Shown here piece by piece: positions 1 to 64,000 of a stretch of 64,000 nt of DNA (position 1 is the first letter of the stretch; each line of letters starts with the position of its first letter). The notes under the pieces were generated by a model. The model made no database searches, was not told the DNA's origin, and saw only the letters and a program-made list of their open reading frames with translations. Origin of the DNA: Janthinobacterium agaricidamnosum NBRC 102515 = DSM 9628 (GTDB lineage Bacteria > Pseudomonadota > Gammaproteobacteria > Burkholderiales > Burkholderiaceae_D); the NCBI RefSeq assembly GCF_000723165.1, contig NZ_HG322949.1:1914921-1978920 (forward strand), written 5' to 3'. The position numbers were made by a program, and so were the translations under genes.

Positions 1-1
1 C

Positions 2-2041
2 CGGCCGTCGGCCGCGCTGCAGGTGGCGAGCGCGCATTATCAGTCGTCCGACGCGGCGATCCTGCTGCAACAATACCTGGCGCTGCTGGACGGCTGCTCG
101 AACCAGCCGGATGCCGCGCCGTCCGAGTTGACCTTGCCGGCCGGCGCGGTCGGCGGCGCCAGCGCCGCCAGCGTCGATTTCGGCGACGTGTTGGTCGGCC
201 AGCGCATCGGACAACTGGCTGCCGATACGCCGCAGGCGCCGGCCATCGTCGACGGCAGCAGCACGCTGAATTACCGCGAGCTGGACCAGGCCGCCAGCCG
301 CCTGGCGCACTGGATGGCTGGCCAGGGCGTCGGCCGTGGCCACCTGGTCGGCCTGAACCTGGAACGTTCCGCCTCGTTCGTGGTGGCGCTGCTGGCGGCC
401 TGGCGCCTGGGCGCCGGCTACCTGCCGCTGGACCCGCACTGGCCGGCCGGCCGGCGCGACGCGATCCTGGCCGACGCCCGGCCCGCGCTGCTGCTGCACG
501 CCAGCACGGCGGCGCTGCACAGTGCGGGCGCCGACTGGCCCGCGCAGTTCGCGCTGGACGTGGTGCTGGAAACGCTGGCGGCCGGCGCCGAGCACAGCGG
601 GCCGGTGCCTGCTGGCGCCGGCGACATCGCCTATCTGCTGTACACCTCCGGCTCGACCGGCACGCCGAAGGGCGTCATCGTCGAACACGGCCAGTTGCTG
701 AACTATGTGGCCGGCGCATCCCAGGCGATGCAACTGGGCGACAGCCGCCGCTGGGCGCTGACCGGCACCGTGGCGGCCGACCTGGGCAATACCGCATTGT
801 TCGGCGCGCTGTACAACGGCGCCTGCCTGGTGATCGCCGGCGCGGCCGACATGCAGGATGCGCCATCGTTCGCGCGCTTCCTGCGCAGCCAGCAGATCGA
901 CGCCGTCAAGCTGGTGCCGTCGCACCTGGAAGCGCTGCTCGATTGCGACGAGGCGCTGCTGCCGCAACGCGTGGTGCTGGGCGGCGAGGCCGCGTCGGCC
1001 GCGCTGATCGGCCGCATGCTGCGGCTGGCGCCAGCCTGCCGCATCTACAACCATTACGGCCCGACCGAAACCACCGTCGGCGTGATGATCCACGCCGTCG
1101 ACGGCGCCGCGCCGCCGGTGGGCGTACTGCCGCTCAGCGCCGCGCTGCCGAATTGCCGCATCCTGGTGCTGGATGGACAGCGGCGGCTGGTGCCGGCCGG
1201 CGCGCTGGGCGAGCTGTATATCGGCGGCGCGCAACTGGCGCGCGGCTACCTGAACCGCGACGGCGCGGCGGTCTTCGTCGATGATCCGGCCGCCCCGGGC
1301 CAGCGCCTGTACCGCAGCGGCGACCTGGCCTGGCTGATGCCAAGCGGCGCCGTGCAACTGGCCGGCCGCGCCGACCACCAGGTCAAGATACGCGGCTACC
1401 GCGTCGAGCCGGCCGAAATCGAGGCGGTCCTGCTGGCGGCGCCGGGCGTGCGCCAGGCGGTGGTGCTGGCGGTGCCGGACCAGGCCGGCCAGGCCGGCTT
1501 GCTGGCGGTGCTGGTGCATGACGATGGCGCGCAGGGCGCCGAGGCGGAACTCAGGGCGCACCTGGCGGCGCGGCTGCCGGCCCATATGCTGCCGGGGCGC
1601 TATCTGTTCGCGGCGCAGTTGCCGCGCCTGGCCAACGGCAAGATCGACCGCGCCGCGCTGGCGCTGTCGGCCCCGCCGGAACGCGGCGCGGCCATCGTGG
1701 CGCCGCGCGATGCGCTGGAATGGCTGCTGGCCGATTGCATGGCCGGCTTGCTGGCGCGCCAGGAAATCGGCGTCGACCAGGACTTCTTCGAACTGGGCGG
1801 CCATTCGCTGCTGGTAATCAAGCTGACCGCGCGCATCCGCAAGTTGCTGAAGGTCGAAATCGCGCCCGGCCTGGTGTTCGACCACGCCACGGTGGAAGCG
1901 CTGGCGCGGCTGCTGCGCGGCGTCAGCCCGGACGCCGCCCAGCTCGACAAGCTGGCCGAGGCGCAGCGCAAGCTGGCGCTGCTGACGCCGGAACAGCGCG
2001 CCGCCTTGCTGGAGCGTTCGCGCCAGGGCCAGGCCGCGTAA
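2..2041 (+). CDS. NRPS, 3' part: (C-terminal tail of C domain)-A(Asp)-T; partial at window start
   Basis: The frame is open to the window edge, so the true start lies upstream; the GTG at 23 is only the first start codon visible. Numbering from that GTG, the first ~30 residues resemble the tail of a condensation domain. An adenylation domain follows (YTSGSTGTPKG near 207-217, NHYGPTE near 343, RSGDL near 431, NGK Lys near 540), then a carrier domain (GGHSLL, Ser near 595). Pocket residues read by alignment to GrsA are D-L-T-K-V-G-H-V-G, one conservative change from the surfactin Asp code, so aspartate activation is likely. There is no thioesterase; the chain should pass to the next protein, which starts 3 nt after this stop. 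Activation of Asp is inference from the code. Confidence 0.93.
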   Translation, partial: RPSAALQVASAHYQSSDAAILLQQYLALLDGCSNQPDAAPSELTLPAGAVGGASAASVDFGDVLVGQRIGQLAADTPQAPAIVDGSSTLNYRELDQAASRLAHWMAGQGVGRGHLVGLNLERSASFVVALLAAWRLGAGYLPLDPHWPAGRRDAILADARPALLLHASTAALHSAGADWPAQFALDVVLETLAAGAEHSGPVPAGAGDIAYLLYTSGSTGTPKGVIVEHGQLLNYVAGASQAMQLGDSRRWALTGTVAADLGNTALFGALYNGACLVIAGAADMQDAPSFARFLRSQQIDAVKLVPSHLEALLDCDEALLPQRVVLGGEAASAALIGRMLRLAPACRIYNHYGPTETTVGVMIHAVDGAAPPVGVLPLSAALPNCRILVLDGQRRLVPAGALGELYIGGAQLARGYLNRDGAAVFVDDPAAPGQRLYRSGDLAWLMPSGAVQLAGRADHQVKIRGYRVEPAEIEAVLLAAPGVRQAVVLAVPDQAGQAGLLAVLVHDDGAQGAEAELRAHLAARLPAHMLPGRYLFAAQLPRLANGKIDRAALALSAPPERGAAIVAPRDALEWLLADCMAGLLARQEIGVDQDFFELGGHSLLVIKLTARIRKLLKVEIAPGLVFDHATVEALARLLRGVSPDAAQLDKLAEAQRKLALLTPEQRAALLERSRQGQAA

Positions 2042-2044
2042 TTC

Positions 2045-5000
2045 ATGAACAAGAGATCGGATCAATCGATGAGCGAGATGGACCAGGAGTTGCAGCAAGC
2101 GTCAGCCACGGAGTTCGACCCGGATTTGCTGGCCTTGCTGCTGGATGAACAGGATAGTGGCGACGGCCCGGACGCGATCGTCCGGCGCGGGCCTGGCGCC
2201 GCGCCGGCGCCGCTGTCGTACGGCCAGCGCCAGTTATGGCTGCTGCACCAGCTGGAGCCCGGTCTGACGGCCTACAACCTGGTGCGCGCCTTCCGCCTGT
2301 CCGGCGCGCTCGACGCGGCGGCGCTGGAACGCGCGCTGCAGGCGCTGGTGGCTTGCCACGATGTGCTGCGCACGCGCTTCGAGATCCGTGACGAGCAAGC
2401 GGTGCAGGTGGTGCAGCAGCATGCGCCGCTGGCGCTGCGGGTGGAGACGCTGGAGCATGGCGCGGCCGGCGCGGCGCAGCTGCGGCAGCGCCTGCGCGAC
2501 GCGGCGGACACGGTGTTCGACCTGGCCAGCGCGCCGCTGCTGTTCGCGCGCCTGTACCTGACCGGGCCGGGCGAGCAGGTGCTGGTGATCGGCATGCACC
2601 ACCTGGTCAGCGACGGCTGGTCCAACGCGGTGCTGATGCGCGACCTGGCGTCCGCTTACCGGCAGGCGCTCGGCGCGGATGACAGCGAGATCACGCTGCC
2701 CGCGCCGCCGCTGCGCTACGCCGATTACGCCGCCTGGCAACGCGGCCGCGCGGAGACGCCGGCGCTGCAGGCCGAACTCGATTATTGGGACGCCTATTTG
2801 CGCGGCGTGCCGCCGCTGGTGCTGCCGGGCGACCGCGCGCGTCCTGCCGCCGGCGAGGCCGCCTATGCCGGCGCGCAGTTGCGCTTTACGCTGCCGGCCG
2901 CGCTGTCGGCGCGGGTGCTGGCCTTTTGCCGGCAGCAGGGCTGCACCGAATTTGTCGCCTTCTTCGCCGCCTGGCAAGTGCTGCTGGCGCGTTACAGCGG
3001 GCAGGACGATTTTGCGGTCGGCGTGCCGAGCGCCGGCCGCGGCCGCGAAGAATTGCAGCAACTGGTCGGCTTCTTCGTCACCATGCAAGTCTACCGCGCG
3101 CGGCTGCGGCCGGACATGCGCTGGTCCGAACTGTGCCGGCAATTGCGCGGCGATGCGCTGGCGGCGCTGAACCATGCGGACGCGCCGCTGGAATTGCTGC
3201 TGGAGCGGCGCCGCGGCGCCACGCGCTACGCCACGCGCGACGCCACGCGCCAGCCGCTGTTCCAGGCCATGTTCGGCTTGCAAATGATAGACGGCGACGA
3301 TACGCCGTCGCTGCAAGGCTTGCAGGTGGCGGCGCTGGAACTGGAACCGGGCAGCGCCAAGCTGGACCTGTCGCTGGAAATGTTCGTGGTGCGCGGCGAG
3401 GTCCATTGCGCCATCGAGTACGGCACCGGCATGTTCGACGCCGCCACCATCGAGCGCTTGCGCGACGGCTACCAGCGGCTGCTGGAACTGATGACCGATC
3501 ATCCGCAGCAGGCGCTGGGCGAGGCCGATTTCCTGCCGCCCGCACAGCGGCGGCAACTGATGGCCTGGGGCCGCAATGAGCGCGCCTATCCGGCCATGGC
3601 GCCGGTGCAGCGCCGCTTCGAGGCGCAAGTGGCCGCGCGGCCCGACGCGGTGGCGCTGCTGTGCGGCGCACAGTCGCTCAGCTACGCCGAACTGAATGTG
3701 CGGGCCAACCGGCTGGCGCACCACTTGGCGGGGCTGGGCGTCGGTCCCGACAGCCTGGTCGGCATCGCGCTGCAGCGCTCGGAAGCGCTGGTGGTCGGCC
3801 TGCTGGCGATCCTGAAGGCCGGCGGCGCGTATGTGCCGTTCGACCTGGATTACCCGGTCGAGCGGCTGGCCTATATGGCGCAGGACAGCGGCGTGACGCT
3901 GCTGCTGACCGGTTCCGAGCCGGCGCCGTGGGCGCCCGGCGCGACGGTGCTGCAACTCGATACGCTGGATGTGTCCGGGCAGCCGGAGCATAACCCGGTC
4001 CCGCCGCTGCGCGACGACAACCTGGCGTACGCGATCTATACCTCCGGTTCGACCGGCAAGCCGAAAGGGGCGGCCAACCGTCACGGCGCGCTGAACAACC
4101 GGCTGGCCTGGATGCAGGACGCCTACGGTTTGCAGGCCGGCGACACGGTGCTGCAAAAGACGCCGTTCAGCTTCGACGTGTCGGTATGGGAGTTTTTCTG
4201 GCCGTTGAGCGAGGGCGCGCGCCTGGCGCTGGCGGCGCCGGGCGAACACAAGGATCCGGCGCTGCTGGTCGCGCGCATCGCGCGGCACCAGGTCGACACG
4301 ATCCACTTCGTGCCGTCGATGCTGCAGGCGTTTATCGCGCACCTGGAAGCGGAAGGCGCGGCTGATTGCGCCAGCCTGCGCCGCATCGTGTGCAGCGGCG
4401 AGGCGCTGCCGGCCGAGCTGCAGGCGCGCACGTTCGCCTGCCTGCCGCAGGCCGCGCTGTACAACCTGTACGGCCCGACCGAGGCGGCGATCGACGTCAC
4501 CCACTGGACCTGTGTGGCCGACGGCGCGCTGTCGGTGCCGATCGGCGCGCCGATCGCGGCCACCGAAACCCATGTGCTGGGGCCGGAACTGCAGCTGGTG
4601 CCGCGCGGCGCGGTGGGCGAACTGTACCTGGGCGGCGCGGGACTGGCGCGCGGCTATTTGCGGCGCGGCGCGCTGACGGCCGAGCGCTTCGTCGCCGATC
4701 CGTTTGGCGGCGGCGGGCGTCTGTATCGCACCGGCGACCTGGTGCGCTGGTCCGGCGACGGCCAACTGGAATACCTGGGCCGGATCGACCACCAGGTCAA
4801 GCTGCGCGGCTTGCGGATAGAATTGGGCGAAATCGAAGCGCAGCTGCTGGCCCAGGACGGCGTCAGCGAGGCGGTGGTGGTGGCGCGCCAGGGCGCGGGC
4901 GGCCTGCGGCTGGTGGCGTATGTGGCGCCGCGCGGCGACGCAGCGGTGCTGCGGGCGGCGCTGGCGGCGGTGCTGCCGGACTATATGGTGCCGGCGCAGC

Positions 5001-6751
5001 TGGTGGCGCTGGATGCGCTGCCGCTGAACGCGAACGGCAAGGTGGACCGCAAGGCGCTGCCCGAGCCTGAGAGCGAGCATGGTGTATATGCCGCGCCGCA
5101 GGGGCCCGCCGAACAGGCGCTGGCGGCGGTGTGGGCGGAAGTGCTGGGGGTGTCGCGGGTCGGACGCGACGATAATTTCTTCGCGCTGGGCGGCCATTCG
5201 CTGCTGGCGATCGGCCTGATCGCGCGCCTGAAACAGGCCGGCCTCGGCATGCTGGCCTTGCGCGACGTCTTCGAGCATGCGGGTCTGGCGGCGATGGCGG
5301 CCCGGCTGGCGCCGCCCGATGCGGTGGCGGGTCGGGCCGGGGTCGCGGAGATCGCGTTGCTGCCGGTACCGCGCGGCGCCGCCATGCCGCTGTCGCTGTC
5401 GCAGCGCCGCCTGTGGCTGCTGGACCGGCTGGCCGGCACGCCGTACAAGCGCGCCGCCTACAACATGGCTTCGGCGCTGCGTTTGTCGGGGCCGTTGTCG
5501 CTGGCCGCGCTGCGCGCCGCGCTGCAGCAGATCGTCGCGCGCCATGAAGTGCTGCGCACCGCCTATGTCGATGACGACGACGGCGAACCGCGGGCGGTGA
5601 TCGCGGCGCAGGTGGCGCTGGAGGTGCCGCTGCTGGAACTGGACGGCCGGGCGCAGTCCGATATCGATGCGGCGCTGGCCGAACATGCCGGCCGGGTGTT
5701 CGACCTGGCGCGGGCGCCGCTGCTGCGCGCCGCCGTGCTGCGCACCGGGCCGCGGCAGCATGTGCTGTCGTTCGTGGTGCACCACATCGTCGCCGACGGC
5801 TGGTCGCAGGGCGTGCTGGTCGACGAATTCGTCGCGTTTTACCGCGCGGCGCTGGAAGGGAGGCCCGCCGCGCTGGCGCCGCTGCCGCTGCAATACGCCG
5901 ATTACGCGGCCTGGCAGCACCGGCGCTGGCAGGGCGACTTGCTGGCCACGGAAGAGGCATTCTGGCGCGATTATCTGCGCGCTGCGCCGGCGGTGCCGGT
6001 GTTGCCATGTGACGGCGCGCGTCCGGCGCAGCCCAGCCATGCCGGCGCCGCCGTGCGTTGCGTGGTGCCGGCCGCGCTGGCCGCCCAGGTGGCCGCACTG
6101 GCGCAAGCCAACCAGCTGACGCCGTTCATGGTGCTGCTGGCGGCGTTCCAGCTGGTCCTGCACCGCCAGGCCGGCGCCGACGACCTGGTGCTCGGCACCG
6201 ACGTCGCCGGCCGCAGCCAGCGCGAGCTGGAAGGCTTGATCGGCTTCTTCGTCAACGTGCTGCCGCTGCGTTCGCGGCTGGCGCCCGGCATGCGCCATAT
6301 CGACTTCCTGCGCGCCAGCGGGCGCGCCGCGCTGGACGCCTTCGGGCACCAGGAGCTGCCGTTCGACCAGGTGGTGGAATTGTCCGGCGTGGAGCGCGAC
6401 CGGCGCTGGAATCCGCTGCTGCAAGTGCTGTTCGTGCTGCAAAACGCGGCCCAGGGCCAGCTCAAGCTGCCGCAACTGGACATCGAGGTGCTGCGCGACC
6501 AGGACGTGTCGTCGAAGTTCGACATGGCGATGTTCGTCACGCAGTCGGCCGACGGCGGTTATGGCGCCAACCTGGTGTACGCCACCGAACTGTTCGGGGC
6601 GGACACGGCAGGCAAGCTGGCGGACGCGTGGCTCGACACGCTGCACAAGATGACCGTCGATCCGCTGCTCCCGGTGAAGGCGCCGGCGGCCGGTGCGGCG
6701 GCAAAATTGAAGAAACTGGGCATGTTGGCCGGCAAGGCTGTGGCCCGATGA
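2045..6751 (+). CDS. NRPS, C-A(Ser)-T-C
   Basis: A 1568-aa synthetase. It begins with a ~50-aa acidic leader containing LLALLLDEQ, then a condensation domain (HHLVSDG near 185). The adenylation domain ([10 protein letters not shown] near 665) has pocket residues D-V-W-H-V-S-L-I-D, which match the serine code. A carrier domain follows (GGHSLL near 1050) and then a second complete condensation domain with an intact HHIVADG near 1246. The second C domain is unusual because the next protein also starts with a C domain. It has ordinary C-domain signatures ([13 protein letters not shown]) rather than the epimerase pattern. The stop overlaps the next start (ATGA), indicating translational coupling. 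The start is taken at 2045, 3 nt after the upstream stop; ATG 2069 is an alternative. Ser specificity is a confident code match; the role of the last C domain is unknown. Confidence 0.95.
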
Positions 6752-9700
6752 AGCGGATGGATGTGATGGAGCAGATGGATCAGATGGATCAGATGGATCA
6801 GATGGATCAGATGGATGAGGATGTGCTGGCCTTGCTGCTGGATGACGAGGATGCCGGCGCCGATGGCGACGGCGCGGGAACGGCGCTGCGCACGCGGGTG
6901 GCGTTCGGGCAGGCGGCCCCGCTGTCGTACGGCCAGCATCAGCTGTGGCTGTTGCAACAGCTCGATCCCGGCCTGACCTCCTATAACATGGTGCGCGCCT
7001 TCGAGATCGGGGGTGTGCTGGACCCGGCCGCGCTGGAAGCGTCGCTGCGCGCGCTGATCGCGCGCCATGCGGTGCTGCGCACCCGTTTTGAGCAGCGTGA
7101 CGGCGTCCCGGTGCAGATCGTGCAGGAGGGCGCGCCGTTCGAGCTCGATTTTGAAGACCTGGCCGAAACACTGGAGCAGGCGTCAGGCGCGGCAGGGCAA
7201 CTGGCGCAAAGACTGCGCCAGGCGGCGGACCATGTGTTCGACCTGGGCGTTGCGCCGCTGCTGTTCGCGCGCCTGCTCCGCCGCGGGCCGCAACGCCATG
7301 TGCTGGTGCTGGGCATGCACCATATCGTCAGCGACGGCTGGTCCAACGACTTGCTGTTGCGCGACCTGGCGCAGGGCTACCGGCTGGCCCGGGGCGGCGC
7401 GCCGGCGCCGGACCCGGCCCCTGCTTGGTATGCCGAATATGCGCTGTGGCAGCGCCAAGGCATGCCCGGCGCCGGCTTGCCGGCGCAGCTGGATTATTGG
7501 GAGCGCTACCTGCGCGGCGTGCCGGCGCTGTCGATGCCGGATGCGCCGCCGCGTAACCCGGCGGCGGCGATGCCGCCGGGCGGGCGCCGCCGTTTCCCGC
7601 TGCCGGCCGCGCTGGCGGCGTCCTTGCGCGACTTTTGCCGCGTGCAGGGCTGCACCGCCTTCGTCGCCTGCCTGGCCGCGTGGCAAGTGCTGCTGGGACG
7701 GCTGGACGGCCAGCGCGATTTCGCGGTCGGCGTGCCGAACGCCGGGCGCGGGCGCGAGGAAGTGCAGCAGGTGGCCGGCTTTTTCATCACCATGCAAGCT
7801 TATCGGGCGCGGCTGCGGCCGGACCTGCGCTGGGCCGAACTGTGCCGCCAGGTGCGCGGCGATACGCTGGCCGCGCTCGGCCATGCCGACGCGCCGCTGG
7901 AACTGCTGCTGGAACGGCGCAGCGGAGAGGCGCGCCCGACCGGCCGCCATCCGCTGTTCCAGGCCATGTTCGGGCTGGAAATGCAGGCCGACCAGCGCGC
8001 CCTGGAATTGGACGGCCTGGCCGTGACGGCCTTGCCGCTGGACCCGGCCGGCAACAAGGCCGAGCTGTCGCTCGATATCGTCGGCGGCGACGGGCAATTT
8101 TCCTGCATCCTGGAATACGATGCGCACCGCTTCGACGAGAGTGCCGCCGGCGCGCTGGAAGCCGGCTATCTGCAACTGCTGCAGGCGATGGTCGCCGTGC
8201 CTGGCGCGGCGATCGGCGGCGCGGCGCTGCTGGCGCCCGGGCAACTGGCCTTGCTGCGCCAGCTGGGCGAGCATCGGATAGCGGACCAGGACCACCACGC
8301 GGTACCGGTGATGCGGCTGTTCGAGCGCCAGGCGCTGGCCACGCCGGACGCGGCGGCGCTGCTGTTCGACGGCCTGGAGCTCGGTTACGCGGAATTGAAC
8401 CGGCGCGTCAACCGGCTGGCGCATTATCTGGTGGCGCAGGGCGCCGGCGCCGAGACGCGCATCGGCATCGCGCTGCCGCGTTCGATCGAACTGGTGGTCG
8501 GCGTGCTGGCGATACTGAAAAGCGGCGCCGCCTATGTCGCGCTGGACCCGGACTATCCGCGCGAGCGGCTGGCCGCGATGGTCGACGACAGCGCCATCGC
8601 GCTGATGCTGACCACCGCCGCGCTGGCGCCGGTGCTGCCGCCGGCGGGCCGCAAGATTCATGTCGATACGCTGGCGCTGGACGGTTACGACAGCGATAAT
8701 CCCCGCATCGCCGTCGATCCAGCCCAGCTGGCCTACGTCATCTACACCTCCGGCTCGACCGGCAAGCCGAAGGGCATCGGCGTGGAACACCACGCGCTGA
8801 GCGGGCATACCCGGGTGGCGCTCGGCTACTTCGGCCTGACGCCGCTTGACCGGGTACTGCTGTTTTCGACGATTAATTTCGACGGCTTTGTCGAACAGCT
8901 GTTCCCGCCGCTGTGCATCGGCGCCGCGGTGGTGCTGCGCGGTCCGCAACTGTGGGACAGCGCGCGCTTTTACCGTGAAGTGATCGCACAGCGCATCAGC
9001 GTGGCCGACCTGAGCACCGCCTACTGGTTCTTGCTGGCGCAGGATTTTGCCGAGCACGGTGCGCGCGACTACGGCGCGCTGCGCCAGGTGCACGCCACCG
9101 GCGAGGCGATGCCGCCCGAAGGCATGCGCGCGTGGGCCGGGGCCGGCCTGGGCCGGGTCAAGCTGCTCAACAGCTATGGCCCGACCGAAACCATCGTCAC
9201 CGCCAGCGTCTACGACTGCCATGCCTGCGTGTCCGGCGCCGAGCCGCTGCCGGCCGGCACCCCGATCGGCCGTCCGCTGGCCGGACGCCATTTCCATGTG
9301 CTCGACGGCGACCTGAATCCGGTGGCGCCGGGCGTTTCGGGCGAGCTGTGCATCGGCGGTGCGCTGCTGGCGCGCGGCTACCTGAACCGGCCCGGCCTGT
9401 CGGCCGAGAAGTTCATCGCCGATCCCGGCGGCGAAGCCGGCGCGCGGCTGTACCGCACCGGCGACCTGGTGCGCTGGCGCGCCGACGGCCAGCTGCTGTA
9501 CCTGGGGCGCATCGACCAGCAGGTCAAGGTGCGCGGCTTTCGCATCGAGCTGGGCGAAGTCGAGTCGCAGCTGCTGCGCCAGCCCGGCGTGCGCGAAGCG
9601 GCGGTGATCGCCGACGCCGGCCAGTTGCTGGCCTACCTGACGGCCGATGCCGGCGCCGTGCCGGACGAAACCGCATTGAAGCGGGCGCTGGCGCTGGCCT

Positions 9701-10905
9701 TGCCCGACTATATGGTGCCGGCGCGTATCGTGGTCCTGGCGTCGCTGCCGCTCAGTCCGGCCGGCAAGGTCGACCGCAATGCGCTGCCGCGGCCGCAAAC
9801 CGGCGCCTTGTGCGCACGCGAGGCGCCGCAGGGCGCCGCTGAAATTGCGCTGGCCGGGATCTGGCGCGAGGTGCTGCAAGTCGCCGGCGTCGGACGCGGC
9901 GATGACTTTTTTGCGCTGGGCGGCAATTCGCTGCTGGCGTTGCGCCTGCTGCGCCAGGTGCAGCGGCGCTTCGGCGAGGCCAGCCTGGCGCTGGCCGATG
10001 TGTTCAACACGCCGCGATTGATGCAGCAGGCGCTCAGGCTGGATGTGCGGCCCGATGCGGACCAGGCGGCGCATTGCGAGGTGGTGCGGATGAACCGCGC
10101 CGGCGCCGGCATGCCGCTGTACTGCTTCCCGGGACTGAACGTCAATTCCAGCGAATATGCGGCGCTGGTGCAGGCGCTGGGGCAGGACCGGCCGGTGCAG
10201 AGCTTTGTCTGCCACGCGCTGACGGCCGCGCGCTGGGATGGGCTGGAACTGGAACAACTGGCGCGCCGCTACGCCGCCCACATCCGCGCCGATGCCGGCG
10301 GCCGGCCGTGCGCCTTGCTGGGCTGGTCGTTCGGCGGCGACCTGGCGTTCGCCACCGCGCGCGAGCTTGAACGGGAAGGGGGGCAGGAGCGCAAGCAGCC
10401 GGTGGCGCTGGTCTGCCTGGTCGATGTGTTTGAAAGTCCCACGCTGCCGCGGCGCGGCTTGACGCAACAGGAAAGCGCGGCGGCGGAGCAAAAACTGGCG
10501 CGCTGGCTGGAGCGTTCCGCGATGGCCGGGCGCTGGCGCCAGCTGTTTGGGCGCATGACGGCGGACGAACGGAGCGCCGCGCTGCGGCACTTGCTGGACG
10601 AAGCCGAACTGCCGCTGGATGGGCCGGAGCTCGGCAGCGGCGAATACAGCCTGTGGGTGGCGTTCGACAATGCGCTGATCATGGACCGCTACCGTTACGC
10701 CAGCGGCGTCCCATTGCGGGCGCCGCTGCACGCGTTCCGGGCCGGCGCATCGCTGGAGCGGCGCGCGCCGGGCTTGCGCGACTGGAGCGCCCACGCCGAA
10801 CTGGCCGGCGCCAGCGTGGTGCCGGGCGTCGATCACCGCGGCATCCTGCTGGCGCCGGCCTTCCAGCAAGAGGTCAAGCGCCGCTTGCGCGAACTGGATG
10901 CCTGA
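6748..10905 (+). CDS. NRPS terminal module, C-A-T-TE
   Basis: A 1385-aa termination module. The ATG at 6748 overlaps the previous stop (ATGA); the frame is open further upstream but only as antiparallel or out-of-frame coding within the previous gene. The N-terminus holds a QMD tandem repeat and then VLALLLDDE, similar to the leader of the upstream synthetase. Condensation domain HHIVSDG is near 191, adenylation motif [10 protein letters not shown] near 666, carrier GGNSLL near 1058 and a type I thioesterase with GWSFGG (nucleophile Ser near 1194). Pocket residues read D-G-E-D-H-T-S-V-T. Acidic residues at pocket positions 239 and 278 suggest a basic side chain (Lys/Orn/Dab/Arg class), but I do not recognise the exact code. 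The thioesterase should release the peptide by hydrolysis or cyclisation. Confidence 0.95.
6772..6816 (+). repeat. Five perfect copies of a 9-bp tandem repeat (CAGATGGAT) in NRPS coding sequence
   Basis: Five contiguous CAGATGGAT units encode (Gln-Met-Asp)5 immediately before the conserved acidic N-terminal motif of the terminal NRPS module. The unit is a multiple of three, so copy-number change alters linker length without breaking the frame. Confidence 0.95.
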
Positions 10906-12186
10906 TTACTTGGTATCGAATACGGCGATGGCGGCGGCGATGGCCGCGTACGGATCCAGGCCGGCGTATTCGGCTTGCAGCCGGCGCGCGTGCTGGCGGT
11001 AGCTGGCGGTCGCCAGGATGTGCTCGACCGCCGCGCGGATCGCCGCCACTGTCGGACGCTGGGTCTTCAGGTTGATCGCGGCGCCGCTGTGGGCGGTGCG
11101 CGCATTGCCTTCGATCTTGTCTTCGGTTTCACCGGCCAGCACCATCGGCACGCCGAAACTGAGCGCTTGCTGGGTGCCGGCAAAACCGCCGTTGCTGACC
11201 AGAATGCTGGTATGCGGCAGCAGGTCGACGAACGGCACAAACCTGGCTACCCGCGCATTGGCCGGCACGTGGGCCGGCACGGCGTCGCTGCCGGTGGCGG
11301 CCACCACCAGCACCGGCAGGCCCGCCAGCGCTTCCAGCGTCGGCTCGATCAGGTGGCTGAAGTCGCTGTTGGCGATGGTGCCCTGGGTCACCACCACCAC
11401 CTGTTCCGCATCGAGCACATCTTGCCACCAGTCGGGCAGCTTGGCGTCCGAGGGCGGCGACGGCAGCGCGCCGACGAATTCTATATGGGCTGGCAAGTCG
11501 GACCGTTTATAGCTCAATTCCTCGACCGACAATTGCAGGTATTTGTCGGCGTGCGTAGCCATGGTTTCCAGGATAAACGAAGCCGGTTCGGTCGCGCCGA
11601 GGCGCGCCAGTTCTTGCGCATACAGCACTTGCGTTTCGCCGAACAGCGTCTGTTTGAAGAATTCGTTCTGGGCCGCGTTGCGGGCTCGTCCTTCCGGCGT
11701 GCTGTCGGGCGGCAAGCCCGCGCCCCCCGGCGCGGTGTCGATGCTGCTCAACATCAGCGGCACGGTGCCGACCACCACATAGCCCTTGGCGCGCACGCCC
11801 GGGGCGCCATGCAATGCCGGCGCCACGCCGTAGAAGCCGGATTCGGTCAAGACCACCGCCTGGTCGTCGCCGAATTGCGCCAGCACCCGCTGCAAGGTGC
11901 GGTACTGGTCGGCCATGGCGTCAACGACCAGGTGTTTCAGGTCGTACTTGACCTGGTCCAGCCCTTGCAGCGCCAGGCGTTCCGGCGAGACGAAGAGGGC
12001 CTGGTCGAATTCGGCGGCGCCGCTGACGCGCACGAAGGTGGCGCCGGTTTTTTCGACGGCGGCCTGGAACTGGATGCCGGTGATGAACGACACCTGGTGG
12101 CCGCGGCGCACCAGGTCGGCGGCGATGAACAGCATCGGTGAAGTGTGGCCTTGGGCGTCGGTGGCGCCGATGATTATCTGGGTCAT
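10906..12186 (-). CDS. GT1/MGT-family glycosyltransferase
   Basis: A 426-aa GT-B glycosyltransferase of the macrolide/UDP-glycosyltransferase type (COG1819-like), which transfers a sugar from a nucleotide donor to a small molecule. The N-terminus shows the acceptor-side fold start (GATDAQGHTSPMLFIAADL). The C-terminal half has the donor-site stretch FVPFVDLLPHTSILVSNGGF followed by GTQQALSFGVPMV; the usual His-Gly-Gly is Asn-Gly-Gly here. It converges on the NRPS operon, its stop codon directly adjoining the NRPS stop with no room for a terminator. The Shine-Dalgarno GAGG lies ~8 nt upstream of the ATG. Glycosylation of the NRPS product is suggested by proximity only; the opposite orientation weakens that link. 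Confidence 0.88.
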   Translation of the reverse strand: MTQIIIGATDAQGHTSPMLFIAADLVRRGHQVSFITGIQFQAAVEKTGATFVRVSGAAEFDQALFVSPERLALQGLDQVKYDLKHLVVDAMADQYRTLQRVLAQFGDDQAVVLTESGFYGVAPALHGAPGVRAKGYVVVGTVPLMLSSIDTAPGGAGLPPDSTPEGRARNAAQNEFFKQTLFGETQVLYAQELARLGATEPASFILETMATHADKYLQLSVEELSYKRSDLPAHIEFVGALPSPPSDAKLPDWWQDVLDAEQVVVVTQGTIANSDFSHLIEPTLEALAGLPVLVVAATGSDAVPAHVPANARVARFVPFVDLLPHTSILVSNGGFAGTQQALSFGVPMVLAGETEDKIEGNARTAHSGAAINLKTQRPTVAAIRAAVEHILATASYRQHARRLQAEYAGLDPYAAIAAAIAVFDTK

Positions 12187-12254
12187 GCTGTTACCTCGTT
12201 GATTGTGGTGGTCGCCGCTTGCGGGCGGCTGTTGATGAAAGTGGCGGTTGCCAT
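12183..12254 (-). CDS. 23-aa ORF translationally coupled to the glycosyltransferase
   Basis: A short ORF (MATATFINSRPQAATTTINE...) starts at ATG 12254 and its TGA overlaps the glycosyltransferase ATG (ATGA at 12183-12186). It has its own ribosome-binding sequence, AAAGGA, 8 nt upstream. The good SD and exact stop-start overlap suggest it is translated, either as a leader that couples translation of the transferase or as a real small peptide. I do not recognise the peptide. It could also be chance. Confidence 0.45.
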   Translation of the reverse strand: MATATFINSRPQAATTTINEVTA

Positions 12255-12313
12255 GTTGATGATCCTTTGTTGAAATGCCGCGTCAGTGCGGCGGGTGAGT
12301 CGGAGAGTCGTGA

Positions 12314-12636
12314 TCAAGATACTTTGTTCATTTCCAGCTGAAACATCAATTCCACGTCGTCCGCGATCGCGGCCGGATCAGTGCGTATGCCGAATGCGCT
12401 GCGGCTGACATGGGCGCTGCCGGAAAAATCGACCGATGGCACTTTCAGGAACGGATTCATGATTTGCTGCGCCATCGTGGTATTGAATTCCACCGGCACG
12501 GTCTTGCCGCGCACTGTCAGGTCGCCAGCGATGACGTGTGGCTGTGGGAAGGTTCGATTTCCCGGGACGCATGGCTGACGCGGGGCAGGATGCCGGCTGC
12601 AAGCAGCAGGCCGGAAGTGCAAATTGTTGACTTCAT
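12314..12636 (-). pseudogene. Truncated, frameshifted YceI-family (polyisoprenoid-binding) remnant
   Basis: The gene opens at ATG 12636 with a signal peptide (MKSTICTSGLLLAAGILP, then SHA) and the start of the mature domain (EIEPSHSHTS). It then passes near 12530-12550 into another frame that encodes the C-terminal half of YceI (GDLTVRGKTVPVEFNTT, FGIRTDPAAIADDVELMF). An intact YceI protein is about 190 aa; only the first ~35 and last ~70 residues remain, so an internal deletion plus frame change has destroyed it. Family assignment rests on recognising both ends of the fold. Confidence 0.7.
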
Positions 12637-12845
12637 AATAATGGTTTCTGTGGTGTCGAGACTGCTGAATATTAGGCGTTGAGGGCGTGTCCGGAAATGC
12701 ACATTTTCATCAAGCCTATTTCAAAAAATCGACAGCATGCGCCATGCCTGTGCACGCTGGATACGTGATAGTGTGATACAGGTTCAAATGAAATGATGCT
12801 GGCGGCAGCGGCGAAGCCGGCCGCTTCTTGATGAGAATGCAAGCG

Positions 12846-13004
12846 GACCGCCGTGGTCACGAAGGCGATGTCGTCGGCGTCGGCATTGACCAGGCGGGCG
12901 AACTTGGCGCGCACCTGGTCCCGGTCCAGCGGCGTGCCGGATGGCGACAGCATGCGGTGCTTCAGGTGGGCATCGACGGCCCGCTTGACGCCGATGCTGG
13001 CGGG
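12846..13004 (-). pseudogene. Fragment of class V aminotransferase-like PLP enzyme
   Basis: Within an otherwise unremarkable open frame, about 53 residues (VKRAVDAHLKHRM, GTPLDRDQVRAKFARLV, ADDIAFVTTA) resemble the N-terminal region of class V aminotransferase-fold proteins. The PLP-binding Lys region and everything downstream are missing. This is best read as a relic rather than a working gene; it sits beside the YceI relic. The bases from 13005 to the next gene hold nothing else recognisable. Confidence 0.4.
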
Positions 13005-13296
13005 TGCCGGAAACCGGAGTCGAGCTAGCAGAGGTCGCCGGACAGGAACGAGCGCCGGTCGGGCAGTTCGGGCGGCGCGCCTGGCGGTGGAAAGAATTTT
13101 TACATGAAATGTGGATAATTCCTGGAATTTATACATTTTGTTGTTTTTCGACGAGCCACCGAATGGCCGTATCTGCCGCGCTGTGGCCGCGCACCGCAGC
13201 GTCTCTCCTTACGAATGCAACAAATTGTTGATATAGTATGCCTGCTTGTCGCTTTGCTTATTTTTCCTACACCGCCATTCAGGATCGGATCCCTTC

Positions 13297-14022
13297 ATGC
13301 TCTCTAAAAAGCGCGCCACATTGTCTCCGGAGATCGTCACGGAGCGCAGACTGCTGATGAGTGCACTGCATCCCATCGTCGACATGCTGGGCGGTATTGT
13401 CGGCCCGCATATCGAAGTGGTGCTGCACGATCTGACCCAGCCTGAGACTTCCGTGGTGGCGCTGGCCAATGGCCATGTGTCCGATCGGGGGCTGGGCGCT
13501 TCGATCCTCGGCGGCCTGAAGAACGACAAGGCGTTTATCGACGCCACCGAACAGCTGTCGGTGCGCGGCGAGGCGGTGCATTCGGTGATGGCCAGCTATG
13601 CGACCGTGACGCGCTCCGGCCGCGAACTGAAGTCCGCGACCGTGCTGTTCCGCGACGCCAATGGCGACCTTTACGCGGCGCTGTGCGTGAACGCCGATTT
13701 GAGTCATTTCCAGATGGCCCACAGCTTTCTGACCAAATTGCTGCATCCGCAGCCGCAGAGCGGGCCGGCCGATGCGGTGCTGCCGGATATGGATGTCTTG
13801 ATGCGCGAGATTATCAGCGATGCGGTGCGCCTGCACGGCAAGCCGGTGTCGATGATGAACAAAAAGGAGAAGACGCTGGCGGTGAAGAACATGCTGCAGC
13901 GCGGACTGTTCATCGTCAAGGGCGGAGTGGAGCGGGCCGCCGCCGCGCTGGAAGTGTCGCGCTATACCGTCTACAACTACCTGGAGGCGCTGCGCCAGGA
14001 AGACGATCACGACGCCGGCTGA
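13297..14022 (+). CDS. YheO/DauR-type PAS-HTH transcriptional regulator
   Basis: A 241-aa protein with an N-terminal YheO-like PAS sensor domain (LHPIVDMLGGIVGPHIEVVLHD region) and a C-terminal DauR-type helix-turn-helix (ERAAAALEVSRYTVYNYLEAL). This architecture is that of DauR, the regulator of D-arginine catabolism in Pseudomonas, and related proteins that sense small ligands. The start is set at ATG 13297, with GGAT 7 nt upstream; a longer frame from 13246 has no good ribosome-binding site. It converges on the LysR gene and is not obviously in an operon, so its target is unknown. Confidence 0.85.
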   Translation: MLSKKRATLSPEIVTERRLLMSALHPIVDMLGGIVGPHIEVVLHDLTQPETSVVALANGHVSDRGLGASILGGLKNDKAFIDATEQLSVRGEAVHSVMASYATVTRSGRELKSATVLFRDANGDLYAALCVNADLSHFQMAHSFLTKLLHPQPQSGPADAVLPDMDVLMREIISDAVRLHGKPVSMMNKKEKTLAVKNMLQRGLFIVKGGVERAAAALEVSRYTVYNYLEALRQEDDHDAG

Positions 14023-14213
14023 GGGCATGACCTGAAGGCTTCTTGAACGGTAATTGTGGTAAAAGTGCGAGTTTAAATGGACGTGCTCGATCCGGCCGCG
14101 CTTCTGCCACGCCGGCCGGTCCGTTCGAAGCGATACTGGGCGCGCGGCCGTTCGCACCGTTTATCGAGGCCCGGGAGGTCATCTGTGAGCCGGAAGCACG
14201 CTGCCGCGCCGGA

Positions 14214-15155
14214 TTACGCTGTACTGGACGGGGCTTGCAGCATGGTTTCCGGCCAGATGGCGTATTGGCCGCCGTTGCCATACAGATCGCGTTGTTGCCG
14301 CACATGCTCGGCCATGTGTTCGATAAACAGCTTGATCCGTGTCGCATAGCGCAAATCCGCATGCGTCAGCAGCCACAGTTCGGAATTGCCGGACTTCGGC
14401 ACCATGCTGACACAGCGCAGCGGCGAGCCTGGCCGTACCAGCATCACCGGCAGCGGCGCCACGCCGAGTCCCGCTTCGGCCAGCTGGCGCAGCACGATGA
14501 AGGAGTTGGCCCGCAGCGCGGCCGGCTGATTCGGCAGCGCCCGTTGCAGCCAGCTCGACACCGACGAGTTTTCCAACGCGCCGTCCGGCAGCAGCCAGTA
14601 CAGGCCGGCCACGCTGGCCACGTCCGCTTGTGCCAGGTAGCCGGGCGTCGCATACAGGCCGAACACCAGCGGGCCGAGGCGCTTGCCGACCAGCTTGTCC
14701 GGTGGTGCGACGGAGGGGCGCAGCGCTATGTCGGCCGCGTGTTTCTGCAAGTCCAGCTGGCTGTTCGAGATCATCACTTCGACGGTGATCGCGGGATATT
14801 TGGCGCGGAAGCTGGCCAGGATCGGCGACACCATGCACTCCATCAGCGCGTCGGTGGTGGTGAAACGGATTTTGCCGTCCACTTCGGCGCGCTGTCCCGA
14901 TAGCCGGCGCCGCGTTTCATTGACGGTGGCCTCGATCGTTTCGGCGGCGGCGATCAGGAGCTTGCCGCCTTCGGCCCCCTTGTAGCCGGCCGCCAGCCGG
15001 TCGAAAATGCGGGTGCCCAGCGTCAACTCGGTTTTTTGCAGGCGCCGCAAGACCGTCCCGTGCGTGACCTTCAAAATCCGTGCCGCCGCGGCGACCGAGC
15101 CGTGCCGCGCCACCGCCAGGACAAAGCGCAGGTCGTCCCAGTTGAAATCATCCAT
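14214..15155 (-). CDS. LysR-type transcriptional regulator
   Basis: A 313-aa LysR-family regulator. The N-terminal winged helix-turn-helix (FVLAVARHGSVAAAARIL, then LRRLQKTELTLG) is followed by an effector-binding domain (KIRFTTTDALMECMVSPIL onward). It is divergent from the TonB-receptor/ABC/ammonia-lyase block that begins at 15776, the usual arrangement for a LysR protein controlling its neighbour. The ligand cannot be read from the sequence. Control of that block is inference from position. Confidence 0.9.
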   Translation of the reverse strand: MDDFNWDDLRFVLAVARHGSVAAAARILKVTHGTVLRRLQKTELTLGTRIFDRLAAGYKGAEGGKLLIAAAETIEATVNETRRRLSGQRAEVDGKIRFTTTDALMECMVSPILASFRAKYPAITVEVMISNSQLDLQKHAADIALRPSVAPPDKLVGKRLGPLVFGLYATPGYLAQADVASVAGLYWLLPDGALENSSVSSWLQRALPNQPAALRANSFIVLRQLAEAGLGVAPLPVMLVRPGSPLRCVSMVPKSGNSELWLLTHADLRYATRIKLFIEHMAEHVRQQRDLYGNGGQYAIWPETMLQAPSSTA

Positions 15156-15220
15156 ATTGCTTCTTTCGTGTTTTTTATTGCGCGATGACGTAATGTTGCG
15201 CTATTTCAGCGGCCATGCAT

Positions 15221-15238
15221 ACTAAATAAGTCTTTAGT
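15221..15238. promoter_or_regulatory. Inverted repeat upstream of LysR gene (possible operator)
   Basis: ACTAAA-N6-TTTAGT forms a perfect 6-bp dyad 66 bp upstream of the LysR start, in the divergent region shared with the TonB receptor. Its size and location fit a LysR-type binding site; this is unproven. Confidence 0.35.
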
Positions 15239-15417
15239 TTTCAATGTCATATACGGAAGATAAGACAGATTGGACGTCAGCTTGCCGAAATTGAACAAAG
15301 TTGAACATACAGCCATCGGCCGCGCCAGATTTTTCCACCTGCCAAGAAAAAGTGCAGCAATTCTTTTCCCTTTTTAAACAATAACTTGCCATCCACGGCC
15401 CTGCCTTGTGAACAAAC

Positions 15418-15426
15418 TTATCCACA
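15418..15426 (+). other. Single consensus DnaA box in an AT-rich 620-bp gap
   Basis: The gap 15156-15775 holds no convincing gene and is more AT-rich than its surroundings. It contains one exact DnaA box (TTATCCACA), flanked by two similar dyads, TTGTGAACAA upstream and TTGTTAACAA downstream. A lone box does not make an origin; it could serve DnaA titration or regulation, or be chance. Confidence 0.4.
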
Positions 15427-15775
15427 GATTTTGTTAACAAGTGGCGCTTGCCGGCCGCCGCTGCGCCGTCCGGGCCATGGGGCCGCGTCGGGCCAGCTGC
15501 TGCAGCGTCTTTTTTTCATTATCAAATTTCGTATAAATAAGCATATTTTTCTTCGTATTCAAGGTTTTTTAACTTGTATATACTTTTTCTGATGGTGATG
15601 CTCTTTACCGAAGTGCGGTTCTCCACGTATCCGGCGCTGGCGACGATCTTGCCCTTGGTACCGGCTTCCATGGCGCCGGTCGCGGCGCATCCAATGCTGA
15701 CACCCAATCTCATTGCTGTAGCAAAATGCTGGTGCTGTATTAAAAAATACTAAAAATTAACTCTAAGGGATGGTA

Positions 15776-18058
15776 ATGGGAAAGCATTTGATTGGTCATG
15801 GTACCTTGGTCGTACTATCGGCTGTAGTCCTTACATCGCCGGCGCAGGCGCAGCAAGCCGCTTCGGCTGGCGGTTCGGATACGATCGAGCGGGTCGAAGT
15901 GACGGCCACGCGTGCCGCCGGCTCGGTCGATGTGCAAAAAGTGCCGGCCGCGATCACGGTATTGCAGCCGGAAAGCCTGGCCAAGTTTGGGCTCGGCAAC
16001 CTGACCGATATCGCCAGCGCGGTGCCGGCGATGAGCGTGCAAGAGCAGGGGCCGGGCGTCAACAACATCACCATGCGCGGGCTGGTGGTGCGCGGCATCG
16101 TGCCGTCTGAAATCCAGGATGCGTCGCTGGTGGCGGTGTATGTCGACGATATGCCGGTGACCTTGAAATCCAGCAATCCTGATTTGAAAGTGCTCGACCT
16201 GGAGCGCATCGAAGTATTGCAGGGCCCGCAGGGCACGCTGTTCGGCGCCGGCGCGATGGCTGGCGCGGTGCGCCAGATTACCCAGAAACCCGACACCAAC
16301 GAGCTGTTCGGCTCGCTGGAAGCGGTCGGTTCACGCACCTCCGGCTTCGGCGGCAACAACCATAATCTGCGCGGCATGGTCAACATCCCGTTGAAGGATG
16401 ACGTGCTCGGCTTGCGCCTGGCTGCTTACACCGGCAATGATTCCGGTTATGTCAGAAATGCCCTGACCGGCGACACCACCAACGCCGTGTCGACCAACCA
16501 GGGCCGCGCCGCGCTGCGCTTGCGCGCCAGCCGCGACTTGACGGTGGACGCCAGCGTCACTTCGTCGAATATCAAGGGCGGCATCAACGACGCCTACGCC
16601 GACCTGGCGCCATACACCACGATCGCCTTGCTGCCGCAAAAAAGCAATGACAACCTGCAACTGTATAACGTTGCGCTGAATTACGACCTGGGCGGCGCGC
16701 AACTGGTGTCGTCCACCTCTTATCTGCACCGCGACACCTTGTATGTGCAGTCGGCGCAATATCCGGCCACCGCCTTCATTTTCGGCGGCAATCCGCCGCT
16801 GATGCAAGCCGCTTACCAGATCGCCAATGCAGTGACCGACTTTGCGCAGGAATTGCGGCTCAACTCGAACAGCACCGGTCCCCTGAAATGGACCGCCGGC
16901 GCGTTCTTTGAAAGCGGCAAGCGCCACGTGGTGCAGGAAGAGCCGACGGTCGGTTTCGATGCGCGTTTCGCGGCCACCCATAATTTCCCTGGTTATAACT
17001 CGCAAACCAACGAACTGGCGTCGACCCCGGATAACTTCTTTTCCGGCTTGCAAAACACCAAGTCGCGCCAGGTCGCGCTGTTTGCCGAAGGCACTTACAC
17101 CGTGTGGGATAAACTCGATCTGACGGCCGGCTTGCGCCTGTTCCGTGGCACCCAGGATTTCGACCTGCGCTTTTCCGGCCTGTTCGGCAACCTGGTCGGC
17201 GCCACGCCGGCGTCGCCGGTCGGCACGCCCGAAACCAGCAGCAGCAGCGCCACCTCGCAAGGCGCCAACCCGCGCTTTGCCGCCGCTTACCGGCTCGACC
17301 AGGATCACATGCTGTATGCCAGCGCCGGCAAGGGCTTCCGTTATGGCGGCAATAACCAGCCGGTGCCGTTCAAGCTGTGCGGCGTGAACGCGCCGACCAC
17401 GTTTGCGCCGGACAGCTTGTGGAACTATGAAGTCGGCTCGAAAAACACTTTGCTGGACCACCGCATGACCTTCAACGTCAGCGCTTACGTGATCGAGTGG
17501 AGCGATGTGCAGGTCTTCAATAAATTGCCGTGCACCTATTACTACACGCTGAACGCCGGCAAGATCCGCAGCCAGGGCCTGGAACTGGAAACCGCGTTCA
17601 AGCTGACCCGCCGCGCCACTTTCGGCCTGAGCGCGTCGTATAACAATGCCTATGCCAAGGATACCGTGGTGACCGGCATCGCCGCGCAAAACATTCCGGC
17701 CGGCAGCCGCACGCCGTATGCGCCGCACTTCGCCGCCAACGCCACCGTCGGCTACAGCATCCCGCTGTCGGGTTCGGATGAAATCGGCGTTTCGGCCAGT
17801 TATGCCTATCGTGGCGATTCCTACACTAACTTTGCCAAGGCGCAAGGCAGCTACGAAGAAATCCCGTCGTCGAACATGGTCAACGCGACGCTGACCTATA
17901 AAACGCGCGGCTACGAAGTCGGCCTGTTCGGCAGCAACTTGACCAACGGCACCAAGGTCAGCGACGTAACGCCGAACGTGATCGCGATCCAGCCGGGCAA
18001 TGCCTTGTACATGGCGCGTCCGCGCACCATCGGCCTGCGTTTCAAGACGCGTTTTTAA
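15776..18058 (+). CDS. TonB-dependent outer-membrane receptor
   Basis: A 760-aa receptor with a signal peptide ending in AQA, a plug domain (VEVTATR near 40; VLDLERIEVLQGPQGTLFG near 145) and a ~22-strand barrel ending in aromatic RFKTRF, the normal C-terminal signature. The start is set at ATG 15776, 5 nt after AAGGGA; the ATG at 15770 sits too close to that site. It heads a co-directional block with a betaine-type ABC transporter and an ammonia-lyase homologue, so it probably imports the substrate that the transporter then carries across the inner membrane. The substrate is not evident from sequence. Confidence 0.92.
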   Translation: MGKHLIGHGTLVVLSAVVLTSPAQAQQAASAGGSDTIERVEVTATRAAGSVDVQKVPAAITVLQPESLAKFGLGNLTDIASAVPAMSVQEQGPGVNNITMRGLVVRGIVPSEIQDASLVAVYVDDMPVTLKSSNPDLKVLDLERIEVLQGPQGTLFGAGAMAGAVRQITQKPDTNELFGSLEAVGSRTSGFGGNNHNLRGMVNIPLKDDVLGLRLAAYTGNDSGYVRNALTGDTTNAVSTNQGRAALRLRASRDLTVDASVTSSNIKGGINDAYADLAPYTTIALLPQKSNDNLQLYNVALNYDLGGAQLVSSTSYLHRDTLYVQSAQYPATAFIFGGNPPLMQAAYQIANAVTDFAQELRLNSNSTGPLKWTAGAFFESGKRHVVQEEPTVGFDARFAATHNFPGYNSQTNELASTPDNFFSGLQNTKSRQVALFAEGTYTVWDKLDLTAGLRLFRGTQDFDLRFSGLFGNLVGATPASPVGTPETSSSSATSQGANPRFAAAYRLDQDHMLYASAGKGFRYGGNNQPVPFKLCGVNAPTTFAPDSLWNYEVGSKNTLLDHRMTFNVSAYVIEWSDVQVFNKLPCTYYYTLNAGKIRSQGLELETAFKLTRRATFGLSASYNNAYAKDTVVTGIAAQNIPAGSRTPYAPHFAANATVGYSIPLSGSDEIGVSASYAYRGDSYTNFAKAQGSYEEIPSSNMVNATLTYKTRGYEVGLFGSNLTNGTKVSDVTPNVIAIQPGNALYMARPRTIGLRFKTRF

Positions 18059-18088
18059 GCGGCGCCGCACTTTTTCCTGGAGATTGAC

Positions 18089-19027
18089 ATGACATCTGCT
18101 TCCCCTCGGCACTGGCCGGTCTGGGCCATCTGCGCGGCCCTGTTATGCGGGCCGGCGCAGGCTGAACCGGCCGAGACCGGCATCACCATCGGTTCCAAGA
18201 TCGACACGGAAGCTTCGCTGCTGTGCCCGATGGTCAGGCTGGCGCTGGCGGCGCATGGCATCAAGGTCAGGGACAAGTGCGGCACCGGCGCCACCCAGGT
18301 AGTGCGCAAGGCCTTGCTGGAAGGGGAAATCGACGCCTATCCCGAATACAGCGGCAACGCGCCTTACCTGATCAAGAACGTCAAGTTTGAACCCGGCATC
18401 TTCAAGGATGGGGCCAGGGGTTACGCGGCCGGCGCCAGGGCCGACCTGGAACAGAACCAGATCGTCTGGCTGAAACCGGCGCCGGCCAGCGTCAGTTATG
18501 GCGTGGCGATTCCGCAAAAGCTGGCCAGGGCCGAGAAAATCGCCACCTGGTCGGACCTGGCGCGTTACATCAACGCCGGAAAAACCTTTAAAGTGGTGGT
18601 CAGCCAGGAATTCGTCGACCGCGACGATGGCTTGAAGGCGTTTGAAAAAGTGTATGGATTCCGATTAAAACCGGCGCAATTGATTATCCTGCCGGGCGGC
18701 AATACCGCACAGACCGAGACGGCGGCGGCGCAAGGCACCAGCGGCGCCAACGCGGCGATGGCGTACACCACCGACGGCCAGATTCCCGCGCTGGGACTGG
18801 TGGCGCTGACCGACAACGCCGGCGCCGTCGATGTGTCGCAACCCTTGCTGACGATACGCAGCGCGGCGCTGAAGAAATATCCCGGCATTCCCGCCATCAT
18901 CGAGCCGATCTTCGCGACGCTGGACGTGGCCACGCTGTCGCGCCTGAACACCAAAATCGTCGTCGGCGGCCAGTCCGGGGCCAAGGTCGCCGAACAGTAT
19001 TTGAAACAAAAAGGCTTTTTGAAATGA
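18089..19027 (+). CDS. OsmF/YehZ-like ABC substrate-binding protein (betaine/osmoprotectant family)
   Basis: A 312-aa periplasmic binding protein with a signal peptide ending near GPAQA. It shows the OpuAC-type fold (ITIGSKIDTEASLL at the start of the mature protein, GEIDAYPEYSGNAP mid-domain). This family binds quaternary amines such as glycine betaine, choline and, in some Gram-positive relatives, ergothioneine. Its stop overlaps the next permease start (ATGA). Gene order binding protein-permease-ATPase-permease is the same as E. coli yehZYXW. Confidence 0.88.
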   Translation: MTSASPRHWPVWAICAALLCGPAQAEPAETGITIGSKIDTEASLLCPMVRLALAAHGIKVRDKCGTGATQVVRKALLEGEIDAYPEYSGNAPYLIKNVKFEPGIFKDGARGYAAGARADLEQNQIVWLKPAPASVSYGVAIPQKLARAEKIATWSDLARYINAGKTFKVVVSQEFVDRDDGLKAFEKVYGFRLKPAQLIILPGGNTAQTETAAAQGTSGANAAMAYTTDGQIPALGLVALTDNAGAVDVSQPLLTIRSAALKKYPGIPAIIEPIFATLDVATLSRLNTKIVVGGQSGAKVAEQYLKQKGFLK

Positions 19028-20439
19028 GCAGCGCGCTGCGGATGCGATTGCCGTTGGCCGGCAAGTCCGGTATCAGATGGCCCGGATTTTCGGCGCGGCC
19101 GAACAGCATCGCGCTGTGTGCCGCGCTGCTTGGCCTGCTGTCCTTGCAGTGGCCGTTTGTCGTGTTGCGCCTGAACCGCGTGATGCCATTGGGCGATGAC
19201 TACTCCCTGTTTGCGTTGAATCCGGGCTGGGGCGGCCTGGCTGCCGGCGCCTGGCTGCTGTTCGGTGTCAGCGCGGTGCTGGCGCCAGGCAAGTTGCGCA
19301 AGGCGGCGCTGGCGCTGGCCTTGAGCATCGCCGCCGGCGCGTGTTTTGCCGCATTGACCTGGGGCGCGCTGCACCTGACCGCCGACAATGAATTTTCCCG
19401 CGTCGGCATCGGCGCCGGCGCATGGAGCAGCCTGGCCGCGCTGTATATCGCGCTGTTCGCGCTGCACGCCGAAGCGCCGTTATGGCTGCCGGCGCCGCTG
19501 CTGGTGCTGGCCGCGCTGGCCGGCGCCGCGCCGTACCGCCACCTCGGCATCGTGCTGGAATACCGGGAAGTCGCTGATGTATTCCAGCAAGAATTCCTGC
19601 GCCACATCTTGCTGGTCGGTGCGGCCTTGCCGCTGGTTATCCTGGCCGGCGCGGCGATCGGCGTGCTGGCGGTGCGCAAACCGGCTTGTGAAGGTGTGCT
19701 GCTGAGCGTCACAGGTTTCTTGCAAACCGTGCCGTCGATTGCCTTGTTCGGCTTGCTGCTGCCCTTGCTGTCGGTCTATGGCCGGCAGGTGACGGTGGCT
19801 GGTGCGCTGCTGTTTGCGCTGGCCTTGCTGGTGTTAACCGGCGCCGGCTGGCTGCTGCTGAAACGCTGGCCGCAGCCGCTGTTGTTGACCGTATATGGCG
19901 TGGTCATTGCGCTGGGGCTGCTTGTATTGCTGCCGGTGTTCGGTTTGACGGTGTATCAATTGATGGCGGACGGCGCCGCTTTTATCGCCAGCCTGCATGC
20001 TTCGGCCACGCTGGCCGAGCTGGGCTTGCGCGGCCTCGGTGCGGCGCCGGCCATCGTCGCGCTGGTGCTGTATGGCATTTGGCCGATCGTGGTGCATACC
20101 CATGCCGGCCTGGGCAGCGTGCCGGCCGCGATCCTCGAAGCGGCGCGCGGCATGGGCATGAGTAGCCGGCAAATTTTCTGGCGCGTCGAATTGCCGCTGG
20201 CCGCGCCCTTCCTGGTGCAGGGCGTGCGGGGAGCGTTGCTGCTGCTGATCGGCTTGACTACCGTCGCGGTGTTGGTCAATGCCGGCGGCCTCGGGTTTTT
20301 CCTGTTGCGCGGCACGGAACAATCGGTGTCCGACCTGGTGTTGCTGGGATCGTTGCCGGTGGTCGCGCTGGCCTTCGGCGCCGACGCCTTGACCCGCTTG
20401 CTGGCTTGGGCGCTGACGCCACGGGGAGCTTGGAGATGA
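19024..20439 (+). CDS. ABC permease, YehY-like
   Basis: A 471-aa inner-membrane permease. About 220 N-terminal residues form several extra hydrophobic helices. They precede a typical BPD transport domain with the coupling segment near residue 365 (ILEAARGMGMSSRQIFWRVE). The large membrane extension is a feature of YehY-type permeases. The start overlaps the binding-protein stop and the stop overlaps the ATPase start, so the four transporter genes form one translationally coupled operon. Confidence 0.88.
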   Translation: MSSALRMRLPLAGKSGIRWPGFSARPNSIALCAALLGLLSLQWPFVVLRLNRVMPLGDDYSLFALNPGWGGLAAGAWLLFGVSAVLAPGKLRKAALALALSIAAGACFAALTWGALHLTADNEFSRVGIGAGAWSSLAALYIALFALHAEAPLWLPAPLLVLAALAGAAPYRHLGIVLEYREVADVFQQEFLRHILLVGAALPLVILAGAAIGVLAVRKPACEGVLLSVTGFLQTVPSIALFGLLLPLLSVYGRQVTVAGALLFALALLVLTGAGWLLLKRWPQPLLLTVYGVVIALGLLVLLPVFGLTVYQLMADGAAFIASLHASATLAELGLRGLGAAPAIVALVLYGIWPIVVHTHAGLGSVPAAILEAARGMGMSSRQIFWRVELPLAAPFLVQGVRGALLLLIGLTTVAVLVNAGGLGFFLLRGTEQSVSDLVLLGSLPVVALAFGADALTRLLAWALTPRGAWR

Positions 20440-21371
20440 TACGTTTGAGTCACATCGACAAGCATTACGACAGCGTGGTGGCGTTGAATCGGGTCAACCT
20501 GGAAATCGACCACGGCAAGCTGGTGGTGCTGATCGGCCCGTCCGGTTGCGGCAAGTCGACCTTGCTGCGGGTGGTCAACCGCATCATCGAACCGAGCGGC
20601 GGCCGGATTTTTATCGACGGCAAGGACGCGCTGGACATCGATCCGGTCTTGCTGCGCCGTTCGATCGGCTATGTGATCCAGAACGCCGGCTTGTTCCCGC
20701 ATTTGACGATACGCGAAAACGTTGCCGTCGTGCCCCATTTGCTGGGCTGGGACAAGGCCAGGCGCTTGCGCCGCGCCGACGAGATGCTGGCGCTGGTGCG
20801 ACTCGATCCGCATCAGTTCGGCAATCGCTATCCGAAGGAATTGTCGGGCGGGCAGCAGCAGCGGGTCGGTATCGCCCGCGCGCTGGCGGCCGATCCGGCG
20901 GTGTTGCTGATGGATGAGCCGTTCAGCGCCGTCGATCCGATCACCCGCGAACAATTGCAGGAAGAATTGCTGCGCATCCAGCGCGACGTGCGCAAGACCA
21001 TCGTTTTTGTTACGCACGATATCGATGAAGCGATCCGTCTCGGCGACAAGATTTGCCTGATGCGCGAAGGTTCAGTGGTGCAATACGCCGATCCCGACAC
21101 CATGCTGCGCCATCCGGCCGACCCGTTCACCGCCCAATTCATCGGGCAAGAGCCGGAATTGAAGCGGCTGGGCCGTCACAGCGTCGGCGACTTCATGCGC
21201 CACGATGCGCCCGGGGCCGGCCTGGCCGGGGCCGAACGGGTAGGACTGTCGACCAGCGCGCGCAGTGCGCTGAGTAAACTGCTCGGCGGTCAATCCGCGC
21301 TGGTGGTGGTCGACGCCAGCGGCGTCGCGGTCGGCCATGTGTCGCTGGCCGATTTTGCGTCGCTGGCATGA
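20436..21371 (+). CDS. ABC ATPase, YehX/OpuCA-like
   Basis: A 311-aa nucleotide-binding subunit with Walker A GPSGCGKST, signature LSGGQQQR, Walker B VLLMDEPFSAVD and the switch His in FVTHD. The C-terminal ~60 residues resemble a short CBS-like tail, as in the quaternary-amine transporter ATPases. The start at 20436 overlaps the preceding permease stop; an upstream ATG at 20406 lies inside that gene. It powers the two permeases encoded on either side. Confidence 0.9.
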   Translation: MIRLSHIDKHYDSVVALNRVNLEIDHGKLVVLIGPSGCGKSTLLRVVNRIIEPSGGRIFIDGKDALDIDPVLLRRSIGYVIQNAGLFPHLTIRENVAVVPHLLGWDKARRLRRADEMLALVRLDPHQFGNRYPKELSGGQQQRVGIARALAADPAVLLMDEPFSAVDPITREQLQEELLRIQRDVRKTIVFVTHDIDEAIRLGDKICLMREGSVVQYADPDTMLRHPADPFTAQFIGQEPELKRLGRHSVGDFMRHDAPGAGLAGAERVGLSTSARSALSKLLGGQSALVVVDASGVAVGHVSLADFASLA

Positions 21372-22114
21372 CGATGAGTAAATTCTTTTTAAACCGTCAT
21401 GCGCCGGGCTTGCTGTGCTGGCCTGTGTTGTGGTTGCTGTACAGCCATGAAGCCTGGTGGCACGCTTTATTGGCGCCGCTGGGGGAGGCTGGCCAGCCGG
21501 TGCTGTACCAGCGCATCAGCCTGGTCGAGGCGGCGCAAAGCCATGTCCTGATTGTCGCCGCCGCGATGGCCGGCGTGTTGCTGTTGGGCTTGCCGTTGGC
21601 GATCTGGGCCACGCGCAGTCGCGGTAAAACCTTTTTACCGCTGATCGCCAATAGCGCGACGATAGGCCAGACCTTGCCGCCGGTGGCGGTGCTGTTCCTG
21701 GCCACGCCGATCTTCGGCTTTGGCTCGCAGGCGATCATTTTCGCCTTGTTTGCCTATGGCTTGATGCCGACGGTGCAGGGCGCGTTGACCGGTTTGCGGC
21801 AAGTCGATGGCGATATCAAGCGGGCTGCACAAGGCATCGGCATGGATTCGTCGCGGTTGTTGTGGACGGTCGAATTGCCGCTGGCGTTGCCGGCCATCCT
21901 GGCCGGTCTGCGCACCAGCCTGGTGTTGTCGGTCGCCACCGCGTCGCTGGCGCCGATGGCCGGCGGCGTCAGCCTCGGCACGCCGATTGTTTCCGGCCTG
22001 GCTGTCAACAATGCGACCCAGGTGATGGAAGGCGCGCTGGCCGTCGCGTTGCTGGCGATCGCTTGCGATTATTCGATGCGCGTGCTGGAACGTTGCCTTA
22101 CGCCATGGCGCTGA
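21368..22114 (+). CDS. ABC permease, YehW-like
   Basis: A 248-aa permease with about six membrane segments and the coupling segment GIGMDSSRLLWTVELPLALP. It completes the yehZYXW-type set. The start overlaps the ATPase stop (ATGA at 21368-21371); ATG 21374 is also possible. It is separated by only 13 nt from the ammonia-lyase homologue, so transport and catabolism are likely co-expressed. Confidence 0.9.
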   Translation: MTMSKFFLNRHAPGLLCWPVLWLLYSHEAWWHALLAPLGEAGQPVLYQRISLVEAAQSHVLIVAAAMAGVLLLGLPLAIWATRSRGKTFLPLIANSATIGQTLPPVAVLFLATPIFGFGSQAIIFALFAYGLMPTVQGALTGLRQVDGDIKRAAQGIGMDSSRLLWTVELPLALPAILAGLRTSLVLSVATASLAPMAGGVSLGTPIVSGLAVNNATQVMEGALAVALLAIACDYSMRVLERCLTPWR

Positions 22115-22127
22115 ACGGGAGTTGCTA

Positions 22128-23660
22128 ATGAAAATGGAAAATCCGATGGTCTTGCTCGATGAAGCGGCGCTGGACTGGCGCGCCGTGGTCCGCGTGGCGC
22201 GCGGCGCGCCACTGGCCTTGAGCCCGGCGGTCCGGCAACGCCTGCTGAATGCGCGGCGCATCGTCGAACGCATCGTCGCCGATGGCGTGCGCGCATACGG
22301 CATCAATACCGGCCTCGGCGCCTTGTGCGACCAGGTGCTGCAGCCGGCGTCGCTGGCTGAATTGTCGTTGAATACCTTGAAAAGCCACGCTTGCGGCGTC
22401 GGCGACGCGTTGCCGGATGAGCTGGTGCGCGCCATCATCTGCGCCCAGGTCGCCAATTACAGCCATGGCAAATCCGGTATCAGCCCGGAGCTGGTCGATG
22501 GTTTATTGGCGCTGCTGAATCTCAACTTGATCCCGCTGGTGCCGTCGCGCGGTTCGGTCGGCTACCTGACCCATATGGCGCATATCGGCTTGCCGCTGGC
22601 TGGTTTGTGGCAAGTCCGGATCGAGGGCAAGGTGATCGACGCCAAGGATGCGCTGGCCGATGCGGGGCTCAGCCCATTAGTGCCGGGCGCCAAGGACGGC
22701 TTGAGCCTGGTCAACGGCACGCCGTGCGTGACCGGCCTGTTATGCGTTGCCTTGCATCATGCGGTGCGGCTGCAAAAATGGGCCGACATCATTGCCGCGA
22801 TGAGTTTTGAAGCGCTGCGCGGCCAGACCGCCGCCTTCGATACCGACGTGCTGGCGCTGAAACCGCATGGCGGCGCGCAAATCGTCGGCCGCAACTTGCG
22901 CGCCTTGCTGGCTGGCAGCACGGTGCTGGCTGCCGCGCAAGGCATTCGCACGCAAGACGCGCTCAGTTTGCGCGCCGTGCCGCACATCCACGGCGCCACC
23001 CGCGACCAGGTCGAGCATGTTGCGAAGCAAGTTAATACCGAGCTGGCCTCGGCCACCGACAACCCGCTGGTGCTGGGCAGGCCCGACGATTACCGGGTGC
23101 TGTCGCAAGCCAATCCGCACGGCCAGTCGATGGCCTTCGCGGCCGATTTGCTGAGCATTGCGCTGGCCGAACTGGGTGGCGTTGCCGAGCGGCGCATCGA
23201 CCGGCTGGTCAATCCATTGGTCAGCGGCTTGCCGGCCTTCCTGGTGGAAAACAGTGGTCTCAATTCCGGTTTGATGATCGTGCAATACGTCGCCGCATCG
23301 CTGGTCGCCGAAAACAAGGTGCTGTCGCAAGCGATGGTGGTCGACAACTATGTGACGTCGGCCTTGCAGGAAGACCATCTGAGCCTGGCCACGCCGGCCG
23401 CGCTGAAAACCCTGCAAGTGATCGCCAACACCGAACGGATACTGGCGCTGGAATACCTGGCGGCAGGACAGGCGCTGCAATTTTATCCGCTGGCATCGCT
23501 GGCGCCGGGCACCCGTGCCGCGCTGGCCGTGCTGCGCGAGCACGTCGATGCTTACACGCAAGACCGGATACTGGCGCCGGACATCGCGGCGGCCACCACG
23601 CTCATCCAGCGCGACGACGGCATCCGCCGCATCGAAGCGCTGCTGGACATCAGGCTGTAA
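22128..23660 (+). CDS. Histidine ammonia-lyase-family protein lacking the MIO Ala-Ser-Gly triad
   Basis: A 510-aa member of the HAL/PAL fold: YGINTGLG near 57, a GSVG loop at 142-145, KDGLSLVNGT, AVPHIHGATRDQ and QEDHLS. In true lyases GSVG is followed by Ala-Ser-Gly, which cyclises to the MIO electrophile. Here GSVG runs directly into YLTHMAHIGL, so the triad is absent. The surrounding fold is intact, so this is a divergent subfamily rather than a decayed gene. The start is set at ATG 22128 (GGGAG upstream). From memory, Pseudomonas hut loci also carry a second HAL paralogue beside a betaine-type ABC transporter, which fits this context. The reaction and substrate are unknown. Confidence 0.85.
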   Translation: MKMENPMVLLDEAALDWRAVVRVARGAPLALSPAVRQRLLNARRIVERIVADGVRAYGINTGLGALCDQVLQPASLAELSLNTLKSHACGVGDALPDELVRAIICAQVANYSHGKSGISPELVDGLLALLNLNLIPLVPSRGSVGYLTHMAHIGLPLAGLWQVRIEGKVIDAKDALADAGLSPLVPGAKDGLSLVNGTPCVTGLLCVALHHAVRLQKWADIIAAMSFEALRGQTAAFDTDVLALKPHGGAQIVGRNLRALLAGSTVLAAAQGIRTQDALSLRAVPHIHGATRDQVEHVAKQVNTELASATDNPLVLGRPDDYRVLSQANPHGQSMAFAADLLSIALAELGGVAERRIDRLVNPLVSGLPAFLVENSGLNSGLMIVQYVAASLVAENKVLSQAMVVDNYVTSALQEDHLSLATPAALKTLQVIANTERILALEYLAAGQALQFYPLASLAPGTRAALAVLREHVDAYTQDRILAPDIAAATTLIQRDDGIRRIEALLDIRL

Positions 23661-23693
23661 GGCACGATTACGTCACCAGGGAAGCACGGCCAT

Positions 23694-24668
23694 ATGGGAT
23701 CATCAGTATTGACACATGCACGTTCGGAATACATCGACGCGGAACAGCATACGCATATTTCCAGCGAACGGGGGCGCCGCTTGTGGCTGGCCGAATGGCC
23801 GACCTGGCTGTTGATCGTCGTCATTTATAGCGGCTGGTGCGCGACGCTGGCCTATTGGAAGCAGATCGGTCCGCTGCCCGGCACCGCGCTGATGATCTGG
23901 TGGTGCGCCTGGTATATGTCGCTGCAACACGAATTGATCCACGGACACCCAACGCCATGGCCCTGGCTCAACCGGATCTTCGGTTATGCGCCGCTGACCA
24001 TCTGGTACCCCTACCGGCTGTACCGCGACAGCCATTTGCGGCATCACGTCGACTTTCATTTGACGATGCCGGCGCTCGACACCGAAAGTTATTATGTGTC
24101 GCCGGCAACCTGGGCCACGATGAGCAAGCCGATGCAAAAGCTGCACTGGTTTAACAAGACCTTCTGGGGCCGCATGCTGGTCGGTCCGGCGCTGTCGATA
24201 GGCGGCGTGTTCAGTGCAGCGATACGCCAGCCCTTGCGCGGCAATTGGCAAGACGTGCCGATGTGGCTGATTCACTTTGCCATGGTGGCCGTTTTGCTGT
24301 GGGCGATCCATGCGCTATTCGGCATGTCGCCGTGGTATTACATCGTGGCGATTTCCTATCCGGCGCAGTCGATCAACAAGATCCGCTCGTATTATGAACA
24401 CCGGCCGGCGCAAGACCACAAGCAGCGCATCGTCATCAACGAGGCGGGTCCGGTATTCAGTCTGTTATTCCTGAATAATAATTTGCATCTGGTGCATCAT
24501 GACTTTCCATCGCTACCATGGTATTTGATCCCGCGCGTGTACCAGGCGCGGCGCGCGGCCTACATACGGCGCAGCGGCGGTTTTCATGTCAACGGTTATG
24601 GCGAGTTGATGCGTCGTTTCGGTTTTAGCGCCATCGATGCGCCCGTCCACCCCCATATGCCGGAATAA
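23694..24668 (+). CDS. Membrane fatty-acid desaturase/hydroxylase-family protein
   Basis: A 324-aa integral-membrane protein with the three histidine clusters of the di-iron desaturase/hydroxylase superfamily: HELIHGH near 81, HLRHH near 112 and HLVHH near 265, separated by hydrophobic spans. Such enzymes use O2 to desaturate or hydroxylate an alkyl chain or small molecule. It starts 33 nt after the ammonia-lyase homologue and is followed 4 nt later by a PhnD-like binding protein. It therefore probably acts on the pathway intermediate rather than on bulk lipid; that is inference from context. Confidence 0.85.
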   Translation: MGSSVLTHARSEYIDAEQHTHISSERGRRLWLAEWPTWLLIVVIYSGWCATLAYWKQIGPLPGTALMIWWCAWYMSLQHELIHGHPTPWPWLNRIFGYAPLTIWYPYRLYRDSHLRHHVDFHLTMPALDTESYYVSPATWATMSKPMQKLHWFNKTFWGRMLVGPALSIGGVFSAAIRQPLRGNWQDVPMWLIHFAMVAVLLWAIHALFGMSPWYYIVAISYPAQSINKIRSYYEHRPAQDHKQRIVINEAGPVFSLLFLNNNLHLVHHDFPSLPWYLIPRVYQARRAAYIRRSGGFHVNGYGELMRRFGFSAIDAPVHPHMPE

Positions 24669-24672
24669 GCTG

Positions 24673-25476
24673 ATGACCTGGAAAATTGCCTTGCCTATGT
24701 ATAACGTGTCGGTACCGGTGCGCGACGTTTATGAAGCCGTGCTCGACACGCTGATCGACGCGTTGCGGGCCGGCGGCTGGATCGGCCAGGTCGAACTGCA
24801 ACGTCAACCGCTATTGCCTGACAGCTGGAAAGACCCGGATTTGTTGTTCAGCCAGACTTGCGGTTATCCGTATATGACGCAATTGCAAGACCATGTGCAA
24901 CTGCTCGCCACGCCATGCTACGCCGTGGCCGGCTGTAGCGGCAGCGATTATTCGAGCGCCATCGTGGTGCGCAGCAATGGTCCGATCAGCAGCCTGGCCG
25001 ACGCGCGCGGGCACATTGCCGCGGCAAATGATCCCGCTTCGAACAGCGGCATGAATGTGTTGCGCCATGCGGTCGCGCCGCTGGCCCGCGATGGCGGCTT
25101 CTTTGGCGGCGTGACATGGTCGGGCAGCCACGTTGCCAGCCTGGGGCTGGTGCGCGATGGCGCGGCCGATATCGCGGCGGTCGATTGCGTCACCTTTGCC
25201 TATTTGCAGCAAGAAAATCCGGCATGGCTGGAAGGGCTGTCCATCTTGCAGTACTCGGCGCCGTCGCCGGGCTTGCCGATGGTTGCCGGCAAAAACGTGC
25301 CGCCAGCAGTGCTGCGCCAATTGCGCCAGGCTTTGCTGGAACCCGGCCCGCGACTGGCGCAATTGATGCAATCGCTGCATATCAGCGGGTTCCAGCATCG
25401 CCCGCATCAAGATTACGCGCGTATCATGCAACTGGAGCGCGAGGCGCGCGAGCACGGCTATCCCGCGCTGGTGTGA
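24673..25476 (+). CDS. PhnD-like periplasmic-binding-fold protein
   Basis: A 267-aa protein of the phosphate/phosphonate-binding PhnD superfamily (FSQTCGYPYMTQLQD, ARGHIAAANDPASNSGMN, VTWSGSHVASL, DGAADIAAVDCVTF). It lacks an obvious signal peptide from the chosen start, ATG 24673, which lies 4 nt after the desaturase stop. Without export it may bind ligand in the cytoplasm, or an N-terminal helix may be missing. No permease or ATPase follows it, so it is not a standard transporter component here. Its role in the block is unknown. Confidence 0.75.
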   Translation: MTWKIALPMYNVSVPVRDVYEAVLDTLIDALRAGGWIGQVELQRQPLLPDSWKDPDLLFSQTCGYPYMTQLQDHVQLLATPCYAVAGCSGSDYSSAIVVRSNGPISSLADARGHIAAANDPASNSGMNVLRHAVAPLARDGGFFGGVTWSGSHVASLGLVRDGAADIAAVDCVTFAYLQQENPAWLEGLSILQYSAPSPGLPMVAGKNVPPAVLRQLRQALLEPGPRLAQLMQSLHISGFQHRPHQDYARIMQLEREAREHGYPALV

Positions 25477-25494
25477 GGCCGGGATGTTGCGGGC

Positions 25495-26172
25495 TCAGCC
25501 GGCGCGCCGGTCCAGCACGATAAAACCGTCGCCATCGACGCTGGCCACGATGGTGTCGTAACTGGCGATCGTCGCGTGCGGCGTATCGATCGCATGGGCG
25601 TGGGTGGCGGTGACCACCATCACGTTGGCGCCGGCCGCCTGGCCGGCCAGGATGCCGACGGTTGCGTCTTCAAACACCAGGCAATCGGCGGCGTCGACGC
25701 CCAGCTTGTCGGCGGCCAGCAGATAACAATCGGGATGCGGCTTGCCGGCGCTGACATCTTCGCCGGTGACCATTACCTGCGGCAACGGCATGCCGGCCGC
25801 CCTCAAGCGCTCGATCGCCAGGGCCCGCGGCGCCGACGTGACGATCGCCCATTTGCTGGCCGGCAGCGACTTTAAAAAGTTGGCCGCGCCGGCGATTTCG
25901 ATAATGCCTGCCACATCGATAATTTCCGCCTCGGTAATCCACAGCGCTTCGGCGTGCGGATCGACGTTGGGCAAGTTCAGCTTGGCGATGGTGTCCACCC
26001 CGCGCGCGCCGTGTATGGTCGGCAAGAACGCGGCCACATCGAGGCCATGGCGGGTCGCCCACTGGCCCCAGATGCGTTCGGCCGCGGCGATCGAGTTGAT
26101 GATGGTGCCATCCATGTCGAACAGGAAGGCGCGGTAGCGGTGGTTGATGTGCGATGGGGCGTGCTCAGACAC
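25495..26172 (-). CDS. HAD-superfamily sugar-phosphatase-like hydrolase
   Basis: A 225-aa HAD phosphatase with motif I FDMDGTIINS, motif II VTSAPRA, motif III Lys in SAGKPHPDCYLLAA and motif IV VFEDATVGI. It resembles the small sugar-phosphate or glycerol-phosphate phosphatases with a helical cap. The start is set at GTG 26172, with AAGGA 7 nt upstream; the longer frame from ATG 26217 lacks one. It converges on the PhnD-like gene and appears monocistronic. Confidence 0.85.
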   Translation of the reverse strand: MSEHAPSHINHRYRAFLFDMDGTIINSIAAAERIWGQWATRHGLDVAAFLPTIHGARGVDTIAKLNLPNVDPHAEALWITEAEIIDVAGIIEIAGAANFLKSLPASKWAIVTSAPRALAIERLRAAGMPLPQVMVTGEDVSAGKPHPDCYLLAADKLGVDAADCLVFEDATVGILAGQAAGANVMVVTATHAHAIDTPHATIASYDTIVASVDGDGFIVLDRRAG

Positions 26173-26277
26173 GTGATTTCCTTCAAGGCATGGTGCGATG
26201 GCCGGCGGCCAGTGCATGCCTTGACGATTCTAAATCAACAGCTCGCTAAATGAAAGCTTGAGTCCGCCTGACGAGTA

Positions 26278-26724
26278 TCACCCCGGCGCCAGTTTGCGGG
26301 GCCGGCCGCCTTTTAAGCCATTTTGGCGGGATGCATGGGCTTTTGCCGCACTATTGCTGCTGCCGTTGCGTACGGCAGCCAAACTAAGCGCCATCGCCAT
26401 CAACGGCTTGCTGGCAGAGACCAGGCCGGTGATGGACATATGCAAATCGCGTTCATCGAGGCACAGCGCGGTTCCGCTCAGGCCCAGCGTCATACGTTTC
26501 AATTCCGCATCGCTTAAGTCGGCCAATTCCACATAGTTTTTTGTGGATAAGGCCAGCGCATTGTCATCGGCGAAACCGATCAACAAGCGTTTTTGCTCTG
26601 GCAGATAGTGTAGCGTCGTCGCTTGCAATGGCGCAGACTGTTCCCGCGAACGTACAATGGCTTGCTGTAGGATTGCTTCAGTCACAGGCTCATCGATGTG
26701 ACTGCGTGCCTTGATGGTATTCAT
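26278..26724 (-). CDS. DUF2442 protein, partner of DUF4160 protein
   Basis: A 148-aa protein whose central part matches DUF2442 (LPEQKRLLIGFADDNALAL, VELADLSDAELKRMTLGLS). The C-terminal tail is basic (KGGRPRKL). It overlaps the upstream DUF4160 gene by ATGA (26721-26724). DUF4160/DUF2442 pairs recur widely and are commonly listed as putative toxin-antitoxin modules; the biochemical activity is not established. The basic tail could contact nucleic acid; that is speculation. Confidence 0.75.
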   Translation of the reverse strand: MNTIKARSHIDEPVTEAILQQAIVRSREQSAPLQATTLHYLPEQKRLLIGFADDNALALSTKNYVELADLSDAELKRMTLGLSGTALCLDERDLHMSITGLVSASKPLMAMALSLAAVRNGSSNSAAKAHASRQNGLKGGRPRKLAPG

Positions 26725-27149
26725 AGCGCGATCTCCAAATGGTTGGGTGGCCCGGATAATTGCAAGACTGTGATATAGAATTTTTCGTTAAAGCTCGCCA
26801 TTTGAATGGTCCGTGTGCCGAAAAAACTGCTTCTGACGTTGACCACGGTTTCCTTGCCGACATCCCACATCTGATTGTCGAGGCAGACGCTGCCGGTGCT
26901 GCGCCACCACTGTTCGCGCGCCTTGCGCAAGTTGGCGGCCTGCAGCAGTACTTGGCGCAAATCTTCCAGTACGGCGGCAGTGGGCTGATTCTTGGCCGGG
27001 CTGACATCCCATAGTTGCACATCGTTATGCCAGTAACTGAAACGGAAACGTGCCTTCCATTTGTCGGCCCCGACATGCACATGCGGTGGGCAATGTTCAT
27101 CGCGGCTTAGCACGACAAGATCGTATCCTTTGTGAGAGCAGATTTTCAT
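26721..27149 (-). CDS. DUF4160 protein, first gene of a two-gene module
   Basis: A 142-aa protein with the DUF4160 hallmark SRDEHCPPHVHV near residue 15-26. It is followed by a region rich in Trp and Arg (YWHNDVQLWDV, REQWWRSTGSVCL). It precedes and overlaps the DUF2442 gene. A perfect 17-bp palindrome begins 3 nt upstream of its ATG, as expected for an autoregulated module. At 142 aa it is longer than the ~80-aa core, so the C-terminal half is an added segment of unknown role. Confidence 0.72.
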   Translation of the reverse strand: MKICSHKGYDLVVLSRDEHCPPHVHVGADKWKARFRFSYWHNDVQLWDVSPAKNQPTAAVLEDLRQVLLQAANLRKAREQWWRSTGSVCLDNQMWDVGKETVVNVRSSFFGTRTIQMASFNEKFYITVLQLSGPPNHLEIAL

Positions 27150-27152
27150 GGT

Positions 27153-27169
27153 AACCTAACTGTTAGGTT
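27153..27169. promoter_or_regulatory. Perfect 17-bp palindrome at the DUF4160 start (probable operator)
   Basis: AACCTAAC-T-GTTAGGTT has two perfect 8-bp arms around one base and lies 3 nt upstream of the DUF4160 start codon. It overlaps the only possible ribosome-binding sequence (AGG). It could be an operator for the module's own product, or an RNA hairpin that masks the start. Confidence 0.6.
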
Positions 27170-27267
27170 TTTCAAGTGTTTTATACAAAGATCTTCGCAT
27201 TACTCTTTTTGATGATGCCTGATCCGCACTCGAGGCAGTTTGATCTGTCCGGGAGATCGATGGCGCT

Positions 27268-28140
27268 TTATGCCGCTCTTTGCCGGCTGAGTGCGCTGAA
27301 GGCCGAGGCCGAGGCCGATACGATGCAGGCGATGGCCAGCCATTGCACCAGGCTCAGGTGCTCGCCCAGCACCAGCATGCCGGCCAGCGCGCTGACGGCC
27401 GGGGCGGCGCTGCTGAACATGCCGAATACGGCTTGCGGCAAGTTGCGCAGGGCGAAAATTTCCAGTGTGTACGGCACCATGCTGGATAACACGGCGATGG
27501 CCAGTCCGGTCAGCGCGATGCCGGGCGCCAGCATCGCCGCACCGGAGTAGGCGATGCCCAGCGGAACCGTGAACAGCGACGCGGCCAGCATGCCCCAGGC
27601 AACCGCCTGTCCGCCTTGCAAGCTGGCGGCGCGCTTGCCGAAGATGATGTACAGCGCCCAGCACAGCGCCGCGCCCAGCGCATACGCGATACCGGCCGGA
27701 TCGAGATGGCCGGGGCCGGCCGACAGCGGCAACAGCAAATACAGGCCGAAGGCGGCGCCGGCCACCGGGACCAGGTCGCGCGGCCGGCGCGATGACAGCA
27801 TCGCCACGGCCAGCGGCCCGGTGACTTCAATCGCGACGGCAATGCCGATCGGTATCAGGTTGAAGGCGCGGTAGATCAGCAAGTTCATCAAGCCCAGCAC
27901 GCTGCCGTACATCAGCAGGTTGAGCATGTCGCGTTGGGCCAGCCTCTGGCGCCATGGACGAAAGATCAGCATCAGCAGCAAGGCGGAAAAGCCGACCCGG
28001 TAAGCGGTGATGCCTTCGACGCCGATCACCGGAAACAGTTGCTTGGCAACCGCCGCGCCGAGGTTGACGGAAATCTGGCCGCCCAGCACGGCGAGGGACG
28101 GCAACAGGGTATGGTGGTGAGCGGGTGTCGAGTGTGGCAT
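27268..28140 (-). CDS. EamA/RhtA-like inner-membrane exporter
   Basis: A 290-aa protein with ten hydrophobic segments in two EamA repeats, close to RhtA, the threonine/homoserine exporter (NLGAAVAKQLFPVIGVEGITAYR, LVLGEHLSLVQWLAI). The start is set at the Met matching RhtA's N-terminus (ATG 28140); a frame from 28164 adds eight residues. It is probably monocistronic. Substrate assignment is by family only. Confidence 0.85.
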   Translation of the reverse strand: MPHSTPAHHHTLLPSLAVLGGQISVNLGAAVAKQLFPVIGVEGITAYRVGFSALLLMLIFRPWRQRLAQRDMLNLLMYGSVLGLMNLLIYRAFNLIPIGIAVAIEVTGPLAVAMLSSRRPRDLVPVAGAAFGLYLLLPLSAGPGHLDPAGIAYALGAALCWALYIIFGKRAASLQGGQAVAWGMLAASLFTVPLGIAYSGAAMLAPGIALTGLAIAVLSSMVPYTLEIFALRNLPQAVFGMFSSAAPAVSALAGMLVLGEHLSLVQWLAIACIVSASASAFSALSRQRAA

Positions 28141-28216
28141 AAGGTGAAATTCTAATATGCCCAACTTGATAAGCCGGGTTTATATTTTTCACCTGCTTGC
28201 TGCACGCTACGGAAAT

Positions 28217-28651
28217 TCAGTTCTTGCCCGCTTGCTGCTGCTGGGTGCAGGCGGCGCAGGTGCCATACAGCGACAGCGCGTGTTCGTGCAGCACGAAACC
28301 GCGCTCGGTGGCGATTTCGTTCTGGCGCTGCTCGATGCCTTCGTCGACGAATTCATCGACTTTGCCGCACACGGTGCAGACCAGGTGGTCGTGGTGACCG
28401 CCTTCGTTCAGCTCGAATACGGCGTGGCCGGATTCGAAATGGCGGCGGAACAGGATGCCGGCTTCGGCGAATTGCATCAGTACCCGGTAGATGGTGGCCA
28501 GGCCGACGTCGATTTTTTCAGTCAGCAGGAATTTATAGACGTCATCCGCGCTCAGATGCTTGTTTTTCCCTTCCTGAAACAGCTGCAGAATCCGCATGCG
28601 CGGAATGGTTACTTTCAAACCGGATTCGCGCAGTTCTTTCAGAATATCCAT
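28217..28651 (-). CDS. fur: Ferric uptake regulator Fur
   Basis: A 144-aa Fur protein that represses iron-uptake genes when bound to Fe2+. It shows the DNA-binding domain (DILKELRESGLKVTIPRMRIL), the metal-site HHDHLVC motif, and CTVC and CAAC cysteine pairs. Length and features match proteobacterial Fur. A near-consensus Fur box lies ~50 bp upstream, indicating autoregulation and possibly control of the divergent CPBP gene. Confidence 0.95.
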   Translation of the reverse strand: MDILKELRESGLKVTIPRMRILQLFQEGKNKHLSADDVYKFLLTEKIDVGLATIYRVLMQFAEAGILFRRHFESGHAVFELNEGGHHDHLVCTVCGKVDEFVDEGIEQRQNEIATERGFVLHEHALSLYGTCAACTQQQQAGKN

Positions 28652-28702
28652 TTGTCACCTTGTCGTTGTTGACCGCTGGCGCGGTGATATGATTTCATTT
28701 TT

Positions 28703-28721
28703 GAAAATGATAATCATTATT
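28703..28721. promoter_or_regulatory. Fur box between fur and a CPBP-protease gene
   Basis: GAAAATGATAATCATTATT matches 17 of 19 positions of the Fur consensus GATAATGATAATCATTATC. It lies 52 bp upstream of fur. Confidence 0.85.
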
Positions 28722-28864
28722 ATTCTCATTTGCAATAAGGAATTGCATTATTTCAGATAAGTAAATTCTGTAGCGCACTATTGCCAATTCATTCAGACAT
28801 ATTTTTTGTCGCACAGAATCTTTTCAAGACTACAATTGATGTCATACGACTATTTTTTAAGACA

Positions 28865-29587
28865 ATGCAAGAGATAAGCGCCTACCTGCTGGCCATCACG
28901 CCGGCCTTCGTGGTCTTTGCCGCCTTGCTGCTGGCCGTGCCGGCGCGGCTGGCATGGCTGCGTATCATCGTGCACATCCTGTTTTTCGTGCTGGTCCGCG
29001 ACGCCATGACGCCGCAGGGATTTTGGCAAGTGACGGCCGGATCGCTGCGTTTTACCGCGCCGGCGCTCACTTTATTGATACTGGCCGCGCTGTCGCTGGC
29101 GCTGGTCGTCGTCACCAGCTGGCTGGAACGGGGCTGGAGCGACGGCATCCGCTGGTGCGGCGACAGCGTGCTGCTGTCGCTGCTGCTGGGACTGGGCGGG
29201 GCGGCCTTGATCGCCGCGCTGGTGGCCGCTTTAAAACAAGCGTTCGGCGTGCCGTCGCCGCCGCCGCTGGCGGTCAAGCTGCTGCCGGTGATTCTGTTGT
29301 TCAGCCTGGCCGGCAACTGCTACGAGGAATTGCTGTTTCGCGGCTTGTTGCAGCAATATTTGCAGCAGCATGTCGCGGCCGTGCGCGCGGCCTTGATCTC
29401 GGGCCTGCTGTTCAGCCTGTGCCACGCTTTCCTGGCCACCAGCGTGACGCGGATCGGTGCGCCGGTGCTGGTGTTTACCCTGATCGAAGGCATCGTCGCC
29501 GCGCTGGTGTACCTGCGCGCGGGATTGCTGGGCGCGGTGCTGGCGCATGGCCTGGCGATCTTTATCCTGGCGGCCCGCCTCGTTTGA
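28865..29587 (+). CDS. CPBP-family intramembrane metalloprotease (CAAX-protease-like)
   Basis: A 240-aa membrane protein with about seven hydrophobic spans. It has the family's catalytic signatures: EELLFR (EExxxR) near residue 153 and FSLCHAF (FxxxH) about 30 residues later. Members cleave prenylated or other membrane substrates, or act in bacteriocin immunity; the target here is unknown. The start is set at ATG 28865 because the upstream extension from 28781 is low-complexity AT-rich sequence. It is divergent from fur across a Fur box, so iron control is possible. Confidence 0.82.
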   Translation: MQEISAYLLAITPAFVVFAALLLAVPARLAWLRIIVHILFFVLVRDAMTPQGFWQVTAGSLRFTAPALTLLILAALSLALVVVTSWLERGWSDGIRWCGDSVLLSLLLGLGGAALIAALVAALKQAFGVPSPPPLAVKLLPVILLFSLAGNCYEELLFRGLLQQYLQQHVAAVRAALISGLLFSLCHAFLATSVTRIGAPVLVFTLIEGIVAALVYLRAGLLGAVLAHGLAIFILAARLV

Positions 29588-29636
29588 CTGCTGCTATCAT
29601 CGCGGTATTGATCATTTAGCCTACTGCGGGAATCCG

Positions 29637-30173
29637 ATGCCGTTAAGTCCTTACCTGAATACCCATCCACTGCTGGGCCAACGTATCTATGTGCATGATT
29701 CGGCCCAGATCATCGGCGACGTGCAGATCGGCGACGACAGCTCGGTCTGGTGTAACACCGTGTTGCGCGGCGACGTCAACCGCATCGTCATCGGCCATGG
29801 CAGCAATATCCAGGATTTTGCCATGGGCCACGTATCGCACAAGAACGCGGCCAGGCCGGATGGTTCGCCCTTGACGATCGGTAATGACGTGACCATCGGC
29901 CATTCGGTGATCTTGCATGGCTGCACCATCGGCGATGAGTGTTTGATCGGCATGGGCAGCATCGTCATGGACGACGTGGTGGTGCAGAAAAACGTGATGC
30001 TGGGCGCCGGTAGCCTGGTGTCGCCCGGCAAGGTGCTGGAAAGCGGTTATCTGTATCTCGGCCGCCCGGCCGTCAAGGTGCGTCCGCTGACGCCGGAAGA
30101 AGTGGCTTACCTGAAATACTCTGCCGAGCATTATGTGCGCGTGAAGAATAACTACCTGTCAACGTGCCGCTGA
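29637..30173 (+). CDS. Gamma-carbonic-anhydrase-family hexapeptide protein (YrdA-like)
   Basis: A 178-aa left-handed beta-helix protein with hexapeptide repeats (IIGDVQIGDDSSVWCNTVLR, IGNDVTIGHSVIL). The three His ligands of the gamma-CA metal site lie in MGHVSH and GHSVILHG. E. coli YrdA and CaiE-like proteins share this layout. GGGA lies upstream of ATG 29637. Whether it hydrates CO2 or is a metal-binding scaffold is not resolved by sequence. Confidence 0.9.
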   Translation: MPLSPYLNTHPLLGQRIYVHDSAQIIGDVQIGDDSSVWCNTVLRGDVNRIVIGHGSNIQDFAMGHVSHKNAARPDGSPLTIGNDVTIGHSVILHGCTIGDECLIGMGSIVMDDVVVQKNVMLGAGSLVSPGKVLESGYLYLGRPAVKVRPLTPEEVAYLKYSAEHYVRVKNNYLSTCR

Positions 30174-30210
30174 TGTGCTGTGTGCGGGCCGATCAATTTT
30201 AGGGATCGTC

Positions 30211-31119
30211 ATGAGTTTTCCGTTTGAACGTGCAGAGCCTGAGTATTTCGAAAAAACCGTCGAGTGGTTGTATGTAAAGAACTACCTGGACTTGTCCCTG
30301 ACCATCGCGGCGCCGCTGGCCGGTACCAAAGAAGCGGCGGGAGATGTGCTTTTGTCTTTTGAGCAAGCCACATCCTGGTGCCTGATCGAATTCAAGCGCG
30401 ATCGTGGATGCTTTTCCGCCGAGCGTGAAAAATATCCGGTGTTTGGCGCGGAAAAGTGGTTCAAAAAGATAGACTACGCTCAGAAAAAAGCCGGCTATAT
30501 CAGCAGTTACAATCACTTAATCGATTCTTTTGTCAATCAGGATGGCGATCAGCCGCATATCTTTGTATATGGTCAAGTCAGATATACGTCCAGGGCGCAG
30601 GGGCTGCCGGGCTTGCTCGCGTTCGCCAAATCGGCGACCGGCCTGGTACGCCAGAATGGCGCCAGCGCACTGGTGCCGCTGATGAACAGGCAAATCAAGA
30701 CGCTCTTCAAGAAAAGGCAGACCAAGGCACAAGTGTCTCGCTTGAATCGCCCCTATATCGCCTTGCGTGCCGAAACTTACTGGAATGATGAGTGGCCGAA
30801 TTTCAAGTTGCCAAATGGCCTATCCAAAGCTACCGCTGTTGCCAAGGACATCGATATGCTCATGATAGGCAAGACGCATACCGCCGCCCAGCCAGCGTTC
30901 GATGCCTACCTGACGGCGCTGGTTCTGGCGAAGGGCAGCGATCCGCAAAGCGGCGGCCTGGAATATTCAATGGTGATGGCGCTCAACGACACTGGCGCGA
31001 CGGGCGTCATGACGTTTCGGGACTACCTCAAATATCGCAGCATGGTATTTGATTTTCCGGAAGAAAAAGAACTGCAGATAGGGGCGAGCATCACCCGGTC
31101 GCAATCGCCGAAGCGCTGA
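30211..31119 (+). CDS. Hypothetical protein, possible PD-(D/E)XK nuclease fold
   Basis: A 302-aa protein that I do not recognise. A motif arrangement resembling PD-(D/E)XK nucleases is visible: Asp45 in GDVLLSF, then Glu60-Phe-Lys62 in CLIEFKRDRG on a predicted strand. Local GC appears lower than in neighbouring genes, and ~106-bp direct repeats lie just downstream, so acquisition by transfer is possible. AGGG stands 6 nt upstream of ATG 30211. No methylase or partner is adjacent. The nuclease suggestion is pattern recognition only. Confidence 0.6.
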   Translation: MSFPFERAEPEYFEKTVEWLYVKNYLDLSLTIAAPLAGTKEAAGDVLLSFEQATSWCLIEFKRDRGCFSAEREKYPVFGAEKWFKKIDYAQKKAGYISSYNHLIDSFVNQDGDQPHIFVYGQVRYTSRAQGLPGLLAFAKSATGLVRQNGASALVPLMNRQIKTLFKKRQTKAQVSRLNRPYIALRAETYWNDEWPNFKLPNGLSKATAVAKDIDMLMIGKTHTAAQPAFDAYLTALVLAKGSDPQSGGLEYSMVMALNDTGATGVMTFRDYLKYRSMVFDFPEEKELQIGASITRSQSPKR

Positions 31120-31160
31120 GCAATACATCGCCTGCTGACAGGCCCTCAACAGCGTGAATC

Positions 31161-31267
31161 TGCCTTGTTCGTCGTCGCATTGGCTGGCCATGCGTCCTCC
31201 TCACGCCTTGCCCACGCTGCTGATGAGCAGCCATCCGGCGACGCTCTCTGCTGGGATAGGTTCTTAG
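31161..31267 (+). repeat. ~106-bp interspersed repeat, copy 1
   Basis: An imperfect direct repeat of 31323-31428, sharing GTCGTCGC, CCTCCTCACGCC, CTGATG, GACGCTC and CTGGGATAGG-CTTAG in the same order. It lies in the 315-bp gap between the hypothetical protein and the antiporter, which holds no convincing gene. Confidence 0.75.
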
Positions 31268-31279
31268 AGCCTATCCCAG
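31251..31279. repeat. Stem-loop at the end of repeat copy 1
   Basis: CTGGGATAGG and CCTATCCCAG form a perfect 10-bp stem with a 9-nt loop. The left arm is the conserved end of the ~106-bp repeat. It may act as a REP-like element or transcript end. Confidence 0.7.
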
Positions 31280-31322
31280 TAGATGAATACGCCCTCTTCT
31301 GGCGCTCCTCAGGAACGGGGAC

Positions 31323-31428
31323 TGCGTTGATCGTCGTCGCGTGGCTCGCCACGCTTCCTCCTCACGCCTGGTCCGCGCTCCTGATGCGCGGCCAGAACAA
31401 GACGCTCACTACTGGGATAGGCTCTTAG
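31323..31428 (+). repeat. ~106-bp interspersed repeat, copy 2
   Basis: The second copy of the repeat at 31161-31267 ends with ACTGGGATAGGCTCTTAG, 6 bp before the antiporter stop codon. It lacks the downstream complementary arm that gives copy 1 its stem-loop. Confidence 0.75.
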
Positions 31429-31434
31429 CGCCGT

Positions 31435-33075
31435 TTATTCGTCTTGCAGTGTTGCTTCCAGTAAATCTATTTCGCGCAACAAACGCAGGTGGATCGTGTC
31501 GTCGAGTTCGCCGGCCATGCGGCGGCGAAACAATTCATCGCGTTCGACGCCCAAGGCGTTGAGCCGCAGCTTGCGCTCGAACTTGACCAACTGCAGGGTA
31601 CGCGCCGCTTCGTCGTTGCTGCTTTCGCCGTACGCGACACGGCGCCGGTAGCTGTCGATCAGGCGGCTGGCGGCTTCTTCGTGGACTTGTTTTTCCGGGT
31701 CCTTGGCGCCCAGGCCGGCGCAACAGTCTTCCAGGTGGCGGATGGCCGCATCGGCCGCCGCGGCGCGCGCATTGCGTTCCTCGGTCGAGCGCTGCAGCGG
31801 CGGCGCGAACACCAGTCCCTTGGTCAGCAAGGGCAGCGCTATGCTGGCCAGCAACATCGACATCAAGATCACGCCCATCGCCAGGAAAATCACCAGGTCG
31901 CGTGCCGGGAAACGTTCGCCGTTCGGCAACAGCATCGGCAAGGTCAGGATGCCGGCCAGCGTCAGCGCGCCGCGCACGCCGGCGAACGAAGCCACCAGCA
32001 GCAAGCGCATGCTGGGGCGGCGCAAGGCGCTGCCGTCGTGACGGTTCTTGAACAAGGTCACCTTCATCGAAATGAAGACCCAGCAAAAGCGCAGGAAGGT
32101 CAGGGCGATGGTGATCGCCGCGACGAACATCGGCAATTTCCAGCCGCTGCCGGAGCCGATGTCGCGCGAGGCGACTTGCAGGCTGGCGATGGTGGCGGGC
32201 AATTGCGCACCCAGCATTACGAAGATGACGCCATTCAACACCAGTTGTACCGTATCCCAGACCGCCTTGCGCTGGGTGCGGGTGGCGGCCAGCGGGCGGC
32301 CGATCAGGTCGGCGTAATGCATCGACACGCCGGCCGTGGCGGCGGCCAGGATGCCGGAACCGTGGATTTGCTCCGCCCCCAGATAGGCGGCGAACGGGAT
32401 CAGGATGCTGATCAGGATTTGCAGGCCGGGCTCTTCGCCGACCTGGCTGACCACCCATTTGTTGGTCAGGCCGACGCCCCAGGACACGGCCAGGCCCATC
32501 AGCACGCCGCCGCCGGCTTCTTGCAAAAAGCTGAAGGACGCGGCGCCGATCGAAAACTTGCCGGTCATCGCGGCGCCGACCGCGAACGTGAAGCAGACCA
32601 GGCCGGATGCATCGTTGAGCAGCGATTCGCCTTCGAGGATATGCATCAGGCGCGGCGGCATCGGATTGCCGGCGGCGATGGCCGATACCGCGACCGGATC
32701 GGTCGGCGACAGAATCGCGCCCAGCGCGAAAGCCACCGCCAGCGGCACGCTGGGGATCAGCCAGTCGATGAAAAAGCCCATGCCGGCCACGGTAAACAAG
32801 ACCAGGCCGATGGCCATCATCAGGATCGGCCGCGCATCGCTGAAAAATGCGCCTTTCGGAATGCGCCAGCCATCCAGGAACAGCAGCGGCGGAATGAATA
32901 GCAGGAAAAATACTTCCGGGTTCAGCGGTAAATGCATGCCGAACATCGAGGCCAGCCCGGTGCCGCCGGCGATCTGTATCAGTGGCAAGGGTAGCGTGAC
33001 CCAGCGCAAACGCGCGATAAAGCCGCACAGGACGACGGTCAGCACCAGGGTGAGGATGATGGTTACAGTATGCAT
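31435..33075 (-). CDS. CPA1-family Na+/H+ antiporter
   Basis: A 546-aa inner-membrane antiporter with about 12 hydrophobic segments (FIPPLLFLDGWRIP, AILSPTDPVAVSAIA, LEGESLLNDASGLV) and a ~120-residue hydrophilic C-terminal domain rich in charged helices. The conserved NDASG carries the ion-binding Asp of CPA1 proteins. It exchanges Na+ (or K+) for H+ in pH and salt homeostasis. It is monocistronic, with direct repeats immediately beyond its stop. Confidence 0.92.
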   Translation of the reverse strand: MHTVTIILTLVLTVVLCGFIARLRWVTLPLPLIQIAGGTGLASMFGMHLPLNPEVFFLLFIPPLLFLDGWRIPKGAFFSDARPILMMAIGLVLFTVAGMGFFIDWLIPSVPLAVAFALGAILSPTDPVAVSAIAAGNPMPPRLMHILEGESLLNDASGLVCFTFAVGAAMTGKFSIGAASFSFLQEAGGGVLMGLAVSWGVGLTNKWVVSQVGEEPGLQILISILIPFAAYLGAEQIHGSGILAAATAGVSMHYADLIGRPLAATRTQRKAVWDTVQLVLNGVIFVMLGAQLPATIASLQVASRDIGSGSGWKLPMFVAAITIALTFLRFCWVFISMKVTLFKNRHDGSALRRPSMRLLLVASFAGVRGALTLAGILTLPMLLPNGERFPARDLVIFLAMGVILMSMLLASIALPLLTKGLVFAPPLQRSTEERNARAAAADAAIRHLEDCCAGLGAKDPEKQVHEEAASRLIDSYRRRVAYGESSNDEAARTLQLVKFERKLRLNALGVERDELFRRRMAGELDDTIHLRLLREIDLLEATLQDE

Positions 33076-33293
33076 GAAGTGGGGAATCCAGCGGTGATCG
33101 ATATTGCGGAAGCAAATTATAAACGCCGCCGGGATGGGCTGTGCGACTATCCCGGCATCGTATGGTGCTCTGTGCCGTCAACAGGATATGGCCGCGCACG
33201 GCAGACCAGGATGGAAAGGCGCGGCGGCGATTCTGCTTGTACAATGGACTGCAACTTGTCGTGTTTTTCCTAGTCAAATTGTCAGGAGGCCGC

Positions 33294-33953
33294 ATGGATC
33301 AGGAACTGGTCAGCATCACCACGGACGATATACACCTGGAAGGCGTACTGCAGTTGCCAAACAAGCCCATGGGGATTGTTTTGTTTGCCGGCGGCATAGG
33401 CCAGGATGGCGACGTGCTCAGTTCGGGCAACCATGCGCTGGCCAGCTATCTGCGCGAAGCCGGCATTGGCACGCTGCTGCTGGATCTGTTCAGCACGACG
33501 GCGGTGCAGGATTATTACACCCGCTTCGACCTGACGCTGTTGACCCAGCAACTGGACAAGGCGCTCGACTGGCTGGCGCGCCACGGCAATCCTGGGAAAG
33601 TGCCGCTGGGACTGTTCGGCGCCGGCACCGGTGCGGCGGCGGCCTTGCAATTGGCGGCCTGGCGCGGCACCGGCGGCAGCATCGCCGCGCTGGTGTCGCG
33701 CAATGGCCGGGTCGATATCGATGGGCGGCAAACCCTGGAAAAAGTCCGCGTGCCGACCTTGCTGATTGTCGATGGGAATGATCGCGGGGTGGTGGATGTC
33801 AACCGCATGGCGTTTGGCGCCTTGCCATGCGATAAACAGCTGGAGTTGATACCCGGTACGCTGGACGACCGCGCCATGCTGCAAGCGGCGGCGTTGCCGG
33901 CGCGCGAATGGTTCACCCGGCATTTCGCCGGGCGGACCATCGATTGGCAGTGA
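33294..33953 (+). CDS. Dienelactone-hydrolase-like protein lacking catalytic Ser and His
   Basis: A 219-aa alpha/beta-hydrolase of the group whose members carry a nucleophile in GASTG and a His in PGATHLF. Here the nucleophile elbow reads GLFGAGTGAAAAL, with Gly in place of Ser, and the His segment reads LIPGTLDDRA, with no His. The rest of the fold is well conserved and the gene has a perfect AGGAGG ribosome site, so it looks maintained as a non-catalytic protein or one with another chemistry. It converges on the S-formylglutathione hydrolase gene. Family from recognition; loss of activity is inference. Confidence 0.82.
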   Translation: MDQELVSITTDDIHLEGVLQLPNKPMGIVLFAGGIGQDGDVLSSGNHALASYLREAGIGTLLLDLFSTTAVQDYYTRFDLTLLTQQLDKALDWLARHGNPGKVPLGLFGAGTGAAAALQLAAWRGTGGSIAALVSRNGRVDIDGRQTLEKVRVPTLLIVDGNDRGVVDVNRMAFGALPCDKQLELIPGTLDDRAMLQAAALPAREWFTRHFAGRTIDWQ

Positions 33954-33968
33954 CGCGCCGGCGCGGCA

Positions 33969-34814
33969 TCAATCTGCCTTCAGATTCTTGCCGTGGAAGC
34001 GCAAGTGGTCTTCGATAAAGGTCGAGATGAAATAATAACCGTGGTCGTAGCCCGCATGGCGGCGTAGTTGCAGCGCTTGGCCGGCGCCTTTGCATGCCGC
34101 TTCGAACGCTTCCGGGTACAACTGGTCCGGCAGGAATTTATCGGCCAAGCCCTGGTCGATCAGGATGCCGGCAGGGAAGGGGGCGCTTGATCCTGCCATC
34201 AGGCTGCTGGCGTCGTATTGCGCCCAGCTTGCCTGATCCTGGCCCAGGTAGCCGGAAAACGCTTTCTTGCCCCAAGGGCACAGGGTCGGTGCGGCGATCG
34301 GGGCGAACGCCGATACCGAGCGGAACAATTCCGGATTGCGCAAGGCCAGCACCAGTGCGCCATGGCCGCCCATCGAATGGCCGAAAATGCCGACCCTGGC
34401 CGGATCGACCGGCAATTCCTGTACCACCAGTGCGTGCAATTCCAGCAGGTAGCTATACATCCGGTAGTGCTGATTCCATGGCGCTTCGGTCGCGTCGACA
34501 TAAAAGCCGGCGCCGGCGCCAAAATCCCAGGCATCGGTTTCGCCGGCAATACCGGCGCCGCGCGGGCTGGTGTCCGGCGCGATCAGGATCAAGCCCTCGC
34601 TTGCCGCGACGCGTTGCGCGCCGCCCTTGATCATGAAAGTTTCTTCGGTGCAGGTCAGGCCGGCCAGATAAAACAGGGCCGGTAATTTTGCACCGGCCTG
34701 CGCCGCTGGAAGGAAGACCGAGAAACGCATCGGCAAGCCGATTGCGCGCGCATCGTGGCGGTAAAAACGTTGTACGCCGCCAAAGCAGGCATGTTCACTA
34801 AGTAATTCCAGCAT
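33969..34814 (-). CDS. S-formylglutathione hydrolase
   Basis: A 281-aa esterase-D-type enzyme that hydrolyses S-formylglutathione to formate and glutathione, the second step of glutathione-dependent formaldehyde detoxification. Motifs include YLAGLTCTEETF, the oxyanion/nucleophile GHSMGGHGAL (Ser near 147), an Asp in LIDQGLADKF and His in AGYDHGYYFI. Full length. The glutathione-dependent formaldehyde dehydrogenase usually found alongside is not in this window. Confidence 0.93.
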   Translation of the reverse strand: MLELLSEHACFGGVQRFYRHDARAIGLPMRFSVFLPAAQAGAKLPALFYLAGLTCTEETFMIKGGAQRVAASEGLILIAPDTSPRGAGIAGETDAWDFGAGAGFYVDATEAPWNQHYRMYSYLLELHALVVQELPVDPARVGIFGHSMGGHGALVLALRNPELFRSVSAFAPIAAPTLCPWGKKAFSGYLGQDQASWAQYDASSLMAGSSAPFPAGILIDQGLADKFLPDQLYPEAFEAACKGAGQALQLRRHAGYDHGYYFISTFIEDHLRFHGKNLKAD

Positions 34815-34890
34815 ACATTCTCCTATCGAATCCGCCAGTATAGCGGCTGGAACACGTGTGCAGCCCTGTTACTATTTGCAGCAGGAAATG

Positions 34891-35744
34891 TTAGCTTGTC
34901 GCCAATAAGACGGCCACCATCGGCAGCACCCGTTCGGACGATACTTCCGCCTTGAACGACAGCAAGTCGTCGGCGCGGGTCTTGCCGATATTGATGGCGG
35001 CCACCGGCTTGCCGGATGCCGCCGCCATGCGGCACAGCCGGAAACTGGAATACACCATCACGGACGAACCCACTACCAGCAAGGCGCTGGCGCCGGCCAT
35101 TTTTTGTTCCGCTGCGTCGGCGCTGCTGCGCGGCACGCCATCGCCGAAAAACACCACGTCGGGTTTCAAGGTGCCGCCGCAGTGGATGCAGTGCGGCACG
35201 CGAAAGGTGTCGAGCCACGATGGCTCCAGGTGCGCATCGCCATCCGGCGCCGCCGCGGCATGGGCCAGTTGCGGATTGTCTTCGAGCAAGAGATCCTGCA
35301 CCAGGCGGCGCGTAAAAGTGCGCAGCAATCCAGGCACACCACTGAATGTATGCTGCCATGCAATTCGGTGACCTGGCGGCTGCCGGCGCGCTGGTGCAAG
35401 CCGTCGACGTTTTGCGTGACGAGGGACGCCACCCGTGCACCAGCTTGCAGTTCGGCAATCGCCAGATGGCCGGGATTCGGTTGCGCCCGCGCCAGCGCCG
35501 GCCAGCCGACCATGCTGCGCGCCCAGTAACGGCGGCGCACGGCTTCGTGGCGGCGGAAGTCCGGCCCCTGTATCGGCGGGTTGCCGCGCCGCCGGCCGTC
35601 CTTGTCGCGGTAATCCGGGATGCCCGACGCGGTGCTGATGCCGGCGCCGCTCAGTATCAACAAGTCAGGATGGCGTTCGACGAAGTGGGCCAGGCGTTCG
35701 GCGGCTTCATGTTCCAGCGTAGCAGCAAGCATGTTCTTCTTCAT
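34891..35744 (-). pseudogene. Sir2-family NAD-dependent deacetylase, frameshifted
   Basis: The first ~140 codons carry sirtuin motifs (LILSGAGIS, GIPDYRD, TQNVDGLHQRAG, ELHGS, first zinc pair CLDC). The frame is then lost and the rest continues in another frame (LVQDLLLEDNPQL, CIHCGGTLKPDVVFFG, LLVVGSSV, INIG). The shift falls in a run of four T near 35315 on the coding strand. One more T restores a continuous sirtuin of about 284 aa. It is either a recent 1-nt deletion or a sequencing error in the homopolymer. Confidence 0.85.
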
Positions 35745-35784
35745 CCAGCAGAGGCAATGCCGCCATGCTACCTGAAATCAGCTA

Positions 35785-36261
35785 TCAGACGCCTTTGCTG
35801 CGTTGCAAATAGAGCGGCAGCAGGCACCAGATGAACAAGATGATCGTCGCGATCAAGCCGCTGGCCAGCAAGCCTGCCGTAGCGCCGGACACTTCCGAAA
35901 TCACGAGATTGGTGCCCAGCACGAATGCGACCGCCAGCGACAGCGCTCCCGCGACAAGTTGCTGGTTTGCCACTCGCTTGAAACGGGCGCGATTACTCAG
36001 GGGCCACATCCAGCGATGCTGGATCGCCGGCGCACTCAGGAATATCAAACTGAGCAGCGAGAAAAAGAAGGTGGCGAGAAAGACGTATTTTTCAGCCTGG
36101 ATAATTTGGCTGAAGCCGCCGTTGAATGGCAGGATAATCAGAAAGGCGGTCAGCATTTGTGCACCCGGCAAGAGAATGCGCGCTTCGCTGAGCAAGTCCG
36201 ACAAATCGCCGCCATCAGGCGGCGCATCCTGGCGGGTGCTTGGATCGCGGATATCAGACAT
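35785..36261 (-). CDS. DUF6328-like four-helix membrane protein
   Basis: A 158-aa protein with a hydrophilic N-terminus and about four hydrophobic helices (ILLPGAQMLTAFLIILPF, YVFLATFFFSLLSLIFLSA, GALSLAVAFVLGTNLV, LIATIILFIWCLLPLYL). It resembles the DUF6328 family, sometimes annotated loosely as antiporter-related; function unknown. The start at ATG 36261 has GAGGGG 6 nt upstream. That ribosome site lies within one arm of a nested palindrome. Confidence 0.7.
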   Translation of the reverse strand: MSDIRDPSTRQDAPPDGGDLSDLLSEARILLPGAQMLTAFLIILPFNGGFSQIIQAEKYVFLATFFFSLLSLIFLSAPAIQHRWMWPLSNRARFKRVANQQLVAGALSLAVAFVLGTNLVISEVSGATAGLLASGLIATIILFIWCLLPLYLQRSKGV

Positions 36262-36268
36262 GGCTTGC

Positions 36269-36303
36269 CCCTCGTATGACGACACCGTGTCATTATACGA
36301 GGG
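36269..36303. promoter_or_regulatory. Nested palindrome covering SD and a TATAAT hexamer upstream of DUF6328 gene
   Basis: Outer arms CCCTCGTAT and ATACGAGGG and inner arms GACAC and GTGTC form a nested dyad. On the minus strand one outer arm contains the ribosome-binding GAGGGG. A perfect TATAAT (36292-36297) lies in the other half. It is either a promoter/operator or, if transcribed, a hairpin that masks the ribosome site. Confidence 0.55.
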
Positions 36304-36325
36304 CATGGCTGGCCGCCGCGCCACC

Positions 36326-36835
36326 TTACGCCAGCTTCATGCCAAACCGTTGCGGCCGTGGCCGCCAATGATCCAGCATGTCGGCCGACACCAGGATACG
36401 CTCGGCGCGGCCGATCAGCAAGGCGCGCGGCACCAAACCGAAGACGCGCGAATCGCCGCTATTGTCGCGGTTATCGCCCAGCATCAGATAATGATTGGGC
36501 GGCACCGCCAGCGCGGCGAAGTTTCTTGGCGCATCGACTTGCGGCAGGAGTTAAATCCGGTGCTGCATTGATGACCAACCGTTCGTCGCGCATTTCCACG
36601 GTGTCGCCAGGCAGCGCGATCAAACGCTTGATCAGGCGCTTGCCATCCTTCGGCGACGAAAAGGTGACGATGTCGCCCCGTTGCGGCTCGCCGGTATGGG
36701 CCAGTACGATGTCCGTCAGCGGCAGCTTGACATTGAAGGCCAGCCGGTTGACGAATACCACGTCGCCTTCCAGGCTCGCGATGTATGAAGAGCAATTATA
36801 TCGGTCCGCAATCGACAAAGGTAACAGCCGTGTGC
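36326..36835 (-). pseudogene. Degenerate signal peptidase I (lepB-like) remnant
   Basis: One frame encodes the middle of a type I signal peptidase (LEGDVVFVNRLAFNVKLPL, EPQRGDIVTFSSPKDGKRLI, LPGDTVEMRDERLVIN). Just past 36550 a different frame encodes the C-terminal box ([38 protein letters not shown]) ending at TAA 36326. The segment between the two boxes is mostly deleted. Upstream, the catalytic Ser-Met region has become SIADRYNCSSYIAS, without the Ser-Met pair. It cannot make an active enzyme; the cell must have another lepB. Confidence 0.78.
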
Positions 36836-36876
36836 CTGCCGCCACCGGCCTGAATGAACCCGGCTGCGGATCGCGC

Positions 36877-37458
36877 TCAGCTCCAGATCTCGGCTTCGGT
36901 CCAGCCCAGTTCGGCAAAGTCCGGCGCCCGCTCATCGGCTTCGCCCTCGGAGAAAAATGCATCGAGCTGCGGCGCTTCCACCCGGGTGCCGGCCAGCATT
37001 GCATGGACTTGGCCGCGATGGTGGGTTTGATGCTCGAACAAGTGCGCCAGCAAGCGGGTGCGGGTGTCGCGCTGGATGCTATCGGTGCGCAAGATGCTGA
37101 CGCGGCGGCCCAGTTCGTCATCCTTGATTTGCCGGCAATAGGCGATCAGGCGCTGGTCGCTGTCCTTTTGCGCCGCCTGCAGTGCGGCGCAGGTGGCAAA
37201 CGGTTGCTCGGGCTCGAAAAATACCTGGTAGCGCGGATGCGGCATGCTGCCGCGCAGTTCGCGTTCCAGTGCGTCGATGTAAAACCAGTCGGTCGTCAGG
37301 ATATGATTCAGCGTGGCCTTGATCGACGGGAAAAAACCGCTGCGGGCGGCGTCGAATTCTTGCTGGTTTAATAGGGCGCAAACTTTCAGCAAGCGGTGGT
37401 TGGCCCAGCCATTGTTGTAGGCGCAAGTCAGCAAGTGATGGGAAAGCGGGTTGTGCAT
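36877..37458 (-). CDS. DinB-family four-helix metal-binding protein
   Basis: A 193-aa DinB/YfiT-fold protein. The three His ligands typical of the fold can be placed at LNHIL near 48 and in EHQTHHRGQVH near 140. Members include damage-inducible proteins and thiol S-transferases (mycothiol or bacillithiol in Gram-positives); the substrate here is unknown. The start is set at ATG 37458. It stands intact between two pseudogenes. Confidence 0.82.
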   Translation of the reverse strand: MHNPLSHHLLTCAYNNGWANHRLLKVCALLNQQEFDAARSGFFPSIKATLNHILTTDWFYIDALERELRGSMPHPRYQVFFEPEQPFATCAALQAAQKDSDQRLIAYCRQIKDDELGRRVSILRTDSIQRDTRTRLLAHLFEHQTHHRGQVHAMLAGTRVEAPQLDAFFSEGEADERAPDFAELGWTEAEIWS

Positions 37459-37590
37459 GATGGACGTTCTCGCTATGGAAATGGAAGAAAGCGATTTCAA
37501 TGACTGTGTTTATGTACAGTCTATCGATTTGACGGCAGCTTGCCAGAAAAATCTGGCCATCTTTTGCGCTATTCGACCATCGCTGGTTTT

Positions 37591-38863
37591 TTAGAGTGAC
37601 AGCGCCCTCTGTTTCAACTGTCCTTTCAATATCTTGCCGGTCGCCGCCGCCGGCAAGGCATCCATGACGATCAGCGTTGACGGGCATTTATAGGGCGATA
37701 GCCGTTGCGCCAGATAGGCGTGCAATTCCTGCTGCGTGACCGGGTGGCGCGGATCGCATTCGACGAAGGCGATGATTTCTTCATTGCCATCGGCGCCGGG
37801 CGCAACGTCGATGCCGTTGTGATCGACGATGCGCACTTCGACGCCGGGGATCGCCAGGCCGACCGAGCTGTCGTGGCGCGGCGCATCGAGCCGGGTCTGG
37901 CTGATGGTCGGTCCGCTTTCCGTCAAGCTGTAGCCATTGTGCAGCGCTACGCCGAGCAGGGTTTCGACATCCCGTTTCAAACTGGGCGCCAGCGGCGCGC
38001 CGCCGGCATAGGCGAAGCGCAAATCGGTTGCCAGCGGCGTGCCGGGCCGGCCCGGTTTTTCCAGCAATCTGGCGTACATCGCCGGCACGCCCTGCAAGAT
38101 GGTCAGCCGGTCTTCCTTCAATGCGTGCAGCAGCGCATCGGGCGTGTAGCGCCGGGCCAGGTACAGGCAGGCGCCGGCGTACAGCGTGCCCAGCATGACC
38201 GAGGCCAGTCCATACACATGCGATATCGGCAACACGCCATAAGCCCGGTCGGCCGGGTTCAAGCCGCGCAGCTTGCTCGATACGGCGGCGACGAACAGCA
38301 GGCTGCGATGGCTCAGCATCACGCCTTTGGGATGGCCGGTGGTGCCGGTGGTGTCGATCAGCGCCGCCACCTGTGCGTGATTCGCGGCATATACCGCTTC
38401 GGCGCCGCATGCCTGGTTTAGCGGACCGATCAGCAAGTCGCCGAAGGCAGTGCGCGCCGGCAGCGCGCCGTGGCGCAGGCCATGGGCCGCGGCTTCGGCC
38501 GACCAGGCGCCAATATAGAGTACCCGTCGCGCGCCGCTGTGGCCGAGTATGGTATCGACTTCGGGCGCCAGACAGGCGCGCGTTGACATTGACGATCCAC
38601 GCATCGATGCTTGCCGCCGCGAACGTCAGCATGACTTGCGCGGCGCAGTTTTCGGCGACCACCATCAAGCGGTCGCCGGGACGCACGTCCAGCCGCAGCA
38701 GCAGTTGCACCGCCGTATCGACTGCGTTGGCCAGTTCGGCATAAGACCAGCTGCGGCCGTTGTCGTGCAGCGCCGGCGCTTGTGGCGTGTGTTGCACCCA
38801 ATGATGGAGAAGCGCGCTGATGCGTGCTGGCAGGGTGTTGATGGTTGCTTGATCGCGTATCAT
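37591..38863 (-). pseudogene. Acyl-CoA synthetase (AMP-binding), frameshifted
   Basis: The N-terminal ~97 codons (WSYAELANAVDTAVQLLLRL, GDRLMVVAENCAAQVML, WIVNVNARLS) break off near 38570. The remainder continues in another frame (APEVDTILGHSG, the phosphate loop TTGTTGHPKGV, NGYSLTESGPT, SPYKCPSTLIVM, ATGKILKGQL). A single extra T in TCTGG near 38570 explains the shift; removing it gives a continuous ~420-aa acyl/aryl-CoA ligase. Three neighbouring genes are damaged, so real decay is more likely than an isolated error, but re-sequencing would settle it. Confidence 0.85.
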
Positions 38864-38970
38864 CTGTTCTTTGCCCGGAGCGGCTTGTGTTGCCGGCCAG
38901 CGCCACCTTGCGCGGGCCGGAATGCAGCCGAAATGATACAGGGCATACCATCTCCTGGAAGGGAAATCCC

Positions 38971-39501
38971 ATGCGACGCATGCTGTGCAGTTTGTTATTG
39001 ACGACCTTACTTACTGGAACGGCCGCGGCCCACGCCGTGCCCGATCCGGCTTATGTGACCCAAAGCATTACCGTCTCGGGGCAGGTCGAGCAGGGGTTGA
39101 CGCTGACGGTGCAAGACTTGCGCCAGTTTCCGGCCCGGCAAGTGACCGACGTGCCGTCGGCCGGCAAGGGCGGCGCCGACATGGGCAAGTCGCGTCATTT
39201 TAAAGGCGTGCTGCTGCGCGACATACTGGACCAGGCGAAGCTGGCCGCGCCGACACACAATGATGCGAAGAAATTGTATATCGTCGCCACCGCCAGCGAC
39301 GGTTACCAGGCGGTGTTTTCGTGGGGCGAGATTTTTAATGCGCCGCTCGGCGATGGCGTGCTGGTGTTGTATGAACAGGATGGCAAGCCGCTGGACGATG
39401 GGGAAGGCAAGATTGCCATGATTTCAAGCAAGGATACGCGTACCGGTCCGCGCCATGTCAAATGGCTCAAGAGCATCAGCGTCAGGAAAGTCGCCGATTA
39501 A
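38971..39501 (+). CDS. Periplasmic molybdopterin-binding-fold (sulfite-oxidase-like) protein
   Basis: A 176-aa exported protein (signal peptide MRRMLCSLLLTTLLTGTAAA) with the oxidoreductase molybdopterin-binding fold (LTVQDLRQFPARQV, HFKGVLLRDILDQAKL, VATASDGYQAVFSWGEIF, KDTRTGPRHVKWLKSI). The short domain lacks the cofactor-ligating Cys region of full sulfite oxidases, as in many stand-alone members whose role is unknown. AAGGGA precedes ATG 38971. Confidence 0.8.
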   Translation: MRRMLCSLLLTTLLTGTAAAHAVPDPAYVTQSITVSGQVEQGLTLTVQDLRQFPARQVTDVPSAGKGGADMGKSRHFKGVLLRDILDQAKLAAPTHNDAKKLYIVATASDGYQAVFSWGEIFNAPLGDGVLVLYEQDGKPLDDGEGKIAMISSKDTRTGPRHVKWLKSISVRKVAD

Positions 39502-39523
39502 CGATCAAGCGGCTGTCATCCAT

Positions 39524-39883
39524 TCAAGTCTTGACGTCGATCACGCTGCCCAGCGCCTGGTCGGCGGACTTGACCACATTCGCCGACAACTGCGCGCCCA
39601 GCTTGTAGACCAGGGTATTGTTCACTTCCTGGTTCAGGTTGACGCCGTTTTCCTTGGTTTCCGGGCCGTTGATGCGGTTGAGATTGTTGGCGGCCAGGTT
39701 GCGGCCTTCGACCGACAAGGTGACGCCGCTGCCGGCTGGACTGCTTTCCTGGAACGACGCTTGTTGCGCCTTGAGGTTGGCGGTATTGGCGTTGGCGATA
39801 TTGTGGCCGGCCACATCCAGCGCGCGCTGGTTGGCGCTGATGCCGGACACGCCGGCGCTCAGCGGGCCTGAAATAGTAGACAT
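39524..39883 (-). CDS. Orphan flagellar rod/hook-like protein (FlgB/FlgC N-terminal domain)
   Basis: A 119-aa protein whose N-terminus matches the flagellar basal-body rod domain (LSAGVSGISANQRALDVAGH, then NIANANTANLKAQQ) and whose C-terminus returns to a heptad-rich helix (NNTLVYKLGAQLSANVVKSA), as in axial proteins that form a coiled-coil pair. It has a strong AGGGAG site before ATG 39883. No other flagellar gene is nearby. It may be an accessory axial subunit, or an evolutionary orphan. Confidence 0.82.
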   Translation of the reverse strand: MSTISGPLSAGVSGISANQRALDVAGHNIANANTANLKAQQASFQESSPAGSGVTLSVEGRNLAANNLNRINGPETKENGVNLNQEVNNTLVYKLGAQLSANVVKSADQALGSVIDVKT

Positions 39884-40061
39884 GGTGTCTCCCTTCACGA
39901 ATCGTCAAAGTATACACCGGTCCTGGATCAGAAGTGTATGTGCGAAGCAATAATTAATGCTATCAAGGCAAGCATTTCGATGAAAAAAATAATGCCAGAC
40001 GCTATTATTTTGACCTTGCCTTCAAGAATATAGATGCCTAGAATCAAAGGCTTGCACATGC

Positions 40062-41240
40062 TTGCCTGATTCGGAGCGCATCATTTTCACGCCCTTGTTT
40101 CTTCGCCGCCACCTTGTTTTATTGGCTCTCTGCCACGGATTGCCGGCCGCGTCGCTGGCGCTCGACGCCCGGGTGAATGAACAGATCATCATGGTACCGG
40201 CCAGCCAGGGACGGGTGGCGCTGGAAACCACCTTGTTCCGTCCGAATGGCGATGGACCATTTCCCTTGTTAATCATTAATCACGGCAAGCAGGCCGGCGA
40301 TCCGCACGCCCAGCGGCGCGACCGTTTTATTTATATGGCGACTTCCTTTGTGCGGCGCGGTTATGCGGTGCTGGTGCCGATGCGCACCGGCTTCGCGCAG
40401 TCGAGCGGCACCTATGTCGGGCATGGCTGCGACATGACGGCCAACGGCAATGCGCAGGCCGACGATATCGTCGACGTGGTCAATTATGCGCGGCGCCAGC
40501 CTTGGGCCGATGGCGAGCGCATCGTCGTGGCCGGGCAATCGTATGGCGGCTTGGCGGCCGTGGCGCTGGCCGCGCGGCCGGTGCCGGGGGTGCGCGGCGT
40601 GCTCAATTTCGCCGGCGGCTTGCGCGACGACGACCACGGCTGCGACTGGAAGTCGGCGCTGGCCAAGGCCTACGCCAATTACGGCGCGCACAATCGCATC
40701 CCGAGCCTGTGGCTGTACGGCGCCAACGATTCCTATTTCGCCCCGCAACTGGTGCAACGCATGTATCGTTCCTTTACCGGTTCCGGCGGCGGCGCCAGCC
40801 TGTATGCTTACGGACCCTATAAAAACGACGCCCACGTGATGCTGGCCAGCCGCGATGGCGAGGCGGTGTGGCGCGCGCCAACCGAGCGTTTCTTGCAAGT
40901 TATCGGCATGCCGACCGCCGATATCTATCCTGTGCCGGACACGCCGGCGCCGCCGAAAACCAATTTTGCGCCGCTGGACGATATCGCCGCCGTGCCGTTT
41001 CTGCCGGACCGTGGCCGCGACGCTTACCGTGATTTCCTGGCCAGGCGCACGCCGCGCGCATTCGCCGTGTCGCCCAGCGGCGCCTGGGGCTGGGCCGAAG
41101 AGGGCGAGGAACCGGACAGCCGTGCCGTGGCCGCTTGCCAGGCCAGGAGCAGCCAGCCTTGCCGTTTATATTCGGTTGACGATGACGTGGTGTGGCCTGA
41201 AAACAGCGCCAATCATACGGCGGTGGGACGCACCGAATAA
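40062..41240 (+). CDS. Exported alpha/beta-hydrolase (dienelactone-hydrolase/CocE-like)
   Basis: A 392-aa hydrolase with an N-terminal signal peptide (HLVLLALCHGLPAASLA) and nucleophile elbow VVAGQSYGGLAAV (Ser near 166). The acid Asp lies in LYGANDSYF and the His in NDAHVML. A ~130-aa C-terminal extension has several Cys and a repeat of the charged TDIAAVPFLP-type segment. No ATG fits the N-terminus; TTG 40062, with AAAGG upstream, gives a complete signal peptide. Substrate unknown. Confidence 0.75.
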   Translation: MPDSERIIFTPLFLRRHLVLLALCHGLPAASLALDARVNEQIIMVPASQGRVALETTLFRPNGDGPFPLLIINHGKQAGDPHAQRRDRFIYMATSFVRRGYAVLVPMRTGFAQSSGTYVGHGCDMTANGNAQADDIVDVVNYARRQPWADGERIVVAGQSYGGLAAVALAARPVPGVRGVLNFAGGLRDDDHGCDWKSALAKAYANYGAHNRIPSLWLYGANDSYFAPQLVQRMYRSFTGSGGGASLYAYGPYKNDAHVMLASRDGEAVWRAPTERFLQVIGMPTADIYPVPDTPAPPKTNFAPLDDIAAVPFLPDRGRDAYRDFLARRTPRAFAVSPSGAWGWAEEGEEPDSRAVAACQARSSQPCRLYSVDDDVVWPENSANHTAVGRTE

Positions 41241-41334
41241 GGCGGCTGGTTCGCGGATTGTTCTCATCCATCAAAAACGGGTGCCATTCGGTATAATCGC
41301 GATAGGCCAACCCATCAATCGAGAACAATAACTT

Positions 41335-42939
41335 ATGGCTTCATCACCGGAAAACCTCAGCATGGCCGTGTTTTGCGACTTTGAAAACGTCGCTCTCGGC
41401 GTGCGTGACGCGAATTACGAGAAGTTCGATATCAAACCCATCCTGGAACGTTTGCTGCTGAAGGGCAGTATTGTCGTCAAGAAGGCGTATTGCGACTGGG
41501 ATCGCTACAAGAGTTTTAAATCCACCATGCACGAATCGAATTTCGAATTGATCGAGATTCCGCACGTGCGCCAGTCAGGCAAGAACTCGGCCGACATCCG
41601 GCTGGTGGTCGATGCGCTGGACCTGTGCTACACCAAGTCGCACGTCAACACCTTTGTCATCATCAGCGGCGATTCCGATTTTTCGCCGCTGGTGTCCAAA
41701 TTGCGCGAAAACGCCAAGCAGGTGATCGGCGTCGGCGTCAAGCAATCGACTTCCGACTTGCTGGTGGCGAACTGCGACGAATTCATCTTTTACGACGACC
41801 TGGTGCGCGAAAGCCGCCGCACCGCCGCCAAGCGCGATGCGCGGGAAACGCCGGCCGCCAAGCGCACGCCGGACGAAGAAAACCGCCGCAAGGAAAAGTA
41901 CGAGTCGCGCAAGACCCAGGCCATCGACATGGCGGTCGAAACCTTCGATGCGCTGGTGTCCGAACGGGGCGACAGCGGCAAGATCTGGGCCTCGATGCTG
42001 AAGGAGGCGATCAAGCGGCGCAAGCCCGATTTCAGCGAATCGTATTACGGCTTCCGCACCTTCGGCAACTTGCTGGAAGAAGCGCAGGCGCGCGGCTTGC
42101 TGGAATTCGGCCGCGATGAAAAATCCGGCGCGTATGTTTACCGCAGCAGCGCCGCGGCCGTGGCCGCCGAAGTTGGCAACGAGCCGGTGCTTGCCTTGTC
42201 CGACGCGGCCGACAGCATGGAAGCGGTCGAAGCGGACGAAGTCAACGGCAATAAACGCGACGCGCGCGATGGCCGTGAAGCGCCTGAAGTCAATGGCAAT
42301 GTGCTTGCCAGCCATAATGCCGGCAATGGCGGCGGCAAGCGCGAATCGCGCCGCAATGGGCGTGGCGGACGCAAGCAAAACGATTTCAGCCGCCAGGAGC
42401 GCGGCAATGGCAATGGCAACGTTGCCGAAGCGGCGCAGCCGGTGCTGCCGATGGAAGAAGCGCTCGACTTGCCAGCGCCTGAGCTTGCCGCTGTTGTGGA
42501 AACGGACAAGGGCCAGCAGCGCAGCGCCAATGCGCGCCGCAATGGACGCGGCGGGCGCAAGCCGGCGGAAGCGGGTGCCGCTTCCGGCCGCGAACGGCAA
42601 GCCAATCAGCGCGGCAATCGCGGCAATGCCCCGGCCGAGACGGTCGAGTTGGTGGCAGTCGTCGCGCAGCCGGTGATCGAGACAGTAGCGCCTGTCATCG
42701 TCGAGCTGGCGCCGGAGGAAGCCAAACCGGCCGCCAAAGCCCGCGCCGCGCGCAAGCCGGCGGCCAGGAAGGCCAAGCCGGTGCCTGACGCAGCGCCAGC
42801 GGCGGTGCCGGAAGCGCCAGCCGCAGTGGTCGAGCAAGCGGTCGTCGCGACCGAAGAAACGGCCGCCAAACCGGCCCGCAAGCCGGCCGCGCGCAGCCGT
42901 ACTCCGCGCAAGAAAGCAAGCCCGTCCGACGCGGCATAA
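41335..42939 (+). CDS. NYN-domain (LabA-like PIN ribonuclease) protein with OST-HTH/LOTUS domain
   Basis: A 534-aa protein. Residues ~10-160 form a NYN domain (MAVFCDFENVAL, SADIRLVVDAL, TFVIISGDSDFSPLV) carrying the acidic residues of the PIN-like nuclease centre. Residues ~200-275 form an OST-HTH/LOTUS RNA-binding domain (DSGKIWASMLKEAIKRRKP, SYYGFRTFGNLLEEA). The last ~250 residues are low-complexity, with RRNGRGGRK repeats and a Lys/Ala-rich tail, typical of RNA binding. It likely processes or silences RNA. A perfect 13-bp hairpin follows. Confidence 0.88.
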   Translation: MASSPENLSMAVFCDFENVALGVRDANYEKFDIKPILERLLLKGSIVVKKAYCDWDRYKSFKSTMHESNFELIEIPHVRQSGKNSADIRLVVDALDLCYTKSHVNTFVIISGDSDFSPLVSKLRENAKQVIGVGVKQSTSDLLVANCDEFIFYDDLVRESRRTAAKRDARETPAAKRTPDEENRRKEKYESRKTQAIDMAVETFDALVSERGDSGKIWASMLKEAIKRRKPDFSESYYGFRTFGNLLEEAQARGLLEFGRDEKSGAYVYRSSAAAVAAEVGNEPVLALSDAADSMEAVEADEVNGNKRDARDGREAPEVNGNVLASHNAGNGGGKRESRRNGRGGRKQNDFSRQERGNGNGNVAEAAQPVLPMEEALDLPAPELAAVVETDKGQQRSANARRNGRGGRKPAEAGAASGRERQANQRGNRGNAPAETVELVAVVAQPVIETVAPVIVELAPEEAKPAAKARAARKPAARKAKPVPDAAPAAVPEAPAAVVEQAVVATEETAAKPARKPAARSRTPRKKASPSDAA

Positions 42940-42966
42940 ACACCGGCGCCGCGGCCGAACCAGCCG

Positions 42967-42998
42967 ATGCCGGCAACGCTAGCCTGCGTTGCCGGCAT
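42967..42998 (+). terminator. Strong hairpin downstream of the NYN gene
   Basis: ATGCCGGCAACGC and GCGTTGCCGGCAT form a perfect 13-bp stem with a 6-nt loop, 28 bp after the stop. Only a short T-poor tail follows, so termination may be weak or Rho-assisted. Confidence 0.65.
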
Positions 42999-43118
42999 GG
43001 TTAATTGCGTCGGAGCAGTTCGCTTAGCCCTCTTCGTGGCGTATTTCTGATACGCCGCAAACTCCCTTCCTTCCATCAGCGTATATCTTGGCCATTGGCG
43101 ATTGTAGGGGAGGGCTGT

Positions 43119-44726
43119 ATGGCATTCCACTTCTGGACCTTGCACGACTTGCGCAGTCCCGCCGCCAAGGCGACGTATCTGGGCCTGTTCATTATTGGCC
43201 TCGGTATTTCACGCCTGGCGTTCGACTCGCCGCAGCGCGATCCGCTGGACCGGGCCGGCGCGCTGGCGCTGGCGGCCTGCTTTCCGCCACTGGAAATCGG
43301 CGTCAATAGCGCCGTCACGCTGCTGCCGGTGCCGCCGCCGGTTGACGTGGTGCAGGGCAACAAGACGCTGCTGACCGAAAATCCGCCCAGCGCGCGCTTG
43401 TTAAAAGTCGTGGCGGCCGGTCCATTGATACTGGATATACCCGGCGCCAGCCTGCCGGCCGCCGGCCAATTGCTGCCGCTGTCCGGCAAGCCATTGTTGT
43501 TGAGCAAGGCGCGCGGCAATGTCGAATTCCGCGTCGAGGGCGCGCTGCTGCTGCGGCGCGGCGGCGTCAACTTCCTGCTGCAAAGCATCGAACCGCTGCG
43601 CTTCGGTCCGGCCGACGACGTCATCTATGAAATCGAGTCCGATGCGCGGGCGCAAATCATCCAGAGCGGCGACGTGAGGCAAGCCATGGTGCCGGCCGGC
43701 ACCGTGCTTGGCAGCCTGGCGCTCGGCAGCGGGCAGGCGCTGGCCACCTTGCAGCCGGTCAGCGTGTCGTACTGGGTTGCCGACACGCCGCCGACGCTGA
43801 TGCCGGTGCGCGTCTCGGGCCAGCCGGGCCTGGCTGACATCGCCATCGAGGCGAATCAGTCCGGCATCAATTTCAGCGCCCAGGGCGTCACCATCGCGGC
43901 CTGCGTCTTGCGCGACCGAGGGGCATCCTGGGCCGCCAGCCGCGATCTCAACTGGCTGCGCGCCGGGGTTGCGCAAACCGCTCCCGGTGTGCCCGGCTCG
44001 GCGCGGGTGATGGTGGCGCTGCCGAGTAATGTCTTGCCGGTCGCCTACGAGTTTTCGGCGCCGCTGCGGGTCGCGGTGGCCAGTTCCGACGGGCGCTATA
44101 TCGCATTGGGCGGTTTTCACGCGATCGGCCGCCTGTACGCCGCGCTGGGCGCGACCTGCTTGACCGGCATGATGCTGGGCGGCGTCATGTATGCGCGCGG
44201 GCAACGCTTGAAAGCGCGACTCGATGGGCCGCCGCGCTGGTTTTCCGGCATGTTCATCGGCGCCGATGGCGAACCGAGCTTGTCGCTGATGCAAATCTTC
44301 GTCTGGACCAGCATTACCATGTGGGGCTTTTTTTATGTTTTTATCGTGGCCGGCAATTTGCTGACGATGGCCACTGAAATGATGGGACTGCTCGGCATCG
44401 CCGGTGCCGGCAGCGTGCTGGCGCGCTGGATCGCGACCGGTACCGGCGTTGCCAATACGCCTGCCTGCGCTGTGACGGCAGTGCTGCCGCCGCAGAGCTC
44501 CGGCGACAGTTTTTGGCGCATGCTGAGCACCAACGGCACCTTCGATTTGCTCAAATTCCAGCTGTTTGCCTTTACGGTGGTGATATCGATGTATGTCATC
44601 TGGCGCATCGCCGATGCGGCTGCGTTCCCTGTACTCGACAGCAATACCTTGCTGTTGATGGGGGTCAGCCAGGGCGTCTATGTTTCAGGAAAATTGGCCG
44701 CCGGTACCAGCCCGCCAAAAATTTGA
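43119..44726 (+). CDS. Membrane protein of unknown function
   Basis: A 535-aa protein I do not recognise. It has an N-terminal hydrophobic segment (YLGLFIIGLGISRLAF), a ~300-residue likely extracytoplasmic beta-rich region, and three to four C-terminal hydrophobic helices (LYAALGATCLTGMMLGGVMY, IFVWTSITMWGFFYVFIVAG, FQLFAFTVVISMYVIWRIAD). The start is ATG 43119, with GGGAGG 6 nt upstream. It may sense or transport; nothing in the sequence decides. No operon partner. Confidence 0.8.
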   Translation: MAFHFWTLHDLRSPAAKATYLGLFIIGLGISRLAFDSPQRDPLDRAGALALAACFPPLEIGVNSAVTLLPVPPPVDVVQGNKTLLTENPPSARLLKVVAAGPLILDIPGASLPAAGQLLPLSGKPLLLSKARGNVEFRVEGALLLRRGGVNFLLQSIEPLRFGPADDVIYEIESDARAQIIQSGDVRQAMVPAGTVLGSLALGSGQALATLQPVSVSYWVADTPPTLMPVRVSGQPGLADIAIEANQSGINFSAQGVTIAACVLRDRGASWAASRDLNWLRAGVAQTAPGVPGSARVMVALPSNVLPVAYEFSAPLRVAVASSDGRYIALGGFHAIGRLYAALGATCLTGMMLGGVMYARGQRLKARLDGPPRWFSGMFIGADGEPSLSLMQIFVWTSITMWGFFYVFIVAGNLLTMATEMMGLLGIAGAGSVLARWIATGTGVANTPACAVTAVLPPQSSGDSFWRMLSTNGTFDLLKFQLFAFTVVISMYVIWRIADAAAFPVLDSNTLLLMGVSQGVYVSGKLAAGTSPPKI

Positions 44727-44751
44727 AGCCGGATAATAGAGACTTTATAAT
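44723..44751 (+). promoter_or_regulatory. Sigma-70-type promoter for VOC gene
   Basis: TTGAAG, a 17-nt spacer and a perfect TATAAT lie 35 bp before ATG 44787. A partly matching dyad (ATAATAG...CTATTAT) overlaps the hexamers. Confidence 0.6.
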
Positions 44752-44786
44752 AATGTCTATTATTTCATTCACGGTGAAAGGCAGCG

Positions 44787-45158
44787 ATGATTATCGACCA
44801 TATCGGACTCAGCGTCAGCGACTATGATGCAAGCAAGACTTTCTTTTCGGCCGCGCTGGCGCCGCTGGAGATTACCCTGCTGGCCGAAGTGCAAGGCTGG
44901 GCCGGTTTTGGCCGCGATGGCAAGCCGGAATTCTGGTTCGGCAAGGGCGTGCCAGTCCAGGCGCCGATGCACCTCGCCTTCATCGCGGCCAGCCGGGGCC
45001 AGGTGCGCGATTTCTATCAAGCTGCGCTGGCCGCCGGCGCCACCGATAATGGCGCGCCCGGCATCCGTGAAATTTACCATCCCGATTATTACGGCGCGTT
45101 TGTGATTGGCCCGGACGGCCATAATATCGAAGCGGTGTGCCACGCTCCGGCAGCGTGA
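44787..45158 (+). CDS. VOC-superfamily (glyoxalase/dioxygenase-fold) protein
   Basis: A 123-aa single VOC module (MIIDHIGLSVSDYDASKTFF, then FGRDGKPEFWFG, REIYHPDYYGAFVIGPDGHN). One His and one Glu/Asp of the metal site are visible (DHIGL, HN near the C-terminus). Members dimerise to isomerise or detoxify small molecules, or bind antibiotics. The substrate is unknown. It is transcribed from its own clear promoter. Confidence 0.85.
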   Translation: MIIDHIGLSVSDYDASKTFFSAALAPLEITLLAEVQGWAGFGRDGKPEFWFGKGVPVQAPMHLAFIAASRGQVRDFYQAALAAGATDNGAPGIREIYHPDYYGAFVIGPDGHNIEAVCHAPAA

Positions 45159-45279
45159 TCGGCAAGCCATGCATGACCCCGGCGCCGCAGGCTGGCGCTG
45201 AGTCCGTGCGCGCGTAGCAATGCCTTACGTTATCGCATAGTCCATCTTCTTCAGCGAATAAGCGCTCAGTCGCACACCT

Positions 45280-45293
45280 TTGATCAAGATCAT
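45280..45293. promoter_or_regulatory. FNR/Anr-like box upstream of phasin gene
   Basis: TTGATCAAGATCAT matches TTGAT-N4-ATCAA at nine of ten positions and overlaps a dyad, ATCAAGA-N5-TCTTGAT. It lies 182 bp upstream of the phasin start. The rest of the 316-bp gap 45159-45474 shows no gene. Confidence 0.4.
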
Positions 45294-45474
45294 GTCTTGA
45301 TATCCCCTGCTCACGTAGCCTAGCAGTTCTCGCTGCAGACATGTCGTCAATCGATCTGGTTTCAGCTTGAGCATGTTGCTGCGATGCGGCCTTCGACACA
45401 ATCGACGGGCCTGTCTTCATGCAACGCTTTAACAATTCCAATCCATTCTGATAACACTTTTTTGAGGCCTCTTT

Positions 45475-46140
45475 ATGTACCCATATTCCCGCTCCGTCTC
45501 ACCCGCCGCCAAAAACCATTTGGAAGCACATCTGTCTTTCTTTAACGACCTGTCCAAATCGCTGTTCCGTTCGGTTCAACAATTCTCCGACCTGAATTTG
45601 CAACTGGCGCAAACCTTGCTGGAAGAAGGCACCAATACCAGCCATGAAATCCTGACGTCGGAAAAACCCGAAGAAATCTTCAACGTCGCGGCGGCCCATG
45701 CCCAACCTGCGGCTGAAAAACTGCGCGTGTATCAACAGCACGTGTCGCGCCTGGCGGCCGATACGCAAGTTGATTTCGCCAAGGTGGCTGAAGATCACAT
45801 CGTGGAAACCAGCCGCACGGCCAAAGCGCTGGCGGAAGAAGTTGCCCGCATTGCTACGGAAGAAACCGAAAAATCGGTGCGCAAGCAACAAGATGCCATC
45901 CAGCGCATCTCGGAACCGTTCCAGCGTTTCAGCGATGGCGCCCAGCACCGTGACGCCGCACGCGCCGAGTCGTCGCGCGCCGGCCAAAGCCTGCAAAGCG
46001 GCCAGGGCAATCAATCGGGCGGCACCGAAAGCCGTGAAGCGCAAGGCAGCAATCTGCACAGCGGTTCGGCACAAGGCAGTGCTGGCCAAAGCGGCGTTGC
46101 CGGCAGCAAAACGTCGTCGACCGGCTCGCGCAAGGAGTAA
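45475..46140 (+). CDS. Phasin-family granule-associated protein
   Basis: A 221-aa phasin. Residues ~15-150 are amphipathic helices typical of the family (FFNDLSKSLFRSVQQFSDLN, QLAQTLLEEGTNTSHEILT). They are followed by a ~70-aa low-complexity tail rich in Ser, Gly and Gln. Phasins coat polyhydroxyalkanoate granules. The tail is unusual in length and composition. A clear terminator follows. Expression under oxygen limitation is possible given the FNR-like box, but unproven. Confidence 0.9.
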   Translation: MYPYSRSVSPAAKNHLEAHLSFFNDLSKSLFRSVQQFSDLNLQLAQTLLEEGTNTSHEILTSEKPEEIFNVAAAHAQPAAEKLRVYQQHVSRLAADTQVDFAKVAEDHIVETSRTAKALAEEVARIATEETEKSVRKQQDAIQRISEPFQRFSDGAQHRDAARAESSRAGQSLQSGQGNQSGGTESREAQGSNLHSGSAQGSAGQSGVAGSKTSSTGSRKE

Positions 46141-46194
46141 TAGCGAGTTGAACAACGGGCATGATGCGGTGGCCTGTGTGACTTAAGCAATATG

Positions 46195-46228
46195 CGCTTG
46201 TCCAAGAAATTGGGCAGGCGTTTTTTTT
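46195..46228 (+). terminator. Rho-independent terminator after phasin gene
   Basis: CGCTTGTCC pairs with GGGCAGGCG (nine pairs, two G-T wobbles) around an 8-nt loop and is followed by eight T. Confidence 0.8.
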
Positions 46229-46251
46229 ATGTCTTTCTATTTGTTTTCACG

Positions 46252-47148
46252 CTATTTGGCAGGAGCGACAGGCTTGCTACCGCCATCGCTGTCGACGAAT
46301 TGTTGCACCGTATCCAGTGTCGGCGCCAGGAAACGCAGCGGCGCCGCCAGCGAGGCGACCAGCGTGGCGTGGCTGACTTTATCGAAATGTAATTCCGTCA
46401 CCGGCACGCCGGCGGTGCGCAATGCTTTTGCCAGCCCGCCGGTATTGCGCACCGGATCGACCAGCGTGTCCTGCTGGGGCGCGATCAGCAAGGCTGGCGG
46501 CGCGGTCGCAGTGACGTGGTTGATCGGCTGCGAATCGGCAGGCGTGTTCGGGAAAAAAAATACCGGGCGGGTAGTCTTGTTTTCGATCGGAATAAAATCG
46601 TAAGGCCCGGCCAGGCCGATCCAGCCGCGCAGTATCGAGGGCTGCAAACCGTGTTTGGCCAGCAATGTTGAGTCCAGCGCCACCATCGCCGCATTGTAGG
46701 CGCCGGCGCTATGCCCCATGACGAACAGGCGTTGCGGATCGCCGCCGTAGCGGGCCGCCTCCCTGGCGGTCCAGCTCAGCGCCAGCGCCGCGTCTTCCAG
46801 TACTTCAGGGTAATGCACATCGGGATAAAGGCGGTAATCGGCGATCACCGCCACCATGCCGCGCGACGCCAGCGCATGGCCGACGAAAGCGTAATCGCGG
46901 CGTTCGCCGCTGGTCCAGTTGCCGCCGTAAAAGAACAGCACCACCGGCAACGGGCCTGTGGGGTTTTTCGGGGCATAAATATCGAGTTGCTGGCGCGGCC
47001 CGCTACCGTAAGGCAAGTCGAGCGTGATGTGCGACGCGCTGCCGGGAGATAAAGCATTAATTGCCGTCAACGGCGAACACGCGACCATGCCGGCCAGCAG
47101 CGGCACCACAGCCAGCACGGCGATCAGGGGGGTGTTGAAAGTAGCCAT
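46252..47148 (-). CDS. Alpha/beta-hydrolase lipoprotein (esterase/lipase-like)
   Basis: A 298-aa hydrolase of the hormone-sensitive-lipase/BD-FAE group. The signal ends in LLAGMVAC, a plausible lipobox giving a lipidated periplasmic enzyme. The usual HGG oxyanion motif is FYGGNW; the nucleophile lies in VMGHSAGAYNA (Ser near 152), with Asp in IAPQQDTLVDP and His in VSHATL. The start is set at ATG 47148, with AGGA 6 nt upstream. It converges on the phasin gene. Confidence 0.85.
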   Translation of the reverse strand: MATFNTPLIAVLAVVPLLAGMVACSPLTAINALSPGSASHITLDLPYGSGPRQQLDIYAPKNPTGPLPVVLFFYGGNWTSGERRDYAFVGHALASRGMVAVIADYRLYPDVHYPEVLEDAALALSWTAREAARYGGDPQRLFVMGHSAGAYNAAMVALDSTLLAKHGLQPSILRGWIGLAGPYDFIPIENKTTRPVFFFPNTPADSQPINHVTATAPPALLIAPQQDTLVDPVRNTGGLAKALRTAGVPVTELHFDKVSHATLVASLAAPLRFLAPTLDTVQQFVDSDGGSKPVAPAK

Positions 47149-47183
47149 GGCCATCCTGTTTTGTTCTTCAATGCAAGTGTATG

Positions 47184-47223
47184 CGATTCAAAAAGAATCG
47201 TGCACGCAATTCGTGCACGCAAT
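47184..47223. promoter_or_regulatory. Dyad plus two tandem 13-bp repeats upstream of the lipoprotein hydrolase
   Basis: CGATTC-N5-GAATCG (47184-47200) is followed by two contiguous copies of TCGTGCACGCAAT (47198-47223), each containing the palindrome GTGCAC. It lies 36-75 bp upstream of the hydrolase start, a likely operator array. Confidence 0.6.
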
Positions 47224-47256
47224 ATCACGCGACGGCTGGACGGCAGCCCAACGCCG

Positions 47257-48141
47257 TTAGCGCAGCCATTTGCGCGCCGTCTTGATCACTTGTTCCGACA
47301 AGGTACGGGTCAGCGGCGTCTGGATATCCCACGCATGCCAGACCAGCGGCACGTCGAGGCCGTCGCCGGGCGTGATATCGACCAGCTTGCCGCTCGCCAG
47401 GCTGCTTTCGGCGCGCAGCAGCGGCACCATGCCATAGGCAAAACCCGCTTCGATGAAACGCACGAAGTCTTCCGCCGAACCCAGCGCGTGATGCGGATAG
47501 GCGTCGCTGATGCCGAGGCGGTGCAGCAGATAACGTTCATGCAAGGCATCCTTGCTGCCGAAGGTGATCGCCGGCGCCTGCATCACGGCGTCGACCGTCA
47601 TGCCTTTGGCAAACCAGCGCGCCGCGAAGGCAGGGGAGGCGGCGCAGATATAAGACATGCTGCCCAGCGGCACTGCCGTGGTGCCGGCCACCAATTCGGT
47701 GGAACTGGTGACGCAGGCAAATACCCGGCCTTCGCGCAACTGGCTCAGCGTGTGGTCCTGGTCATCGAGGCGGATATCGAGCAGGCAAGATGGCGGGTCG
47801 AGCAGCGGCGCCAGCGCTTCCGGGATCCAGCTGGCCGCGCTGTCGGCATTGACGGCGATCGCCAGCGCCGGCAATGGCGTGCTTTGGCCGGGTTGCTCGT
47901 CGAGCGCCGCTTCCAGCAATTTGACCTGGCGATAGTGGGCGATCAGCCTTTGTCCCGCTTCGGTCGGTTGCGGCGGATGGCTGCGCACCAGCAGCAGCGT
48001 GCCGGACAGGTTTTCCAAGGTGCGGATACGCTGCGACACGGCCGGCTGGCTGATCGCCAGCACATTCGCGGCTTTTTCAAAACTGCCCAGGCCGACCACG
48101 GCATCGAGCGCGGCCAAACCGCGATAGTCGACTACGCGCAT
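47257..48141 (-). CDS. argP: ArgP/LysG-type LysR regulator of amino-acid export
   Basis: A 294-aa LysR regulator of the ArgP (IciA) subgroup, with the characteristic N-terminus (DYRGLAALDAVVGLGSFEKA, ISQPAVSQRIRTLE) and effector domain. It is divergent from a LysE/ArgO exporter, the conserved argP-argO (lysG-lysE) arrangement. In characterised cases the regulator activates the exporter in response to basic amino acids. The 87-bp divergent region is AT-rich and should hold both promoters. Confidence 0.9.
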   Translation of the reverse strand: MRVVDYRGLAALDAVVGLGSFEKAANVLAISQPAVSQRIRTLENLSGTLLLVRSHPPQPTEAGQRLIAHYRQVKLLEAALDEQPGQSTPLPALAIAVNADSAASWIPEALAPLLDPPSCLLDIRLDDQDHTLSQLREGRVFACVTSSTELVAGTTAVPLGSMSYICAASPAFAARWFAKGMTVDAVMQAPAITFGSKDALHERYLLHRLGISDAYPHHALGSAEDFVRFIEAGFAYGMVPLLRAESSLASGKLVDITPGDGLDVPLVWHAWDIQTPLTRTLSEQVIKTARKWLR

Positions 48142-48228
48142 AAGTTTCTCTTATATCAGGTCAATAATATTCATTATACTTATATTTCTTCATCCTTTAA
48201 GCTGATGCCTTAAGTGAAGGAGAGTTGG

Positions 48229-48834
48229 ATGGATAGCGCAATTTTTTTGAAGGGAATGGGACTGGGCGGCAGCTTGATCGTTGCCATCGGTACGCAAAAT
48301 GCTTTCTTGCTGAAGCAGGGTTTGCAACGTCATTACGTGCTGACCTGCGTCTGCGTCTGCATCTTGTGCGATGCGCTGCTGATCATGGCCGGCGTGACCG
48401 GCATGGGCAGCGTGATTTCGGCCAACCCGAACTTTTTACTGTGGGCCAAGGTTGGCGGCGCCACCTTCCTGATCGCCTACGGCTTGCGTTCGGCCCGCGC
48501 CGCGTTCCGGCCGGCGGCGCTGACCGCGGCCAGCAAGGAAACGCCGGCCGGCTACTGGGCGGTGATCGGCATGGGCCTCGGTTTCAGCCTGTTGAATCCG
48601 CACGCCTTTCTCGATACCGTGATCTTGCTCGGTTCGATAGGCGGCCAGCATGAAGGCAATGGACGCTTTTATTTTGCCGGCGGCGCGATCATGGCGTCGG
48701 TGCTGTGGTTCTTCACGCTGGGTTTCGGCGCGCGCTACCTGGCGCCGATCTTCGCCAAGCCGGTCGCCTGGCGCGTGCTGGATGGCATGATTGCCGTCGT
48801 GATGTGGAGTATCGCGGTATCGCTGTTTTTTTGA
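48229..48834 (+). CDS. argO: LysE/ArgO-type amino-acid exporter
   Basis: A 201-aa inner-membrane exporter with about six hydrophobic spans and LysE-family signatures (GGSLIVAIGTQNAFLLKQGL, SLLNPHAFLDTVILLGSI). It exports arginine and/or lysine, relieving excess. The start is set at ATG 48229, with AAGGAGA upstream; the GTG at 48214 would include the ribosome site in the coding region. It pairs divergently with its regulator. Confidence 0.92.
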   Translation: MDSAIFLKGMGLGGSLIVAIGTQNAFLLKQGLQRHYVLTCVCVCILCDALLIMAGVTGMGSVISANPNFLLWAKVGGATFLIAYGLRSARAAFRPAALTAASKETPAGYWAVIGMGLGFSLLNPHAFLDTVILLGSIGGQHEGNGRFYFAGGAIMASVLWFFTLGFGARYLAPIFAKPVAWRVLDGMIAVVMWSIAVSLFF

Positions 48835-48889
48835 CGCGGCTTTTCTGATACCCTGACGGCCATATTGTGACCGTTTTCAGGAAGCCCCG

Positions 48890-49339
48890 ATGACCAGCAC
48901 CACCCAAGCCGAATCGCTGCACCTTGTTTGTCCGCATTGCGACGCGGTCAACCGTTTGCCGGCGACCAGGCTGGGCCAGCAGCCAAGCTGCGGAAAATGC
49001 CAGAAGGATTTGTTTAGCGGACAAGCGCATGATGTGAGCAGCGCCCGCTTCCTCAAGCATATCGAACGCAACGACATCCCGGTGCTGGTCGACTTCTGGG
49101 CGCCATGGTGCGGCCCGTGCCGCACCATGGCGCCGTTTTACGCACAAGCTGCGGCGCGGCTGGAGCCGGCGTTCCGGGTCGTCAAACTCAATACTGAAGA
49201 GGCGCAGGAATTGGCGGCGCGCTATGCGATCCGCAGCATCCCGACGCTGGCGCTGTTCAAGAACGGCCGTGAAGTGGCGCGCCAGGCCGGCGCGATGGAT
49301 GTGGCCAACATCATGGCCTGGGCGCGCAGTCACTCCTGA
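48890..49339 (+). CDS. trxC: Thioredoxin 2 (TrxC-type)
   Basis: A 149-aa cytoplasmic thioredoxin with the N-terminal zinc ribbon CPHC...CGKC and the redox site FWAPWCGPCRTMAPF, plus the cis-Pro in IRSIPTLALF. The zinc finger distinguishes Trx2 from Trx1; it reduces disulphides, often under oxidative stress. It lies 55 bp after argO and may share transcription. Confidence 0.95.
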   Translation: MTSTTQAESLHLVCPHCDAVNRLPATRLGQQPSCGKCQKDLFSGQAHDVSSARFLKHIERNDIPVLVDFWAPWCGPCRTMAPFYAQAAARLEPAFRVVKLNTEEAQELAARYAIRSIPTLALFKNGREVARQAGAMDVANIMAWARSHS

Positions 49340-49348
49340 TGACAACCA

Positions 49349-49993
49349 TCATGGCGCCGGGCAAGTCACGTTCCACGCCGTCAAATCATTGCGGTAATAC
49401 TTGACCCACACCGTGGCGCTGCTATCCCGGTCGCTTTGAAACACCAGCCCGAACATGCCGGCCGTGTTCTTGTCGGCCCCGATATCGATGCCGGCCAGCT
49501 TGAAATTGAGCGAACGCTGTCTGGCGCACGAGGTATTGCCCGCCATCAGCAGCCGGGCGCTTTGCAACAAGCGGGCTTGCTGGTTCATCAGCGCAATGAC
49601 ATGCGGATCGGGCAGCGGCTGTATCAGTTTGACCGGCTCGGTGGCGCGGCGGCATGCCGGACCACGGTCGAACCACGCATATTGTCCTGCTGGAATTTCT
49701 TCAATCCAATGCCTGGGGGCTTTCGTATCGTAGACAAAGCTGCTGCGCAGCATCTTGCATAAGGGCGCTTGTGCGCGCTGCGGCGCCGAATCCACGGTCG
49801 CCGTCACATGCCATTGCTTGCCTTGCGCTGCGCGCGTGACGCTCAATACCGGCTCGGCCGTGCTCTGATACGCAAAGCGGTCGCGGTAAAAAGCCTCGAA
49901 TGACTTGATTTCGTGCTCTGACGCCGGACGTGTGTCCTTGGCCGTCGCCGGCAGCGGCAACAGCATCAATAATAGTGGCACGGCAAAACGCAT
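49349..49993 (-). CDS. Exported hypothetical protein
   Basis: A 214-aa protein with a signal peptide (MRFAVPLLLMLLPLPATA) and no family I recognise. The mature part has four Cys spaced for two disulphides (PLCKML, GPACRR, NTSCARQ, NVTCPAP near the end). A periplasmic location is likely. It converges on trxC. Confidence 0.7.
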   Translation of the reverse strand: MRFAVPLLLMLLPLPATAKDTRPASEHEIKSFEAFYRDRFAYQSTAEPVLSVTRAAQGKQWHVTATVDSAPQRAQAPLCKMLRSSFVYDTKAPRHWIEEIPAGQYAWFDRGPACRRATEPVKLIQPLPDPHVIALMNQQARLLQSARLLMAGNTSCARQRSLNFKLAGIDIGADKNTAGMFGLVFQSDRDSSATVWVKYYRNDLTAWNVTCPAP

Positions 49994-50139
49994 ACAGACC
50001 CTGGACGACGCCGAAAACCGCGATTATATCGTTTGTTCCGGCCCAGCCTGGCTGATTGTGCCCATCGTGCGCAAGCGCACCGACCAGCCGCCAGGGCCAG
50101 TTTATGGTAGACGCTGAGGTCAGAGACCAGGAGGCGATC

Positions 50140-50412
50140 ATGCTGAACAATGAGCAGCAGCAAGACCAGCGCGAAGACCAGCGGCGCGCATTCATCAATG
50201 AATTGTGGCGCCGCTTCGAGGAAGTGCAGCAGTGGGCCATCGAACATTGGCCGGACCGGGAGCGGCCCTTGTCGTCGTCCGATTTTGTCGAGGCGCGCAA
50301 GGAGATACTCGGTTTGCGGGCGCCCGGCGGCGATCTGGATAAGCGCCGGCAAGCGGAACCGGCCGAAGGCGGCGCGCAATATATTTCCACTGCGCCGGCG
50401 CCCTGGCCGTGA
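50140..50412 (+). CDS. Small hypothetical protein
   Basis: A 90-aa charged, helical protein with a perfect AGGAGG ribosome site 7 nt before ATG 50140. It starts with a Gln/Glu/Asp-rich helix (NNEQQQDQREDQRRAF) followed by a Trp-containing amphipathic helix (LWRRFEEVQQWAIEHWPD). No family is recognised. The strong start suggests a real gene. Confidence 0.65.
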   Translation: MLNNEQQQDQREDQRRAFINELWRRFEEVQQWAIEHWPDRERPLSSSDFVEARKEILGLRAPGGDLDKRRQAEPAEGGAQYISTAPAPWP

Positions 50413-50427
50413 AGGACGCGCAGGCGT

Positions 50428-52266
50428 TTAGCGTGCCATCGTGACCGCGTTCAGCAACAGCCACGCGGAGTGCGGCAGCCATTGTTCCACCCAGCGCCAT
50501 TGATTGTCGTCCGGGCCGGGAGCGAAGACGATGCCGCGCCCGGTGGCGCTATCGGTGCTGCCGGTGATGCCGTTGGACACGCCGCCCTTGGTCATCGGGC
50601 CGGCGCTTTCGGCATCGGGCGGATTGCGCACGCCGAAGCCATGCAGCATGCTCATGCCGTAAGGATTGCGGCCCAGCGTCCAGTCGACCTGGTTCTGGGC
50701 GAAGTCGGCCAGGCCGGGACTGACGCCGAACGATCCTTCGGCTTGCGGCGCGACGACCCGGCCGCCAAGAATCGCGGCGCTGCTGAGCGAGGCCAGGCGC
50801 GCGCTTTCACCTTGCCACCAGTAGCCGGTCTCATTGTCGTGAGGTATGAAGAAACCTTCGTATATCTCCTTGGAAAGCTGGCCCTTGTCATAGGTACGAA
50901 ATGTTTGACGCGCATAGTTATACGGATTCGCGACTTTGCTGTCGAGGCGCAGTTGCGCGTCGAGTGCGCTGGAAATCGTTTTTTGCGCGCGCGCGATGCG
51001 CAGCGGGTCGGTTTCGATCTCGCGGTAATAGACCAGGCTCAGTATCGGCAAGCCCGCTTCGACCCCATGGTAGTATGGCCGGCGGCCCTTGTCGCTGACG
51101 AACCAGCCCTCGGCCGTCATCCTGCCGCTCAGCTTGCTGGCGCGGAGGCGTGCCGCCGCCAGGTATTTTTCCTCGTGCGTGGCATGGTATAACTCGGTGG
51201 CGGCCATCAGCGCGGTATAGTCGTCGATGATGTTTTCCTTGCCGTCATAACAGTATTCGAGGTTATGCCGTTGCAGATGGTCGAATGCGCGTTTGGCGTC
51301 GGCCAGATAGGTTTCTGCGCCGAATTCGCCGTGCACGCCGCTGCTGTTGGCGACGATGGCGGCGCGCGCCAGTGCCGCGATGGCCAGGCCGCCGCCGGCG
51401 CGGAACGCCGATTTGTAGCTTTTGCTGTATTTGCCGTCGAGGCCTTCAAAGCCGGTGACCATGCGTTCGGCATTGTCGGTGCCCCATTTGTCGAACACGG
51501 TTGTATAAAAGTAGCCTTGCGGATCGAGTATCCGGTGCAGATAATCAGCACCCCAGAAGGCTTCATCCAGCACCCGTGCCTCAAGGCCGGCCTTGCGGTA
51601 CAGTTGTGGCGCGGCATCTGCTGTTTTTGCCAGTACCCAAGTCACCATCGATGCCTGTTGCGGGTTGAAAAAATTAGCATAGGAAAGATGCGACAGATAT
51701 TTTCCCGTGTCGCCGCCGGCATCGTTCCAGCCGCCCCAGACATCGGCGTAGCGCTGGCTGTTGTAAATGCGCAGGTGGCGGTCCTTGGGATTGGTATTGC
51801 GGCTGCTGTGGAAGTAATCCAGCAAGCTGCCGGCGGTAGCGTTGAACAGGGCGTTCTCTTGCACGATGACGGGTGGCGATACGGCTTTTTCACCATCCAG
51901 TTCGGCTTCGATGACATAGCTGCCGGGTTCGCTGTCCTGTGAAAAATCGGCGACAAAGTAATGTTTTCCGGCGCCCCATTCGTCAAACACCGGGAGCGGT
52001 ATCAATTGCCCCGCGCTGCTTTGCTTGCCGTCCCGGATCACGCGATAGCTGCCGCGGGTTTGCTGGCCGAGGTATTCGACGATCGCTTTCTTGGGGCCGT
52101 GCGACTCCAGCGTGACTTGATTGACTTGCACGGTGATCGATGCGGGGGCGGGGGAATCCGCCGCATGCAAGGGATCGGCGGCCAGCAGTGAACTGAGGGC
52201 CACTACCAGCGTCAGTATGGGGATCGGCAGATGAGTTTGTAAAGTGGCTTGGGACGGGTATCGCAT
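50428..52266 (-). CDS. GH9 family exo-beta-glucosaminidase/chitobiase-like enzyme
   Basis: A 612-aa exported enzyme: signal peptide, an N-terminal Ig-like CelD_N module (residues ~40-135) and a GH9 (alpha/alpha)6 barrel. The catalytic base Asp lies in VWGGWNDAGGDTGKYL near 180. The acid Glu is probably in WVEQWLPHSAW near 594, as in GH9 exo-glucosaminidases of chitin/chitosan systems rather than cellulases. The start is divergent from the ROK regulator. Together with two chitosanases it should trim chitooligosaccharides to glucosamine. Substrate is inferred from context. Confidence 0.85.
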   Translation of the reverse strand: MRYPSQATLQTHLPIPILTLVVALSSLLAADPLHAADSPAPASITVQVNQVTLESHGPKKAIVEYLGQQTRGSYRVIRDGKQSSAGQLIPLPVFDEWGAGKHYFVADFSQDSEPGSYVIEAELDGEKAVSPPVIVQENALFNATAGSLLDYFHSSRNTNPKDRHLRIYNSQRYADVWGGWNDAGGDTGKYLSHLSYANFFNPQQASMVTWVLAKTADAAPQLYRKAGLEARVLDEAFWGADYLHRILDPQGYFYTTVFDKWGTDNAERMVTGFEGLDGKYSKSYKSAFRAGGGLAIAALARAAIVANSSGVHGEFGAETYLADAKRAFDHLQRHNLEYCYDGKENIIDDYTALMAATELYHATHEEKYLAAARLRASKLSGRMTAEGWFVSDKGRRPYYHGVEAGLPILSLVYYREIETDPLRIARAQKTISSALDAQLRLDSKVANPYNYARQTFRTYDKGQLSKEIYEGFFIPHDNETGYWWQGESARLASLSSAAILGGRVVAPQAEGSFGVSPGLADFAQNQVDWTLGRNPYGMSMLHGFGVRNPPDAESAGPMTKGGVSNGITGSTDSATGRGIVFAPGPDDNQWRWVEQWLPHSAWLLLNAVTMAR

Positions 52267-52434
52267 GTTGAGCCTTATGGTTGATTCATGTCATATTTTC
52301 TATGCTTCTTTTAGAATATCATCAGAAATAAATACAAACAATGAATGTAAGAAATATTTTTTATCGGCGCCGGCCGCGTTGAACGATTCTCCGGGTGGAG
52401 GGGCAGACCACTTGGGGAGCGAGGGTCGGGTATC

Positions 52435-53721
52435 ATGCTACTTTTAGAAAAGATTTTTATTGACATGAAGAGAAACATTAGCCGTGGTGCAACACAACAA
52501 TCCAGTGCGCCGTATAACCGGCGCGTGGTGCTGGATTTGATACGGCAACAAGGATCAATTTCCCGCAAGGAAATTGTCGATGTGGTGGAACTCAGTCCGC
52601 AAACGGTCGCCAATATCACCAATGACCTGGAGGCGATCGGCTTGATCGTGGCGCGCCGTCAAAAGGTTGAAAATTCGCGCGGCCAGCCGCCGATCGAGTT
52701 TGCGCTCAATCCGGACGCCGGCGCGTCGATCGGCATCAGCCTGGAGCCGGGCAGTGCTTCGGCGGCGCTGGTCAACCTGGTCGGCGACGTGCTGGCGCGC
52801 TGCAAAGTCGAGGTCGATACCCGCGATTCCAACCGGGTGCTGGCGGCGATGGTGTTACTGGTGGGGAATTTACGGCGCAGCGCCGCGGGACGTATCTGGG
52901 GCATCGGCGTAGCCATGCCGGGACCGCTGGTGGCGACCGAAATCAGCTTTGTCGGACCGACCGTGCTGGAAGGGTGGAGCGATATGTCGGTGCTCGACGA
53001 CTTGCGCGATGCCGTCAACTTGCCGGTTTTTTACAGTGTCGACAGTGTTGCCGGCGCCTTGGGCGAAACCCTGTTCGGCATGGCCAGGGCGATGGACAAT
53101 TTCTTTTACATGCATTTCGGCATGGGGCTGGGCGGCACGCTGGTGGTCAACCGCGCCGCCTACCGCGGCGCGAATGGCAATGCGACTGAAATCGGCCATA
53201 TTCCGGTGGTGCATGGCGGCGTGCCTTGTTACTGCGGCAATGCCGGATGTCTTGAACGTTATGTGTCGCTGCATTCGCTGGCCGAGGCGCTCGGCATCGA
53301 CGATATCGCGATCCATGAGTTGCCGTTCGCCGACTTGATCAACGATACCAGCCAGGCTGCGTTCCATGCCTGGTGCAAGCAGGCCGCCGCGCGGCTGCGC
53401 GACGCGATCGGCATCATCGAAAACATGCTCGATCCGCGCACGATTATTATCGGCGGTTCGGCGCCGAAGGTATTGGTCGCGCATTTGATCCGCCTGGCCC
53501 AGCCGCTGCTGAAGTCGGTGCGTGGTGGTTTGAGCGGCGGTGGCGAGCGCATATTGTTATCGGAAAAACAGGAAGACAGTTCTATCTTGGGAGCCGCGGT
53601 GTTGCCGCTATACGACATGCTGGCGCCAAATATTGACGTACTGCAACAAGACCGCCGCATAGAGGTGGACATGGCGGAATTGCTGGGGCAGCGTGGCGGA
53701 GTGCGTGGGGGTAGCTTGTAA
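52435..53721 (+). CDS. ROK-family sugar-responsive repressor (NagC-like)
   Basis: A 428-aa ROK regulator with an N-terminal winged helix-turn-helix (NRRVVLDLIRQQGSISRKEI, LSPQTVANITNDLEAIGLI) and a C-terminal ROK sugar-binding domain with the zinc motif CYCGNAGCLERY. It probably senses an amino sugar or its phosphate and controls the neighbouring chitosan genes. The start is ATG 52435 (GAGGG 9 nt upstream); ATG 52465 (MKRNISRG) also fits family N-termini. A dyad in the pfkB promoter is its best candidate operator. Confidence 0.9.
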   Translation: MLLLEKIFIDMKRNISRGATQQSSAPYNRRVVLDLIRQQGSISRKEIVDVVELSPQTVANITNDLEAIGLIVARRQKVENSRGQPPIEFALNPDAGASIGISLEPGSASAALVNLVGDVLARCKVEVDTRDSNRVLAAMVLLVGNLRRSAAGRIWGIGVAMPGPLVATEISFVGPTVLEGWSDMSVLDDLRDAVNLPVFYSVDSVAGALGETLFGMARAMDNFFYMHFGMGLGGTLVVNRAAYRGANGNATEIGHIPVVHGGVPCYCGNAGCLERYVSLHSLAEALGIDDIAIHELPFADLINDTSQAAFHAWCKQAAARLRDAIGIIENMLDPRTIIIGGSAPKVLVAHLIRLAQPLLKSVRGGLSGGGERILLSEKQEDSSILGAAVLPLYDMLAPNIDVLQQDRRIEVDMAELLGQRGGVRGGSL

Positions 53722-53750
53722 AAAATACTTACATCCATTGGATTTATTTA

Positions 53751-53779
53751 TTGACGTGGTGTTGATGGCAATCTATATT
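53751..53779 (+). promoter_or_regulatory. Consensus promoter for the PfkB kinase operon, predicting a leaderless mRNA
   Basis: TTGACG, a 17-nt spacer and TATATT place the start of transcription at about 53786, immediately at the kinase ATG (53787). No ribosome-binding sequence precedes that ATG. Confidence 0.7.
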
Positions 53780-53786
53780 TATTGCC
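53767..53786. promoter_or_regulatory. Operator-like dyad over the -10 region
   Basis: GGCAAT-N8-ATTGCC straddles TATATT and the predicted transcription start, well placed for repression, probably by the ROK protein encoded immediately upstream. Confidence 0.6.
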
Positions 53787-54731
53787 ATGGATACTAAAAA
53801 ACCCCACCTCAGTATTATTGGAGATCTCGGCGTCGACCTCGTCATGGGATCGATCGATGGCTGGCCGCAGATCGGCACTGAAGTCATCATGTCACGCAGC
53901 GAGTTGCGCGCTGGCGGTTCCGGGGCCAACGCGGCCCTCGCGATGCGCCATCTCGGGCAGCCGGCGCACCTGATCTCGGCCGTCGGCAACGACGACTTCG
54001 GCGTCTGGCTGCGCACCCAGTTCCATGAGCTGCGTACCGACTTGCAGGTGTGCCCGGTGCCGTCGACGGTGTCGGTCGGCATCATGCATGGCATCGGCGA
54101 ACGCAATTTCTTTACCACCCAGGGCCATCTGGAACACCTGTCGTCCGCTTATGCACTGGAGCAATTGCCGCCAGCCGACTGCCCGGGGGCGATCGTCTTG
54201 TTCACCGGCGTGTTCCTGCTGCCGGCACTGCGCCGCGATTATCCGCAACTGATGCGCAGCGTCGCATCGCTGGGCTACCAGGTGGCGCTCGACACCGGCT
54301 GGCCTTCCGACAACTGGAATACGGCCAACCGCGCCGAATTCGCCGCGTGGCTGCCGTTGTGCGACCACTTGCTGATCAACGAACTCGAAGCACTCAGCAT
54401 CACCGATAACACCGACCTCGACAGCGCGATCGCGGTCCTGTCCGCAGGATTGAAGCCCGGCGCGACACTGGTCGTCAAAACCGGCCCGCGCGGCGCCACC
54501 GGCGTGCAAAACGCCAGCCGGGTAGACCACGCGTCCGAAAACGCCGCCATTTTCGACACCATCGGCGCCGGCGATTCGTTCAATGCCGGTTATCTGGCCG
54601 CCCGCCTGCAAGGGGCGTCCTTGGCGCAAGCGTTATCGACCGGTTGCCGCGCCGCGGTGGCCATCCTGACCCGTTTCCCACGTCACACCATCGTTCCCGG
54701 CGAGTTCGCGTCGGTTCTTTCCCACAGCTAG
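53787..54731 (+). CDS. PfkB-family sugar kinase (probable glucosamine/amino-sugar kinase)
   Basis: A 314-aa ribokinase-fold kinase with an N-terminal substrate loop (RAGGSGANAALAMRHLGQPA) and the C-terminal ATP/anion site with catalytic Asp (FDTIGAGDSFNAGYLAARL). In this locus it most likely phosphorylates imported glucosamine or a related sugar; this is inference. The start is the ATG at the end of a consensus promoter, with no SD. It is followed 28 bp later by the transporter. Confidence 0.88.
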   Translation: MDTKKPHLSIIGDLGVDLVMGSIDGWPQIGTEVIMSRSELRAGGSGANAALAMRHLGQPAHLISAVGNDDFGVWLRTQFHELRTDLQVCPVPSTVSVGIMHGIGERNFFTTQGHLEHLSSAYALEQLPPADCPGAIVLFTGVFLLPALRRDYPQLMRSVASLGYQVALDTGWPSDNWNTANRAEFAAWLPLCDHLLINELEALSITDNTDLDSAIAVLSAGLKPGATLVVKTGPRGATGVQNASRVDHASENAAIFDTIGAGDSFNAGYLAARLQGASLAQALSTGCRAAVAILTRFPRHTIVPGEFASVLSHS

Positions 54732-54759
54732 TATATAAAAAATAAACAAGAGACAAATC

Positions 54760-56007
54760 ATGAAAAACCGCCGCCTGCTGATCCTGTACATCATGCTGAT
54801 CTGGTTCGTCATTTCGTTCGTGACCAACTTGATCGGCCCCCTGATGCCCATCATTATCAATGACTTCCACCTGAGCCTCGGCTTAGCCGGTTTTCTGCCA
54901 TTTTCCTTTTTTCTGGCGTATGGCTTGATTTCGATTCCAGGCGGCATATTAGTGGAACGCAAGGGCGCGCGCACCACCTTGCTGATCGCATTCGGCCTGA
55001 ACCTGCTGGGCAGCCTGGCGATTGCGCTCAAGCCCGAGTATGGCTTCGTCATCGGCGGCTTGTTCGTTATCGGCCTCGGCATGGCGCTGCTGCAAGTGGT
55101 GATCAACCCGCTGTTGCGCACCACCGGCGGCGAATCCCAGTTCGCGTTTTTCTCGGTGATGGGGCAACTGGTGTTCGGCCTGGCGTCGTTCGTCAGCCCG
55201 GTGATTTTCCAATGGCTGATGGAGCGCCCCGGCGCGGCCGGTTCGGCGCTGGTGTGGGTGGTGTTTTACTGGGCGTTTTCGGGACTGTTTTTCGCCTTGA
55301 TCGCCATCAATTACAGCTTGCCGCTGCCACGGCTGGAACTGACCGATGCTGAAAAGGCCGGCGGCTGGGGTGCTTACCGCGAATTGTTGAGCCGTAAAGA
55401 TGTGCGCTTGTTCTTCATCGGCATCGTCGCCTACGTCGGCACCGAGCAAACGCTGGCCAACTGGATGTCGCAATTCCTGATCACCTACCACCATTTTTCG
55501 GCAACCGGCGCTGCCGCCGACGCGGTCGGTCAATTCTGGGGCTTGATGTCGCTGGGTTGCCTGGTCGGCCTGGTGATGCTGAAACTGCTCGACTCGAAGA
55601 TTGTGCTGGCCATCTTTTCGGTGATGGCGCTGGCTTGTGTCGGGTTGGCGCTGTACGGCACGGCAGGGGTCGCGATCCTGGCTTTCCCGGCGGCTGGATT
55701 CTGCCTGTCGGTAATGTTTTCGGTGATCTTTTCGCTGGCCCTCAATTCCGTGCCGCGCCATCAGGGCGCCTTTTCCGGCATCTTGTGCACCGGCATCCTG
55801 GGTGGCGCCGTGGTGCCGCTGCTGGTCGGCCAACTGGGCGATCACATCGGCCTGCGCGCCGCAATGAACGTGGTGTTCGTGACACTGGGCTTTATTTTCG
55901 CGATCAGCTTCTGGGCGCGGCCATTGATCAGCAATGAAACATCGGGCTGGTTCAAATTCGGCAAGCGCTTGGCTCCTGGCCAGCAGGGCGCTGATTTCTC
56001 ACATTAA
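54760..56007 (+). CDS. MFS sugar transporter (FucP-like)
   Basis: A 415-aa major-facilitator protein with 12 hydrophobic spans, resembling the fucose/glucose (FHS) proton symporters (LIGPLMPIIINDFHLSLGLAG, PGGILVERKGARTTLL, NPLLRTTGG). It should carry the monosaccharide released by GH9 across the inner membrane. AAGAGA precedes the ATG. Co-transcribed with the kinase. Confidence 0.87.
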   Translation: MKNRRLLILYIMLIWFVISFVTNLIGPLMPIIINDFHLSLGLAGFLPFSFFLAYGLISIPGGILVERKGARTTLLIAFGLNLLGSLAIALKPEYGFVIGGLFVIGLGMALLQVVINPLLRTTGGESQFAFFSVMGQLVFGLASFVSPVIFQWLMERPGAAGSALVWVVFYWAFSGLFFALIAINYSLPLPRLELTDAEKAGGWGAYRELLSRKDVRLFFIGIVAYVGTEQTLANWMSQFLITYHHFSATGAAADAVGQFWGLMSLGCLVGLVMLKLLDSKIVLAIFSVMALACVGLALYGTAGVAILAFPAAGFCLSVMFSVIFSLALNSVPRHQGAFSGILCTGILGGAVVPLLVGQLGDHIGLRAAMNVVFVTLGFIFAISFWARPLISNETSGWFKFGKRLAPGQQGADFSH

Positions 56008-56098
56008 ACGGCAGCACCGGATTGCAAGACGCTTGACCCCTCGTCACCGGGATCTGATTTTACACAATAACTAAACCACAAGAGTAGTCGGAGAATAC

Positions 56099-58801
56099 AT
56101 GCATATCGTACATCGCACCCCCGTCGCCATCGCCGTCGCCATGGCGCTCAACAGCCTGATGGGCGTGGCCCATGCGCAACAGGCCCATGTGCCGGAAACC
56201 CCCGCCGCCGATGCGGCGCCGGAACAGATCGTTGTCACGGGCTTGCGCGCCTCGCGCGAAAAATCGCTGGTCAAGAAACGTGACGCCGATTCCGTCATGG
56301 ATGTGATTTCCGCCGAGGATATCGGGAAACTGCCGGACAAGAATATCGCCGATGCGGTGCAGCGCTTGCCAGGTGTCAATATCAGTTCCGGTTCCGGCGG
56401 GCAGGGCGGTTTTTCCGAGAATGACCGGGTCAGCATCCGCGGCACCAATCCCAGCCTGACGCAAACCACGGTCAACGGCCACACCATCGCCACCGGCGAC
56501 TGGTATGTCGGCGACCAGAGCGGCACCGTGGGACGCAGCGTCAGCTTTACCTTGCTGCCATCCGAAATCGTCGGCTCGGTCGAAGTACTCAAGAGCGCGC
56601 AGGCCGACCTGATCGAAGGCGGCACCACCGGCAGCGTCAACATCGTCACCCGCAAGCCGCTCGACTTCAAGAAAACCCTGACGCTGGAAGCCACGGTGCA
56701 AGGCATGTATGCGGACTTGCCGGGCAAGACCTCGCCGCATGCGAACGCCTTGCTGAACTGGCGCAACGAGGACAAGACCCTCGGCGTGCTGTTCCAGGCA
56801 TTTTCCGAATCGCGCAATGAGCGCCGCGACGGCCAGGAACTGTTCTTGCTGGGACAGGGCACGATTAGCCATCCGGACGTCATTGCCGCGCATCCGGACT
56901 TGAACGGCGTGGCCTATCCGGCGCAAATCGGCTCGTCGCTGTTCACCCAGAAAAGCCAGCGCCGCGGCGCCTTGCTCGACGTGCAATTGAAGCCGAGCCG
57001 CGCGCTGACGCTGGAAGCCAACGGTTTTTACTCGCACTTCAGCGGCACCAACCTGGATACGAATTACCTGGCCAACCCGACCGGCTTGCTGGAAAACGGC
57101 ATCTCGCCGACCAGCTACAAGGTGGTCAACAACACGCTGGTGTCGGCCACGTTCCCGACGACCCATTTCGATCCGTCCGGCGCCAGCCCAGGCGGCAACC
57201 AGCCGATCGCCGGCTTGCGCGATTCGATCTACCGGCCGAAAGCGGCATCGATGGCGTCCTACCTGGACCTGTCGGCCAAATACCGGCCCAGCGACCGCTG
57301 GCAAATCACCACCCAGGTCGGGTATACCAAGGGCCTGGGCGAGACCCCGCATGATTACGGGCACGAGGCATATCTGATCAACTCGGGACTGTCGTACCAG
57401 ATGCACGGCAAGGGCAGCCCGGCCGATGTCGCCTTCCCCGGCGTCGATACCGGCAATTTCAACAATCCGGCCAATGTCACCAACGGCGGCAGCTGGTCCA
57501 GTACCTATCATGTGGCCGACAGCGAAGCCTACGGACAGCTCGATGCGCTGGTCGACCTGGGCCACGGTTACCTGGAAAGCGCCAAGTTCGGCATCCGTTA
57601 CGCATCCCATAAGCGCGAGTCGGAGGGCCGCAATTTCGGCTGTTCGGCCGATGCGAATCATGCCTGTTTTACCAATCCGGGCCAGACCCTGCCTTTGCCG
57701 GCCTGGTCGGGAACTGTTTCGCCGGGTAATTTTGGCAGCGGCCTCGGCGGCGGTTCCGGTTTCCTGTCGCGTTTCTGGACGCTGGAACCGGGCGCGATCG
57801 CCGCCTGGCAAAGTGCCTACAACGGCGTCGACCTGGGACCGAACTACCAGGGTAATTTCAAGATCAATGAAAAGGTCGCGGCCGCCTACGGCATGGTGAA
57901 CCTGGCCGGCGACGGCTGGCGCGGCAATGTCGGTCTGCGGGTGGCGAATACCCGCCAAAGCAGCATGGGTTACAACTTCGACGCCACCACCTTGCCGGTG
58001 GCCTTGACGGTGGAACACAATTACACCGATGTGTTGCCTAGCGCAAACATCAAGTTCGACTTGAACCAGGACCTGGTGGCCCGCCTGGCCGCCTCGAAAA
58101 CCATGTCGCGTCCGGATTATTCGGCGTTGACGCCGGCGGTGACGCTGAACAATATCAACAACACTGGATCGGCCGGCAACTCCGACTTGAAACCGATCCG
58201 TTCGAATAATGTCGATGCGACGCTGGAATGGTATTTCGCGCCCCGTTCGTTGTTGTCGGTGGCCGGCTTTTACATGGACATGCCGTCGTATGTCACCTTC
58301 GTCCAGAGCAACCGGCGCTACTTGAATACCTCGGTCAATCAGTTCGCCGATTTCTCGCTGACGTCGCCGGTCAACATCGCGGCCAAGAACAAGGGTGTTG
58401 AACTGGCCTGGCAGCAACCGCTGTGGCGTGACTTCGGCGCGTTGCTGAACTATACCTACGCCAATGGCCGCACGGCCGACGGCATGTCGCTGGTCGGTTC
58501 GTCGGCGAACACGTTCAACACCGAGGTCTACTACGAAAAAGAAGGGTTCAGCACGCGGCTGGCCTATACCTACCGCTCCTCTTTCCTGGTCGGCCTGGCC
58601 AATGTTTCGCCGCAATACGCCGCAGGCATGGGAACACTGGCGATGTCGCTCAATTACAAGATCAACGATCACGTAACCGTGACTTTCGATGCATTGAACC
58701 TGAACAACCCAGTATTGAAGTATTACGCGAACGCCGAGCGCCCGCAGGCATTTTATTCGAGCGGACGGCAGTTCTTCCTCGGCGTACGACTGGCCAATTA
58801 A
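56099..58801 (+). CDS. TonB-dependent receptor, carbohydrate-type
   Basis: A 900-aa outer-membrane receptor of the large TIGR01782-like class often found with polysaccharide systems. It has a signal peptide ending at VAHA, the TonB-box region PEQIVVTGLRASREKSL, a plug (SAEDIGKLPDKNIADAVQRL, VEVLKSAQADLIEGGTTGSV) and a barrel ending in FFLGVRLAN. It probably imports chitooligosaccharides. A hairpin follows the stop, separating it from the first chitosanase. Confidence 0.92.
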   Translation: MHIVHRTPVAIAVAMALNSLMGVAHAQQAHVPETPAADAAPEQIVVTGLRASREKSLVKKRDADSVMDVISAEDIGKLPDKNIADAVQRLPGVNISSGSGGQGGFSENDRVSIRGTNPSLTQTTVNGHTIATGDWYVGDQSGTVGRSVSFTLLPSEIVGSVEVLKSAQADLIEGGTTGSVNIVTRKPLDFKKTLTLEATVQGMYADLPGKTSPHANALLNWRNEDKTLGVLFQAFSESRNERRDGQELFLLGQGTISHPDVIAAHPDLNGVAYPAQIGSSLFTQKSQRRGALLDVQLKPSRALTLEANGFYSHFSGTNLDTNYLANPTGLLENGISPTSYKVVNNTLVSATFPTTHFDPSGASPGGNQPIAGLRDSIYRPKAASMASYLDLSAKYRPSDRWQITTQVGYTKGLGETPHDYGHEAYLINSGLSYQMHGKGSPADVAFPGVDTGNFNNPANVTNGGSWSSTYHVADSEAYGQLDALVDLGHGYLESAKFGIRYASHKRESEGRNFGCSADANHACFTNPGQTLPLPAWSGTVSPGNFGSGLGGGSGFLSRFWTLEPGAIAAWQSAYNGVDLGPNYQGNFKINEKVAAAYGMVNLAGDGWRGNVGLRVANTRQSSMGYNFDATTLPVALTVEHNYTDVLPSANIKFDLNQDLVARLAASKTMSRPDYSALTPAVTLNNINNTGSAGNSDLKPIRSNNVDATLEWYFAPRSLLSVAGFYMDMPSYVTFVQSNRRYLNTSVNQFADFSLTSPVNIAAKNKGVELAWQQPLWRDFGALLNYTYANGRTADGMSLVGSSANTFNTEVYYEKEGFSTRLAYTYRSSFLVGLANVSPQYAAGMGTLAMSLNYKINDHVTVTFDALNLNNPVLKYYANAERPQAFYSSGRQFFLGVRLAN

Positions 58802-58815
58802 GCGGCCGGTGATAG

Positions 58816-58836
58816 TCGCCAGGCATGACCTGGCGA
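58816..58836 (+). terminator. Hairpin after the TonB receptor, first copy of a duplicated unit
   Basis: TCGCCAGG and CCTGGCGA form a perfect 8-bp stem with a 5-nt loop. No T run follows. The same hairpin recurs at 59983. Confidence 0.6.
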
Positions 58837-58873
58837 ACAACAGCATCACCCTGTAATTGGTTTCAATTTAAAT

Positions 58874-58914
58874 AATATCCTGTCTCGGGAGGGGGGAGTA
58901 TCGCCTGATGGTTT
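58874..58914 (+). repeat. Duplicated upstream element, copy 1
   Basis: AATATCCTGT-TCGG-AGG...ATCGCCTGATGGTTT recurs at 60043-60082 and ends ~107 bp before chitosanase 1. It is conserved between the two copies while the spacer to the start codon has diverged. Confidence 0.65.
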
Positions 58915-59020
58915 TGCATCCGGCGCTGCCGCCCGCCCAGGGGGGAGTGCATCCAAAAATTGCTGTTCATACGAACGGTGACCCGGGGCGTTTTGCTCCA
59001 TAACCTGAAGAGGTAGCCAA

Positions 59021-59950
59021 ATGAATCAATATTTTCCGCAGTTTTCCAAACAATTAGTGGCTTGCGTCGCCAGCGCCGTGCTGGTGGTCGGTTGCGGCGG
59101 CGGTAACGAGCCGATCGGCAGCAGCCGGCAAGCGGCCCAGTCGGTCGCCGTGGCGGCAGCGATCGACCACGATGCAAGGTTCCCTGCTGCGACGCTGCAG
59201 TTCTTGAAGGATACAACGGGACTGGACGGCGAACAATGGGACAACATCATGCAGTTAGTTAACAAGCCCGAGCAGGACCAGCTCGATTGGACCAAATTTT
59301 ATGGTTACTGTGAAAAACTGGGCGATGGCCGCGGCTACACCATCGGTATCTTCGGCGCCACTACCGGCGGCTCGAACGACGCCAATCCGGATGGCCCGGA
59401 ATTATTCACCGCCTTCGACCGTGCCAGCGGCACGGCCGTGCCCAGCATCGCCGGCGGATTGGCGCTTGCCGGCCTGAGCGCAGCAGCCACGCCTAGTGCC
59501 AACGGCAAAACCATCAAAGTGACGGACGGCCCGGCATTTATCGCCGGTGTTGCCAAATTGCAAGACAATCTTGCTTGGCAAGATGCGATGTGGAAAACCT
59601 TCTACAAGGTCTACATTCAATATTCCGTCCAGCAAGCGAGCCAGCGCGGTTTTGCCGATGCGCTGACGATCGGCTCCTTCGTCGATACCGCACTGAACCA
59701 GGGGGCCGACGGCGGCAAGAATACCTTGGAAGGCTTGTTGAAGCGCACCAGCACCAGCACGGACGAGGTGACGTTCCTGACAGATTTCTACGCCAAGCGC
59801 GCGCTGGTCGTCGATACCAACCAATTCAACCAGAAGCCGAACGGCGCCCACCGCGTCCAGCAATGGCTCGACCTGATGAATCTGCAATTGTTCTCGCTTA
59901 AAAACGCCGACGACGCGGTCGTCAAGGTGACCAGCTGGGTCGTGAAGTAA
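59021..59950 (+). CDS. GH46 endo-chitosanase lipoprotein, copy 1
   Basis: A 309-aa lipoprotein (lipobox VVGC at 22-25, then GGG) with a GH46 domain. The catalytic Glu84 (NKPEQD) and Asp102 (LGDGRGYTIGIFGATTGG) are 18 residues apart, exactly as Glu22/Asp40 in Streptomyces N174 chitosanase. Around them lie DWTKFYGYCE and DGPELFTAFD. Length fits the family. It should cleave chitosan at the cell surface to feed the TonB receptor. It is half of a tandem duplication with the next gene. AGAGGT precedes the ATG. Confidence 0.9.
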   Translation: MNQYFPQFSKQLVACVASAVLVVGCGGGNEPIGSSRQAAQSVAVAAAIDHDARFPAATLQFLKDTTGLDGEQWDNIMQLVNKPEQDQLDWTKFYGYCEKLGDGRGYTIGIFGATTGGSNDANPDGPELFTAFDRASGTAVPSIAGGLALAGLSAAATPSANGKTIKVTDGPAFIAGVAKLQDNLAWQDAMWKTFYKVYIQYSVQQASQRGFADALTIGSFVDTALNQGADGGKNTLEGLLKRTSTSTDEVTFLTDFYAKRALVVDTNQFNQKPNGAHRVQQWLDLMNLQLFSLKNADDAVVKVTSWVVK

Positions 59951-59982
59951 TACCGGCAAGCCTGACCTTCGATGATCGCCGC

Positions 59983-60007
59983 AGTCGCCAGGCCAGCCCT
60001 GGCGACT
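59983..60007 (+). terminator. Hairpin after chitosanase 1, second copy of duplicated unit
   Basis: AGTCGCCAGG and CCTGGCGACT form a perfect 10-bp stem with a 5-nt loop, 33 bp after the stop. There is no T run. Confidence 0.6.
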
Positions 60008-60042
60008 GATGGCATCCCCCTGTAATGCATTGTAATTCAAGA

Positions 60043-60082
60043 AATATCCTGTTTCGGAAGGCAGGGCATCGCCTGATGGTTT
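60043..60082 (+). repeat. Duplicated upstream element, copy 2
   Basis: The counterpart of 58874-58914, lying ~80 bp before chitosanase 2. The distance from the preceding hairpin (60 bp) matches copy 1 (58 bp). Confidence 0.65.
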
Positions 60083-60163
60083 GCCATGCGGCGATAGCGC
60101 CTGCCCGGAACAGGCTTACCCGGAGCATTTTGCTCCCTTGTTGTTAACCTGGAGAGGCATCTG

Positions 60164-61072
60164 ATGAAGCAACATTTCAAACAATTAGTCGCTTGCGTGG
60201 CAAGCGCCGTGCTGGTGGTCGGTTGTGGCGGCGGCAACGAACCGGCCGGCAGCAGTCAACAACAACTGGCCAAGTCGGTCGCCGTGGCGGCAGCGATCAA
60301 CCATGATGCGAATTTCCCTGCCGCGACGCTGCAGTTCCTGAAGGAAAAAACGGGGCTGGATGGCGAACAGTGGGACAACATCATGCGCGTGGTCAACAAG
60401 CCGGAGCAGGATTCGCCGGACTGGAACAAGTTTTATGGTTATTGCGAAGATATTAAAGATGACCGCGGTTACACCATCGGTATTTTCGGCGCCACCACCG
60501 GCGGCTCCAACGATGGCAACCCGGATGGCCCGGCATTGTTTACCGCTTTCGACGCCGCCAACGGCGCCGCGGTGCCTAGCGTGGCCGGCGGATTGCAGCG
60601 TGCCGGCGTGAACGGTGTCATGAACGGCAAGATCCTGAAAATTACCGACACCGCGAAAGTGTTTTGCAAACAGATCAAGGGTTTGCAAAACAATCCTGCC
60701 TGGCAAGATGCGATGTGGAAAACCTTCTACAGCGTCTATATCGACTACACGATTCAGCAAGCAACCCAGCGCGGTTACACCAGCGCGCTGACCATCGGCT
60801 CCTTCCTGGATACGGCGCTGAACCAGGGGGCGGACGGTGGTGAGAATACCCTGGAAGGCCTGTTGTCGCGCACCAGCGGCACGGATGAGGCAGCGTTCCT
60901 GACGGATTTCTATGCCAAACGCACGCTGGTGGTCGATACCCACCAATTTAACCAGGCGCCGAATGGCGCCCACCGCGTCAAACAATGGAGCGATTTGAAG
61001 AATCTGGGCCTGTTCACGCTCAAGGATGCCGACGCTGCCGTTGCGAAAGTCACCAAGTGGACCTTGAAATAA
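60164..61072 (+). CDS. GH46 endo-chitosanase lipoprotein, copy 2
   Basis: A 302-aa paralogue of the preceding enzyme with the same lipobox (VVGC at 18-21) and GH46 signatures. Catalytic Glu81 (NKPEQD) and Asp99 are again 18 apart, but the loop after Asp reads DDRGYT instead of DGRGYT. Sequence is closely similar throughout, with differences concentrated at the loop and in mid-domain (residues ~145-165). Two enzymes may differ in chain length or acetylation preference. A strong hairpin follows. Confidence 0.9.
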   Translation: MKQHFKQLVACVASAVLVVGCGGGNEPAGSSQQQLAKSVAVAAAINHDANFPAATLQFLKEKTGLDGEQWDNIMRVVNKPEQDSPDWNKFYGYCEDIKDDRGYTIGIFGATTGGSNDGNPDGPALFTAFDAANGAAVPSVAGGLQRAGVNGVMNGKILKITDTAKVFCKQIKGLQNNPAWQDAMWKTFYSVYIDYTIQQATQRGYTSALTIGSFLDTALNQGADGGENTLEGLLSRTSGTDEAAFLTDFYAKRTLVVDTHQFNQAPNGAHRVKQWSDLKNLGLFTLKDADAAVAKVTKWTLK

Positions 61073-61096
61073 GCGATATCTGACGGTTGAAATCGA

Positions 61097-61131
61097 CGAC
61101 GGCCGCCTGCCGCAAGGCAGGGCGGCCGTCG
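61097..61131. terminator. Strong GNRA-capped hairpin between convergent genes
   Basis: CGACGGCCGCCTGCC and its complement (one bulged base) are capped by GCAA. It lies between chitosanase 2 and the convergent efflux gene; possibly bidirectional. Confidence 0.7.
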
Positions 61132-61147
61132 CTTGGCAACTTCAGCT

Positions 61148-62335
61148 TCAGGCTGCCTGGGCGGGCGCTTCACCCAGTTGCGCCAGCATCCAGCATCCCA
61201 GCGCCACCAGCAAGCCGCCCATCACGCCGTAAGCCAGATTCAGCGCGCTGTCGAACAGCAATGGCGCGACCAGGCCCGACACCAGCGCAAAGATCAGCAT
61301 CTGGATGAACGATTGCAGCGACGCGGCCAGGCCGTTATTGTTCGGGAAATGGTTCAATGCGATCAAGGACATCGGCGGCATCGCCAGCGATAGCGCGAAC
61401 GAGTACAGGAACAGCGGCAGCACAGCCCACGGCACCGCGGCGGTAAACACATGGTTGTAGCCGATATTGATCGCGGCTGCCGCCAGCATCAAGCCGAACG
61501 CGCTCCAGATCAACTGGTTCTGGTGATAGCGGTGCGCCAGCTTGCCCGACAAGGCCGAACCGAACACCATGCCGCTGATCAAAGGAATGAACAGCCACGC
61601 AAACGCGGTCTCCGGCAGATGCAGGATATTCATGATGAAATACGCGGCCGAGCCGATGTACAGCGCAAAGCCGCTGAAGGCGGCGCCGACCGCGACCGAC
61701 AGCAGCAGGAACTGGCGGTGGCGCAGCACTTTCCAGTAATTGCCGGCGATCACATTCAAGTGGAAAGCGTGGCGTTCCGGTTTCGGCAAGCTTTCCGGCA
61801 GCGCGCGGTACACGGTGACCATCATGATGATGCCGAAGGCGGTCAGGAACCAGAACACCGAACGCCAGCCGAACGACACTTGCAGCCAGCCGCCGAGAAT
61901 CGGCGCGATGGCCGGCGCCAGGCCGAACACCATCATGATCTGCGACAGTATCTTTTGCGCTTCGGCGCCGGAAAAACGGTCTTGCACGACCGCCCGGCTG
62001 ACCACCGAACCGGCGCCCGCCGCCAGGCCCTGCAACACGCGGCAGGCCAGCAGCCAGCCCAGCGACGGCGCCAGCGCAGCGCCGAACGACGCAATCACAT
62101 ACACTAGCAGCGATACCAGCAGCACCGGACGGCGGCCGAAGGAATCTGAAATAGTGCCGTAAAACAACATCATGAACGCAAAGGTGAACAAGAACACGCT
62201 CAGGGTTTGCTGGACCAGCAGCGGACTGGCGTTGAATGTGTGCGCGATGGCGGGAAAAGACGGCAGATAGGTGTCGATGGCGAGTGGGCCGACCATGGTC
62301 AGTCCCGCCAGGATGAAGGTAAGTTTCTTGTTCAT
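61148..62335 (-). CDS. Bcr/CflA-family MFS drug efflux pump
   Basis: A 395-aa, 12-helix MFS exporter of the bicyclomycin/chloramphenicol group (LTMVGPLAIDTYLPSFPAIA at the N-terminus, SFGRRPVLLVSLLVYVIAS, LQGLAAGAGSVVSRAVV). It expels small drugs by H+ antiport. It converges on the chitosan operon across a hairpin and is unlikely to belong to it. Confidence 0.92.
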   Translation of the reverse strand: MNKKLTFILAGLTMVGPLAIDTYLPSFPAIAHTFNASPLLVQQTLSVFLFTFAFMMLFYGTISDSFGRRPVLLVSLLVYVIASFGAALAPSLGWLLACRVLQGLAAGAGSVVSRAVVQDRFSGAEAQKILSQIMMVFGLAPAIAPILGGWLQVSFGWRSVFWFLTAFGIIMMVTVYRALPESLPKPERHAFHLNVIAGNYWKVLRHRQFLLLSVAVGAAFSGFALYIGSAAYFIMNILHLPETAFAWLFIPLISGMVFGSALSGKLAHRYHQNQLIWSAFGLMLAAAAINIGYNHVFTAAVPWAVLPLFLYSFALSLAMPPMSLIALNHFPNNNGLAASLQSFIQMLIFALVSGLVAPLLFDSALNLAYGVMGGLLVALGCWMLAQLGEAPAQAA

Positions 62336-62542
62336 TTTAGGCGCTGGTACGTTGGCCGTGTATTTTACGCTAGTCGCAATATTTAGGCTGCCGCCGCTTA
62401 TTTATAAGAGGTATATCGATAGATGGAAAGCGTATATCGATGTGCGAAATTATTCTTTCGCTTTTTCAGGGCGGCTACTTAAGCTGTGCCGTTTGTTATG
62501 CTTGTCCTTAATGCTTGGCCCTCTTTGGCAGGATGAAAAAAA

Positions 62543-63514
62543 ATGAAAATTGAACCATTTGAGCAAACCGGCGCCAGGTCATCGCACTGGAACCTGGGTA
62601 CGATCATCGATGAATTGCGTATTTCGCGCGAAGCGACCCACAATATCCGGCATCAGGGCCGGGTGCGCGAGTTGCCGTCGCGCGAGGTCTTGACGGTGAT
62701 CGTCAACGGCTTGTCGGCGGTGCTGTTCCCGACCCATTACGGGCGGCCCAACCTGACCGATGAAAGCATCGATTATTTTGTCGGCGACACCTTGAATACC
62801 ACGCTGAACCGCCTGACCGAGCAGGTTCGGCGGGGTTTGCTGTTTGACGGGACCGGGCAAGCCGGGCCGGGCGGCAGCGCGGAAACGCTGGACGATGCGG
62901 CGCTGGCGCTCAAGGCCCACGAGATCACCCGCGAATTCGCCGCCGGCCTGCCCGCCATCCGCGCCTTGCTGGTGTCGGACGTGCAGGCGGCGTTCGCCGG
63001 CGACCCGGCCGCCACGTCGGTGGCCGAAATCATGCTGTGCTATCCGGGCACCATCGCGATCTTGTATTACCGCCTGGCGCACCGGCTGCACCAGCTGGGC
63101 GCGCGCTTCCTGGCGCGGCTGGTGTCCGACATCGGCCATTCGCTGACCGGCATCGACATCCATCCCGGCGCGCAAATCGGCGCCAGCTTTTTCATCGACC
63201 ACGGCACCGGCGTGGTGATCGGCGAAACCGCCATCATCGGCCGGCACGTGCGGCTGTACCAGGCGGTGACGCTGGGCGCCAAGCGCTTCCCGGCCGATGA
63301 AACGGGCGCGTTGATCAAGGGCGTGCCGCGCCACCCCATCGTCGAGGACGACGTGGTCGTCTACGCCGGCGCGACGATACTCGGCCGCATCACGATAGGC
63401 GCCGGCTCCACCGTCGGCGGCAATGTCTGGCTGACCCAGAGCGTGCCTCCCGGCAGCAATGTGTCGCAGGCGCAAATGCTCAACGATTGTCCGGAATCCA
63501 CGCGATTTGTTTGA
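62543..63514 (+). CDS. epsC: Serine O-acetyltransferase, EpsC type
   Basis: A 323-aa serine acetyltransferase of the long EpsC subgroup: ~160 N-terminal helical residues precede a left-handed beta-helix domain with the family motif (GIDIHPGAQIG, FIDHGTGVVIGETAIIG, VTLGAKRFP). It makes O-acetylserine for cysteine synthesis. EpsC is also found in exopolysaccharide loci, but no such genes are visible here. Full length; the start at 62543 is the first ATG. Confidence 0.93.
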   Translation: MKIEPFEQTGARSSHWNLGTIIDELRISREATHNIRHQGRVRELPSREVLTVIVNGLSAVLFPTHYGRPNLTDESIDYFVGDTLNTTLNRLTEQVRRGLLFDGTGQAGPGGSAETLDDAALALKAHEITREFAAGLPAIRALLVSDVQAAFAGDPAATSVAEIMLCYPGTIAILYYRLAHRLHQLGARFLARLVSDIGHSLTGIDIHPGAQIGASFFIDHGTGVVIGETAIIGRHVRLYQAVTLGAKRFPADETGALIKGVPRHPIVEDDVVVYAGATILGRITIGAGSTVGGNVWLTQSVPPGSNVSQAQMLNDCPESTRFV

Positions 63515-63738
63515 TCGAAATCAAGCCGCGTAATGGTGCGCGGCGGCATGTCGACAGGGCCGCGCTATGACCGCGCTGGTATGGTATTTGCCGTTTGAAA
63601 CAAAAAAATACGGCGTGATTTTTGACGTATATTGACCGGAAAATAACGCTCAGAATAGCCCCCGGGCGATGCCCAGCTGGCGTCGCCGCGATACAGGAAG
63701 GGCAGCATCCACCTACTATCACAGAGGGAGACCGCGTC

Positions 63739-64000
63739 ATGAGCTTTGATACCAAGTCCAAGTCCGCCAGCAACCCCGCCTTTACTTTTTCCACGCCAGC
63801 GTTTATCGAGGACCTGACTGGCGCCGCGCAAACGCAATTGAATTCCGAGTGGAACCGCCATGTCAGCGCGTTCACCGAACAAGCCATCACCGGCGTGCCG
63901 TGGAATACCGGTACTGTCGACGGCGCCGGCAATTTCACGCCATCGCCGCGGCAATCGTATTATTTCAACGCGGCCAGCACCGATATTCCCGGCAGCTCGG
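63739..64000 (+). CDS. Unrecognised protein, 5' part only (runs off the window)
   Basis: A frame open from ATG 63739 (GGGAG 8 nt upstream) to the window end, 87 codons, with no signal peptide. The N-terminus is Ser/Thr/Asn-rich (MSFDTKSKSASNPAFTFSTP), as in some self-assembling or cell-surface proteins. The rest lies outside the window, so no function can be given. The 224 bp before it show no gene. Confidence 0.6.
   Translation, partial: MSFDTKSKSASNPAFTFSTPAFIEDLTGAAQTQLNSEWNRHVSAFTEQAITGVPWNTGTVDGAGNFTPSPRQSYYFNAASTDIPGSS

Follow-up and report, generated by a model that had tools for sequence, protein, structure and literature searches.

The closest described relatives of the locus presented here are histidine ammonia-lyase (HAL; HutH, EC 4.3.1.3), ergothionase, the HutH1 protein of the Pseudomonas hutTu-hutXWV-hutH1 module, and the importers EgtU and OsmF/YehZYXW. 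For GkHAL, one report describes the equivalents of the active-site tyrosine, histidine, asparagine and glutamate as essential, and says that the methionine equivalent is conserved among bacterial HALs (PMC11432326). Ergothionase is a trimethylamine lyase reported to be without MIO (PMC13405746). Histidine uptake has been reported to involve HutXWV. EgtUC binds hercynine approximately 10,000-fold more weakly than ergothioneine, and hence membership of the OpuAC/EgtU family does not give the ligand. In a literature search which reached few subscription papers, we found no published account of a HAL clade lacking the MIO triad beyond a statement on HutH1.

The window analysed here is a stretch of 64,000 nucleotides from Janthinobacterium agaricidamnosum, in which the initial annotation had described a one-strand block of uptake and catabolic genes divergent from a LysR gene. 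Pfam searches found all of its parts in place:

14214..15155, minus strand: LysR-type regulator, divergent from the block (Pfam HTH_1 and LysR_substrate)
15776..18058, plus strand: TonB-dependent receptor (Pfam Plug and barrel)
18089..19027, plus strand: OsmF/YehZ-like periplasmic binding protein (Pfam OpuAC, 152 bits)
19024..20439, plus strand: ABC permease, YehY position (Pfam BPD_transp_1; ATGA overlap with the preceding gene)
20436..21371, plus strand: ABC ATPase, YehX position, betaine/proline/choline family (TIGR01186 proV; start from ATGA overlap and codon model)
21368..22114, plus strand: ABC permease, YehW position (Pfam BPD_transp_1)
22128..23660, plus strand: HAL-fold protein P0007 without MIO triad, HutH1-type (Pfam PF00221, 515 bits)
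23694..24668, plus strand: FA_desaturase-family membrane di-iron oxygenase/desaturase (Pfam, 99.7 bits)
24673..25476, plus strand: PhnD-fold protein without visible signal peptide (Pfam Phosphonate-bd, 87 bits)

The transporter genes follow the order binding protein-permease-ATPase-permease, which we take to be that of YehZYXW, and are joined by three ATGA overlaps (at 19024, 20436 and 21368), both as first described. Genes were called with a codon model, which together with the ATGA overlap places the start of the ATPase gene at 20436 and not at TTG 20406, while ATG 15776 is the better start for the TonB receptor because AAGGG directly abuts ATG 15770. A promoter scan of positions 15000-25700 gave no sigma-70-like sites, with 3.4 expected by chance. 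Two Janthinobacterium genomes carry a homologue of the receptor, 86% identical, at the corresponding position, and in Rugamonas/Duganella the identity is 71-79%; the order of receptor, importer and HAL is kept across the three genera. Compared with one other Janthinobacterium (L018), all eight genes have dN/dS values of 0.085-0.255; therefore the block is not decaying, and the idea of a pseudogene was ruled out. The host genome also carries a hut locus, away from the block, and a canonical HutH.

The structure model of P0007 has the HAL fold (pLDDT 87.4, pTM 0.90), and the protein lacks Ala-Ser-Gly as had been claimed: it reads GSVGYLTHMAH where the canonical HutH of the host reads GSVGASGDLAPLSH, a difference of exactly three residues, which are missing at the MIO triad. 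Its score against the NCBIfam hutH model (496.6 bits) is below the cut-off of 539. P0007 and its close class retain the histidine-pocket residues H83, M382 and E414 and the base Y53, and P0007 has Leu at the Tyr280 position and Pro at the Phe329 position. In an alignment whose rows are mostly from Pseudomonas, so that counts are not independent and Fisher tests on residues ignore kinship, Y53, Q277, R283 and E414 are kept in all 98 triad-less rows, H83 in 94, and N195 and M382 in 91 each, whereas Y280 is replaced by Leu in 97/98 and F329 is replaced in 90/98; both are present in all 117 triad-bearing rows, and a single triad-less row (L125) retains them. Within the close class (n=88) M382 and E414 are found in 88/88 and F329 is Pro, Ala or Cys in 88/88, while residues Y53 to R283 are no independent finding there because the class was defined by them.

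P0007-type proteins fall in a clade of 25 rows with support of 100/99 in the tree. The GSVGYLTHMAH-type motif was present in 80/80 GTDB loci (the best 80 of 539 relatives), a conservation which is partly due to selection because SVGYLTHM was one of the two patterns of that scan; the other genome and plasmid searches for relatives were run without it. The triad-less HAL clade is conserved and selected. Absence of the block elsewhere had been named beforehand as a possible refutation; this refutation failed, and the clade was found to recur with an importer in other genomes. Close-class members are preceded at short distance by an importer ATPase gene in 86/87 cases, versus 2 of the 33 canonical HALs whose loci hold no triad-less HAL (enough sequence was present for 32 of these) and only 1/10 triad-less rows outside the close class. 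Of the 102 canonical HALs with a histidine signature, 69 share a locus with a triad-less gene, frequently a short way downstream of it, and the 33 from other loci are the fairer control. In the mapped loci of the clade the partner is most often a betaine-family importer, and OpuAC-family importers are repeatedly the neighbours of MIO-less HALs, in a range that extends from Rhizobium to a haloarchaeon; some of the importers adjoining clade members are of the amino-acid type and not of the betaine type, and on the Rhizobium ACO-34A plasmid no importer gene precedes the clade member. In the block itself, the binding protein scores 311.1 bits against the OsmF model NF049931, below the curated cut-off of 400, and belongs to the wider OpuAC family; in the amine cage of EgtUC four positions are aromatic, and three of these are aromatic here too. 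The ATPase scores 318.7 bits against TIGR01186 proV (cut-off 326.6).

A second recurrent association is that with histidine degradation. Genes of the hut pathway lie near the clade member in 72/73 Pseudomonas loci, and hutU, hutI or hutG was found in 72/80 GTDB loci (the best 80 of 539 relatives). HutC adjoins the clade member in Rhizobium and in one Pseudomonas locus (L029), and in locus L159 the clade member occupies the hutH position of the hut operon, while L018-L023, L076 and L097 have no hut genes within their stretches. From these loci the P0007 clade seems to be what Pseudomonas carries as HutH1, its unexplained second 'histidase', the match to HutH1 of SBW25 being one of position; this correspondence had not been seen in the initial annotation, which was largely right.

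We consider that the block serves the import and breakdown of a quaternary amine derived from histidine, with hercynine (N,N,N-trimethylhistidine) as the most likely compound, by means of a MIO-free lyase, and put the probability of this reading at about one half. That a betaine derived from histidine is taken up and modified had been proposed from the start, and is still the best reading given the retained histidine pocket, the recurring OpuAC-family importers and the hut linkage. The TonB receptor would carry the substrate across the outer membrane and the OsmF-type ABC transporter, whose ligand is predicted within an established family, across the inner membrane. In the HAL-fold protein, the Tyr53 equivalent may then take the beta-proton with expulsion of trimethylamine from hercynine to give urocanate, a step suggested by the residues, the ergothionase precedent and the hut context. 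Canonical HAL needs the MIO electrophile for departure of the amino group, whereas trimethylamine is already a good leaving group. The cofactor was probably lost in favour of a methylated histidine as substrate in place of histidine. The urocanate would be degraded by the hut operon of the host, the genes for which are present. Counted against this reading were the amino-acid-type importers, the reported part of HutXWV in histidine uptake, the weak binding of hercynine by EgtUC, the Rhizobium ACO-34A locus, the 1/10 triad-less rows outside the close class with an ATPase gene upstream, the Y280 and F329 of L125, the hut-free stretches and the Tyr-to-Ser change in the amine cage, and also that a TonB receptor is not obviously required for a molecule as small as hercynine.

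The same residue pattern could come from a catalytically dead HAL, with histidine or an analogue as bound ligand and the importer or the active HutH under its control, since the triad is gone along with Y280 and F329 yet the histidine pocket is kept, and a canonical HAL is also in the stretch at 68/80 GTDB loci (the best 80 of 539 relatives). We regard such a pseudoenzyme as unlikely: Y53 as the base and R283 as the carboxylate-binding residue stand in all 98 triad-less rows, the commonest partner is the importer and not HutH, a clade member occupies the hutH position in L159, and no canonical HAL was found in the stretches around the clade members of Rhizobium ACO-34A, Erwinia and the Janthinobacterium/Rugamonas/Duganella blocks. 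Conversion of ergothioneine to thiourocanate by an ergothionase is, in our judgement, quite unlikely, as all seven HutU proteins tested (six and that of L159) score as urocanate and not thiourocanate hydratases, and in a PDB sequence search P0007 was closer to unmutated HAL chains (277-327 bits) than to ergothionase (182 bits). The thiourocanate hydratase model matched 0/300 genomes of the order, with the control silent too.

Since importer types differ between lineages, the clade does not have to act on a betaine in every case, and there is some room for a MIO-free lyase of other imidazole compounds that carry a good leaving group, N-acylated or O-activated derivatives of histidine for example. 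This is improbable, as betaine-family importers are the most frequent partner in the mapped loci, and trimethylamine is what is removed by the only MIO-less relative described as characterised in the literature examined. The family of the transporter would also fit an ordinary osmoprotectant uptake operon with unrelated passenger genes downstream, to which we give hardly any weight given the conserved receptor-importer-HAL order, the purifying selection on all eight genes, and the Rhizobium ACO-34A plasmid, on which desaturase, PhnD and the same HAL clade are together again.

The two last genes of the block have a different distribution. As predicted, the desaturase has the three histidine clusters of the membrane di-iron FA_desaturase superfamily, with H79/H83, H114/H117/H118 and H265/H268/H269, plus H236, invariant in 16/16 aligned homologues. 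The PhnD-like protein scores 68.3 bits against NCBIfam PhnD (cut-off 261) and most likely starts at 24673, because its homologues begin like MTWK.ALPMY at the first strand of the fold, with seemingly no space ahead of it for a signal peptide; it is probably cytoplasmic, judging from N-termini assessed by hydropathy only, two homologues starting fairly hydrophobic. Among 294 genomes of the family, HAL was found in 3, the desaturase in 30, PhnD in 31, and desaturase and PhnD both in 30, ruling out a single fixed operon of all three. The desaturase/PhnD-like pair, which recurs beside betaine importers, is a separate two-gene module mostly occurring without HAL, and not part of the HAL core as first supposed. 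It may serve as an accessory to the pathway, with either the same compound class or a methylamine product as its target.

More tentatively, loss of MIO may mark a large, mostly uncharacterised class of betaine-specialised HAL-fold lyases in which HutH1 would be a hercynine trimethylamine lyase, and HutH1 together with the desaturase and a cytoplasmic PhnD-fold protein could form a new aerobic histidine-betaine route. If so, soil bacteria would recover nitrogen from histidine betaines of fungal and bacterial origin, with one more source of trimethylamine as a consequence. It would also be a warning that the MIO cofactor cannot be present in every protein that is annotated as histidine ammonia-lyase. 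The analysis also brings to light a recurring oxygenase/PhnD-fold pair.

Compared with the described systems, P0007 shares its fold and histidine-pocket residues with histidine ammonia-lyase, and differs from it by the missing MIO triad, the Y280L and F329P replacements and another operon partner. With ergothionase of Treponema denticola (6S7J), reported to act on a histidine betaine by trimethylamine elimination, it has the HAL fold without MIO in common, although the two are only 28% identical and the hut-linked relatives of P0007 sit with urocanate, not thiourocanate, hydratase. The PhnD-like protein is of the same fold family as PhnD/AioX-type binding proteins, but has no visible signal peptide or adjoining cognate permease and is paired with a membrane oxygenase. 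The binding protein shares the OpuAC family and most of the aromatic cage with EgtU and OsmF/YehZYXW, whereas Asn339 is replaced by Val, and Tyr443 is Ser in Janthinobacterium. HutH1 of the hutTu-hutXWV-hutH1 module belongs to the same clade by position and sequence (60-65% identity for the Pseudomonas loci), and both proteins lack the triad and directly follow an ABC importer; this is of the ProX type in most mapped Pseudomonas loci and of the OsmF/YehZYXW type in Janthinobacterium, where the block adds a TonB receptor, a desaturase and a PhnD-like protein and the hut genes lie elsewhere.

The Janthinobacterium-type genome that carries the block (genus judged by its nearest relatives) is 5.95 Mb in size, and the block itself is organised as follows:

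15776-25476, plus strand: block of a TonB receptor, an OpuAC-family binding protein, a permease, an ATPase, a permease and then three downstream genes
After the importer, plus strand: HAL-fold protein (P0007), FA_desaturase-family protein and PhnD-fold protein

The importer genes are in the order yehZ-Y-X-W, as in E. coli, with a LysR gene transcribed divergently from the block; gene content and the three ATGA overlaps between the importer genes confirm the arrangement described in the initial annotation. A canonical (triad-bearing) HutH is encoded elsewhere in the genome, with hutU, hutG, hutF, hutI, hutD and hutC homologues within the surrounding 16 kb. Directly left of the block the G+C content is ~71% (1-8000) and 69% (8001-12000), and this region contains a reading frame (6058-10905) for an NRPS module (condensation, AMP-binding, carrier and thioesterase), followed on the opposite strand by a glycosyltransferase-like gene (10906-12186). 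The gene of a YheO-like regulator with PAS_6 and HTH_22 domains (13297-14022) separates the NRPS region from the LysR gene. In a related Janthinobacterium (L018, 13420-15821) an alpha/beta hydrolase and a hybrid histidine kinase are encoded downstream of the block.

Aligned with the HutH of its own genome, P0007 has exactly three residues fewer at the MIO triad (GSVG-ASG-D becomes GSVG-Y), which bears out the earlier statement that Ala-Ser-Gly is absent. In a GTDB scan the best 80 of 539 relatives were kept (73 Pseudomonas, six Janthinobacterium/Duganella/Rugamonas and one Leeia), and GSVGYLTHM(A/S)H was present in all 80 loci, a conservation partly due to selection because this motif was included in one of the two patterns used for the scan. 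The triad is also absent from relatives found independently of that pattern, with GSVGYLTHMAH in another genome of the same family (L005/L007) and an Erwinia plasmid, GSAGYL(T/V)HNAH in three Rhizobium/Neorhizobium plasmids and GSLGYLNHQAH in Priestia.

All HAL proteins from the loci collected by then were aligned (215 proteins; 98 triad-less, 117 triad-bearing), with residues numbered as in P. putida HAL. Y53, Q277, R283 and E414 are retained in all 98 triad-less proteins, H83 in 94, and N195 and M382 in 91 each. Both Y280 and F329 are present in 117/117 triad-bearing proteins, whereas Y280 is replaced by Leu in 97/98 triad-less proteins, so that loss of the triad and loss of Y280 are coupled with L125 as sole exception; position 329 of the triad-less proteins is Pro in 83, Phe in eight, Ala in four, and Cys, Gly and Tyr in one each. 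The 88 proteins of the close class around P0007, which is defined by its signature up to R283, all contain M382 and E414 and all have F329 replaced. According to PMC11432326, altering the equivalents of Y53, H83, N195 and E414 in Geobacillus HAL abolishes activity on histidine, and together with the retained residues this indicates that the imidazole/carboxylate pocket and the general base are kept. The electrophile and both its neighbours are lost in this class, and the pocket would be expected to have more space on its amine side as a result.

We then searched for an ABC-importer ATPase gene on the same strand, up to 1.2 kb upstream of the HAL gene. Of the 87 proteins in the close class other than P0007, 86 had such a gene, the exception being Priestia, where the HAL gene adjoins an MFS gene. 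The same search was positive for 2/33 canonical HALs (32 with enough sequence) from loci lacking a triad-less HAL, and for 0/69 sharing a locus with one; in the latter loci the canonical gene often directly follows the triad-less gene. No upstream importer was found for the triad-less protein of Rhizobium sp. ACO-34A, which is outside the 87. The kind of importer differs between lineages: Janthinobacterium, Rugamonas and Duganella have one of the OsmF/YehZYXW type, and it is ProX-type in L024 and, by cluster, in most mapped Pseudomonas loci and L007, associated with a lysine/arginine/ornithine-type binding protein in L159 and, by cluster, L076 and L094, and SBP_bac_3 in Erwinia. Only one of ten other triad-less HALs was positive in the strict search, and OpuAC importers are nearby in four such loci (R. 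leguminosarum, Rhizobium BT04, R. acidisoli and the archaeon Halocatena). Additional triad-less HAL-fold proteins that are only distantly related (L117, L119, L122, L123, L124, L127, L161 and L162) probably represent several uncharacterised MIO-less functions; some adjoin OpuAC importers, ornithine-cyclodeaminase-like or CoA-transferase genes.

The initial annotation had proposed a single uptake and catabolic block, and of this the association of HAL with the importer stands, but the desaturase and PhnD genes are not part of a HAL core. Among 294 family genomes (E up to 1e-40, 1e-20 and 1e-100 for desaturase, PhnD-like protein and HAL), these were found in 30, 31 and 3 genomes, respectively. 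All 30 desaturase genomes contain the PhnD-like gene, by our count of the listed coordinates within 500 bases in 22, at ~3.9 kb in seven and on separate contigs in one; the 31st PhnD match (G106) contains a stop and its genome lacks the desaturase, and there is one in-frame stop each in G159 (PhnD) and G096 (desaturase). In 12 neighbourhoods from family genomes, a relative of the window's TonB receptor precedes the pair in five (L102-L105, L112), the OsmF-type importer separates the two genes in three (L109, L110, L113), a different OpuAC importer adjoins them in one (L107), and none of these was found in three (L106, L108, L111). A second TonB receptor, a RidA-like protein, an amine-oxidase-like flavoprotein and an NMT1/THI5-like protein are encoded alongside the pair in L103 and L106. 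In the Enterobacterales the pair adjoins an OpuAC importer and an FMN monooxygenase (Klebsiella, Erwinia) or an amino-acid importer (Pantoea). Downstream of a more distant MIO-less HAL, R. acidisoli encodes a PhnD homologue (38%). A single gene run in Rhizobium sp. ACO-34A comprises PhnD, desaturase and a MIO-less HAL of the P0007 clade. From these neighbourhoods, the pair largely belongs to betaine-type uptake modules, yet is separable from HAL. The ACO-34A run (L182, 7944-16792) continues with an aldehyde dehydrogenase, a 2Fe-2S protein and a second annotated aldehyde dehydrogenase, with an N-carbamoyl-amino-acid hydrolase and a Zn-hydrolase on the opposite strand, perhaps a non-hut route for an imidazole product. 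On an R. etli plasmid the pair is near sulfone and sulfur genes, making a sulfur compound a possible substrate.

The triad-less HALs are often linked to hut genes, with hutU, hutI or hutG within the stretch of 72 of the 80 GTDB loci (best 80 of 539); the other eight are the six Janthinobacterium/Duganella/Rugamonas loci, Leeia and one Pseudomonas locus (L097). Pseudomonas loci typically run from hutU through NCS1 permease, binding protein, permease and ATPase to the triad-less HAL, followed by canonical hutH and/or hutI and hutG, and because of this gene position the triad-less HALs of Pseudomonas would correspond to HutH1, the second histidase of these loci. HutXWV has a part in histidine uptake, according to a review (PMC8871633). 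In L159, from the same order as the host, the triad-less HAL takes the hutH position in a hutG-F-I-(Ves/HutD-like)-U operon, with the canonical HutH on a different contig. In R. leguminosarum (L115) the operon with the triad-less HAL has a divergently oriented HutC gene next to it, and in L029 a HutC gene follows the triad-less gene. All seven HutU proteins tested (five Pseudomonas, the host and L159) match urocanate hydratase (937-1035 bits) better than thiourocanate hydratase (662-696 bits).

These data strengthen the earlier proposal of betaine uptake and modification, and the urocanate-hydratase context favours hercynine ahead of ergothioneine as candidate substrate, with a putative MIO-free elimination. 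A quaternary amine would leave without activation, so that an enzyme acting on hercynine could dispense with MIO; loss of trimethylamine from hercynine would give urocanate, in agreement with HutU, HutC and the hut position. Compared with the EgtUC cage (residues from PMC9732360), the binding protein of the block has an aromatic residue at three of four aromatic positions, the fourth being Tyr in Duganella and Rugamonas and Ser in the window and L018, and Val in place of Asn339. These residues support a quaternary amine as ligand and point to no particular one, because EgtUC itself binds hercynine ~10,000-fold more weakly than ergothioneine, as given in the same paper (PMC9732360). Ergothionase is reported to have no MIO and to free trimethylamine from ergothioneine (PMC13405746, citing Maurer 2019).
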